Shown here piece after piece: positions 1-64,000 of a DNA stretch of 64,000 bases. Under the pieces are notes generated by a model, which did no database searches, had not been told where the DNA came from, and was given only the letters and a program-made list of their open reading frames with translations. The position numbers and the translations under genes are program-made. The stretch's first letter is position 1, and every line of letters begins with the position of its first letter. The stretch is from Petrosia ficiformis (lineage: Eukaryota > Porifera > Demospongiae > Haplosclerida > Petrosiidae): NCBI GenBank assembly GCA_947044365.1, contig OX345639.1, positions 1-64,000 on the forward strand. Direction: 5' to 3'.

Positions 1-279
1 TTGATATGCTATTTGTCATTTTTTTTAATGTACACATTGTCCTTTCCATTGTTATTAATAATGATTTAAAATTGCTAACTATAACGCTCAAACACGTTCT
101 GCACATGTGATGCAAAATGATTTATCATGACATGCTGAAACCATAGAATGATTAATTACCTATAAAGACTATCTAACTGAAAATTCCATGGAAATATTTC
201 AACTATTTAATAACAATAATTAATTATCTATATATAAATGCACTAGCACTTCCTGCAAAATTTAGTGTTGTAACAAAGA

Positions 280-1172
280 ATGGCAGAGAAAGAAGTGAAG
301 GTTAGTTTCATTCCATCATGAATAAAGAGTGAAGATTGTGCTTTTATATACATAATTACTTCTGTATTATTAGACTGAATCAGATACAGAAATTGAGAAG
401 GTAAGATATTTTCATTTCAAGTAATATTATTGTCATTTCACTGCAATGGAAATAAGATCAATGTATCGCAAGTAGCAATTGCTATAGTATTATTATGCAT
501 TAAATTTCACAGGAAGAACTCTCATCTGGATCTTCCGATGTATGCAATAAATCAATTTTTCACTGCACAAGTAACTGTTTAATTTCTATTTGCAGCACTT
601 TACATGTGCCCAACCTTTCTGCATTGGAAGGGAGTGTAGTGAGAGGGCAACAGACAACAGTGTATGAAAACCTAATTTATGTTGTAATTTTGTCTTACTC
701 ATGCATTTTGTCTTACTCATGTAGTTTTGTAAACCATGTTGGGAGAAAGTAGAGGTAAAGAGTAAATTTACTTTTAGTTATGTCATATAATTTTAACATG
801 TGCATATGCAGGAAAATATTAAAAAAAACATGTACCACAGCTGGGTAAGTAATGATACTGTTTGTACTTAAATTTTACCTATCACACACACAAAAGAAAA
901 AATGCATCATAGAATACTGCAATAAAAAAACAAGAAGAACACTTTGTTCTCATCATTACGGTGTATTTTTTAGAGTAAGTGTCAACAATGAGTATTAGCA
1001 TTATGGAAGGAAAGTAATTACTAAGCACTTGCTTTGATCACAGAAAAACATCAATAAAAAGTACAGAGAAAGAAAAAAAAGGAAGAAGCAGGAAGGAACA
1101 TATGACAAAGGAGAAGGTGGCGAAGGAAGGAAGAGACCCCGTAAATGGTCAAGGAAAAGAAGACAAGTATAG
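280..1172 (+). CDS. Small seven-exon gene, cysteine-cluster basic protein (110 aa), unknown function
   Basis: Proposed exons are 280-300, 374-400, 513-539, 596-661, 725-754, 812-844 and 1044-1172. Every internal junction is phase 0 with a GT donor and AG acceptor, and the joined frame stays open for 110 codons to a TAG. That agreement over six introns is the main evidence. The N-terminus is acidic and Ser/Glu-rich (from MAEKEVK). The middle (exons 4-5) has a C-x4-C-x4-C-x9-C-x2-C cluster that could bind zinc. The last exon is strongly basic (runs of KKRKK and KRRQV), suggesting nuclear or nucleic-acid binding. I recognise no family. Exons of 21-66 nt with 70-200 nt introns match the exon style of the mobile-element genes downstream, so it may be a host gene or part of an element. 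The first donor (GTTAGT) is weak, so the start exon is the least certain part. Confidence 0.5.
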
Positions 1173-2159
1173 AATAGTAATGATTACATAATATTATAAT
1201 ATAATTAATACTTATAAAAATTATCATGTTAATGCTCAAATTATACCATTACCCAACATACACACAGTATGTATATAAAATTGATTATTGGTTTCTGATA
1301 CCCTCCCGGTCTAGTTTGTGGATTATTGATTTTGCTATCCCATTTCTGTACATGATAATGTGTTAAGTGAAGTTTCCTCAGGGGACATTAACACATAGAT
1401 TTTCACGTAATATATGAATCAAGTGTTGTCTGCCATCAATTGACACATTACATTCCATAACCTGGAGTTCAATTGTCACTAATTACTCGGGTGTTTAGTT
1501 TCACAGGGACATTTAAAATTTTCATTATTATCCAGTCACTATTGCTAGATCATGTACAATAGAAAATGTAGCGAGCATGTTTATACTTTGTGTTTCATTG
1601 AAGATTTAGAAACAAAAAGAGTATCTTTGTGAGAAAGTACAAGAATTAAAAAAATAGGTATAAATATGCAAATATTATATATAATAGTAAGTTAGTTCTT
1701 TTGTTTGTATTGCTAACTAATAACACAGCTTCTGTTTACAAAAAAAGAGAGAGAGTTAACATTTCATTCATGAATACATCATGTTTCCCTACAATTATTT
1801 CTAATGGAGTCACACACTAAAAAGTATAATACGTATTATATATTCATACTTGTGTATTGTATATTAAAGGTTTCTTCAAATTTAAATATTATACTTCACA
1901 ACAATAATATGTGGTTGTCAAACATAAGTGCTATAATTGCTATGATACTGGTTTAAAAAAATTGTGGTTAAATAATGCTGACTCACCTGTTGAAAAATTT
2001 CTCTGGTTTCTTCTAAATGATATTCATATTGGTGAGTCATCTGTTGATTCACTTCTCTAGAGACATAATTTGGTGGCATCTTGGCTATGAATATTGTACA
2101 ACACAGCATACATGTATATCTCAGTGAAAATATCTATAAATATGGTTAAAACCTAAAAA
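1173..2159. other. AT-rich intergenic stretch
   Basis: No convincing gene apart from a possible minus-strand exon at 1987-2109, listed separately. There are homopolymer A and T runs and a short GA run near 1747. I see no element ends or telomere-like repeats. Confidence 0.5.
1987..2109 (-). CDS. Possible single exon, Gln/Glu-rich
   Basis: A minus-strand frame of 41 codons runs from an ATG at 2109 (a second in-frame ATG lies at 2079) to a good donor, CAG followed by GTGAGT, read leftward at 1987. A possible acceptor further along the minus strand (GTAAACAG near 1735) would add only a few codons before a stop. The residues are Gln/Glu/Tyr-rich without a recognisable domain. It could equally be a chance frame next to a chance donor. 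Confidence 0.2.
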
Positions 2160-5100
2160 ACATACTGTCGCTCTAAATGATAGATATTAAAGGGACAATA
2201 CCACAATTGTCTCTACAATCCCCATCGAGAGATTGTTTTCACTCTGTAAGGTCAATCAAGACCAGTGAGTGTAAGAGACCTGCTGTGCTCTGTATTGCCT
2301 TTACAACCTCAGATGAGGTATGTTACAACCAGTTAAACTGGTTACATTAACCCTGAAAGATCTTGAGATCAGAGGGTTTAAACAAGGCAATTACGTGGCT
2401 TATAATCAAATGTTCTCACAACATACAGTACATCACCCTCACTTTAAGTAGAATTATCCAAAATGAACTTCATTCTTTGACATATCTATTACAGCTCCTA
2501 TTACAGTGGGTAAACATGTGACTTACTGAAACAAGAACTTTAAAATGGCTGACATGCACCACCAAAACAATGTCCCTTACAATCTAAAATGGTTGCTGTT
2601 GCTCTGAATGACAAATATCAAAGAGCATAAAGGAACAATGCCTCTACAATTCTCATCAAGAGATTGCTTTCACTCTGTAAGGTCAATCAAGACCAGTGAG
2701 TGTAAGAGACCTGCTGTGCTCTGTATTGCCTTTACAACCTCAGATGAGGTATGTTACAACCAGTTAAACTGGTTACATTAACCCTGAAAGATCTTGAGAT
2801 CAGAGGGTTTAAACAAGGCAATTACGTGGCTTATAATCAAATGTTCTCACAACATACAGTACATCACCCTCACTTTAAGTAGAATTATCCAAAATGAACT
2901 TCATTTTTTGACATATCTATTACAGCTCCTATTACAGTGGGTAAACATGTGACTTACTGAAACAAGAACTTTAAAATGGCTGACATGCACCACCAAAACA
3001 ATGTCCCTTACAATCTAAAATGGTTGCTGTTGCTCTGAATGACAAATATCAAAGAGCATAAAGGAACAATGCCTCTACAATTCTCATCAAGAGATTGCTT
3101 TCACTCTGTAAGGTCAATCAAGACCAGTGAGTGTAAGAGACCTGCTGTGCTCTGTATTGCCTTTACAACCTCAGATGAGGTATGTTACAACCAGTTAAAC
3201 TGGTTACATTAACCCTGAAAGATCTTGAGATCAGAGGGTTTAAACAAGGCAATTACGTAGATTACAATCAAATGTTCTCACAACATACAGTACATCACCC
3301 TCACTTTAAGTAGAATTATCCAAAATGAACTTCATTTTTTGACATATCTATTACAGCTCCTATTACAGTGGGTAAACATGTGACTTACTGAAACAAGAAC
3401 TTTAAAATGGCTGACATGCACCACCAAAACAATGTCCCTTACAATCTAAAATGGTTGCTGTTGCTCTGAATGACAAATATCAAAGAGCATAAAGGAACAA
3501 TGCCTCTACAATTCTCATCAAGAGATTGCTTTCACTCTGTAAGGTCAATCAAGACCAGTGAGTGTAAGAGACCTGCTGTGCTCTGTATTGCCTTTACAAC
3601 CTCAGATGAGGTATGTTACAACCAGTTAAACTGGTTACATTAACCCTGAAAGATCTTGAGATCAGAGGGTTTAAACAAGGCAATTACGTAGATTACAATC
3701 AAATGTTCTCACAACATACAGTACATCACCCTCACTTTAAGTAGAATTATCCAAAATGAACTTCATTCTTTGACATATCTATTACAGCTCCTATTACAGT
3801 GGGTAAACATGTGACTTACTGAAACAAGAACTTTAAAATGGCTGACATGCACCACCAAAACAATGTCCCTTACAATCTAAAATGGTTGCTGTTGCTCTGA
3901 ATGACAAATATCAAAGAGCATAAAGGAACAATGCCTCTACAATTCTCATCAAGAGATTGCTTTCACTCTGTAAGGTCAATCAAGACCAGTGAGTGTAAGA
4001 GACCTGCTGTGCTCTGTATTGCCTTTACAACCTCAGATGAGGTATGTTACAACCAGTTAAACTGGTTACATTAACCCTGAAAGATCTTGAGATCAGAGGG
4101 TTTAAACAAGGCAATTACGTGGCTTATAATCAAATGTTCTCACAACATACAGTACATCACCCTCACTTTAAGTAGAATTATCCAAAATGAACTTCATTCT
4201 TTGACATATCTATTACAGCTCCTATTACAGTGGGTAAACATGTGACTTACTGAAACAAGAACTTTAAAATGGCTGACATGCACCACCAAAACAATGTCCC
4301 TTACAATCTAAAATGGTTGCTGTTGCTCTGAATGACAAATATCAAAGAGCATAAAGGAACAATGCCTCTACAATTCTCATCAAGAGATTGCTTTCACTCT
4401 GTAAGGTCAATCAAGACCAGTGAGTGTAAGAGACCTGCTGTGCTCTGTATTGCCTTTACAACCTCAGATGAGGTATGTTACAACCAGTTAAACTGGTTAC
4501 ATTAACCCTGAAAGATCTTGAGATCAGAGGGTTTAAACAAGGCAATTACGTAGATTACAATCAAATGTTCTCACAACATACAGTACATCACCCTCACTTT
4601 AAGTAGAATTATCCTAAATGAACTTCATTCTTTGACATATCTATTACAGCTCCTATTACAGTGGGTAAACATGTGACTTACTGAAACAAGAACTTTAAAA
4701 TGGCTGACATGCACCACCAAAACAATGTCCCTTACAATCTAAAATGGTTGCTGTTGCTCTGAATGACAAATATCAAAGAGCATAAAGGAACAATGCCTCT
4801 ACAATTCTCATCAAGAGATTGCTTTCACTCTGTAAGGTCAATCAAGACCAGTGAGTGTAAGAGACCTGCTGTGCTCTGTATTGCCTTTACAACCTCAGAT
4901 GAGGTATGTTACAACCAGTTAAACTGGTTACATTAACCCTGAAAGATCTTGAGATCAGAGGGTTTAAACAAGGCAATTACGTAGATTACAATCAAATGTT
5001 CTCACAACATACAGTACATCCCCCTCACTTTATTCAAAACTTACCAAGATGAACTCCAATCCTTGACATATCTACTATTACACTGGTGGTTGTAAATACC

Positions 5101-5412
5101 AAGAACTTCAAAATGGCTGACCTGCACCACCATAACAATGTCCCTTACAACCTAAAATGGTTGCTGTTGCTCTGAATGACAAATATCAAAGAGCATAAAG
5201 GGACAATACCACAATTGTCTCTACAATCTCATCAAGAGATTGCTTTCACTCTGTAAGGTCAGTCAAGACCAGTGAGTGTAAGAGACCTGCCGTTGTCTGT
5301 ATTGCCTTTACAACCTCAGGTGAGGTTGGTTACAACCAGTTAAACTGGTTACATTAACCCTGAAAGATCTTCCAGATAGGAGATCAGAGGGTTTAAACAA
5401 GGCAATTCCAAT
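2160..5412. repeat. 431-bp satellite array, about 7.5 units
   Basis: The anchor CTCTGTAAGGTCAATCAAG recurs near 2242, 2673, 3104, 3535, 3966, 4397 and 4828, exactly 431 bp apart, and a diverged copy follows at 5249 (421 bp, GTCAGTCAAG). The inner units are almost identical. The first and last are the most diverged, as expected for an array homogenised by unequal exchange. Each unit holds several short inverted repeats in a row: GGTC-AATCAA-GACC, CCTC-AGAT-GAGG, the palindrome AACCAGTTAAACTGGTT, and an AACCCT...AGGGTT pair. I see no long frame or promoter. Confidence 0.93.
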
Positions 5413-6675
5413 ATCCATCAGCCCGCCAAAACTGTCTGAAAGAGGGGAGTGGCTGCCCTTGCCCTATATGTGTATTGTAACATCTATATAGAATCTATGT
5501 CCCTGAAATATGTCTCTTTCTTTAATTTCAAAAATAGATAAATGGTAGAATGCATTGCATATATGTATTCCACAAACATCAAGCTGGCACCCCAGTGATC
5601 AAAAATGGCAATGTAAACATGGAAAAATCAAGGGACATATGTCCTTATGGGTTTTTGCTGCAATCATTGGGGTTTTGATACAGGAAGCCGCCTCCAAATA
5701 GCTCTACTAACCATTCTAGCTATTTTTTTCTATCTATTTTTGTGGGTAATAGTTTTGTATTGTGGCATTGATGGAAGGCATGTATTTACATGTAAGTTAG
5801 GGTGGAGCTCACGTGAACGCCTACAGACAAAATTAAACATTTTGTACAACAGACTGATTAACATTGCAACAGATAGAAAACTACAGAGCCAACACAACTT
5901 TCAGTATTGTTAATTGAGTTGTTGTGTTCAGATTCGTTTTAGCTACAGCGGATGGATTTTTAGTTACACCCATTTCTTCCTGTTTTAATGTAATATTACA
6001 CTCAACATATGTAAAAGGTTGTTAATAGCATTTGCTCACTCAGAGTGTGTTCAGACATTCACATCTAAACCCATTAAACATGCCTATGTAGCTTGATTGA
6101 TTATTTGATATGTTATCATCTCATAATTCCCACTTAAATGTAGAATTGGTTAAAACATTTATTGGATATGTCACTATACTAGATGTTTATCACTCAAAAA
6201 TAGTTTCTTTACAAACAAGATACAATCCATAATTATGATTAGCTTACAAACATTTAAATGACTAAGTGAAGTACAAAATTAAAATAACATTTCTTAATTA
6301 CATTACTCCATTAATTATGATGCATACCTTATCGATACATGTATGTAAGTACAATTGTTGTTTTGTGTAGAACAAAAAATAAAGTTATAATAATTGTTAA
6401 CAGCCTGGATCATATGACACTTGATAAACTCTTTCTTCATCTGAGCTCCACACAGTCCTTCAGCTCTGACGTACAACCTTGCTGTGACATCTGTGTGTCT
6501 ACAATTGTATGTAAGTAGAGTGAACATAATTTTCAAGTCTACATGTAGATTAACTAACTGTTTTTGACTATATTTCTTTCAGAAATCTTCAAGGGACCTT
6601 TAGCCTTCTACATTACAAGTAGAAGTTACCAGCCTAGACCACGAGGAGGCGTCCCTTACGCTAGGCCAAAAAAGC
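5413..6675. other. Intergenic, AT-rich, with one element-type palindrome
   Basis: No supportable gene. An 88-codon frame at 5647-5913 has one hydrophobic stretch but no other sign of coding. Fragments resembling the element repeats occur near 5500-5515 (ATGTCCC, ATGTCTC) and at 5632-5644. The rest is AT-rich sequence with no recognised signal. Confidence 0.4.
5632..5644. promoter_or_regulatory. Palindrome GGGACATATGTCC of the element type
   Basis: The bases match the GGGACATATGTCCC palindrome that is repeated inside the 8.2-kb and 4.0-kb elements (13.6-34.2 kb). Here it stands alone, about 1.3 kb beyond the 3' end of the minus-strand SET-like gene. It may mark the end of a related element covering 5.4-13.6 kb, or a relic. 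Its role as a protein-binding site is inference. Confidence 0.4.
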
Positions 6676-6929
6676 GATAATCCACTGTCACCAGATGGGA
6701 CAGGGATCATGTTTCCTGTTTGGAAACAAATTGAAAGCGTGAAACAGGTATGCACAATACCGTGCTTCTATAAGCATATGACCAGTATGAATTGGTCTGG
6801 GAGATAATCCACTGTCACCAGATGGGACAGGGATCATGTTTCCTGTTTGGAAACAAATTGAAAGCGTGAAACAGGTATGCACAATACCGTGCTTCTATAA
6901 GCATATGACCAGTATGAATTGGTCTGGGA
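6676..6929. repeat. 127-bp direct duplication, two units
   Basis: The segment beginning GATAATCCACTGTCACC occurs at 6676 and again at 6803, with the two units essentially identical through GAATTGGTCTGGGAG. It lies just past the stop codon of the minus-strand SET-like gene, in its likely 3' untranslated region. Confidence 0.9.
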
Positions 6930-6935
6930 GTGAAT

Positions 6936-9889
6936 TCATGTACATTGCACAGGGCAGACACTTGGACACATATGAACAAGTTGTTCTACCTGAGCATCAC
7001 TATAAGCGTGTTTAAGCTCCAAATGACCACTACGTTTATTAGTGGCAACAATGAATCTCACAAGCTGAGACAATTCGTCTCTACTCTCCAGATCCATTGA
7101 AGCACTGTCTTTCCCTGATATATAATTCATCCAGTAATTATGCAGACCATAGTTAACAAAAAGCTCTTTTGCAGTGTTGTTAGTGTTACAATGGACTCTG
7201 CCCTTCACATTTATCACAACTGTGTTTCCCTTCTGTGAATAAATAACATTGCAAAAACTTTCAGCAACTTTCTCAGCAGAATCGAGCTGAAAATGTCCCA
7301 GGGCAAAGTCAGTTGCTAACTGTTTAAGCCCTTCAAGTAAACCACCTTGATTAACAAACCGACCCAAATTCCACCCATGAAACACACTTGCATCTACAAA
7401 CATTGAGTCACGTACATCTAGTATGTAATCTGGATTGGAAATATTTTGAATCTGCTCTTCTGTCAGGGTCTCTCTGCTGTACAAGCAGAGAGTATCCCTA
7501 GCTCTGAAGTACATTTCAGTACTATGTGGTCTTAAGAAAAGACCACATCCTGCATTAGGAATGGTACTTTCAGCCACAAACACCATGGACTGGTGAATGT
7601 TGGCTTTAGATCTAGTCACATGCAACTGCTGGCTATTATGACAGACAATCAGTTGTTTCTGATTAAAATCCAAATGTAAACTACGAAGTTTCCATGGCAT
7701 ACAGTCAGCAAATCTACATTTTGTAGCATGATTTGCTTTTAGGCATTGGGTAAACTTACACATTTCTATTTGTTTCTTGTCATTTAAAGGCTCATCAGTA
7801 AACTCGAGGAGGTGTTTTGGAATGGCATACAAGCCTTTCCCGTTTTTTTCTGCAAACACCTCAGCAACTTTGTACTCACTTGGTGCTTCCTTGCGTCCTT
7901 CTTCTGTCAAGAAGGACACACCATTTCTGATAACCTGCAAGGCTAAAGGCTCCCACAGATCATTCTCTCTTTGGACAATGATTGTAACAATGAGACGACC
8001 GTCAGGTAGATGAATGCTTTTGTCGTCCACTACATGTACGTACACCTTTTTAGCTGAGTGGAGTGTAGCCATTGCACTCCAGTGTCCTACGCTGCCGAGG
8101 TCATGACTAATTGGGTGCCTACATGAAGGATGCTCTGACACCACAAATTTATGGGATATTTCAACAGCATCGTGAAATGCTTCACGAAATGGAATCCATG
8201 TTTCAGAAACACCATTTGTGAAATGCACTGCACTGCCATATTGGCTATACTTTTGCAGATCTGCAAATTTGTCTGTCACAATAAACCCTGAGTCCCCGTC
8301 CACAAAATGGATGGCACTGAGAGCATCATTTCCACCGTTTATTACAAAGTCCATATCACGACACAGGTACATTCGGTCACTCTGTGTCCCAAGCCTGCAC
8401 AGATCTACCAGATCTTTTACAATGACACTAGCTGGAATACCACAAACACCTTTGGCAAGCTTGGTGGTGGGAGGACACAATCGAGCAAATAATAGACATT
8501 CATGAAGCGAAGACTTGCTAGTGTTCTTGTACTTCATTGATGCCGCACACATGGCTACATTACCAGACTGGCATGTCTCTTCGGTGTGGTACCGAAGTAC
8601 ACCAGTTTGTTCCCATCTACGCTTCAGCGTGGGACAGAGTTGACAGTCAGGTGTTATACACCCGCCCAGTGAACTCAGTACATCTGTTTTCCTGCGTTTC
8701 ATGCAGTGTCCTGCCAGCTTATCGAGAATGCTAACGTCACCCTCTGCAATACTTACTACAGTTGTTGGCTTACTGCACAACTGTAATAAATTGGGGTCTG
8801 TAGGGTGTGGTTGATATGATTCTCCGTATTTAGCCCTGTTGATAAAACTGTGTAGATGTGCAGACTTGTTTATCAACTCATTCATGACTCTACCTATGCC
8901 ATAGTAACATTGTACGTCACACTGATTTTTTAGCATAGAATACCGAACCACTTTGGATGAAGCAGCATTGTATAGCTTATCCAATTCTTCCCTAACAGCA
9001 GTGACGTTTGTCGGGTTAGTCACAGCTGGAAGGTCGTGTTTAATTCCAACAGCTCCTGGAATATCAGAGTTTTCAGAAGCACATTCTGTCACCCTTATCA
9101 AAAGATGTCCCTTTTTTTCTGGACATTCGGGTTTCCATGTAGATGGAATGGTGACATTCTTAATTGCACAAATGTCACTGTCAACAGACCTAGTGGTACG
9201 TGTAGACTGTCCACCAGCATTTGAAATGGCATCACTTCTCATTCTACGACGCTTTGGCCGATTAGAATGCCCACTAGAACCCTCTTCCCCATCATCACGT
9301 GCTCTCCTACGACTAGTCGTAGGTAATGCTGAGTTAGACAATGCAGACCTAGAATTTGATGGTACAGGCACAGAGCTAGGCATTGACTTTCTCACGGAAG
9401 AGGGTATGATGCTGGTGGAGCTACTTGTACCAGTTCTACTTCCATTGCTAGTGTTAGGCTCACCTCTTAATACTTGTACACTAGCAGACAAATTTTCTAC
9501 AAGATGACACATGAATTCATGGTCAACCGGTAGAGTACTCGATAATTCCAGAATCTTTATTAATAATGGAAATATTTGAGAAGCATTTCGTTGTGGATAT
9601 TCTGGGGTAAAGAATGAATAACAAATGAAAACTGAATGATGAATTGTGACATGAGATATACAATTTTACTTAGCTACAATAATTATCTATAATTTTCACT
9701 CTGTATTATGAGAAACTGTTATATATATATATATAATTATACATGTTGCAGTGGTAATGATTGTCAGGTGCTAAAATAGTAATTAATGCATCTTATACAA
9801 AACTCTATATTATAGTATACATGTATGTATATAATTAGTAGCTAGAAAAGGTATTCCATAATATATATAATTATATATATATATAATTA

Positions 9890-9928
<39 letters not shown>

Positions 9929-10333
9929 TATATACTACAGAAATGCATCACTGTTGGTACTACACAAATAGAGTACTCCATAATTATATATATATATATA
10001 TGTATATACTTTTTATATGCAATTACATTATATATATATATATATATACACATATGAACTAGTAACTATTGAAGCATTTATCATACACATTTACATGTAC
10101 CTTCAATGACACGCTTGAAGCTCTCCATGCTCGTATCCATGTCATAGAAAAATTTACACCACGTTTAATTGAAATGCTGGGCCTAGATTTAACACATCAC
10201 GTGAGCTCTATGCTAAAAGTTGCTTCATCCAGAAGTTGAATCTGAGTAGTCTGTAGGGGAAACCCTACAATAGCACTAGCTTCAGTGAAATTTAGACCCA
10301 GTGTAAATGGAGAGAACCAGCGTCGCGGGTTGT
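6936..10333 (-). pseudogene. Large protein with divergent SET-like domain; 5' exon carries an in-frame TGA
   Basis: The main open frame runs from 9512 to 6936 (858 codons). Its N-terminus is Ser/Thr-rich with a basic nuclear-localisation-like run (RPKRRRMR, about residues 85-92). Residues 647-794 look like a SET domain: PNAGCGLF as the first glycine motif, then YILDVRDS...LGRFVNQG, then KELFVNYG...YW. The usual NHS is replaced by NQG, so catalysis is doubtful. Residues 430-500 form a conserved-looking block I cannot name. The frame is open upstream of 9512, and a separate exon-like block at 10333-10101 (acceptor GATTCAG, donor AAG|GTACAT) reads as protein in one frame except for a TGA at 10199-10197. 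It can join in phase 0 to an acceptor near 9554. If that exon belongs, the gene is broken; if not, the 858-codon frame may be intact. It lies downstream of the recombinase gene on the same strand, which suggests a shared mobile element. Confidence 0.55.
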
Positions 10334-10475
10334 CTGAATCGTTGTAAGTAATAATGAGGTATGTGATAATTATAATAATTATATATATATATATATATAT
10401 AATATAATTATATAATTATATATAATATATATATACAATAATTACGATAATAAAATAATCGTTATAGTGATGACA

Positions 10476-10519
<44 letters not shown>

Positions 10520-10530
10520 TATATATATAT

Positions 10531-10580
<50 letters not shown>

Positions 10581-10730
10581 ATATATAATTATTAAATATA
10601 TATATTTATTATAATTAATTAATTGTCAATAATTATTATGATCATAGTTATAATAATGATATGAAAACCAAGATTAAAATAATTATTTAGCATTAATATA
10701 TATATATATATATATATATGTTACATTTAA
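9700..10730. repeat. (TA)n microsatellite clusters
   Basis: Runs of alternating TA occupy about 9720-9735, 9860-9945, 9980-10050, 10380-10440, 10480-10600 and 10695-10720, between the two minus-strand genes. Apart from the exon-like block at 10101-10333 I see nothing else here. Confidence 0.9.
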
Positions 10731-10737
10731 TGCAGGT

Positions 10738-13218
10738 TCACTGGAGTGTTTGTATTTGGGTGATATCGTCAAGAGGAGTCCTGAGTTCATATGCCCTGTG
10801 CTCACGTGAGTACACCAAGTCAATACCTGTAATCAAACAAGAGAGTTTTTCTTCCCACCTGTTTGAAGCGATCTTGAGACGATAGTATCCGGGAAATGTC
10901 TCCACTAATTCGTTTAATAGTGCCGTTTTTGTTGTGGCATTTATCTCAAGGACTTTTGCAAAAATTAACTTTGGACATCTCTCAGTTGAATCGTTGGCAA
11001 TCATGGCAACACTTTCTCCGGGAACGACGACATTTGAGCTTGTTGGATCATCTGAGTCCTCGTCACTGATATCCTCTAAGCTTTTGCACATTTTCTTTGG
11101 TGATGTTACATCTATGGCTGGCGGTGGACGACGTAGTGCTTGCAGGACTTGTTTTGAAGCAAAGTGGACACCTGGTTTCACTCTTTCGTTGATGGTCCTC
11201 TTGTCGTAGATGTCCTGCTGATATCTTCTAGAGTGTCGCATTGCCACGGCAATACTTTCCATCACTGCTTCCGTCGATTCGTTGCCGGCAAATGTGACAA
11301 ACGACGACCGCAATGCATGTATTGATACTCCACCAACTCCCGTGTACTTGTAGAATATTGATTGAATGTATTTAGTCCAATTCTTGGAATTATAGCATCC
11401 ACCGTCATCATCCTAGAGAGAGAAAGAGAGAGAGAGAGAGAAACAAGGCGAGTGTCACTCACGACAAATCAGACAAATAGTTGACAGTCACACATGTACA
11501 TGTACGTGCGTGGAACTCACCAGAAAGAGAATGGTTGATTTCGAACTGTTTGGTATCTTGTTGCGATAGCGTAAGAGGTAGTCTGACAGGACGTTCATGA
11601 AGTAGCTGTCATCAGGACAAGAGATCATTTGTGGTCCAGTTGAATGTCCTGTCTTGTGATCGGTAATGTACATTATGGCCTTCCCCTCGTAAGGTGAAAA
11701 GTGCAAAATGTTTTTGTGCAATCTGCTTTCGTAAGGTCCCGTTATTTCACTCTCGTGAATCTTGAAGTGCAATTCTCTGTATTCCCTTCCACGTCCCGGA
11801 GGAATGGCCGTGTACACTAACACAACAAGAAGTGATCGGGAAAGTTTGATCCTCTCCCAATCAGTGGACGAGTTGTAGTCATCGTTCAACTGTGCGAGGA
11901 CCTCCAAGACTTCCTTCCTACACGAAAACAGAATGGCTGTATAACAACACATGTATCTGAATTGCCCCATCAGAAGTCTGATTGTCAGACTAAAAAAAAA
12001 AACAACAAACAAATACTTACCACGATAGCCAACGTCCTTTGGCTTTTAGTTCCTCCCAGGACTTATCTCTGTTGAGCTCTGCCTCCTTTTGGAAGACACT
12101 GATGTACCTGTGGAGATTTTGTAACTGTGTTGTTTTCTCTTCTTTGTCGGCATATTTTACTGCACGTACGAGTGCCTGACAGTAACAACACAGTGTTCCC
12201 GGAGTGGAGTTTTTTTCCTCTCTCATGAATAGCAGGAATTTGTCTAGCAAGGCTTTGTCCAGAACGAGGCCAAATTGTAACGTTTCCTCCGTTCTTTTGC
12301 AGTACTCAAAAAAATCTTTGGAAAGGAATAGAGAAAGAAGGATATTAATGTGGGGGTTATACAACAGGCTTCTAAAATTCTAAAAAAAATGCTAAAAAAA
12401 ATTCAAAGCTCACAGAGTATCTGTTCTTTGGTTTTGTTTAACGTTATACTACTCAGAGGCTTTCCTTTCCTCTCGTGATTGAAAGGAGCTGCATAGAAAG
12501 TGTCCAGTCCTTCGATCTTTTTCATGAGGTCCTCGGGCAATGGAGGAGTACCCTTGCGGCCTCTCGTGCTGCCTTTTGTAGATGCTTGTTTAGTTGAAGT
12601 TTCTACATCAGAAATCCAAGGCACTACTTCCATATCATTAATTGCAGTGTGACTTCCGTCGTCTTCGCTGATCACAATGTGTGGTCCTGGTGGATGTTTT
12701 TGAATGGGAGACGAATGTGTGACGGTCTCTGAGTCCGAAATGACTTCAACTGCAAGGCTTTGGTCTTCCCGGAGTGAATTGCCCTCGGATACGATGTCTG
12801 CCTGCTCAATATCAGTACCAGTTGTGTCCATGTTTTCTGTTGTGTGATCAGGAGCAGTGTGGAGGGGTTCTTTCGTTACATTTTGTTGCAAGCTGTCAAC
12901 AGATACCCCTCTGCTTTTGAGAATGGCTTCAATGTATCTTTCTGCACTGTTTTTGTCCATCAGTATGCACCTGTTAGTGCTTGACGATATGATCTTTTCT
13001 TTTCTCAGAATTGAAATTTCTGCTGGCAGTGCTAGGCATGTGACAATGCCCATCTTCATTCTCCTGCGACTCAAGGTACTGTTGTCATATAGTTCCAGCA
13101 ACTTGAACCTTTTGATCAGCTCTCCACAAGGTATGAGGTGTATGTCGTCTCTCCTTATGCCTTGGAAAATCTGTTTGTGGACTACAACATCGACGGGTTC
13201 ATCTGGTAAGTCAGACAT
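10738..13218 (-). CDS. Four-exon tyrosine recombinase (Crypton-like), 723 aa
   Basis: Exons on the minus strand are 13218-12414, 12315-12021, 11917-11521 and 11412-10738. Donors are GTGAGC, GTAAGT and GTGAGT; phases are 1, 2 and 0 and the frame is continuous to TGA. The C-terminal half has the full tyrosine recombinase set: Arg in PPGRGREYREL (about 409-411), Lys in DHKTGHSTGP (about 455), HALR (His531, Arg534), and RHSRRYQQDIYDKR with a late His (about 559) and Tyr568 as likely nucleophile (Tyr563 is the alternative). The first 250 residues are acidic and of unknown fold. The family breaks and rejoins DNA through a 3'-phosphotyrosine; Cryptons and DIRS-like elements use it for integration. 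I chose the ATG at 13218 because an in-frame ATG at 13374 lies inside a 66-bp duplicated segment. No SET domain is fused here, but a SET-like gene lies immediately downstream on the same strand. Confidence 0.8.
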
Positions 13219-13315
13219 TATCACACACACAGTATTCTTCACATTTTTTTCTCTCTCACTCTGCTCTGTCCTTCCCCTGTATTTATGTTGAACTGTTCTG
13301 ACCTCATGCTTTCTT

Positions 13316-13445
13316 AGAACCCATGAGTCATGTACCTGCACTTTTTGATGTTGACAAGATGGATGCGATGTCATTGCACTTTAGAACCCACCAGTCATAT
13401 CATGCACTTTTTGATGTTGTCAAGAAGGATGCGATGTCATTCAAA
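13316..13445. repeat. 66-bp direct duplication upstream of the recombinase gene
   Basis: Two diverged copies of a segment containing CACTTTTTGATGTTG and GGATGCGATGTCATT lie side by side just upstream of the likely start of the minus-strand recombinase. They may be part of its promoter or 5' untranslated region. Confidence 0.75.
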
Positions 13446-13579
13446 TTTTTATTTTCTCAAGTTTTCAGGCAGGAATACAACTATTAGTTTTGGGTGAGCT
13501 TTTCCATTCAGTTAACTGTCACTGTCACAGAATGTTTTTGTGTGTGTGAAGACCATTTTTTTGCGTGAAGATGTTATGT

Positions 13580-13598
13580 CCCTAAACCCTAAACCCTA
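13580..13598. repeat. Telomere-like CCCTAAA tract, left flank of the 8.2-kb element
   Basis: About 2.6 units of CCCTAAA end at CTA (13596-13598), after which the 8.2-kb element begins with TATACCTGAGAA. A longer tract of the same repeat lies on the far side of the tandem pair at 30032-30140, so the pair interrupts a telomere-like array. Confidence 0.9.
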
Positions 13599-14339
13599 TA
13601 TACCTGAGAAGCAAAATTTCCCCAAATCCAGGTCTCAACGGATTCGTAATCTACGTCACGTGAGCATTAATTTGAATGCCTAAACTTTGCACTGACCCGC
13701 CCATTTCCGGTGTTAACCGTACCTCATTTAACTTCAAATAACTCAAAAAATAAAAGGTTTTAAAACTTCTAGTCACTGCCAATCTCTAGAAGAAAAATAG
13801 ACCTTTCTCAGTTCCAAAAATCAAGTCAATAGACCTTTAGATGTTGGAGTTATTAAGCTTCAAACATAAAGTATATGGAAATTTTTTTATAAGTTCAAGT
13901 TTGTCGATTAATATCTCCGCTTGTGAAGATGCTATAAACATGCAACTAACACTGAATGAAAGCCCAATCTTTTATCTCACTGAACCCCAAATACCCTATT
14001 AATCCGCGCAAAGACCGCGGAATAGGGGCAGTTTGAATAAGGTACACTTTAAGACTAAACACTTTAAATTAGTTCAAAACCCATTGATAAATATACCGTT
14101 AGAAAGCTCTTTTTATGCTCATTTCAAAAATGCTTTTACTTTTTCAAACCAGTACTTACTTTTTGAGTTATTGTTGTTTTAATTTCGTCATTTTTCGGAA
14201 ATTATTTTTTGCCTTATACAGGAAAGGTATTTTGTATGGCTTCATGAGTTGGGGAATACACTACACTAGACATGTACATTCCAAACCCCAAGTACCCTAG
14301 TGAAACCCTGGCCTAAACTGTAGAACTAAAAAAAATTCA

Positions 14340-16400
14340 AAATATGTCCCTTTTATGTCCCTCGATAGAAAATTTGTGCCCTGGACACTTTTTTGGCAAT
14401 TTCAGGGCTTGAAATTTCACCTGTACATTTGTCCACCTTCCCTCATTTCCCTGGTATATCTGGTTGATTTCCCCCAAAGGGACATATGTCCCTCAAATTT
14501 CAAATATGCTTGCCGCAAATTTAGTAATGGCGTTGTGCTACTCCATTTCCACTAACCACACCCTGATAGTGCAATCTTCTCTACCTACTTTCATTCCTGA
14601 ACCCTGAAATATGTCCCTAAAATATGTCCCTGTTTGGGGTTTCCCATTAAGGAAAGGTCCAACAAGCCTGGTATTTTAATGTGTTGCTTGTCTCCTCCTA
14701 TTCTTTAATTTTCATTGAAAAACAATTTTTCATATTTTTGAACTTTGGGGTTTCCATACTTCCCATTGACCCTGGAAGAAAATCTTCTTACAATGTATTC
14801 TACCCCCAATACCAACTCCACCCACAAAATTTGGGGAAAATCCCTAACAGGGACATATGTCCCTTCAGAAATATTTTGCCCTGAACCCTTTACAAGCTTC
14901 CAAACTTTCTATACATTTTTGTAATGAAACTCTAGTGGGAGTACATTCCATTGCACTGCTTATTGTAAAATCCCCCAAAGGGACATATGTCCCTCAATTT
15001 TCATAATGATCTGCGTTTAAATTTACAGTGTAGTTGTGCTACTCCATCTCTACTAACCACACCCTGATAGTTTAATCTTCCCTTCCTTCCTCCATTCTGG
15101 AACCCTGGAATATGTCCCTAAAATATGTCCCTGTTTGGGGTTCTTCGTTAAGGAAAGCTCCAACAAGCCTGGTATTTTAATATGTTGCTTGTCTCCTCCT
15201 ACTCTTCAATTTTCATTGAAAAAAAAATTTTCATATTTTTGAATTTGGGGTATTCCTATTTTCCATTGACCCTGGAAGAAAATATTCACACCTTTTAATC
15301 TACTCCTAATACCAACTGCACCTACCAAATTTGGAGAAAATCCCTAACAGGGACATATGTCCCTTCAGAAAAATTTGCCCTGAACCCTTTACAAGCTTCG
15401 AAACTTTCTATACATTTTTGTGGTGAAACTCTAGTGGGAGTACATTCCATTGCACTACTTATTGTAAAATCCCCCAAAGGGACATATGTCCCTCAATTTT
15501 CATAATGATCTGCGTTTAAATTTACAGTGTGGTTGTGCTACTCCATCTCTACTAACCACACCCTGATAGTTTAATTTTCCCTTCCTTCCTCCATTCTGGA
15601 ACCCTGGAATATGTCCCTAAAATATGTCCCTGTTTGGGGTACTTCGTTAAGGAAAGCTCCAACAAGCCTGGTATTTTAATATGTTGCTTGTCTCCTCCTA
15701 CTCTTCAATTTTCATTGAAAAAAAAATTTTCATATTTTTGAATTTTGGGGTATTCCTATTTTCCATTGACCCTGGAAGAAAATATTCACACCTTTTAATC
15801 TACTCCTAATACCAACTGCACCTACCAAATTTGGAGAAAATCCCTAACAGGGACATATGTCCCTTCAGAAATATTTTGCCCTGAACCCTTTACAAGCTTC
15901 CAAACTTTCTATACATTTTTGTGGTGAAACTCTAGTGGGAGTACATTCCATTGCACTACTTATTGTAAAATCCCCCAAAGGGACATATGTCCCTCAATTT
16001 TCATAATGATCTGCGTTTAAATTTACAGTGTGGTTGTGCTACTCCATCTCTACTAACCACACCCTGATAGTTTAATCTTCCCTTCCTTCCTCCATTCTGG
16101 AACCCTGGAATATGTCCCTAAAATATGTCCCTGTTTGGGGTACTTCGTTAAGGAAAGCTCCAACAAGCCTGGTATTTTAATATGTTGCTTGTCTCCTCCT
16201 ACTCTTCAATTTTCATTGAAAAAAAAATTTTCATATTTTTGAATTTTGGGGTATTCCTATTTTCCATTGACCCTGGAAGAAAATATTCACACCTTTTAAT
16301 CTACTCCTAATACCAACTGCACCTACCAAATTTGGAGAAAATCCCTAAGGGGGACATATGTCCCTGCAATATAAATGTGCCCTGCACAACTTACAAGCTT
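14340..16400. repeat. 500-bp tandem repeat with GGGACATATGTCCC palindromes (copy 1)
   Basis: Exact or near-exact palindromes lie at about 14479, 14850, 14980, 15350, 15479, 15850, 15980 and 16351, that is two per unit of about 500 bp over four units. They sit in the constant contexts CCCCCAAAGGGACAT and CCTAACAGGGACAT. Short frames inside are too small and too repetitive to be genes. The stretch is the leader of the element and a candidate array of binding sites. Confidence 0.92.
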
Positions 16401-16889
16401 CAGAGCTCTCTATAATTTTCTGTGGTGAAACCCCAGGGAGAGTACATTCCGTCCCACCATAAACCCTAAATAGGGACATAATTTATATGTCCCTCCCCCA
16501 AACAAATTAAGTTTGGGAAACCATACCCATACACAACAGGTAGGAATTTCATCCTACAAGTGATGCACTATATAGGGCATTTTCATACTACTACAATAAT
16601 GAAAGGGACATATTTCAGGGACATAATTTTAAAAATATAACTTCGAAAATTTGTATAGCTTCAATTGTTCTATAGGAGTTAACCCTGAAAGGATGTCTCC
16701 TCAGTACAATAATAGAAACATTCTGAAACTTTTTCATTTCTGAAAGGGACATAGGGACATATATGTCCCTTCACATAATGAATGATGCAATGGAGTTCAT
16801 CGGGGATGAGAATTCCAATAGTGTTGTCCTGCCATAGTAAAAAGTACCATTCTTGAGAAATCACATATGTCCCACAAGAAAATTAAAGT

Positions 16890-17480
16890 ATGCATACTTC
16901 AGATGTGATTACATTCAATTACATCAAATTGCATTCAATTACATTCAATGATTTGGTACAATTGAAGACCTTCAATTACTTTCAATTATTACATTCAAAT
17001 ACAGCCAAATTACATTGCATCACACTTAAAATGCAAATTACACTGAATTAAATTAAATTACTTCACTGAATTCAAAATCCATTGGGATACCTTCAATTTC
17101 CTCTGTTTAGCTTCTAATTATATTCAGTTCTCTTCAAATTACATTCAAACACTTTCAATTGTTAAGAATTGGCTAATTTGATTGAAGTATCATGTAACTG
17201 TAACTGCTTGCAATCAATTACCATCAAATACCTTTAATTTAGGTTCAATTATTTTCTAATTCTACTTAGTCAAAATTACTTGAATTCACTTTTTTGAATT
17301 ACAATGAAATACTTTTTGCATTCCCTTATTTTCAAATTCCGTTGAATTACCCTAATTTGCATTCACTACTTTGCAATTGCATCAAATTATTTTAAATTAC
17401 ATGAAATACCATTTATTGCATTCTAATTTTATTCCAATACCTTCACTTCCTTTATTTGATTTTAGCCTCCATTTAAATGC
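16890..17480. repeat. ATTACATTCAATTAC-rich low-complexity tract (copy 1)
   Basis: Degenerate short repeats of ATTACATTCAATTAC and relatives lie between the palindrome array and the gene. A similar tract lies in the same relative position ahead of the diverged gene C (55185-55720), so it is a conserved part of the element layout. Confidence 0.8.
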
Positions 17481-17892
17481 CACACCTTCAAAATATTTCT
17501 TTGGATTTCTATCAAGTTTGCTGAAGTTTTCAACTTCTGAACTACAATTAACTGGTAATTGTACTATTATATGTACATTATTCTTTAATATTTAAACTAA
17601 ACACCATTTTCTGTAATTATATAGTATTACTAATTGACTAATTGTAAGGTAGCCATTTTTACAAAGGTCTGTTTTATAGTAAAGTGAGCTATAAAATAAA
17701 GAGTACTTGAGTCTTTGTTTTGATAATTGGTCAGTGGAATAACTACTTAACTTGTCACAAGTGGACAGAGTTGTGAAACAAAATGGCGTAATTTAAAAAG
17801 TTCATACTACTTGTATTAACAAGTTATTTTAATGTAAAATAATGAAATTTAGTTCACTTCATATCTCACAATAGAGTAATCCAGAGTTCATC

Positions 17893-20825
17893 ATGTCCAA
17901 AAGGAGACTCTTGGACAGTGATTCCGACATTGAAGACTTTGTTTTGAAGAAAACAAAATCTTCACTTTCCTGCGAGAAATATAGTGTTGGAGGTTTACCT
18001 GAGTTTTTGAATCTAGAAAGTAAGTATTTTTAACAAATTAATTTATTTTATTTGATTGTTAGATTCAAGTGACAAGAAGTCAACATCTGAAGAATACAGT
18101 AATTCAGGCTGTACAGAAGAAACATCTCTTCATTTAGAATGTAAGTGTTGTCAATACAATTTAGTTTGAGTTTATGTACCTGTTAGGTTCAAGTGATGAT
18201 GAGTCAGTACAAGATATTACAGATGAAGGTAAAATGACATATGCTTTAAGGTTAATTTATGTTACTTGTACAAGTAGGTTCGATTCAAGACATTTCAGAG
18301 AGTGTGGAAGATTGTAAGATTGATATAGACTTTTAAGCAAATATGAACTCATTTTCTTCAGTTTCCAGTGAAGAAGAAGGAAAGACATCACTGAGGAAGT
18401 CAACAAGAATATGGTTAGTTACTTTTTTAGTAACACAAACTCTAGAATGCATTAATATAGGAAACACCAAACTATAAAAGAAAAGGTCATTGATGGTCTC
18501 ACAAGAGACCTCAATGCACCAATAGAAGTTAGAGATACGGGGACAAGTAAAGGGAGAGGCATATTTGCCTTAAAACCTATACCATCGCACACATTTCTAT
18601 GCGAATATAAAACAACTGGGGTATATAATCAATTACAATATGACAAAAGATTGAAAGAATATGAAAAAAACAATGAAACCTCTGGAAGCATTTCCTTCAA
18701 AGTTGGGAGAAAGACCTTATTTTATGATGCCACCAGACGTTACAATCAGTATGGTTTGTACATGAACCATAGTCGTAATCCAAATGCAAGAATCTACAGT
18801 CCCATCACCATCCGAGGTAAATCTAGACTTGGAATGTACTCAATTCAGGATGTACAAGAAGATGAAGAATTAGAATGGGATTATGGCATAACAACAAGTG
18901 AAATGCCATGGTTACAATCAAAAGGTAAATCTCTGCATTTATGATATATTGTACTATCAAACTAATAAAGTAGGTGAAGCAGACACTGAAGTAGACATTG
19001 AAGAGAAAGAGGATGAGGAAGATACTATACAGCAGTTAGGTAGGTTATAGTTAATTATGTTACATTCAATTAACCTTTCATGGATGGTTTGTTCTTGAGC
19101 TATCACAATAGCCATGGTGTTACAGTCTATCATTGATGTGGTCCGGGTTGGCATATTTTTGTTCTTAAATTTAAGCCATTTTCCTGCATAGTTTTGCACT
19201 CTGGTCTCTGAAAGAGTTAAATTATCAATCCGTACTTTAGGTAACTTTGAAAAATATAGAAAATACTATCACTGTCCTGTAGAAGGATGTAAAGCACAAG
19301 CCTTGAAAAAACTATCGAATCATCTAACATCTGTTCATTCAATAACTGATACTACAACCCGAAAAGAGCTATTAGCAAAAGCAAAGAAAGCAGGAGTTGC
19401 AAAGAGAGGTGAAATGAAAAGAAATCCGTTGCAACTAACCATCCAGCAAAGCTTCCAAATTAGTCAACATGTCGATAAAAATATTGTGGTGCCCACGGCT
19501 CAAAAAAAAAAGGGGTCAACCCGCAGTTATGAGTTTTATGACATCGACAATACAAAAGAACTGGCAGCATTCTACAAAAATCTGACTAGCTTCGACGGAG
19601 GCAGCAAATCCTCCGTTGAAGCTAGACAGATTTGCACAGATGTGTCGAAATATTTGGCATTTGCCGACTCGACACAGTTAAAATGGGACAATCTTCTCGA
19701 CACGGATCGTCTCAAGCAGTATGTGGAGAAGCTCCAGAAAACTGCCATAGGACCTGATGGCCTTGTCACAAAATTGGACAGGGTACAAACTGCTCTCAGA
19801 TACTTAATGAGAGATGTTCCCAAGTACAAAACCAGTGATGCTGCGATGAAAACAATCGAGAGAGTAGGTCTTTGGAAAGCAGGTTTCCGAACTGCAAAAA
19901 TCACACACACAAGGGATAAGGCAGCACGTGAAGTCGACACAACCGATGATGATATGCAGGCTTTGAAAGAGTTGATACATTCAAAGATTGCAAAAACTAA
20001 AGTAGAGACCATAGTAAACAGAGGAAAGTCCTCAGATGAGGACATAAATTTTATCGCAACATATTTATTTATCTGCTTTGGATACAAAAATTTCCAAAGA
20101 GCAGGTCCAGCTATAAACATGACTCTTAAAGAAGTGGCAGAAGCCACATATGTTGGGGAAGATGAAGATACAATGCTAAAAATTATAGTTAGCAATCACA
20201 AGACTGCTAAAACATACGGTCCAGCTGTTTTATATTTATCTCTTGATGATTCTGCAATTTTCAATCACTACATCGAGGAAATACGACCAAACATTGCTAC
20301 ATCAGCAGAGTGTGACATTGCCCTTCTTAGGGCAAATGGCCTATCCTTTAGAAACAACTATTCACACATTATAAGAGCATACGCTATTGAAGTTGGATTA
20401 ACAAGAATTCCATCCTTGACAGCTGTTCGAAAAGCTGGAGCTGTAACAGGAAGAGCAGTGCTATCAAACCCTGAAATGGAGGCAATGTCTCGACAGATGT
20501 CCCACAGTTCTGCAACATCAGAATTATATTATCGTGTTCGGAAAGGAGGGAAACAATCTCTGAGTGCATTTAAATCGATGCAAATGCTAACAGGTAAGTG
20601 AGATGTGTACACATAATAAAAAATTACACATTCTTTGACACAGAGCAATCCACTCCACTTCCAAGTGGTTATTTAGAAGCCATTGAAGTATTTTTTAAAG
20701 ACGAGTTGTCAAAGAAATCTACGCCTACTTTGGCTAAATGTCGCACCTTTCTTAACAACTACACCTGTGACAAAACAACAAAACAGGTACAAGACAAAGT
20801 CCGTGCATTAAATACGTCTAAATAA
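17893..20825 (+). CDS. SET domain + C2H2 finger + tyrosine recombinase protein (799 aa), copy 1
   Basis: Nine exons: 17893-18019, 18063-18140, 18187-18228, 18278-18313, 18362-18413, 18461-18924, 18974-19039, 19241-20593, 20644-20825. All phases agree, giving 799 codons. Residues 1-111 are acidic and Ser-rich, spread over five tiny exons. Residues 113-267 are a SET domain closest in style to KMT5A: KGRGIFA (142-148), DATRRYNQYG, NHS (214-216, AdoMet binding) and WDYG (251-254). A C2H2 finger follows (C300, C305, H316, H321). The recombinase core has Arg575 in QRAGPAINMTL, Lys609 in NHKTAKTYGPA, Arg685 in TAVRK (the usual preceding His is Thr), His710 in QMSHSSATSELYY and Tyr718 or 719. The C-terminal tail (TPTLAKCRTFL...KQVQDKV) is also conserved in gene C. 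Expected roles are lysine methylation plus DNA strand exchange; joint function is inference. Confidence 0.87.
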
Positions 20826-21494
20826 GTAATCTTTAAGTATTCTTTTCATTACTATCATGAGTCATTCCACTCATTTAGTTATATATTATTAACATAATGT
20901 ATCACTTCATTTCTATCATTTATCCATTTAGTTATATATTACTTAGTTATATACTATTAACATAATGTACCCCTTTATTTATTTATTTTAGTTCTTTTCA
21001 TTTACCCATTTCAGTATATAATTATTCACTAATCATTTATGCTATCAATATACCATGGGTAAATATCATGATTTCATTACTATCAGTGTTATATCAAAAA
21101 GTATGTTTATTTCTTGTTATTTAAAAAATAGAATTAATAACATTGTAAAGGAGTAGTAGTGCATTAATCATACATGGATTATGTAATGAAAAAACTATGA
21201 CAGTGAATACAAACTATATGAAAGTCTAACTTAATCCAAAACAATACTCACCTTTCAACAATATATTAATAATCAAGTAATCAGCCAAAACTAACTTAGT
21301 AAGTACTTGAAACATCACAGTTAATAAATGAATTGTAGTCCTGAACAAAAAAAGGGGGACATACTTATTAGTAACTTCCAAATTACTAGGGAGACTTAAA
21401 ATTGCCAAATACTTGGTGACCAATAAATGCCTTCTAACCTACTTTAATAGGCAAGCGAGATGAGCATACATGGAGAAAAGTTACATTAAAACAG
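20826..21494. other. 3' region of the element, AT-rich (copy 1)
   Basis: This follows the stop codon and contains repeated TTAGTTATATATTA blocks and AATAAA signals at 21323-21328 and 21422-21427 that could end the transcript. I see no other gene. Confidence 0.5.
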
Positions 21495-21610
21495 AGCAAT
21501 CCACTGCCCCACCAAGCGGTTCTATACAGCCAATTAAAAAGTTTATGATAAAAAAGGCAACCATAAACAACACACAAAACATAAAAGATTATATTAATAA
21601 GTTGATTTAA
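21495..21610 (+). CDS. Extra terminal exon, duplicate of exon 9 start (copy 1)
   Basis: An AAAACAG acceptor is followed by AGCAATCCACTGCC, matching the start of exon 9 (AGCAATCCACTCCA at 20644) and the PSG codons after it. From the exon 8 phase the frame stays open for 39 codons to TAA. It would replace the conserved C-terminal tail by a short Lys/Ile/Asn-rich end. It may be an alternative 3' exon or a decaying duplicate. Confidence 0.45.
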
Positions 21611-21667
21611 CCACACGGTTATAAATTTAGTAAACGCTAAAGGACATACATTATATTATTACTTTTA

Positions 21668-21813
21668 GGGACATGTTACATGGTTTATCACAACACAAGG
21701 GACATAACGGTATGTCCCTCGAATTTTCAGTATGTCCCTGCATTTTCAGGCAAAAGGACATAATATGTCCCCGAAATGGGCCAAGGGACATGGATAGGGA
21801 CATATTCTCAGGG
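21668..21813. promoter_or_regulatory. Subterminal cluster of GGGACAT half-sites, right end (copy 1)
   Basis: About eight GGGACAT/ATGTCCC half-sites in both orientations (near 21668, 21699, 21712, 21732, 21755, 21765, 21785 and 21797) precede the terminal TTCTCAGGG. The 4.0-kb element at 34047-34153 has the same layout, and the reverse terminus at 63160 has a variant. Subterminal clusters of this kind usually bind the mobilising protein. Confidence 0.65.
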
Positions 21814-21816
21814 CTA
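21814..21816. other. CTA core at the junction between tandem copies
   Basis: The junction reads CTCAGGG-CTA-TATACC. It keeps one CTA and no other telomere-like sequence. Left flank CC-CTA-TATACC and right flank CAGGG-CTA-AACCC show the same CTA, so all three junctions can be explained by crossover within CTA. Confidence 0.8.
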
Positions 21817-22557
21817 TATACCTGAGAAGCAAAATTTCCCCAAATCCAGGTCTCAACGGATTCGTAATCTACGTCACGTGAGCATTAATTTGAATGCCTA
21901 AACTTTGCACTGACCCGCCCATTTCCGGTGTTAACCGTACCTCATTTAACTTCAAATAACTCAAAAAATAAAAGGTTTTAAAACTTCTAGTCACTGCCAA
22001 TCTCTAGAAGAAAAATAGACCTTTCTCAGTTCCAAAAATCAAGTCAATAGACCTTTAGATGTTGGAGTTATTAAGCTTCAAACATAAAGTATATGGAAAT
22101 TTTTTTATAAGTTCAAGTTTGTCGATTAATATCTCCGCTTGTGAAGATGCTATAAACATGCAACTAACACTGAATGAAAGCCCAATCTTTTATCTCACTG
22201 AACCCCAAATACCCTATTAATCCGCGCAAAGACCGCGGAATAGGGGCAGTTTGAATAAGGTACACTTTAAGACTAAACACTTTAAATTAGTTCAAAACCC
22301 ATTGATAAATATACCGTTAGAAAGCTCTTTTTATGCTCATTTCAAAAATGCTTTTACTTTTTCAAACCAGTACTTACTTTTTGAGTTATTGTTGTTTTAA
22401 TTTCGTCATTTTTCGGAAATTATTTTTTGCCTTATACAGGAAAGGTATTTTGTATGGCTTCATGAGTTGGGGAATACACTACACTAGACATGTACATTCC
22501 AAACCCCAAGTACCCTAGTGAAACCCTGGCCTAAACTGTAGAACTAAAAAAAATTCA

Positions 22558-24618
22558 AAATATGTCCCTTTTATGTCCCTCGATAGAAAATTTGTGCCCT
22601 GGACACTTTTTTGGCAATTTCAGGGCTTGAAATTTCACCTGTACATTTGTCCACCTTCCCTCATTTCCCTGGTATATCTGGTTGATTTCCCCCAAAGGGA
22701 CATATGTCCCTCAAATTTCAAATATGCTTGCCGCAAATTTAGTAATGGCGTTGTGCTACTCCATTTCCACTAACCACACCCTGATAGTGCAATCTTCTCT
22801 ACCTACTTTCATTCCTGAACCCTGAAATATGTCCCTAAAATATGTCCCTGTTTGGGGTTTCCCATTAAGGAAAGGTCCAACAAGCCTGGTATTTTAATGT
22901 GTTGCTTGTCTCCTCCTATTCTTTAATTTTCATTGAAAAACAATTTTTCATATTTTTGAACTTTGGGGTTTCCATACTTCCCATTGACCCTGGAAGAAAA
23001 TCTTCTTACAATGTATTCTACCCCCAATACCAACTCCACCCACAAAATTTGGGGAAAATCCCTAACAGGGACATATGTCCCTTCAGAAATATTTTGCCCT
23101 GAACCCTTTACAAGCTTCCAAACTTTCTATACATTTTTGTAATGAAACTCTAGTGGGAGTACATTCCATTGCACTGCTTATTGTAAAATCCCCCAAAGGG
23201 ACATATGTCCCTCAATTTTCATAATGATCTGCGTTTAAATTTACAGTGTAGTTGTGCTACTCCATCTCTACTAACCACACCCTGATAGTTTAATCTTCCC
23301 TTCCTTCCTCCATTCTGGAACCCTGGAATATGTCCCTAAAATATGTCCCTGTTTGGGGTTCTTCGTTAAGGAAAGCTCCAACAAGCCTGGTATTTTAATA
23401 TGTTGCTTGTCTCCTCCTACTCTTCAATTTTCATTGAAAAAAAAATTTTCATATTTTTGAATTTGGGGTATTCCTATTTTCCATTGACCCTGGAAGAAAA
23501 TATTCACACCTTTTAATCTACTCCTAATACCAACTGCACCTACCAAATTTGGAGAAAATCCCTAACAGGGACATATGTCCCTTCAGAAAAATTTGCCCTG
23601 AACCCTTTACAAGCTTCGAAACTTTCTATACATTTTTGTGGTGAAACTCTAGTGGGAGTACATTCCATTGCACTACTTATTGTAAAATCCCCCAAAGGGA
23701 CATATGTCCCTCAATTTTCATAATGATCTGCGTTTAAATTTACAGTGTGGTTGTGCTACTCCATCTCTACTAACCACACCCTGATAGTTTAATTTTCCCT
23801 TCCTTCCTCCATTCTGGAACCCTGGAATATGTCCCTAAAATATGTCCCTGTTTGGGGTACTTCGTTAAGGAAAGCTCCAACAAGCCTGGTATTTTAATAT
23901 GTTGCTTGTCTCCTCCTACTCTTCAATTTTCATTGAAAAAAAAATTTTCATATTTTTGAATTTTGGGGTATTCCTATTTTCCATTGACCCTGGAAGAAAA
24001 TATTCACACCTTTTAATCTACTCCTAATACCAACTGCACCTACCAAATTTGGAGAAAATCCCTAACAGGGACATATGTCCCTTCAGAAATATTTTGCCCT
24101 GAACCCTTTACAAGCTTCCAAACTTTCTATACATTTTTGTGGTGAAACTCTAGTGGGAGTACATTCCATTGCACTACTTATTGTAAAATCCCCCAAAGGG
24201 ACATATGTCCCTCAATTTTCATAATGATCTGCGTTTAAATTTACAGTGTGGTTGTGCTACTCCATCTCTACTAACCACACCCTGATAGTTTAATCTTCCC
24301 TTCCTTCCTCCATTCTGGAACCCTGGAATATGTCCCTAAAATATGTCCCTGTTTGGGGTACTTCGTTAAGGAAAGCTCCAACAAGCCTGGTATTTTAATA
24401 TGTTGCTTGTCTCCTCCTACTCTTCAATTTTCATTGAAAAAAAAATTTTCATATTTTTGAATTTTGGGGTATTCCTATTTTCCATTGACCCTGGAAGAAA
24501 ATATTCACACCTTTTAATCTACTCCTAATACCAACTGCACCTACCAAATTTGGAGAAAATCCCTAAGGGGGACATATGTCCCTGCAATATAAATGTGCCC
24601 TGCACAACTTACAAGCTT
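22558..24618. repeat. 500-bp tandem repeat with GGGACATATGTCCC palindromes (copy 2)
   Basis: This is the copy 2 equivalent of 14340-16400, with palindromes 8218 bp downstream of each copy 1 palindrome. Confidence 0.92.
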
Positions 24619-25107
24619 CAGAGCTCTCTATAATTTTCTGTGGTGAAACCCCAGGGAGAGTACATTCCGTCCCACCATAAACCCTAAATAGGGACATAAT
24701 TTATATGTCCCTCCCCCAAACAAATTAAGTTTGGGAAACCATACCCATACACAACAGGTAGGAATTTCATCCTACAAGTGATGCACTATATAGGGCATTT
24801 TCATACTACTACAATAATGAAAGGGACATATTTCAGGGACATAATTTTAAAAATATAACTTCGAAAATTTGTATAGCTTCAATTGTTCTATAGGAGTTAA
24901 CCCTGAAAGGATGTCTCCTCAGTACAATAATAGAAACATTCTGAAACTTTTTCATTTCTGAAAGGGACATAGGGACATATATGTCCCTTCACATAATGAA
25001 TGATGCAATGGAGTTCATCGGGGATGAGAATTCCAATAGTGTTGTCCTGCCATAGTAAAAAGTACCATTCTTGAGAAATCACATATGTCCCACAAGAAAA
25101 TTAAAGT

Positions 25108-25698
25108 ATGCATACTTCAGATGTGATTACATTCAATTACATCAAATTGCATTCAATTACATTCAATGATTTGGTACAATTGAAGACCTTCAATTACTTT
25201 CAATTATTACATTCAAATACAGCCAAATTACATTGCATCACACTTAAAATGCAAATTACACTGAATTAAATTAAATTACTTCACTGAATTCAAAATCCAT
25301 TGGGATACCTTCAATTTCCTCTGTTTAGCTTCTAATTATATTCAGTTCTCTTCAAATTACATTCAAACACTTTCAATTGTTAAGAATTGGCTAATTTGAT
25401 TGAAGTATCATGTAACTGTAACTGCTTGCAATCAATTACCATCAAATACCTTTAATTTAGGTTCAATTATTTTCTAATTCTACTTAGTCAAAATTACTTG
25501 AATTCACTTTTTTGAATTACAATGAAATACTTTTTGCATTCCCTTATTTTCAAATTCCGTTGAATTACCCTAATTTGCATTCACTACTTTGCAATTGCAT
25601 CAAATTATTTTAAATTACATGAAATACCATTTATTGCATTCTAATTTTATTCCAATACCTTCACTTCCTTTATTTGATTTTAGCCTCCATTTAAATGC
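25108..25698. repeat. ATTACATTCAATTAC-rich tract (copy 2)
   Basis: This is the copy 2 equivalent of 16890-17480, again between the palindrome array and the gene. Confidence 0.8.
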
Positions 25699-26110
25699 CA
25701 CACCTTCAAAATATTTCTTTGGATTTCTATCAAGTTTGCTGAAGTTTTCAACTTCTGAACTACAATTAACTGGTAATTGTACTATTATATGTACATTATT
25801 CTTTAATATTTAAACTAAACACCATTTTCTGTAATTATATAGTATTACTAATTGACTAATTGTAAGGTAGCCATTTTTACAAAGGTCTGTTTTATAGTAA
25901 AGTGAGCTATAAAATAAAGAGTACTTGAGTCTTTGTTTTGATAATTGGTCAGTGGAATAACTACTTAACTTGTCACAAGTGGACAGAGTTGTGAAACAAA
26001 ATGGCGTAATTTAAAAAGTTCATACTACTTGTATTAACAAGTTATTTTAATGTAAAATAATGAAATTTAGTTCACTTCATATCTCACAATAGAGTAATCC
26101 AGAGTTCATC

Positions 26111-29043
26111 ATGTCCAAAAGGAGACTCTTGGACAGTGATTCCGACATTGAAGACTTTGTTTTGAAGAAAACAAAATCTTCACTTTCCTGCGAGAAATAT
26201 AGTGTTGGAGGTTTACCTGAGTTTTTGAATCTAGAAAGTAAGTATTTTTAACAAATTAATTTATTTTATTTGATTGTTAGATTCAAGTGACAAGAAGTCA
26301 ACATCTGAAGAATACAGTAATTCAGGCTGTACAGAAGAAACATCTCTTCATTTAGAATGTAAGTGTTGTCAATACAATTTAGTTTGAGTTTATGTACCTG
26401 TTAGGTTCAAGTGATGATGAGTCAGTACAAGATATTACAGATGAAGGTAAAATGACATATGCTTTAAGGTTAATTTATGTTACTTGTACAAGTAGGTTCG
26501 ATTCAAGACATTTCAGAGAGTGTGGAAGATTGTAAGATTGATATAGACTTTTAAGCAAATATGAACTCATTTTCTTCAGTTTCCAGTGAAGAAGAAGGAA
26601 AGACATCACTGAGGAAGTCAACAAGAATATGGTTAGTTACTTTTTTAGTAACACAAACTCTAGAATGCATTAATATAGGAAACACCAAACTATAAAAGAA
26701 AAGGTCATTGATGGTCTCACAAGAGACCTCAATGCACCAATAGAAGTTAGAGATACGGGGACAAGTAAAGGGAGAGGCATATTTGCCTTAAAACCTATAC
26801 CATCGCACACATTTCTATGCGAATATAAAACAACTGGGGTATATAATCAATTACAATATGACAAAAGATTGAAAGAATATGAAAAAAACAATGAAACCTC
26901 TGGAAGCATTTCCTTCAAAGTTGGGAGAAAGACCTTATTTTATGATGCCACCAGACGTTACAATCAGTATGGTTTGTACATGAACCATAGTCGTAATCCA
27001 AATGCAAGAATCTACAGTCCCATCACCATCCGAGGTAAATCTAGACTTGGAATGTACTCAATTCAGGATGTACAAGAAGATGAAGAATTAGAATGGGATT
27101 ATGGCATAACAACAAGTGAAATGCCATGGTTACAATCAAAAGGTAAATCTCTGCATTTATGATATATTGTACTATCAAACTAATAAAGTAGGTGAAGCAG
27201 ACACTGAAGTAGACATTGAAGAGAAAGAGGATGAGGAAGATACTATACAGCAGTTAGGTAGGTTATAGTTAATTATGTTACATTCAATTAACCTTTCATG
27301 GATGGTTTGTTCTTGAGCTATCACAATAGCCATGGTGTTACAGTCTATCATTGATGTGGTCCGGGTTGGCATATTTTTGTTCTTAAATTTAAGCCATTTT
27401 CCTGCATAGTTTTGCACTCTGGTCTCTGAAAGAGTTAAATTATCAATCCGTACTTTAGGTAACTTTGAAAAATATAGAAAATACTATCACTGTCCTGTAG
27501 AAGGATGTAAAGCACAAGCCTTGAAAAAACTATCGAATCATCTAACATCTGTTCATTCAATAACTGATACTACAACCCGAAAAGAGCTATTAGCAAAAGC
27601 AAAGAAAGCAGGAGTTGCAAAGAGAGGTGAAATGAAAAGAAATCCGTTGCAACTAACCATCCAGCAAAGCTTCCAAATTAGTCAACATGTCGATAAAAAT
27701 ATTGTGGTGCCCACGGCTCAAAAAAAAAAGGGGTCAACCCGCAGTTATGAGTTTTATGACATCGACAATACAAAAGAACTGGCAGCATTCTACAAAAATC
27801 TGACTAGCTTCGACGGAGGCAGCAAATCCTCCGTTGAAGCTAGACAGATTTGCACAGATGTGTCGAAATATTTGGCATTTGCCGACTCGACACAGTTAAA
27901 ATGGGACAATCTTCTCGACACGGATCGTCTCAAGCAGTATGTGGAGAAGCTCCAGAAAACTGCCATAGGACCTGATGGCCTTGTCACAAAATTGGACAGG
28001 GTACAAACTGCTCTCAGATACTTAATGAGAGATGTTCCCAAGTACAAAACCAGTGATGCTGCGATGAAAACAATCGAGAGAGTAGGTCTTTGGAAAGCAG
28101 GTTTCCGAACTGCAAAAATCACACACACAAGGGATAAGGCAGCACGTGAAGTCGACACAACCGATGATGATATGCAGGCTTTGAAAGAGTTGATACATTC
28201 AAAGATTGCAAAAACTAAAGTAGAGACCATAGTAAACAGAGGAAAGTCCTCAGATGAGGACATAAATTTTATCGCAACATATTTATTTATCTGCTTTGGA
28301 TACAAAAATTTCCAAAGAGCAGGTCCAGCTATAAACATGACTCTTAAAGAAGTGGCAGAAGCCACATATGTTGGGGAAGATGAAGATACAATGCTAAAAA
28401 TTATAGTTAGCAATCACAAGACTGCTAAAACATACGGTCCAGCTGTTTTATATTTATCTCTTGATGATTCTGCAATTTTCAATCACTACATCGAGGAAAT
28501 ACGACCAAACATTGCTACATCAGCAGAGTGTGACATTGCCCTTCTTAGGGCAAATGGCCTATCCTTTAGAAACAACTATTCACACATTATAAGAGCATAC
28601 GCTATTGAAGTTGGATTAACAAGAATTCCATCCTTGACAGCTGTTCGAAAAGCTGGAGCTGTAACAGGAAGAGCAGTGCTATCAAACCCTGAAATGGAGG
28701 CAATGTCTCGACAGATGTCCCACAGTTCTGCAACATCAGAATTATATTATCGTGTTCGGAAAGGAGGGAAACAATCTCTGAGTGCATTTAAATCGATGCA
28801 AATGCTAACAGGTAAGTGAGATGTGTACACATAATAAAAAATTACACATTCTTTGACACAGAGCAATCCACTCCACTTCCAAGTGGTTATTTAGAAGCCA
28901 TTGAAGTATTTTTTAAAGACGAGTTGTCAAAGAAATCTACGCCTACTTTGGCTAAATGTCGCACCTTTCTTAACAACTACACCTGTGACAAAACAACAAA
29001 ACAGGTACAAGACAAAGTCCGTGCATTAAATACGTCTAAATAA
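26111..29043 (+). CDS. SET domain + C2H2 finger + tyrosine recombinase protein (799 aa), copy 2
   Basis: Exons: 26111-26237, 26281-26358, 26405-26446, 26496-26531, 26580-26631, 26679-27142, 27192-27257, 27459-28811, 28862-29043. The protein is the same as copy 1: acidic N-terminus, KMT5A-like SET with NHS, C-x4-C-x10-H-x4-H finger, and recombinase Arg/Lys/Arg/His/Tyr. Both copies have open frames and intact splice sites, so this element may still be active. The region before the first exon (about 25.9-26.1 kb) has no clear TATA box. Confidence 0.87.
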
Positions 29044-29712
29044 GTAATCTTTAAGTATTCTTTTCATTACTATCATGAGTCATTCCACTCATTTAGTTAT
29101 ATATTATTAACATAATGTATCACTTCATTTCTATCATTTATCCATTTAGTTATATATTACTTAGTTATATACTATTAACATAATGTACCCCTTTATTTAT
29201 TTATTTTAGTTCTTTTCATTTACCCATTTCAGTATATAATTATTCACTAATCATTTATGCTATCAATATACCATGGGTAAATATCATGATTTCATTACTA
29301 TCAGTGTTATATCAAAAAGTATGTTTATTTCTTGTTATTTAAAAAATAGAATTAATAACATTGTAAAGGAGTAGTAGTGCATTAATCATACATGGATTAT
29401 GTAATGAAAAAACTATGACAGTGAATACAAACTATATGAAAGTCTAACTTAATCCAAAACAATACTCACCTTTCAACAATATATTAATAATCAAGTAATC
29501 AGCCAAAACTAACTTAGTAAGTACTTGAAACATCACAGTTAATAAATGAATTGTAGTCCTGAACAAAAAAAGGGGGACATACTTATTAGTAACTTCCAAA
29601 TTACTAGGGAGACTTAAAATTGCCAAATACTTGGTGACCAATAAATGCCTTCTAACCTACTTTAATAGGCAAGCGAGATGAGCATACATGGAGAAAAGTT
29701 ACATTAAAACAG

Positions 29713-29828
29713 AGCAATCCACTGCCCCACCAAGCGGTTCTATACAGCCAATTAAAAAGTTTATGATAAAAAAGGCAACCATAAACAACACACAAAACAT
29801 AAAAGATTATATTAATAAGTTGATTTAA
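29713..29828 (+). CDS. Extra terminal exon, duplicate of exon 9 start (copy 2)
   Basis: Identical to 21495-21610 in copy 1. It is preceded by an acceptor and is in frame with exon 8 to a TAA. Confidence 0.45.
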
Positions 29829-29885
29829 CCACACGGTTATAAATTTAGTAAACGCTAAAGGACATACATTATATTATTACTTTTA

Positions 29886-30031
29886 GGGACATGTTACATG
29901 GTTTATCACAACACAAGGGACATAACGGTATGTCCCTCGAATTTTCAGTATGTCCCTGCATTTTCAGGCAAAAGGACATAATATGTCCCCGAAATGGGCC
30001 AAGGGACATGGATAGGGACATATTCTCAGGG
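29886..30031. promoter_or_regulatory. Subterminal cluster of GGGACAT half-sites, right end (copy 2)
   Basis: Same cluster as in copy 1, ending in TTCTCAGGG directly against the CCCTAAA tract. Confidence 0.65.
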
Positions 30032-30140
30032 CTAAACCCTAAACCCTAAACCCTAAAACACTAAACCCTAAACCCTAAACCCTAAACCCTAAACCCTAAA
30101 CCCTAAACCCTAAACCCTAAACCCTAAACCCTAAACCCTA
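30032..30140. repeat. Telomere-like CCCTAAA tract (about 15 units)
   Basis: Nearly perfect CCCTAAA heptamers with one imperfect unit (AAACACTAAA near 30055) separate the 8.2-kb pair from the 4.0-kb element. The left edge is GGG-CTA-AACCC and the right edge is ACC-CTA-TAGACC, both breaking at CTA. The heptamer is the TTTAGGG type known from plants and several protists, not the usual animal TTAGGG. Confidence 0.95.
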
Positions 30141-30899
30141 TAGACCTGACCACCTTCCAAAATCGACCCCCAGGGTTTGCCATTTCTAGGCATTTTAAGA
30201 CCTCCCCTTTCATCTGACATAGCAAATTTTGTATGGAATCCCCAAATTTTGGCTGAAACACTTGTATTCAATCGCTCGTAACTCTCAAAGTATATATGCT
30301 ATGACCAATATTTTATAATCATCTGGTAGGTTAAGAGTTGCTCTACTAAACCCTGCAGGTTTGGAGTTTATATCTCTTTCAGAACTCGAGTTACAATTCA
30401 AAACGTTAACGAATATTGTTGAAATTTTTGCTTTTTTCAATTTTTGTTCAAGTTCAAACGCAATTTCCTAAGAAACTACTAAAGCATTTTTCCCCAAATT
30501 TGCAGGTCTGGTAGATCCATATCTACTCTTTCAAACCGCGCATAAACCCTACAAAACCCTGCATTAGTTTTTAAGTTATGCGAAAAGTCCTACGACCTAC
30601 TTTTCAACTGTTTCTTCAAACATCTATTATTTTCACCCAAATTTTACTTTTGAACATACCATTGCAATCACAGCAATGAGCTGAGTCCAATGGAGGTGTT
30701 AATGAAGCCGTATCTCCTTTGGTTTTAGATTTATGCTACCTCAAACTTAAGGCAAAATATAAAATTTAATACTGGCTCTCAGGCTTTCATAACACTATCA
30801 GAGCTTCATTAGTGTCCCAAGATTGCAACCCTACAAAGTCCCATGGAAACCCTGCATGTTTCTTCCAGTTATAGGCCATTGAATATTATTGTACAAAAT

Positions 30900-33250
30900 A
30901 TGTCCCTTTTATGTCCCTTTTTCAGTAAATGTGCCCTGAATATTTAAACCTCAACCCTGCCCATTTATATTTCAGATACGAGTAGCCCCTCCCACAACAT
31001 AGCATATCTGACATTTTCAATCCACTTATTCACAGGGACATATGTCCCTCTGGGTTATTTTAATAATTGGAAAACTACTGAGCCCTGCAGAAACATCCTT
31101 CATCATACAGTAGCCCCACCCCAAAGCTATTGTTCCTATCAGTTTCAAGCCTTTTAATTAGAGGGACATATGTCCCTGTGGGGTTTTTGCCATAACTCGA
31201 AACTATTATCCCCTGCTGTACAATACTTAGGTATACAGTAGACCTGCCCCTGACGTACTGTTTGTGTGACTTTCAAGCCATTTTCTCATAGGGACATATG
31301 TCTCCGTAGGGTTTTTGCAATAACTTGAAAACTATAATGCCCTGCTGTACAATACTTAGGTATACAGTAGACCTGCCCCTGAACTACTGTTTGTGTGAAT
31401 TTTAAGCCATTGTCTCACAGGGACATATGTCCCCATAAGGTTTTTGCAATAACTTGAAAACTATAATGCCCTGTTGTACAATACCTAGGTATACAGTAGA
31501 CCTGCTTCTGACCTACTGTTTGTGTGACTTTCAAGCCATTTGCTCACAGGGACATATGTCCCTGTAGAGTTTTTGCCATAACTCGAAAACTATTATGCCC
31601 TGCTGTACAATACTTAGGTATACAGTAGACCTGCCCCTCTTCTACTGTTCCTATTAATTTCAAGCCATTTTCTCACAAGGACATATGTCCCCGTAGGGTT
31701 TATGCAATAACTTGAAAACTATTATGCCCTGCTATACGATACTTTAGTATGCAGTAGACCTGCCCCCGACCTACTGTTTGTGTGACTTTCAAGCCATTGT
31801 CTCACAGGGACATATGTCCCCATAGGGTTTTTGCAATAACTTGAAAACTATAATGCCCTGCTGTACAATACTTAGGTATACAGTAGACCTGCCCCTTTTC
31901 TACTGTTTCTATTAATTTCAAGCCATTTTCTCACAGGGACATATGTCCCCGTAGGTTTTATGCAATAACTTGAAAACTGTTATGCCCTGCTGTACAATAC
32001 TTAGGTATACAGTAGACCTGCCCCTGAACTACTGTTTGTGTGAATTTTAAGCCATTTTCTCACAGGGACATATGTCCCCATAGGGTTTTTGCAATAACTT
32101 GAAAACTATAATGCCCTGGTGTACAATACTTAGGTATACAGTAGACCTGCCCCTGAACTACTGTTTGTGTGACTTTCAAGCCATTTTCTCATAGGGACAT
32201 ATGTCCCCGTAGGGTTTTTGCAATAACTCAAAAACTATTATGCCCTGCTGTACAATACTTAGGTATACAGTAGACCTGCCCCTGAGGTACTGTTTGTGTG
32301 ACTTTCAAGCCATTTTCTCATAAGGACATATGTCCCCGTAGGGTTTATGCAATAACTTCAAAACTATAATGCCCTGCTGTACAATACTTAGGTATACAGT
32401 AGACCTGCCCCTGACCTACTGTTTGTGTGACTTTCAAGCCATTTGCTCACAGGGACATATGTCCCCGTAGAGTTTTTGCCATAACTCGAAAACTATTAGG
32501 CCCTGCTGTACAATACTTAGGTATACAGTAGACCTGCCCCTCTTCTACTGTTCCTATTAATTTCAAGCCATTTTCTCACAGGGACATATGTCCCCGTAGG
32601 GTTTATGCAATAACTTGAAAACTATTATGCCCTGCTATACGATACTTTAGTATGCAGTAGACCTGCCCCCGACCTACTGTTTGTGTGACTTTCAAGCCAT
32701 TGTCTCACAGGGACATATGTCCCCATAGGGTTTTTGCCATAACTTGAAAACTATAATGCCCTGCTTTACAATACTTAGGTATACAGTAGACCTGCCCCTC
32801 TTCTACTGTTCCTATTAATTTCAAGCCATTTTCTCACAGGGACATATGTCCCCGTAGGTTTTATGCAATAACTTGAAAACTGTTATGCCCTGCTGTACGA
32901 TACTTTAGTATGCAGTAGACCTGCCCCTGACCTACTGTATGTGTGACTTTCAAGCCATTGTCTCACAGGGACATATGTCCCTGTAGGGTTTTTGCCATAA
33001 CTTGAAAACTATTAAGCCCTGCTGTACAATACTTTAGTACGCAGTAGACCTGCCCTTGACCTACTGTATGTGTGACTATCAATTTATTTTCTCGCAGGGA
33101 CATATGTCCCCTTACGGTTTTTGCCATAACTTGTAAACTATAATGCCCTGTTATATGATACTTTAGTACATATTAGACCTGCCCTTGGCCTACTGTTTCT
33201 GTTACATTCAAGCCATTTCATTGCAGGGACATATGTCCCTGTGGAATTTT
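30900..33250. repeat. 129-bp tandem repeat, each with a GGGACATATGTCCC-type palindrome
   Basis: About 18 palindromes lie from 31035 to 33226 at 128-130 bp spacing, for example 31163, 31291, 31420 and 31549. Each unit also carries TACAATACTTAGGTATACAG and CAAGCCATT. Some units have GTCCCC or AAGGACAT variants on one arm. The palindrome core is conserved better than the spacer, which suggests a binding site under selection. Confidence 0.93.
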
Positions 33251-34162
33251 TCCTTCCACTCAAAACCTATTTGAATTTTATTTAATTGGGAAAATAAGTA
33301 GTGCACCCTGCAGGTAATTCATTCCTCTATTCTACAAGCCATTTTCAAACAAATTGAGAACAGGGACATATTGAGGGACATAGGATAATATTTCTTTATT
33401 TGAACAACAAAACACCCAGGGTAATTCTGGAACATAAATCTAATGTACATTACACCTTCTCAAAACGTTCGTAACATTCAAAAATTGTTTAATTTCAAAG
33501 GGACATATGTCCCTTTGATATGTCCCCGAATGTCCCTCCTACAATATGTCATCAGATTGAAGCAAACAATATTTTTGCAACCCTCAACAAACCACAAACT
33601 CTAATTCACTTCAGATTTTTCAATATTACAAAAATAATAATAATGAATGTTCAAATGAATGTATGTATAACATAGAATAATCATTATTTTTGCTCCTCCC
33701 AACAGGAGGTTGGGTGACATTCCAACATCAATAATTTTGTGGTAATCATCAGAAATGATAAGTCAATCATTTTGGATTTCATGTATTTACATATTGCTGT
33801 TGCACTTCTCTACATACTAAACACTTAATTGGAGCAAGAATCATACAAAATAATGACAAATAAGCGGAATAAGTCAATAAAATAAAACAAAATGATGTCA
33901 TTTAATTAAATAAGGAGCTTATATTATCTTTATAGAGATACCAATCTTACCTATCACAAGTCTTGTCAACTATAAACATTAAACATTAACATATTTACAA
34001 ACATGATAGGACTTGATGACCGGGGGGGGGGGGGGGTGAAAATCTTGGGGACATATGTCCCTCGAACCTTGAGGGACATAAGGGACATACTTTTGAGCCT
34101 GAGGGACATGACTATGTCCCCGAAACACCCAAAAGGACATATCCCGGGACATATAGTCAGGC
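33251..34162. other. Right part of the 4.0-kb element with G15 run and subterminal half-sites
   Basis: AT-rich sequence without a gene up to about 34020, then a run of 15 G (34022-34036), then about eight GGGACAT/ATGTCCC half-sites (34047-34153), then TAGTCAGGC. The G run is unique in the window. Confidence 0.7.
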
Positions 34163-34278
34163 CTAAACCCTAAACCCTAAACCCCCTAACCCCACCCTTG
34201 ACCCTAGACCCTAAGCCACACCCCCTAACCCCACCCTTGACCCTAGACCCTAAGCCACACCCCCTAACCCCACACTTG
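34163..34278. repeat. CCCTAAA tract passing into a 39-bp degenerate repeat
   Basis: About three heptamers are followed by C-rich units containing CCCCCTAACCCCACCC and GACCCTAGACCCTAAGCC, starting at 34182, 34221 and 34260 (39-bp period). The units look like decayed telomere-like repeat and end where the satellite domain begins. Confidence 0.85.
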
Positions 34279-34598
34279 ATGTTTTACTACATTGCCATTA
34301 ACATTTCTATCAGTTTTATAATTTGCGTTTTAATCGCATCATAAACACAATATAATTGCAATGAAATTGCAATATAATTGTGTTAGGCATTAGTTAAGAA
34401 AGTGTTAACAATGCATTATAATTGCAATGTAATTACGTTATAATCTCATTTAAAAGCGTAAAGGTATTACAATTTTGTTAAAATTGCATTAACATGGTTC
34501 AAAATGTGATAAAGTTGTTTTAAAAATGTTTATAATCGTGTTTAAAAAGCATGAAAACGTTTATAGAATGCCTATCTTCCCTTCACAAATGTTGGATC
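34279..34598. repeat. Degenerate ATTGCAATATAATTG-type AT-rich block
   Basis: Short repeats such as GCGTTTTAATCGCATCATAA and GCATTATAATTGCAATGTAA. A related block recurs at 35395-35740. No gene is seen. Confidence 0.7.
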
Positions 34599-37500
34599 CA
34601 CAGGTACTTGTGTGCCTGACTATCAGTTGGGTTCAAGGGTTGGAAGTTCTGCGGCTGGAAGAGTTGTGCTAACACACAGTATGCTATACCATCTTTCAGA
34701 CAAGTTGGCCACCCAGGTACTTGTGTGCCTGCCTATCAGTTGGGTTGAAAGGTTGGAAGTTCTTGCTATGAGTGGTGCGCACACTGTGTGCGAGTACCAT
34801 CTCCTCTTCAGAAATGTTGGCTGCAAAGGTACTCCAGTGTCTATCGGTTGGTTTGATGTGTTGGGAGAGATTTGCTGCTACACACTGTATTTTAGTGCCA
34901 TCTTCCCTTCAGAGATGTTGGATGCACAGGTACAAGTGTGCCTATCGGTTGAGTTCAAGTGTGGGAAGTTCTGCTGGGAGAGTTGTGCTAAAACACTGTA
35001 TGTTAGTACCATCTTCCCTTCCGACAAGTTGGTTGCACAGGTACTTGGTGTGCATATCGATTGGTTTGAAATGTTGCAAGTTCTGGAGGGAGAGTGTTGT
35101 TTAGACCATTGGGTGTAGGTACTATCATCCATCAAGAGATGTTGGCTTCCTTGTGTGCCTACCGGTTGATTTTGTTGTAAACACTGTTGTCACTGGTGGA
35201 GGTAGAGCTATATTATAGAGGTTTTGGTTCAGACGAAATTGTTGTTCATATAGTCTGTCCGAGTATGTTGGGAGTTGTGTTGGGCATGTTGTGTTTACAG
35301 TTATGTGTAAGTAACTTCTTCCCTTCGGAGATGTTGGCTGCACAGGTGTTAGTGTGCCAATCAATCGGGTTGAAGTGTTGGAAGTTCTGCGGATGTTTAA
35401 ATAGCATTATAATTTGCGTTTTAATTGCATCATAAACACGATATAATGAAAATGAAATTGCGATATAATTGTGTTAGGAATGAGTTAGGAAAGTTTTAAC
35501 AATGCATTGTAATTGCAATGTAATTACGTTATAAGCGCATTAACAATGCATTATAAATTGCGTTACAATTGCATTAAGATGCGTTTAAAATGCATTACAA
35601 TCGCATTAAGAATAATTATGTGAAAAAGTGTGTTGTAGTTGAATTCACATTGCGTTAAAATTGAGTTAAAAATGTTAAAGATGTGCAAAAACTGTATTGT
35701 AATCGTGTTAAGAGTGGTGTTAAGAAAGTGTTAAAGTTACTATCATAGTTTGAATTACAAGTGCAGTAATATGGGTTCAATCGATATTTCTGAGACAAGA
35801 AGGCTTATCAGCATTTCCTTAGCAATTTTTAATTATAACAATCTCATCTTCAAAAATAACCACAAAATTTTACAAGCCAAAGGACATTATTATCTAACTC
35901 TAGGAACAGTTACTGCTCAATCTGAAATGATACATTTTGCAATGAAAAATCAGTACAAAGGCTATAGTTCAGGGTAAAAATTCAAATTTTGATAGAATAT
36001 TAAAACGCTCACGGTTCAAACACATAATATTATTGAACAAAACAACTTTGGAAACATATTAAGGACATCATTATCTAACTCTAGGAACAGTTTCGGCTCA
36101 ATCTCAAGTAATTCATTTTGCAATGAAAAATCAGTACAAAGGCTATAGTTCAGGGTAAAAAGTCAAATTATGATAGAATTTTCTTCCCTTCGGAGATGTT
36201 GGCTGCACAGGTGCTTGTGTGACAATCGGTTGGTTTGAAGTGTTGGAAGTTCTACGGATGTTGGATGCACAGGTACTTGTGTGCCTGCCTATGAGTTAGG
36301 TTGAAGTGTTGGAAATTCTGCTGTTGGAAGAGTTGTGCTAACACACAGTATGCTATACCATCTTTCACACAAGTTGGCCACCCAGGTACTTGTGTGACTG
36401 CCTATCAGATGGGTTGAAGGGTTGGAAGTTCTGCTAAGAGTGGTGTGCACACTGTGTGTGAGTACCATCTCCCCTTCAGAAATGTTGGCTGTACAGGTAC
36501 TCCAGTGTCTATCGGTTGGTTTGATGTGTTGGGAGAAATTTGCTGCTAACTCACTGTATGTTAGTGCCATCTTCCCTTCCGAAATGTTGGATGCAGTGTA
36601 CCTATCGGTTAGGTTGAAGTGTTGGAAATTCTGCTGTTGGAAGAGTTGTGCTAACACACAGTATGCTATATCATCTTTCACACAAGTTGGCCACCCAGGT
36701 ACTTGTGTGCCTGCCTATCGGTTGGTTTGAAGTGTTGGAAGTTATGGAGGGAGAGCGTTGTTTAAACCGTTGTGTGTCGGACTATCTATCATCCATCCAG
36801 AGATGTTGGATTTATTGTGTGCCTACCGGTTGGTTTTGTTGTAAACACAGTTGTCACAAGTGGAGGTAGTACTATATTATAGAGGTGTAGGTTCAGACTA
36901 AATTGTTGTTCATATAGTCTGTCAGAGTATGTTGGGAGTTGTGTTGCGCAAGTTGTGTTTCCACTTGTGTGTAAGTATTCTTCCCTTCGGAGATGTTGGC
37001 TGTACAGGTTCTTGTGCGCCTATCGGTTGGGTTGAAGTGTTGGAAGTTCTACGGATGTTGGATGCACAGATACTAGTGTGCCTATCGGTTGGGTTGAAGT
37101 GTTGGAAGTTCTACGGATGTTGGATGCACAGGTACTAGTGTGCCAATCGGCTGGGTTGAAGTGTTGGAAGTTCTACGGATGTTGGATGCACAGGTACTAG
37201 TGTGCCAATCGGTTGGGTTGAAGTGTTGGAAGTTCTGCTGATGTTGGATGCACAGGTAGTTGTGTGCCTATCAGTTGGGTTGAAGTGTTGGAAGTCCTGT
37301 GGATGTTGGATGCACAGGTACTTGTGTACCTATCAGTTGGGTTGAAGTGTTGGAACTTCCAAGAATGTTGGATGCACCGGTACTCCAGTGTCTATCGGTT
37401 GGTTTGATGTGTTGGGAGAGATTTGCTGCTAACACACTGTATGTTAGTACCATCTTCCCTTCAGACATGTTGGCTGCACAGGTACTCCAGTGTCTATCGG

Positions 37501-40500
37501 TTGGTTTGATGTGTTGGGAGAGTTGTGCTAACACACTGTATGTTAGTGCCATCTTCCCTTCAGAGATGTTGGATGCACAGGTACTTGTGTGCCTATCGGT
37601 TGTGATGAAGTGTAGGAAGTTCTGCTGGGATAGTTGTGCTAACACACTGTATGTTAGTACCATCTTCCCTCAGACAAGTTGGCTGCACAGGTACTCCAGT
37701 GTCTATCGGTTGGTTTGAAGTGTTGGAAGTTCTGGAGGGAGAGCGTTGTTTAGACTGTTGTGTCAGACTATCATCCATCCAGAGATGTTGGCTTCCTTGT
37801 GTGCCTACCGGTTGGTTTTCTTGTAAACACAGTTGTCACAAGTGGAGGTAGTACTATATTATAGAGGTGTAGTTTAAGACTAAATTGTTGTTCATATAGT
37901 CTGTCAGAGTATGTTGGGAGTTGTGTTGAGCAAGTTGTGTTTACACTTGTGTGCAAGTATTCTCTTCGGACAAGTTGGCCAGACAGGTACTTGTGTGCCT
38001 GCCTATCGGTTGGGTTGAAGTGTTGGAAGTTCTGCGGATGTTGGATGCACAGGTACTTGTGTGCCTATCGGTTGGGATGAAGTGTTGGAAGTTCTGCGCA
38101 TGTTGGCCACACAGGTAATTTTGTGCCTGCCTATCGGTTAGGTTGAAGAGTTGGAAGTTCGGCGGATGTTGGATGCACAGGTACTTGTGTGCTTATCGGA
38201 TGGAATGAAGTGTTCGAAGTTCTGCGCATGTTGGCCACACAGGTACTTTTGTGCCTGCCTATCGGTTGGGTTGAAGAGTTGGAAGTTCGGCGGATGTTGG
38301 ATGCACAGGTACTTGTGTGCATCTCGGTTGGGATGCAGTGTTCGAAGTTCTGCTGCTGGATGAAAGAGTTGTGCTACACACAGTATGCTATACCATCTTT
38401 CAGACAAGTTGGCCACCCTGGTACTTCTGTGTCTGCCTATGGGTTGTGTTGAAGTGCTGGAAGTTCTGCGGAAGTTGGATGCACAGGTACTTGTGTACCT
38501 ATCGATTGGGTTGAAGTGTTGGATGTTCTGCACATGTTGGCCACACAGGTACTTGTGTGCTTGCCTATCGGTTGGGTTGAAGTGTTGGAAGTTTTGCGCA
38601 TATTGGATGCACAGGTACTTGTGTGCCTGCCTATCGGTTGGGTCGAAGTGTTAGAAGTTCTGCGGATGTTGGATGCACAGGTACTTGTGTAACTATCAGT
38701 TGGGTTGAAGGGTTGGAACTTCTGAGGATGTTGGATGCCCAGGTAATCCAGTGTCTATAGGTTGGTTTGACGTGTTGGGAGAGATTTGCTAACACACTGT
38801 ATGTTAGTGCCATCTTCCCTTCAGAGATGTTGGATGCGCAGGTACTTGTGTGCCTATCGGTTGGGTTGAAGTGTAGGAAGTTCTGCTGGGAGAGTTGTGC
38901 TAACACACTGTATGTTAGTACCATCTTCCCTTCAGAAAAGTTGGCTGCACAGGTACTTGGTGTGCGTATCGATTGGTTTGAAGTGTTGGAAGTTCTGGAG
39001 GGGGGAGTGTTGTTTAGACAATTGGGTGGGTGTAGGTACTATTATCCATCCAGAGATGTTGGCTTCCTTGTGTGCCGTGTTCCCTTCAGACGAGTTGGCT
39101 GCACAGGTACTACTTGTGTGCCTGCGTATCGGTTGGTTTGAAGTGTTGGAACTTCTGGAGGGAGAGCGTTGTTTAGACCGTTGTGTGTCGGACTATCATC
39201 CATCCAGAGATGCTGGCTTCTTTGTGTGCCCACCGGTTGGTTTTGTTGTACAGTTGTCACAAGTGGAGGTAGCACTATATTATAGAGGTGTAGGTTAAGA
39301 CTAAATTGTTGTTCATATAGTCTGTCAGAGTATGTTGGGAGTTGAGTTGGGCAAGTTGTGTTTACATTTGTGTGTAAGTATTCTCTTCCCTTCGGAGAAG
39401 TTGGCCAGACAGGTACTTGTGTGACTGCCTATCGGTTGGGTTGAAGTGTTGGAAGTTCTGCGGATGTTGGATGCACAGGTACTTGTGTACCTATTGATTG
39501 GGTTGAAGTGTTGGAAGTTCTGCGCATGTTGGCCACACAGGTACTTGTGTGCCTGCCTATCGTTTGGGTTGAAGTGTTGGAAGTTCTGCGGATGTTGGAT
39601 GCCCAGGTACTTGTGTGCCTATCGGTAGGGATGAAGTGTTCGAAGTTCTGCGCATGTTGGCAAAACAGGTACTTTTGTGCCTGCCTATCGGTTGGGTTGA
39701 AGTGTTGGATGCACAGGTACTTGTGTGCCTATCGGTTGGGATGAAGTGTTCAAAGTTCTGCTGCTGGATGGAAGAGTTGTGCTACACACAGTATGCTATA
39801 CCATCTTTCAGACAAGTTGGCCACCCAGGTACTTCTGTGCCTGCCTATTGGTTGTGTTGAAATGCTGGAAGTTCTGCGGAAGTTGGATGCACAGGTACTT
39901 GTGTACCTATCGGTTGGGTTGAAGTGTTGGAAGTTCTGCAGATGATGGATGCACAGGTACTTGTGTACCTATCGATTGGGTTGAAGTGTTGGATGTTCTG
40001 CGCATGTTGGTCACACAGGTACTTGTGTGCTTGCCTATCGGTTGGGTTGAAGTGTTGGAAGTTTTGCGGATGTTGGATACACAGGTACTTGTGTACCTAT
40101 CGGTTGGGATGAAGTGTTCGAAGTTCTGCGGATGTTGGATGCACAGGTACTTGTGTACCTATCGATTGGGTTGAAGTGTTGGAAGTTCTGCGCATGTTGG
40201 ATGCACAGGTACTTGTGTGCCTATCGGTTGGGATGAAGTGTTTGAAGTTCTGCTGCTGGATGGAAGAGTTGTGCTACACACAGTATGCTATACCTTCTTT
40301 CAGACAAGTTGGCCACCCTGGTACTTCTGTGCCTGCCTATTGGTTGTGTTGAAGTGCTGGAAGTTCTGCGGAAGTTGGATGCACAGGTACTTGTGTACCT
40401 ATCGGTTGGGTTGAAGTGTTGGAAGTTCTGCGGATGTTGGATGCACAGGGACTTGTGTACCTATCGATTGGGTTGAAGTGTTGGAAGTTCTGTGCATGTT

Positions 40501-43500
40501 GGCCACACAGGTACTTGTGTGCCTGCCTATCGGTTGGGTTGAAGTGTTGGAAGTTCTGCGGATGTTGGATGCACAGGGACTTGTGTACCTATAGATTGCG
40601 TTGAAGTTTTGGAAGTTCTGCGCATGTTGGCCACACAGGTACTTCTGTGCCTGCCTATCGGTTGGGTTGAAGTGTTGAAATTTCTGTGCATGTTGGCCAC
40701 ACAGGTACTTGTGTGCCTGCCTATTGGTTGGGTTGAAGTGTTAGAAGTTCTGCGAATGTTGGATGCACAGGTACTTATGTAACTATCAGTTGGGTTGAAG
40801 GGTTGGAACTTCTGAGGATGTTGGATGCACAGGTACTCCAGTGTCTATAGTCTATAGGTTGGTTTGATGTGTTGGGAGAGATTTGCTGCTAACACACTGT
40901 ATATATATGTTAGTACGATCTTCCCTTCAGAAATGTTGGCTGCACAGGTACTCCAGTGTCTATCGGTTGGTTTGATGTGTTGGAAGAGTTTTGCTAACAC
41001 ACTGTATGTTAGTGCCATCTTCCCTTCAGAGATGTTGGATGCGCAGGTACTTGTGTGCCTATCGGTTGGGTTGAAGTGTAGGAAGTTCTGCTAAGAGAGT
41101 TGTGCTAACACACTGTATGTTAGTACCATCTTCCCTTCAGAAAATTTGGCTGCACAGGTACTTGGTGTGCGTATCGATTGCTTTGAAGTGTTGGAAGTTC
41201 TGGAGGGGGAGTGTTGTTTAGACAATTGGGTGGGTGTAGGTACTATTATCCATCCAGAGATGTTGGCTTCCTTGTGTGCCGTGTTCCCTTCAGACGAGTT
41301 GGCTGCACAGGTACTACTTGTGTGCCTGCATATCAGTTGGTTTGAAGTGTTGGAACTTCTGGAGGGAGAGCGTTGTTTAGACCGTTGTGTGTCAGACTAT
41401 CATCCATCCAGAGATGCTGGCTTCCTTGTGTGCCCACCGGTTGGTTTTGTTGTAAACACAGTTGTCACAAGTGGAGGTAGCACTATATTATAGAGGTGTA
41501 GGTTAAGACTAAATTGTTGTTCATATAGTCTGTCAGAGTATGTTGGGAGTTGAGTTGGGCAAGTTGTGTTTACACTTGTGTGTAAGTATTCTCTTCCCTT
41601 CGGAGAAGTTGGCCAGACAGGTACTTGTGTGCCTGCCTATCGGTTGGGTTGAAGTGTTGGAAGTTCTGCGGATGTTGGATGCACAGGTACTTGTGTGCCT
41701 ATCGGTTGGGTTGAAGTGTTGGATGTTCTGCGCATGTTGGCCACACAGGTACTTGTGTGCCTGCCTATCGGTTGGGTTGAAGTGTTGGAAGTTTTGCGGA
41801 TGTTGGATGCGCAGGTACTTGTGTACCTATCGATTGGGTTGAAGTGTTGGACGTTCTGCGCATGTTGGCCACACAGGTACTTGTGTGCCTGCCTATCGGT
41901 TGGGTTGAAGTGTTGGAAGTTTTGCTGATGTTGGATGTTGGATGCGCAGGTACTTGTATGCCTATCGGTTGGGTTGAAGTGTAGGAAGCTCTGCCGGGAG
42001 AGTTGTGCTAACACACTGCATGTTAGTACCATCTTCCCTTCAGAAAAGTTGGCTGCACAGGTACTTGGTGTGCGTATCGATTGGTTTGAAGTGTTGGAAG
42101 TTCTGGAGGGGGAGTGTTGTTTAGACAATTGGGTGGGTGTAGGTACTATTATCCATCCAGAGATGTTGGCTTCCTTGTGTGCCGTCTTCCCTTCAGACAA
42201 GTACTTGTGTGCCTGCATATCGGTTGGTTTGAAGTGTTGCAAGTTCTGGAGGGAGAGCGTTGTTTAGACCGTTGTGTGTCGGACTATCATCCATCCAGAG
42301 ATGCTGGCTTCCTTGTGTGCCTACCGGTTGGTTTTGTTGTAAACACAGTTGTCACAAGTGGAGGTAGTACTATATTATAGAGGTGTAGGTTCAGACTAAA
42401 TTGTTGTTCATATAGTCTGTCAGAGTATGTTGGGAGTTGAGTTGGGGAAGTTGTGTTTACACTTGTGTGTAAGTATTCTCTTCCCTTCGGAGAAGTTGGC
42501 CAGACAGGTACTTGTGTGCTTGCCTATCGGTTGGGTTGAAGTGTTGGAAGTTCTGGAGGGGGAGTGTTGTTTAGACAATTGGGTGGGTGTAGGTACTATT
42601 ATCCATCCAGAGATGTTGGCTTCCTTGTGTGCCGTGTTCCCTTCAGACGAGTTGGCTGCACAGGTACTACTTGTGTGCCTGCGTATCGGTTGGTTTGAAG
42701 TGTTGGAACTTCTGGAGGGAGAGCGTTGTTTAGACCGTTGTGTGTCGGACTATCATCCATCCAGAGATGCTGGCTTCCTTGTGTGCCCACCGGTTGGTTT
42801 TGTTGTAAACACAGTTGTCACAAGTGGAGGTAGCACTATATTATAGAGGTGTATGTTCACACTAAATTGTTGTTCATATAGTCTGTCAGAGTATGTTGGG
42901 AGTTGAGTTGGGCAAGTTGTGTTTACACTTGTGTGTAAGTATTCTCTTCCCTTCGGAGAAGTTGGCCAGACAGGTACTTGTGTGCCTGCCTATCGGTTGG
43001 ATTGAAGTGTTGGAAGTTCTGCGGATGTTGGATGCACAGGTACTTGTGTAACTATCAGTTGGGTTGAAGGGTTGGAACTTCTGAGGATGTTGGATGCACA
43101 GGTACTCCAGTGTCTATAGGTTGGTTTGATGTGTTGGGAGAGATTTGCTGCTAACACATTGTATATATGTTAGTACCATCTTCCCTTGAGAAATGTTGGC
43201 TGCAAAGGTACTTGGTGTGCGTATCGGTTGGTTTGAAGTGTTGGAAGTTCTGGAGGGAGAGTGTTTAGACTGTTGGGTGTAGGTACTATCATCCATCCAG
43301 AGATGTTGGCTTCTTTGTGGTGTCAGTTCAGACTAAATTGTTGTTCATATAGTCTGTCAAAGTATGTTGGGAGTTGTGTCGGGCAAGTTGTGTTTACACT
43401 TGTGTGTAAGTATTTTCTTCCCTTCGGAGATGTTGGCTGCACAGGTACTAGTGTGCCAATCAGTTGGGTTGAATTGTTGGAAGTTCTGCGGATGTTGGAT

Positions 43501-43995
43501 GAATAGGTACTTGTGTACCTATCGGTTGGGTTGAAGTGTTGGAAGTTCTGCGGATGTTGGATGCAAAGGTACTAGTATGCCTATCAGTTGGGTTGAAGTG
43601 TAGGAAGTTCTGCTGGGAGAGTTGTGCATGTTAGTACCATCTTCCCATCAGAAAAGTTGGATGCACAGGTATTTGTGTGCCTATCGGTTGGTGCACAGGT
43701 ACTCAGTGTCTATCGGTTGGTTTGATGTGTTGGGAGAGATTTGCTGCTAACACACTGTATTTTACTCCAGTGTCTATCGGTTGGTTTGATGTGTTGGGAG
43801 CGATTTGCTGCTAACACCACTGTATGTTAGTGCCATCTTCCCTTCAGAGATGTTGGATGCACAGGTGCTTGTGTTGACTGCACAAGTGTTGTTTAGACCA
43901 TTGGGTCTAGTAGGTACAGTACATCATCCATCCAGAGATGTTGGCTTCCTTGTGTGCCATCTTCCCTTCAGACAAGTTGGCTGCACACACTTTGA
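34599..43995. repeat. Composite minisatellite A (62/66-bp units with higher-order modules)
   Basis: The basic unit is 62 bp (ATGTTGGATGCACAGGTACT...GTTGGAAGTTCTGCGG); a 66-bp form has an extra CCTG (GTGCCTGCCTATCGG). Interspersed modules recur in order: one with TAACACACTGTATGTTAGTA, one with GGAGGGAGAGCGTTGTTTAGAC, and one of about 170 bp from GGTTGGTTTTGTTGTAAACAC to AGTATTCTCTTCCCTTCGG. The last recurs near 35165, 36830, 37806, 39232, 41439, 42324 and 42790. Long frames on both strands arise because the units lack stops; three 62-bp units restore the frame. They are not genes. Confidence 0.92.
35395..36185. repeat. Interruption in minisatellite A: AT-rich block plus variant B units
   Basis: 35395-35740 repeats the ATTGCAAT-rich block of 34279-34598. 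35750-36185 holds about two diverged units of satellite B (GGCTATAGTTCAGGGTAAAA, GGACATCATTATCTAACTC). The closest relatives of these variants are at 53600-54110, at the other edge of the satellite domain. Confidence 0.75.
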
Positions 43996-44869
43996 TCAAA
44001 AACACTGCAGAATCATAATAAGGACATCATTACGAAACTCTAGGAACAGTTTTAAGAAAATGTTTTTCTAGTCAAAAATTAAGTACCAAAGGCTATTTCA
44101 ACAGAATACTAAAACGCTCATCATTCCTACAAACAACATTTTTGATGAAAAATACTGTAGAATCATAACAAGGACATCACTATCTAACTCTAGGAACAGG
44201 TTTAGGAAAATGTTTTTCCAGTCAAAAATTAAGTACCAAAGGCTATAGTTCATGGTTCAAAGTGAATTTCAAGACAATACTAAAACGCTCATGGTTCCTA
44301 CAAGCAACATTTTTGATCAAAAACACTGCAGAATCATTATAAACACATCATTATGGAACTCTAGGAACAGTTTTAGGAAAATGTTTTTCTAGTCAAAAAT
44401 TAAGTACCAAAGGCTATAGTTCATGGTTCAAAGTGAATTTCAACAGAATACTAAAACGCTCGTGGTTCCTAAAAACAACATTTTTGATCAACAATACTGT
44501 AGAATCATAACAAGGACATCACTATCTAACTCTAGGAACAGTTTTAGAAAAAAATTTTTCCAGTCAAAAATTAAGTACCAAAGGCTATAGTTCCATGGTT
44601 CAAAGTGATTTCAACAGAATACTAAAACGCTCATGGTTCCTACAAACAACATTTTTGATCAACAATACTGTAGAATCATAACAAGGACATCACTATCTAA
44701 CTCTAGGAACAGTTTTAGGAAAATTTTTTTCCAATTAAAAATTAAGTACCAAAGGCTATAATTCATGGTTTCAAGAGAACACTAAATTGCTCATGGTTCC
44801 TACAAACAGCATTTTTGATCAAAACTACTGTAGAATCATAACAAGGACATCACTGTGTAACTAACTATA
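43996..44869. repeat. Satellite B, 170-171-bp units (block 1)
   Basis: The anchor CCAAAGGCTATAG occurs at 44236, 44407 and 44578 (171 bp apart), with a shorter first unit at 44086. Each unit contains CTAACTCTAGGAACAG, GTTCATGGTTCAAAGTG and GATCAAAAA. Short frames inside are not genes. Confidence 0.93.
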
Positions 44870-46264
44870 GGAACACTTTCAAGAAAATGAATTTTCTATT
44901 AAAAGAATAAGTAATTATAGTTCAACTATAATATGAAAAATCGGTACCAAGGCTATTCTTTTTATAGTTCAGTGTAAACGTTCAGAAGATGTAAATGCTC
45001 ACAGATCTCACAGATAATGTTATTGACCAAAGTCACTTTGTAAACACAGTAAAGACATCATTAACTAACTTCAGAAATGAATAGATCGACATAAACACTA
45101 CAACAAGAATTCTCCTCATATACACAATCTGTACATACTATTAAAGATTTACTTTGGCCATATGATATCCCAACATGATACTCTAACACAACAGTATGAA
45201 TCTCTAGACCATCGTTAAAATACTTGATTTAGAGCCAGATACGAGTTGAACAATCTGCAACACGTGGAGTGCCATAACTGGTTACGCCCACTTAATTATA
45301 ACATAATAGTCAATGAGATTCATAGATCAAAGCCTAAACTAACAAGTGCAGCACGTGAAGAAATTCTAGCAATATAAAAGGACATGCAACCTGATAGTGT
45401 TAGCCTGGTCAGCTGGGCTGTGGCTGTTCACCTCGTTGTCTTTGGTAGGACCGGGGTGAGTCTGTCATTGTTAGTGATGTTTGACGAGATCCTAGGTCTC
45501 AAGGTCAGTTGTTACGTACTTCGTGTACGGCCCTCTTTCGAGGGGGGACTGGGATACCGGCAACTGTTCCTCCCCATCAAATGAGCTGGCAGCGACTCCA
45601 AATGACCTCAGGCTATTTTGGTACTTCCTTTTTTTGCATTGATTTATTCAATAAACTTGGTAACTAGATCTAAATGCCAAAGTGCAAAGCACAATTGATC
45701 ACTGTTGTATTTTGCACACTTTTTAATTAACAAGAAACATATTTTATTAATGATTTATAATATTCATTATTATAGAGACAATAACTATAATGTAATTGCA
45801 TGAGATCTTATTACATACAACACGACACTTAATATGCCAGTTAGATGAATCAATAACATAATAACATGTCTAATGTTGTGCTATTAGCTTGCTGAACTTC
45901 CAAGTTGCATTAACGTGGCTGTAAATGGTATGCCACGCCTATATAAAAGATGATGCGATTGAAATTTGGAATTGCAAACTATAATTACGTAACTTAATGA
46001 GTAGAAGAAACTTTTAAAATGTTACCTGTAGAGATTTGAGATAGAATAGCAAAGATTATTATGCCAATCAAGTTAAAATAACAGAATTATAATAACATTA
46101 AAAATTAATAATAAACATATTTGGATGAGGGACATTGCAAAGAAATAGATAATAAATAAAAGGAATATTAGTTATACTTACAATACTAACATCACTGGAC
46201 AGTAAATACTCATGGTACTGGAGTAATGTGAAACTATAGTACTTAATCGAAAATCCATACTGGT
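44870..46264. repeat. Segment U, copy 1 (1.4 kb, duplicated at 52010)
   Basis: Non-satellite segment between B blocks, matching 52010-53435 at an offset of about 7150 bp with scattered differences. It contains the compact TATA/hairpin/AATAAA unit listed separately. The outer parts are AT-rich with no frame. It could be a solo LTR or other retroposon fragment carried into the array and amplified with it. Confidence 0.8.
45373..45675 (+). ncRNA. Candidate short transcription unit with hairpins (copy 1)
   Basis: TATAAAA lies at 45373-45379 and AATAAA at 45650-45655. Between them is an island more GC-rich than its surroundings with three successive inverted repeats: GAGATCCTAGGTCTC (imperfect), CGTAC-TTCGT-GTACG (45515-45529) and CCCTC-TTTC-GAGGG (45531-45544). 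A 66-codon frame (45384-45584) begins only 11 bp after the TATA box, probably upstream of any start site, so a noncoding RNA or an LTR promoter-R region is more likely than a protein. Expression is not shown. Confidence 0.4.
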
Positions 46265-48010
46265 TTACAGTTCATGGTTCAAAGTGAATAACAAGAGAAT
46301 ACTAAAACGTTCATGGTTCCCACAAAAAAACATTTTTGATCAAAAACACTGCAGAATCACAATAAGGAGATCACTATGAAACTGTAGGAACAGTATTACG
46401 AAATTTTTTTTCTAGTCAAAAATTAAGTACCAAAGGCTATAGTTTCAAGAGAACACTAAATTGTTCATGGTTCCTACAAACAGCATTTTTGATCAAAACT
46501 ACTATAGAATCATAACAAGGACATCACTATCTAACTCTAGGAACAGTTTTAGGAAAATGTTTTTCCAGTCAAAAATTAAGTACCAAAGGCTATAGTTCAT
46601 GGTTCAAAATGAATTTCAACAGAATAGTAAAACGCTCATCATTCCTACTAACAACATTTTTGATGAAAAATACTGTAGAATCATAACAAGGACATCACTA
46701 TCTAACTCTAGGAACAGTTTTAGGAAAATGTTTTGCCAGTCAAAAATTAAGTACCAAAGGCTATAGTTCATGGTTCAAAGTGAATTTCAAGACAATACTA
46801 AAACGCTCATTGTTCCTACAAACAACATTTTTGATCAAAAATCATAACAAGGACATCACTATCTAACTCTAGGAACAGTTTTAGGAAAATGTTTTTCCAG
46901 TCAAAAATTAAGTACCAAAGGCTATAGTTCATGGTTCAAAGTGAATTTCAAGACAATACTAAAACGCTCATGGTTCCTACAAGCAACATTTTTGATCAAA
47001 AACACTGCAGAATCATAATAAGGACATCATTACGAAACTCTAGGAACAGTTTTAGGGAAATGTTTTTCCAGTCAAAAATTAAGTACCAAAGGCTATAGTT
47101 ATGGTTCAAAGTGAATTTCAAGACAATAGTAAAACGCTCATTGTTCCTACAAACAACATTTTTGATCAAAAATACTGTAGAATCATAACAAGGACATCAC
47201 TATCTAACTCTAGGAACAGTTTTAGGAAAACTTTCTTTCAATCAAAAATTAAGTACCAAAGGCTATAGTTCATTGTTTCAAGAGAACACTAAATTGCTCA
47301 TGGTTCCTACAAACAGCATTTTTGATCAAAACTACTGTAGAATCATAACAAGGACATCACTATCTAACTCTAGGAACAGTTTTAGGAAAATGTTTTTCCA
47401 GTCAAAAATTAAGTACCAAAGGCTATAGTTCATGGTTCAAAGTGAATTTCAAGACAATACTAAAACGCTCATGGTTCCTACAAGCAACATTTTTGATCAA
47501 AAACACTGCAGAATCATAATAAGGACATCATTACGAAACTCTAGGAACAGTTTTAGGAAAATGTTTTTCCAGTCAAAAATTAAGTACCAAAGGCTATAGT
47601 TCATGGTTCAAAGGGAATTTCAACAGAATAGTAAAACGCTCATCGTTCCTACTAACAACATTTTTGATGAAAAATAGTATAGAATCATAACAAGGACATC
47701 ACTATCTAACTCTAGGAACAGTTTGAGAAAAAAATTTTTCTAGTCAAAAATTAAGTACCAAAGGCTATAGTTCATGGTACAAAGGGAATTTCAAGAGAAT
47801 ACTAAAATGCTCATGGTTCCTACAAACAACATTATTCATCAAAAATACTGTAGAATTATAACAACGACATCACTATGTAACCCTAGGAAGAGATTCAGAA
47901 AAATCGTTTTTTCCAGTGCGAAAATAAGTCCTAAGTCTATAGTACATGGTTTGATTACAATATGAAAAATCAGTACCAAGGCTATTCTATATATATGGTA
48001 AAACATTCAG
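46265..48010. repeat. Satellite B, 170-171-bp units (block 2)
   Basis: About ten units of the same repeat as 43996-44869, with small deletions in some. They become degenerate towards 47850-48010. Confidence 0.93.
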
Positions 48011-48189
48011 CATACAAAAATGTTCACAGTTCTAACATTAAACAAAGTCACTTTGTAAACTCAGTAATGACATATCTAACTTCAGAAACAGTTTCAGTCT
48101 AATCTGATAATGCTATCTAATAATTATAATTAGCAATAAAGTAACAAAATGATTAAAAATTATGAATACAAAGGATACAGTTGGAGAGT
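48011..48189. other. Degenerate B sequence between satellite blocks
   Basis: AT-rich remnants of satellite B (AAAGTCACTTTGTAAAC) lead into minisatellite A. No gene. Confidence 0.5.
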
Positions 48190-49604
48190 TGATATTCAAT
48201 TTCAAATTGGAAGTTCTGTGTATGTTGGCCACACAGGTACTTGTGTGCCTGCCTATCGGTTGGGTTGAAGTGTTGGAAGTTCTGCGGATGTTGGATGCAC
48301 AGGGACTTGTGTACCTATCAATTGGGTTGAAGTGTTGGAAGTTCTGTGCATGTTGGCCACACAGGTACTTGTGTGCCTGCCTATCGGTTGGGTTGAAGTG
48401 TTGGAAGTTTTGCGGATGTAGGATGCGCAGGTACTTGTGTGCCTGCCTATCGGTTGGGTTGAAGTGTTGGAAGTTCTGCGGATGTTGGATGCACAGGTAC
48501 TTGTGTAACTATCAGTTGGGTTGAAGGTTGGAACTTCTGAGGATGTTGGATGCACAGGTACTCCAGTGTCTATAGGTTGGTTTGATGTGTTGGGAGAGAT
48601 TTGCTGCTAACACATTGTATATATGTTAGTACCATCTTCCCTTGAGAAATGTTGGCTGCACAGGTACTTGGTGTGCGTATCGGTTGGTTTGAAGTGTTGG
48701 AAGTTCTGGAGGGAGAGTGTTTAGACTGTTGGGTGTAAGTACTATCATCCATCCAGAGATGTTGGCTTCCTTGTGTGCCCAGTTGGTCTTGTTGTAAACA
48801 CTGTTGTCACAGGTGGAGGTAGTGCAATATTATAGGGGTGTCAGTTCAGACTAAATTGTTGTTCATATAGTCTGTCAAAGTATGTTGGGAGTTGTGTCGG
48901 GCAAGTTGTGTTTACACTTGTGTGTAAGTATTTTCTTCCCTTCGGAGATGTTGGCTGCACAGGTACTAGTGTGCCAATCAGTTGGGTTGAATTGTTGGAA
49001 GTTCTGCGGATGTTGGATGAATAGGTACTTGTGTACCTATCGGTTGGGTTGAAGTGTTGGAAGTTCTGCGGATGTTGGATGCAAAGGTACTAGTGTGCCA
49101 ATTAGTTGGGTTGAAGTGTTGGAAGTTCTGCGGATGTTGGATGCAAAGGTATTAGTATGCCTATCAGTTGGGTTGAAGTGTAGGAAGTTCTGCTGGGAGA
49201 GTTGTGCATGTTAGTACCATCTTCCCATCAGAAAAGTTGGATGCACAGGTATTTGTGTGCCTATCGGTTGGTGCACAGGTACTCAGTGTCTATCGGTTGG
49301 TTTGATGTGTTGGGAGAGATTTGCTGCTAACACACTGTATTTTAGTACCATCCTCCCTTCAGAAATGTTGGCTGCACAGGTACTCCAGTGTCTATCGGTT
49401 GGTTTGATGTGTTGGGAGCGATTTGCTGCTAACACCACTGTATGTTAGTGCCATCTTCCCTTCAGAGATGTTGGATGCACAGGTGCTTGTGTTGACTGCA
49501 CAAGTGTTGTTTAGACCATTGGGTCTAGTAGGTACAGTACATCATCCATCCAGAGTTGTTGGCTTCCTTGTGTGCCATCTTCCCTTCAGACAAGTTGGCT
49601 GCAC
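48190..49604. repeat. Minisatellite A (second block)
   Basis: 62/66-bp units and the same higher-order modules as 34599-43995. The last part (about 48840-49604) closely repeats 43320-43995, so it belongs to the large duplicated A-B-U unit. Confidence 0.92.
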
Positions 49605-52009
49605 ACACTTTGATCAAAAACACTGCAGAATCATAATAAGGACATCATTACGAAACTCTAGGAACAGTTTTAAGAAAATGTTTTTCTAGTCAAAAATTAA
49701 GTACCAAAGGCTATTTCAACAGAATACTAAAACGCTCATCGTTCCTACAAACAACATTTTTGATGAAAAATACTGTAGAATCATAACAAGGACATCACTA
49801 TCTAACTCTAGGAACAGGTTTAGGAAAATGTTTTTCCAGTCAAAAATTAAGTACCAAAGGCTATATAGTTCATGGTTCAAAGTGAATTTCAAGCGAATAC
49901 TAAAACGCTCATGGTTCCTACAAACAACATTTTTGATCAAGTAGAATCATAACAAGGACATCACTATCTAACTCTAGGAACAGTTTTAGGAAAACTTTCT
50001 TTCAATCAAAAATTAAGTACCAAAGGCTATAGTTCATGGATCAAAGTGAATTTCAAGACAATACTAAAACGCTCATGGTTCCTACAAGCAACATTTTTGA
50101 TCAAAAACACTGCAGAATCATAATAAGGACATCATTACGAAACTCTAGGAACAGTTTTAGGGAAATGTTTTTACAGTCAAAAATTAAGTACCAAAGGCTA
50201 TAGTTCATGGTTCAAAGTGAATTTCAACAGAATAGTAAAACGTTCATTGTTCCTACTAACAACATTTTTGATGAAAAATACTCTAGAATCATAACAAGGA
50301 CATCACTATCTAACTCTAGGAACAGTTTTAGAAAAACTTTTTCTAGTCAAAAATTAAGTACCAAAGGCTATAGTTCATGGTTCAAAGTGAATTTCAAGAC
50401 AATACTAAAACGCTCATGGTTCCTACAAGCAACATTTTTGATCAAAAACACTGCAGAATCATAATAAGGACATCATTACGAAACTCTAGGAACAGTTTTA
50501 GGGAAATGTTTTTATAGTCAAAAATTAAGTACCAAAGGCTATAGTTCATGGTTCAAAGTGAATTTCAACAGAATAGTAAAACGTTCATTGTTCCTACTAA
50601 CAACATTTTTGATGAAAAATACTCTAGAATCATAACAAGGACATCACTATCTAACTCTAGGAACAGTTTTAGAAAATACTTTTCTAGTCAAAAATTAAGT
50701 ACCAAAGGCTATAGTTCATGGTTCAAAATGAATTTCAACAGAATAGTAAAACGCTCATCATTCCTACTAACAACATTTTTCATAAAAATACTGTAGAATC
50801 ATAACAAGGACATCACTATCTAACTCTAGGAACAGTTTTAGGAAAATGTTTTGCCAGTCAAAAATTAAGTACCAAAGGCTATAGTTCATGGTTCAAAGTG
50901 AATTTCAAGACAATACTAAAACGCTCATGGTTCCTACAAGCAACATTTTTGATCAAAAACACTGCAGAATCATAATAAGGACATCATTACGAAACTCTAG
51001 GAACAGTTTTAGGGAAATGTTTTTCCAGTCAAAAATTAAGTACCAAAGGCTATAGTTCATGGTTCAAAGTGAATTTCAACAGAATAGTAAAACGTTCATT
51101 GTTCCTACTAACAACATTTTTGATGAAAAATACTGTAGAATCATAACAAGGACATCACTATCTAACTCTAGGAACAGTTTTAGAAAATACTTTTCTAGTC
51201 AAAAATTAAGTACCAAAGGCTATAGTTCATGGTTCAAAATGAATTTCAACAGAATAGTAAAACGCTCATCATTCCTACTAACAACATTTTTGATGAAAAA
51301 TACTGTAGAATCATAACAAGGACATCACTATCTAACTCTAGGAACAGTTTTAGGAAAATGTTTTGCCAGTCAAAAATTAAGTACCAAAGGCTATAGTTCA
51401 TGGTTCAAAGTGAATTTCAAGACAATACTAAAACGCTCATGGTTCCTACAAACAACATTTTTGATCAAAAATACTGTAGAATCATAACAACGACATCACT
51501 ATCTAACTCCAGGAACAGTATTAGAAAAATTTTTTTCCAGTCAAAAATTAAGTACCAAAGGCTATATCATGGTTCGAAGTGAATTTCAAGACAATACTAA
51601 AACGCTCATGGTTCCTACAAGCAACATTTTTGATCAAAAACACTGCAGAATCCTAATAAGGACATCATTATGCAACTCTGGGAACAGCTTTAGGAAAACT
51701 TTTTTCCAGTCGAAATTAAGTACCCAAGGCTATGGTTCATGGTTCAAAGTGAATTTCAGGAGAATACTAAAACGTTCATGGTTCCTGCAAGCAACATTTT
51801 TGATCAAAAACACTCCAGAATCATAACAACGACATCACTATCAAACTCTAGGAAGAGTATTAGAACAATTCTTTTCCAGTCAAAAATTAAGTACCAAAGG
51901 CTATAGTTCGTGGTTCAAAGTGAATTTCAAGAGTATACTGAAACGTTCATGGTACCGACAAACAACATTTTTGATCAAAAATACTGTTGAATCATAACGA
52001 CATCACTGT
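49605..52009. repeat. Satellite B, 170-171-bp units (block 3)
   Basis: About 14 units; the anchor CCAAAGGCTA occurs at 50191, 50361, 50532 and 50702. Two-unit similarity classes are visible (for example the frames starting at 50207, 50548 and 51059), pointing to higher-order duplication. Confidence 0.93.
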
Positions 52010-53434
52010 GTAACTAACTATAGGAACACTTTCGAGAAAATGAATTTTCTATTAAACAAAGAAGTAATTATAGTTCAATTATAGTATGAAAAATCAGTAC
52101 CAAGGCTATTCTTTTTATAGTTCAGTGTAAACATTCAGAAGATGTAAATGCTCACAGATCTAACAGATAATATTATTGACCAAAGTCACTTTGTAAACAC
52201 AGTAAAGACATCATTAACTAACTTCAGAAATGAATAGATCGACATAAACACTACAACAACAATTGTCCTCATATACACAATCTGTACATACTATTAAAAA
52301 TTTACTTTGGCCATATGACATCTCAACATAATACTCCAATACAACAGTGTGAATCTCTAGACCATCGTTAAAATACTTGATTTAGAGCCAGATACAGCAA
52401 TGGAGTTGAACAATCTGTAACACGTGGAGTGCCATAACTGGTTACGCCCACTTAATTATAACATAATAGTCAATGAGATTCATAGATCAAAGCCTAAACT
52501 CACAAGTGTAGCACGTGAAGAAATTCTAGCAATATAAAAGGACATGCAACCTGATAGTGTTAGCCTGGTCAGCTGGGCTGTGGCTGTTCACCTCGTTGTC
52601 TTTGGTAGGACCGGGGTGAGTCTGTCATTGTTAGTGATGTTTGACGAGATCCTAGGTCTCAAGGTCAGTTGTTACGTACTTCGTGTACGGCCCTCTTTCG
52701 AGGGGGGACTGGGATACCGGCAACTGTTCCTCCCCATCAAATGAGCTGGCAGCGACTCCAAATGACCTCAGGCTATTTTGGTACTTCCTTTTTTTGCATT
52801 GATTTATTCAATAAACTTGGTAACTAGATCTAAATGCCAAAGTGCAAAGCACAATTGATCACTGTTGTATTTTGCACACTTTTTAATTAACAAGAAACAT
52901 CTTTTATTAATGATTTGTAATATTCATTATTATAGAGACAATAAGTATAATGTAATTGCATAAGAGATCTTATTACAACATGACCCTTAATATGCCAGTT
53001 AGATGAACCAATAACATAATAGCATGTCTAATGTTGTGCTATTAGCTTGCTGAACTTCCAAGTTGCATTAACGGGGCTGTAAAATGTATGCCACACCTAT
53101 ATACCAGTTGATGCGATTGAAATTTGGAATTGCAAACTATAATTATGTAACTTAATGAGTAGAAGAAACTTTTAACATGTTACCTGTAGAGATTTGAGAT
53201 AGAATAGCAAAGATTATTGTGCCAATCAAGTAAAAATAACAGAATTATAATAACAATAAAAATTAATAATAAATATATTTGGATGAGGGACATTGGAAAG
53301 AAATAGATAATAAACAAAAGGAATATTAGTTATACTTACAATACTAACATCACTGGACAGTAAATTCTCATGGTACTAGAGTAATCTGAAACTATAGTAC
53401 CTAATCGAAAAATCCATACTGGTTTACAGTTCAT
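52010..53434. repeat. Segment U, copy 2
   Basis: Second copy of 44870-46264. The central transcription-unit-like island is conserved, with the same 66-codon translation, while the flanks differ by substitutions and small indels. A truncated third piece (GCAACACGTGGAG to TGTGAAGAA) lies near 53497-53601. Confidence 0.8.
52533..52835 (+). ncRNA. Candidate short transcription unit with hairpins (copy 2)
   Basis: Equivalent of 45373-45675 at +7160 bp. TATAAAA, the three inverted repeats and AATAAA are all preserved. Confidence 0.4.
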
Positions 53435-54240
53435 GGTTCAAAATGGATTTCAAGAGAATACTAAAACGCTCATGGTTCCTACAAACAACATATAGAGACT
53501 GCAACACGTGGAGAGCATAACTGGTGTCACCCACTGACATACATTATTAATGAGATTCATAGGTCAATATCTAAACCCACGAGTGTAGCATGTGAAGAAT
53601 ATTAAAATGCTCACGGTTCTAATACACAATATTATTGATCAAAACCACTTTGGAAACCCATTAAGGACATCATTATCTAACTCTAGGAACAGTTTCGGCT
53701 CAATCTGAAAGGTTTGACTTTGCAATGAAAAATCAGTACAAAGGCTATAGTTCAGGGTAAAAATTCAAATTTTCATAGAATATTAAAATGCTCACGGTTC
53801 TAACACATAATATTATTGATCAAAACCACTTTCGAAACATATTAAGGACATCATTATCTAACTTTAGGAACAGTTTCCGCTCAATCTCAAATGATTCATT
53901 TTGGAATGAAAAATCAGTACAAAGGCTATAGTTCAGGGTAAAAATTCGATTTTCTGTACAATAATATTAAAATGCTGATGGTTCTAACACATAATATTAT
54001 TGAACGAAACCACTTTGGATACATATTAAGGACATCATTAATTCATTATCTAACTGGAGCAACTTTTTCGGCTCAATCTAAAATGATTGATTTTGCAAGT
54101 ACAAAGGCTATAGTTCATGGTTCAAAGTGAATTTCAAGAGAGTACTAAAATGCTGATGGTTCCTACAAACAACATTTTCAATCCAAAATACTTTAGAATC
54201 ATAACAAGTACTAGTAACTGTAAGAAGGTCTAGGCATTTC
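53435..54240. repeat. Diverged satellite B units, right edge of the satellite domain
   Basis: Several degenerate B units (GGACATCATTATCTAACTC, GGCTATAGTTCAGGGTAAAA) with a truncated U piece. They resemble the units at 35750-36185 more than the central blocks. Confidence 0.8.
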
Positions 54241-54695
54241 TTTGCCACGATGTATCAATGAAGAATAACATAACTCACCTAAAATACAGTTGTATGAAAA
54301 TAATTTATATCATTAAATTACTGTCCTACAATCTGCCATCACAACAGCTCATTGTGTCTGAAATTCATTATTATCAATATTCACTTCAGTTAAATCCATA
54401 TTTCCATATCTCCCATCCACTATATCAGTTAAAATTGGGCTAAACATGGCCACATCAGATCATGGAAGTCAACAAAACCCCAAATCTAACGTGTTCAAAT
54501 GAATTTAATGGGTGTGGTGAATGACAGGATGTAAAAACCCCAAACAACAACTATTAATAAATTAGGGTTTGAGAAAATGTTTACATAACTACAGCATGGA
54601 AGGCTGTTGAAAGGTGAAACCACACCCATAATAATTAGCAGTTGATGGCTTTGCAATGATATAGGTAAAAAGCAATGAAGAAAAGGAGACATATC

Positions 54696-54831
54696 GGAGA
54701 CATATGTCTCCTTTGAGGTATTGGTGTAATGAGAAAGAAGTAAGTGAGTAGAGTGATATACCAAAAGACGGATTTCATTCAAAGTGTACAAAAGCAAGTA
54801 ATGAGGTTTTAATGAGGAGACATATGTCTCC
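54696..54831. promoter_or_regulatory. Two GGAGACATATGTCTCC palindromes
   Basis: Perfect 16-bp palindromes at 54696-54711 and 54816-54831. They share the GACATATGTC core with the 8.2-kb element but have a different outer arm. Binding by the element's own protein is inference. Confidence 0.6.
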
Positions 54832-55184
54832 TTGAGAACACGTAGCGAAATTTACGCCACAGGTAGAGCACTCCAATGTGAATTGTCCTGTGCAAAATTT
54901 AGTCTCCAGGGTTGTATCCTGGGTGGCATTCGAGGATCACAATACGACCCCAAAACCCCCAAAACTAACATGTGTTCAAATGAATTTAATGGGTGTGGTG
55001 AATGACAGGATGTAAAAACCCCAAACAACAAGTATTTATAAATTGAGGCTTTTGATAATTGGCCAATAACTATTATATGCAAGGGCGTTGAAACGTAAAA
55101 CAGAGCCCATAATAACCAGAAGTTAATGAGCTTTGCAATGATGTAGCTAAATGTTCACTTGTTGAAGTAGACATATGTCTCAAA

Positions 55185-55720
55185 TGATTGCGAATTACTT
55201 CCTTTTTATTCTTGTTTACTCAATTACATTCAATTAATTTTAGTTACATCCAATTACATTCGATTAATATTCAATTCCTTTAAATTCAAATATTTTCATT
55301 TAGAATATGCAATTGCATCCATTAACAAACATTCGACAATTGAATCTAACTACTTGAAATTACTTTCAATCCTTCCATTTACTGCCAAATTTCCTTTTCC
55401 AAACATTTTAATTCTTATCATCAGCAATTCATTGTTTTCTGAATTGCCTTCATTCTTACTTCAATTACATTTAATTACTTCCATTTACTTTCAATTCCAT
55501 TTACCATAATATACATTCAATCACTTTCAAATTAAAATTACTTAGAATTGTTTCAATTAGAGTTTAAATCTCATCTCAACTGCATTTAATTACCTTCAAT
55601 TTTCCATTTACCTTTAATTTATTCCATTATTTGTAATTATTTAATCAGACGTTAAATCTCATCTCTATTACTACTATCAACAACCTTAATTACCATTGAA
55701 TTACTTTTTTAATGATGAGG
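55185..55720. repeat. ATTACATTCAATTAC-rich tract ahead of gene C
   Basis: Degenerate short repeats of the same kind and in the same position as 16890-17480, despite little other noncoding similarity. Confidence 0.75.
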
Positions 55721-57008
55721 TTATGAAAATAAATCAAAAATAGTGGGAGTGCTTTTTATGATTTTCTCATTATTTTTATAATCGCAAATAATTAATATTA
55801 ATGACATTTTTCGAAAACACTGGAAATGTGCATAACAGCCTCTCTGATCATGTTTGGAATCTGGTGAATATTAAAGCAATCATTAAAGACTTGAAGTTTA
55901 AAGAGGTGGAGTTTCAGTTTAGGCTTATGTTTTTAGGATAACACTTTGTAGGTTCTCTCTGATATTCTGAGTTGTTTCTAAACATTTTAAAAGGTAATAA
56001 TATTGTTACATGTAGGTTATTATTCATTTATCTCAAGTCAGAATGTATCTATATTCATTATAAATAATGTTCCCATCCATTTTTAAAATGGTGTCCTATT
56101 TCAAAGAACAGTAAATATGTACACAAAGGACTATTGTTTTTCAAACTCCGCCTACATGTAACGAATCTATGAGGCTCCACCCACAAGAAATATTGCATGA
56201 ATGTTAGTATTATTTAATAAGTTATTATGAAAAGTATTTTTCATGTTTAATGGGTAGTAACTTCTGGATTGAAGCGCTTAGACTTTTCATTTCACTTGTC
56301 TGAATTGCACTAGTCTACATCTACCGTCATTCACAATATCATGACCACACCCCTTTCTATCATGAAGTTATAGAAATCTCTATTTTTAAAAATCACACCT
56401 TCAATTTATATTGTAAAATGTCTCAATGACCAAAAACTATGATGAGGTGTTTAGTGTTGAAAAGAAACCCTACCTTCTTCTAGTGAGTTTTTTGTTACCA
56501 CGCTCACAAATTGTTATAGTGATAACCATAATAGCGTTCTAGTTATGATGTGGGTGTAATTTGTGTTTGACATATGATAACTCTGTTAGTGAACAACATA
56601 TGTCTTTATTTTTGTTTTCCAACTGGAGCTTGTCCTCGTCTTTCTTCGCCAAAATGTCATGATCACATTTCATTCTACAATGGAGTTGTAGTAATTTGTT
56701 TTATCAAAATGACGTTTTATTGTAAAATAATTATCATGTCATGTTATGCTCTTACATTGTAATTGAAAAAGTAATTTGACATCGCAAACCGTGTTGCCAC
56801 TGATTTGTTTTGATCTAGGTGATGTGTATTTTAAATCTTTTTTATAATCGATATGTCCTTATTTCAGCAGTTAGAAATTGAATACATGGGTCAGCCCTTT
56901 TAAATTTACCAATTTGCTTGTTGTCAATAGTAATGTCTTGTTTTATGCACTTATATTGTAAATATGGTTTTGATATTCTTCTTTTACGATTCATATCCAC
57001 AATTCAGA

Positions 57009-57535
57009 ATGGCCACTAATGATGATGATACAATAATAAATGTTGACTACTGTGAGGGTGAAGAAATTGATAATGGTACATTCATATATATTATTTAAAA
57101 ATGTTGTTTTAGTACTAATTCACTATAAATTAATATTTTCAAAGATTGGATAAACATAGAGGAGGAAGATGAGCATTTGGCAGAAGGTAAGTGAATTCAA
57201 AATGTTTGTTGTATATTTTATAATCCATTTCAGATATGAGTTATGGACTAAGAAGAAGACAGGATGATTACTACCAAGATGACAGTGAGCCGAGTTTGGA
57301 GAAAGGCAAGTAAATTTAAAAGTACATTAGGTTAAATTTTATAATCGATTCCAGATACGAGTGACGAGGATGATGATTATGAAGACAGAGTTTGGAGGAA
57401 GGCAAGTTAATTTTAAATACATTATATATATATATATATATATACATTTGATAATCGATTTCAGATATGAGTGACGAGGACGAGGATTATGAAGATAAAC
57501 AGAGTTTGGAGGAAGGCAAGTTAATGTAAAATACG

Positions 57536-57577
<42 letters not shown>

Positions 57578-60500
57578 TTGATAATCAATTTCAGATATGA
57601 GTTGTGAAGTAAGGAGAAAAAAGGATGATGACTACCAAGATGACAGTGAGCAGAGTTTGGAGGAAGGCAAGTTAATGTAAAATACGTTACATATATATAT
57701 ATATATATATATATACATTTCATAATCAATTTCAGATATGAGTTGTGAAGTAAAAAGAAAACAGGATGATGACTACCAAGATGACAGTGAGCAGAGTTTG
57801 GAGGAAGGCAAGTTAATTTAAAATACATTATATATATACATTTGATAATTGATTTCAGATATGAGTCGTGAAGTAAGGAGAAGACAGGATGATGACTACA
57901 AGGATGACAGTGAGCAGAGTTTGGGAGAAGGCAAGTAAATTAAAAAATACATTAGGTTAAGTTTTTAATCCATTTCAGATATGAGCGATGAGTATGATGA
58001 CTATGAAGATAATCAGTGTCTGGAGGAAGGCAAGTAAATTCATAATACATTAAGTGTGTGGTTTATAATCCATTTCAGATGAATTCAGAATCAGAAAAAG
58101 AAAGCGAGTTTTAAAATTGCAACTGTTTATCAAACTTTATTACTTTCATTTCAGAATAGGAAAGATAGATGATTGGGAGGAGGGTAAATATATTCAATAA
58201 TATTGCAATTGTATTTCATAATATTTTTATTTCAGATGACAGTGAACCAACAAAGAGGAAGTATGTTTCTAATATGCATCCATTTTACAAAATTGATCAC
58301 TCGCATTTCAGGAAAGCAATGATGATTGATGATCTTGATACATCAGATGAGGATTCCGATGAATGTAAGCAAATCTAATAATGCAGTGGTAGCTTGATTC
58401 ATAACACATTATTCCAGCTATGAGTGACAATACTGCCAATAGCAAGCAGATGGCAAAGAAGTATGTTTAAAATTCACCTACTTAAACAATCATGTTTTTA
58501 TTTCAGGAAAGCAGTGACCTTTGATGAAGTCTTCATAAGTAATTATGATGCTTGCTGTGAGTTAATTGTCAGCTTGATATTAATCTTTTCAACTATTGTC
58601 CTAAAGATGACAGTGACATAGAGAAAAAGTTGAAAGAGTTTATGGAAGGGGAATCAGAGGAGTGTGAAGAATGTGAGTTGCACATATGCATGAATTGTTT
58701 AAATTTAATAATCATTACAGTTTCAAGTGACGAAGACAGTAAGACCTCAATAAGAAAATCAAAAAGAGTGAAGTAAGTTGGAATGCATTTCATAAAACAA
58801 TTTAAAATAGTAATCTCAGGAGAATCCAAACTATTGAAGAGGTAGTGATTGATGGTCTCAACAGAGATCTTGAAGCTCCCTTGTCCATCACACATGCAGG
58901 GGAAAAAGGAAGAGGAGTTTTTGCTGACACCAAAATCCCTAAACATACTTTTGTATGCGAATACAAAACCACAAATGTCTACGATCAGAAGCAGTATGAC
59001 AAAAGAAACAAAGAGATGGAAGCAAATGATGAAATATGCTCAATAGTAGAATATAGGGTAGGAAAGTCCATTCTCTACTTCGACGCCACTCGGCGTTTCA
59101 ACCAGTATGGCAAATACATGAATCATGGGAGAAGAGAAGCAAATGTTAAAATTCACAGACCACTGACTATTCGAGGCCGATTAAGAATCGGGATGTATAG
59201 CATCAGAGACATAGAATTTGTGGAGGAACTAGTTTGGGATTATGGGATTAAAAGGAAAGACATGCCATGGGAAGGTAAAATATTACTGTACATTTTGATA
59301 TATAAAATATGATTTCATGTCTTTCATCACAAGTCAAAGAAAAATTCAAACAAGATGATGGTAATATGAAAGAGGTTTATACCTCTGAGAAAGGGAAAGA
59401 TATAGAGTGAGTATACATTGGTTTTCAAGCAAATCATTACATTTCAGTAATTTTAGATTTCAAAAGATACAGGAAGTGTTACCACTGTCCAGTTCCTTCA
59501 TGCCGTTCTAAGGCTATAAAAAAACTTTCGGATCACCTAATACGTGTGCATAAGATCATTGACAAGGTCAGGAGATACCAACTACTTAAGCAAGCCAAAG
59601 AAGCTGGTCCTGCAAAATCTAAATCCATAAAACCCCGGAAGGTGAACTTAACCATTGAAGAGGCTTTCAAGACTAGCCACAGAGATGATATCATCCGACC
59701 CAAATGTGTCAGAAAACATGGAAGCACTCGTCACTACAGTAGATATAATGAAAATATCAAGGAACTGCAACACTTCAATGACTTTTTAATGAATTTTACG
59801 GGTGGATGTCAAAGCGCAACTGAAGCAAGACAGATTGTTATTGATGTATCTAAAGCTATTGCTTATTGTTCCCCAAGTACGTTCACGTGGAGGGCTATCT
59901 TCAACCACCAAGCAGTGAAAGCCTATTTTGACCAAGTGCAGCAGGATGGTATTGGTCCTGATGGAATTATCACTAAAATTGACCGTATCTGCCACCTCCT
60001 CAAGTATCTATCACTTGAGGTCCAAGAATTTGAAAAATGCGATGATATACCCTCTCTTCAAGCACGATTTGAAGGATGGAAAGCATCCTTCAAGAAGGAA
60101 AAGCCAAGGCTAGACCAAGAAAGGCAGGCTAGGAATGAAGGGAAAAATGAAAATGCACTACAATCAATCTCAACCCTTTTTAGTAATAAGTATCTACTAT
60201 CAGATGTACAACAAATTGTACTTGATGCTGAAAGTTCAATTATTGATGAAAACGATGCAACAAAGGTAGCCACATATTTGTTCTTGTGCCTCACATACAA
60301 AAACATGCAACGTCCTGCACCCGCTATAAATTTAACCCTCCAGGAAGCAGAGGATGTTCGAGAGGGCGAAGACAACCTAGTTTATGTCCTCTCAAAACAT
60401 CATAAGACAGCAAGAAGTCTTGGGCCTGCACGCCTGGGCAGTAGTTTATGCCATATTTGACAAGTACATTAAACGTATTAGGTCAAATATACCTACCACA

Positions 60501-61053
60501 GCAAATACCACAAATGCACTTGTGACGGGGAATGGAAAGCCATTTACACAGTATTTGCATTATATACGATCACTGGCAAAGGAGTATGGCATCACAAATA
60601 TACCAAATCCTACTTCGTGTAGGAAAGAAGCAGCTACAAAAGCTGTATCTTTACTTTCTAAAGATAAGATGGAAACTGTGTCCAGACACATGGGACATTC
60701 ATCGACAACTTCTGAAAAGTATTACAAAACCCAGCAAAGAAAGAAAGAAGTGACATTGGCTTTTAGTGCTATGTCAGAATTTATTGGTAAGTGCTTCTTT
60801 AATTTAGCCACTCTGTGTACTGTTCTTACTTGCAGAAACATCTGATGCAAGCTCAAAGGGCAACAGAAATGTTTCAGAAAAGGAAAATTCTTCAATCCTG
60901 AAATTTTTTAAAGAAAATATTCGATCAGGAAAAGCACCAACACTGGGTAATTGCCGAACATTTCTTGCAGGAAACAAGAATATTAAAAGATCCCCTAAAC
61001 AGGTGCAGGACAGAGTAAAAACTATTACTAAATCCAAACAAACTGATTTGTAA
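57009..61053 (+). pseudogene. Diverged SET + C2H2 + tyrosine recombinase gene (C), two frame breaks
   Basis: About 20 exons can be traced. The first is 57009-57075 and the second 57145-57186; then come seven tandem acidic exons, further small exons to 58772, SET exon 58820-59274, linker 59334-59360, finger plus recombinase exon 59457-60786 and tail exon 60836-61053. The SET part has KGRGVFA, DATRRFNQYG, NHG in place of NHS, and VWDYG. The finger is C-x4-C-x10-H-x4-H. Recombinase motifs are QRPAPAINLTL, KHHKTARSLGPA, TSCRKEAATKA and RHMGHSSTTSEKYY. The tail (APTLGNCRTFL...KQVQDRV) matches the 8.2-kb element. Frame breaks: an extra 10 bp near 60430 just after the Lys motif, and exon 57355-57401 of 47 nt where its siblings are multiples of 3 (a 4-nt loss). 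The recombinase half is therefore probably not made. Exon 58079-58183 may hide a short GC-AG intron. Confidence 0.8.
57234..58029 (+). repeat. Tandem array of seven acidic exons with GC donors
   Basis: Exons 57234-57305, 57355-57401, 57465-57515, 57595-57666, 57736-57807, 57859-57930 and 57979-58029 are variants of one unit (start ATATGAG, end GAGGAAG). Each follows a TTTCAG-like acceptor and all seven are followed by GCAAGT, the GC-AG donor form. Introns contain (TA)n runs (57425-57445, 57538-57574, about 57690-57714). All but the second are multiples of 3 and phase 1, so exon number can vary without harm. They encode runs of Asp/Glu. Confidence 0.8.
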
Positions 61054-61077
61054 ATTTAAATACTTTGCTTACTCATT

Positions 61078-61998
61078 TCATTTGATCATTAATTTACTAT
61101 GCGGTATATCAGCTCTGCCACTTCTGGCAGATGGTTGTGGCAGTCCATGTATTTCGGCATAATTTTTTATATATTGGACTACATCCACTACAACTTGAAA
61201 TGGATAGACAGTTGAAGGCAATTTACCAACATTTCCATGAACAATGGGAATTGGGCCATTTTCCCAAAGATGCTTAACCATATTTTTGAACTGTTTTTCA
61301 CCAATATTATGAAGAAACAGGAAGGCTTTCTTGCATACTTCACAATGATCAAATGCATAATTATATGTAACTCGCTGACGTTTACCTCCCTTCTTGCGTG
61401 CATGATTAATTGGCTCTCCTGCTCTGGAAAGTATGTGTAGCTTACCAAGAAGCAGCATACTTTTCTGTTCTTTAGACATCTCCAACAAGTTCAACAGAAA
61501 CTGGTACACTTCATTTACATCAAATGATGATAAACAATTATCTTCACAGTACGATTCTGACAATGTCTTGCTAACTTCCTCATAGAGTGGATCACTAGAT
61601 GGTACATACACGCCTTCAGCGCTTCCCAACTCTGTTCTGCTCACTCTCCCAGTGCTTGCAATTTTTGCTCTTGCCTGCAGATCATCCTGAGACATGTTTG
61701 GACTGTAGTTTAATACTTCACTGTCACTATCTTCATCTTCACTAATGTCTGACTTCTCACTTGAGTTAGAGCCATAAAAATCTTCCTCATCACTCACTAA
61801 ATCAGCCTGGGTTGCAGAATCTACTCCATCAAGTGCTATAGCATACTCAGGCAGCAGCGCCATTTTATTAACATATGGCATTAGCATGCTGATCACATGC
61901 TCCAAAATTTGACCTTTGACCTTTTCATTGAGCATCTTGTAGCATGAGCTAGAAAAGATTAGAAAATGTAGTATTTGGTATATAGCTTCTCCAGACAT
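61078..61998 (-). CDS. Repeat-type ORF, convergent with gene C (306 aa), function unknown
   Basis: Open from an ATG at 61998; the frame reaches 62019 but without an earlier ATG. It ends 24 bp from the stop of gene C, tail to tail. It has an acidic Ser/Asp/Glu block (about residues 69-95), a CEVC pair near residue 220, and a conserved-looking stretch KKAFLFLHNIG...HGNVGK...NYAEIHGLPQP. From memory this stretch resembles the N-terminal part of long repeat-derived proteins common in invertebrate genomes that continue into an integrase-like core. Here the protein stops just after it (HSKLMIK), so it may be truncated. I cannot assign an activity. It could be a second gene of element C or an unrelated insertion. 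Confidence 0.5.
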   Translation of the reverse strand: MSGEAIYQILHFLIFSSSCYKMLNEKVKGQILEHVISMLMPYVNKMALLPEYAIALDGVDSATQADLVSDEEDFYGSNSSEKSDISEDEDSDSEVLNYSPNMSQDDLQARAKIASTGRVSRTELGSAEGVYVPSSDPLYEEVSKTLSESYCEDNCLSSFDVNEVYQFLLNLLEMSKEQKSMLLLGKLHILSRAGEPINHARKKGGKRQRVTYNYAFDHCEVCKKAFLFLHNIGEKQFKNMVKHLWENGPIPIVHGNVGKLPSTVYPFQVVVDVVQYIKNYAEIHGLPQPSARSGRADIPHSKLMIK

Positions 61999-63090
61999 AT
62001 TTCTAACAACTGATGACAAAATCTCATTTTTGGTAAAAAAAAATTTTTTTACTAATTTTATTGTATTTTACAAACGTTAATTTCACCCTAAGGGCCCTTT
62101 TCATTTTCAACGCCCCAATTATTTCAAATACTAAACCATACAAGAAAGACATAAATACTAACAAAGTTATCACAAAATCCTACTAAACATTAATTGGAAG
62201 TAATGCAGAGCAAATTTAACCTAAAGTACATTATGACATACATGTATATAATTGACGATCACAATTTTGTGATTAGAATATCAGTAAACAGTACACATAA
62301 AGACTGACCTTATATTCATCCTCCTTATTAAAGTTAGCTAGGGTGCGGTTAGTATCTGCTGCAATTAAAAATTTAATCAAGAAGATAAAAAAATTCAAAT
62401 TTTGTTAAAAATTTTGTTTTGTGTGTGTGATGCAGATAAAGCAAAAATAAGAAATAAGTATATAGTAACAGTACACAAGTTCTTTATGCTTTATGTACAC
62501 ATCATTCGATGAGTTGAATATAATTCAGAGAGGTCCCCTTAGACTGGTTTCTACACAAAGAAAGAGAAATGTGTGTCAGAACAAACAAAAAAAAAACTAT
62601 ATGTACACTGATTAAACTAACTAAATGCACATATATTATAATGCAATTTATGAGCTACGAACATTTATCTGCTTTGAGCACACAATCATGAAAGACTATA
62701 TACTGGTGAGATTTTTGGAGAATGAAATGTATGGAAAGCATTAACAATCTGCCCAAATTACAAATATAATTATACATGCTCTTATGAAAAGCTGATTCTA
62801 CTCTGATATAAAAAATTCACTTTCATAAAATTAATGACAAATGAACTGTTTGTTATTAGTTTCCAAGCAACATACTAATGGACACAAAGAATTTCCAATT
62901 AGACTCTAGGGCTCAACCACAGCATGTAAACTGATTACATCATAGATATCATTATTACCACAACACAATATAGGCAATCTTGTAAGCTTGCTCTACTTGG
63001 TCTTGCAATTTCTTAGCCCTGCTCTTGCAGGTATTGCAGTTTTGCAGCCCCACTCTTGCACGCAAGAATGCAACAAAGGTTTATTTTGGT
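61999..63090. other. AT-rich stretch, nothing recognised
   Basis: No gene, element end or ordered repeat is visible, only A/T runs and a TGTGTGTG run near 62420. Confidence 0.5.
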
Positions 63091-63159
63091 TAATTTGGGT
63101 TTATTTGGGTTTATTTCAGATTTTGGGTTTTGTGAGTTGGTTGCAAGTTTAGGGTTTAG
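63085..63159. repeat. Degenerate TTTAGGG-type tract, reverse orientation
   Basis: TTTGGGTTTATTTGGGTTTA-like sequence ends in TTTAGGGTTTAG (63148-63159). The last bases TAG, the complement of CTA, adjoin CCCTCATATATGTC. Orientation is opposite to the tracts at 13580 and 30032. Confidence 0.65.
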
Positions 63160-64000
63160 CCCTCATATATGTCTTGTATTATGTCTCTTTTGGGTCGGGG
63201 GGAGACATGTTATGTCTTTTTTGTCGAAAATGGAGGACATATATGTCTTTTTTGATTTCGGTGGGAGACATGCTTTTGGAGACATATTTTACCTCCGAAA
63301 AAGACATATGTCTTTTATTGTGCTTTGGAAGATATATATTCTTTGGTCGGAAATGGAAGACATATATATCTTTTTTCATTTTGGAGGAAGACATTCTTTT
63401 GGAGACATATTTTACCTCGGAAAAAGACATATGTCTTTTAGTGTGCTTTGGAAGATGTATTTTTTTGTATATAGAAGTTACTTTTTTATTTTGCCCTTTG
63501 TGAAGAGACATGTCTCCTTTCTTTTTGAAAATAGTTTTTTTTATAAATTCCACATCATGATTTCAAATTGTTTAATTGTAAATAGGACACTGCTTTTATA
63601 TATATATCATTTTATTAGCTTTTAAGGTAACATTTTATTTCTGTTAATATTTATATATGTTTAACTATTAAATTTACTTCTGATGTACATGAATGTATGC
63701 TAAATTATCTTTTCTGTAGCCTGGAACTAACCTCCAAGATATTTTTAAGAGAAAATATTTCTCATAACCAAGACTAGGAAGTATTGACAAAAATACTCAG
63801 AGGTTCATTGTGGCAGAGAAAGATGTACTGTTTGAAATTGATGGGTGCAACCTGTTGAGGGAATTATTTCTCTTATTGCTGCATACTACACATTTTATGT
63901 CAGCTATCTGAAATTTTCAACAGCTGAAGGGGTCTTTTTTGTAATTCAAGAAGTTCTTTTGTGTCTGCCAGATGTTCAGATAAACAAACTACAAAATATG
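63160..64000 (-). mobile_element. Terminus of a further element (D), reverse orientation, cut by the window
   Basis: Read on the reverse strand, this end has the form ...CATATATGAGGG|CTAAACCC, like the right end of the 8.2-kb element (ATATTCTCAGGG|CTAAACCC). Inside are ATGTCTC/GAGACAT half-sites and two copies of a repeat of about 123 bp with AAAAGACATATGTCTTTT palindromes (near 63298 and 63422-63439). The overlapping frames here (up to 189 codons) come from these repeats and are not genes. From about 63550 to the edge I see no gene. Confidence 0.6.

Follow-up and report, generated by a model that had tools for sequence, protein, structure and literature searches.

Telomere-associated tyrosine recombinases that insert into (TAACC/GGTTA)n have been described in crustacean nimaviruses; these enzymes have a C2H2 zinc-binding domain, sequencing reads suggest concatemers or episomes, and they are reported not to be closely related to Cryptons (Kawato et al. 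2023, PMC10871703). Cryptons are small recombinase-encoding DNA elements for which movement as a circle has been proposed, and they are described as lacking terminal inverted repeats, their ends being marked by short direct repeats of 4–6 bp (Kojima and Jurka 2011, PMC3212892); CryptonV families are reported to be inserted in microsatellites (PMC8869645). A fusion of a SET domain to a transposon-derived DNA enzyme is described for SETMAR, a primate host gene in which the transposase is reported to be inactive.

Here, we analysed a stretch of 64 kb of DNA (the window), which represents the first 64 kb of contig C4 in a genome assembled as 29 contigs (191,215,263 bases). The window contains a gene on the forward strand (17893-20825) with nine exons and GT-AG introns, the spliced model of which gives a single open frame of 799 aa. 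Exons 1–5 (17893-18019, 18063-18140, 18187-18228, 18278-18313, and 18362-18413) are followed by exon 6 (18461-18924), which encodes a SET domain with the motifs KGRGIFA, NHS, and WDYG, and exon 7 (18974-19039), the translation of which is an acidic linker from the SET domain to a finger. Exon 8 (19241-20593) encodes this finger, which we assigned by eye as C2H2-like (CPVEGC...HLTSVH), together with a recombinase core in which the catalytic residues are R in QR, K in HKT, R in RKAG, H in SHSS, and Y in YYR. Exon 9 (20644-20825) encodes a C-terminal module that ends in KQVQDKVR and is similar in the proteins P0002, P0014, and P0019. By function and description, the nimavirus recombinases appear to be the nearest described enzymes, sharing with this locus insertion into a telomere repeat and a C2H2-like finger (by eye in our case) next to a recombinase, but they reside in large viral genomes (278–401 kb for complete majaniviruses, compared to 8.2 kb for the element described below), their target repeat is different, and the term "SET domain" is absent from the main text of PMC10871703. 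By analogy, Cryptons appear to offer the nearest mechanism, yet the element described here lacks DUF3504, has T where the HxxR box usually begins with H, targets the telomere, and has a fused SET domain. SETMAR appears to be the nearest fusion but is described as a host gene, whereas the SET-recombinase fusion reported here belongs to a multicopy element.

The gene is contained in a unit of 8,218 bp, referred to as element A, which an earlier reading of the window had missed, along with the second gene, the telomere-type repeats at the unit ends, and the copies near contig ends. Copy 1 (13596-21813, forward strand) begins at a CTA that is common to the element and the telomere repeat, and copy 2 (21814-30031, forward strand) is its exact tandem repeat with 100% identity across 8.2 kb; accordingly, the second copy has a gene at 26111-29043 (forward strand) with a spliced sequence identical to that of the first. 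Both outer ends of the pair adjoin (CCCTAAA)n, which is the telomere-type repeat of this genome, with a short stretch at the distal (left) end (13580-13595) and an array that extends from element A to the next element (30032-30140), both on the forward strand. Within each copy are four tandem repeats of ~501 bp with palindromes of the sequence GGGACATATGTCCC (14470-16450, forward strand, and again 22688-24668). Contig C10 ends in TTTAGGG repeats, with 250 copies in the last 3 kb, and 71 copies lie beyond an N gap at the left end of contig C15; long telomere arrays were present at only two of the 15 contig ends examined.

In the genome, the recombinase of element A is present in near-identical form in at least 26 places, one of them partial, and matches to the SET domain at 99–100% likewise number at least 26. 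All 26 copies found lie no more than 85 kb from contig ends, with 15 at left ends in "+" orientation, 11 at right ends in "-" orientation, and none contrary to this rule. We located junctions by searching the genome for the element ends themselves, and the counts omit missing ends on C12 (left end unlocated), C13 (off the contig), and C3 (partial copy). All telomeric junctions located in this way are in one register, around the CTA: the left junctions consist of CCCTAAACC joined to CTATATACC in 16 of 16, and the 17 right junctions of TTCTCAGGG joined to CTAAACCC in 15 and CTAGACCC in two. One left end (L059, on C14) has a single base that is different within the arm.

Two further families are related to element A. 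Element B (about 4 kb; 30138-34162, forward strand), which has ends of the form GTCAGG-CCTATAGA-CCTGAC, is likely a non-autonomous relative; no SET-recombinase match was found in it when the protein was compared with the window DNA. Its left end occurs in seven places, all seven near contig ends and in "+" orientation on the left and "-" on the right (with lengths checked for the contigs other than C2). The second family, on C16, has an intact element of 7,082 bp, in which the SET domain is 65% and the recombinase 53% identical to those of element A, and which is inserted in the same telomere repeat in the same register but has weaker arms.

We considered that the copies of element A might represent a subtelomeric repeat that is spread mainly by exchange or gene conversion between chromosome ends, with a recombinase that no longer mobilises it. 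Consistent with this idea, copies are at least 99.9% identical to the window copy (with 24 variable positions among 25 copies over 4,071 bp), private variants are common to the tandem partners on C1, C4, C7, and C14 and to three of the four copies on C5, and many copies have as common distal neighbour a different telomere-end element, element D. The combination of a common distal neighbour and common private variants suggests that some copies may owe their spread to exchange between chromosome ends, while the variants shared by partners on C1, C4, C7, and C14 also fit local duplication or the insertion of dimers. As a general explanation, however, exchange fits poorly with the finding that all boundaries located fall on the same base of the repeat, that proximal flanks vary (CTAAAC versus CTAGAC, with unequal repeat lengths) as do distal neighbours (element D, element B, element A, or a long telomere array), that the tandem partners C5a/C5b and C6r1/C6r2 do not have private variants in common, and that a second family, on C16, occupies the same site. 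We therefore regard this explanation as unlikely. Among recent copies of element A, 12 of 15 coding differences alter an amino acid.

The junction between the two tandem copies (21805-21828) reads TTCTCAGG-GCTATATA-CCTGAGAA, with inverted arms of 8 bp and a spacer of 8 bp, and we propose that it corresponds to the core recombination site. The genome has eight such tandem junctions on several chromosomes, all of this sequence, and inverted arms of at least 8 bp arose by chance in only 28 of 20,000 random pairings (0.14%). The spacer is 8 bp in all three families, while the arms are 8 bp in element A, 6 bp in element B (for which arms of at least 6 bp were obtained in 1.9% of random pairings), and 3 bp perfect in the C16 family. 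Sites of tyrosine recombinases are described as two inverted repeats of 11–13 bp with 6–8 bp between them (PMC3212892); the element A junction fits this layout of inverted arms around a 6–8 bp spacer, but the arms of 8, 6, and 3 bp are shorter than the repeats given in that source. In the window, we counted 33 occurrences of the palindrome GGGACATATGTCCC, all of them in 2-kb bins in which elements A and B lie; the genome-wide count is 347, compared to two for the reversed control. Moreover, GGGACATAT, which is part of this motif, precedes the right core in all three families. Based on this distribution, GGGACATATGTCCC is a probable candidate for a binding site of the finger and/or the recombinase.

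The catalytic residues R, K, R, H, and Y are present in order in an alignment of 13 rows, which we read by eye counting only the rows that hold each segment (R in 11/11, K in 11/11, R in 9/9, H in 9/9, and Y in 8/9); the usual H of the HxxR box is replaced by T in eight of nine rows and by S in one. A profile search supported only one of the two domains named in the first-pass annotation: the SET domain was recognised (see below), while no Pfam recombinase match was obtained for the 799-aa window protein, and a relative, P0024, which was recovered at 2.6e-17 by a profile of this family, matched PF00589 at 5.1e-5 with 23.5 bits, i.e. below the curated cut-off of 27.1. Similarly, sequence searches of the PDB with the recombinase, as a single sequence or as a profile, gave no match. 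The predicted fold of exon 8 (six sequences; mean pLDDT 68.7, pTM 0.43) was more informative. Its first 17 PDB matches are XerA/Xer, Cre/Tre, and integrase chains (E 6.9e-5 to 0.029, probability 0.97–1.00), and the first other protein follows at E 0.33 with a probability of 0.08. The best matches have low TM-scores (0.22–0.30 by query length), as expected because the exon 8 model is of moderate quality. Based on the alignment and this predicted fold, we regard the core encoded by exon 8 as a tyrosine recombinase.

We also considered the possibility that the element is a classical DUF3504 Crypton that by chance carries, or adjoins, a SET gene. Such an origin would be in line with a DNA element that has a recombinase as its only mobility enzyme and ends that share a short identity. 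In addition, six Cryptons from the same genome, combined in a profile, matched the recombinase weakly with the catalytic boxes in register (probability 3%, E 0.014). DUF3504 (PF12012), which is the mark of described animal Cryptons, is nevertheless absent from the 799-aa protein at E values up to 1, none of the element A places is among the listed DUF3504 matches of the genome (150 of 438 candidates scored), and P0002, described below, is a true fusion. Membership among the Cryptons, which the first-pass annotation had named, was not supported, and we consider this origin improbable. As a separate observation, at least 151 DUF3504 matches are dispersed through the genome, with strong matches among them and many in long open frames, and judging from these matches the genome is rich in classical DUF3504 Cryptons.

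To what extent is the fusion of the SET domain and the recombinase real? In the window, an intron of 201 bp separates the two, as would be the case if the gene model were an artefact joining separate genes that are transcribed apart. Three lines of evidence argue against this. First, the database protein P0002 (720 aa), which is 29% identical to the window protein over 85%, contains SET, finger, and recombinase in one uninterrupted frame, demonstrating that the fusion is not an artefact of the splicing model, and the order is the same in P0003, which runs from the SET domain through the finger into the first part of the recombinase. Second, the boundary before NFExYRK recurs in P0013, P0014, and P0018, in which the open frames diverge (by eye) just upstream. 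Third, SET and recombinase are tightly paired along the contigs: of the 42 clusters of SET matches, 37 are followed by a recombinase match on the same strand less than 1 kb downstream, and 14 of 51 recombinase clusters are without a SET match, 12 of these being on C1. The artefact explanation is therefore very improbable. A diverged and broken copy in the window (57009-61053, forward strand) has the same gene order, with a SET domain that is 58% and a recombinase that is 39% identical, and its recombinase frame is split near 60440 with a fragment that scores 0.018 against PF00589. Thus, the nine-exon frame joining a SET domain, a C2H2-like finger, and a recombinase, and its recurrence in this second gene, both held up as first annotated, the latter with the proviso of the split frame. 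P0001, in which an unrelated N-terminal part precedes the recombinase, derives from an apparently chimaeric contig and was excluded from this evidence. We conclude from these sequences that the SET/finger/recombinase fusion is real, conserved, and old. In line with the first-pass annotation, no described element family with a SET-recombinase fusion turned up among the papers listed in literature searches, a weak absence given that mostly non-subscription papers were covered.

The SET domain (residues 143–254) matches PF00856 at 3.2e-16 with 60.1 bits compared to a cut-off of 22.4. Like KMT5A/SET8, which is a histone H4K20 methyltransferase, it keeps GRG, NH, and the final DYG; these motifs are invariant in four element sequences. 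Unlike in KMT5A, DYG is preceded by W in three of the four, and a diverged copy of the C1 family has GRR in place of GRG (one copy read). In searches of the PDB, a profile of the four SET sequences ranked KMT5A first (1.1e-16), ~60-fold ahead of SETD2 (6.9e-15), whereas the window sequence alone ranked SETD2 first (3.1e-10) and KMT5A next (7.4e-8). The label "KMT5A-like" given initially thus agrees with the ranking by profile but not with that by the single sequence, and we find it reasonable, not decisive. The SET domain is more similar between families than the recombinase, with identities of 65 versus 53% for C16 and 45 versus 29% for P0002. Across four comparisons of the SET domain, divergence is 22–27% at second codon positions and 63–73% at 4-fold sites, indicating that selection has kept the SET sequence; because dS is saturated, no dN/dS ratio is given. 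When element A is compared to C16, however, the divergence at second codon positions is 24% for both the SET domain and the recombinase and, therefore, the advantage of the SET domain in identity is absent on this measure.

Could the exact tandem repeat be an artefact of assembly? Identity of 100% over 8.2 kb would be compatible with this, but the join lies exactly at the element ends as set by the telomere flanks, eight such joins are present on several chromosomes, and the partners C5a/C5b and C6r1/C6r2 differ from each other, making an artefact highly improbable. It is equally hard to credit that element A is what remains of a large, nimavirus-like DNA virus that became endogenous, which would share the type of target and the finger-recombinase layout described in PMC10871703, given a unit of 8.2 kb with both ends intact, longest open reading frames beyond the SET/recombinase exons over 14000-24000 of 207 aa (on the strand opposite the recombinase exon) and 102 aa, and no relatives in viral_contigs (which may not include nimaviruses). 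Searches of genome_contigs and phages likewise gave no relatives.

In the assembled sequence, the ends, the common CTA, the register, the orientation, the copy number, the dimers, the fused frame, and the conservation of the SET domain are all directly visible, and we consider it highly probable that element A is a transposon that targets telomeres by means of a tyrosine recombinase and has a fused SET domain maintained by selection. In this model, element A would be a DNA transposon of ~8.2 kb, the tyrosine recombinase of which inserts it at a fixed position and in a fixed orientation in (CCCTAAA)n. The two element ends would be joined in a circle to generate TTCTCAGG-GCTATATA-CCTGAGAA, and the recombinase would bind the inverted arms and swap strands with the CTA of the telomere, with no further duplication of the target. 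Dimers could arise when a circle inserts next to a copy already in place or when a concatemer inserts, and the GGGACATATGTCCC repeats may be bound by the finger and/or the recombinase. The SET domain probably functions as a lysine methyltransferase, which the recombinase would bring to telomeric chromatin. We tentatively suggest, at somewhat less than even confidence, that its most likely substrates there are histones or the recombinase itself and that the insertion complex thereby works on, or persists in, compact telomeric chromatin. More speculatively, these elements might represent a class of telomere-resident transposons that write their own histone mark, in which a recombinase-methyltransferase conditions chromatin for insertion and persistence, and the tandem stacks of which, together with related elements, could make up a good part of the subtelomeres. 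If correct, this would be a mobile element with chromatin-writing and integration enzymes in one protein; it would also be small and non-viral, with a tyrosine recombinase that selects the telomere repeat to the precise base. Element A provides a eukaryotic recombinase of small size that is directed at telomere repeats, with a site that is defined well enough for work in the test tube, and makes it possible to ask directly how elements deal with compact telomeric chromatin.

Element D, which lies within positions 1-13578 of the window, has its coding sequences on the minus strand (10738-13380 and 6936-9665), with recombinase-like boxes recognised by eye (PPGRGREY, DHKTGH, HALR, and MRHS...Y). 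A piece of 132 aa from this element is found in 30 places at 98–100%, in "-" orientation near low and "+" orientation near high contig ends (with lengths checked for some of the contigs). A SET domain that appeared plausible by eye in the protein encoded at 6936-9665 was rejected: the probability in a profile comparison was 0.3%, 12 of 200 shuffled controls outscored the candidate in hmmsearch, and searches of Pfam and the PDB lent it no support. A 431-bp tandem repeat of 7.4 copies (2203-5407) is located distal to element A. A degenerate telomere-like satellite with a 39-mer unit (34181-34279, forward strand) is of a type present on the proximal side of many element A insertions, and the region 34500-54200 contains large tandem arrays with periods of 62, 66, 128, and 171 bp. 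Finally, beside the diverged gene is an open reading frame of 329 aa on the minus strand (61078-62067), for which no Pfam family scored above the cut-off.
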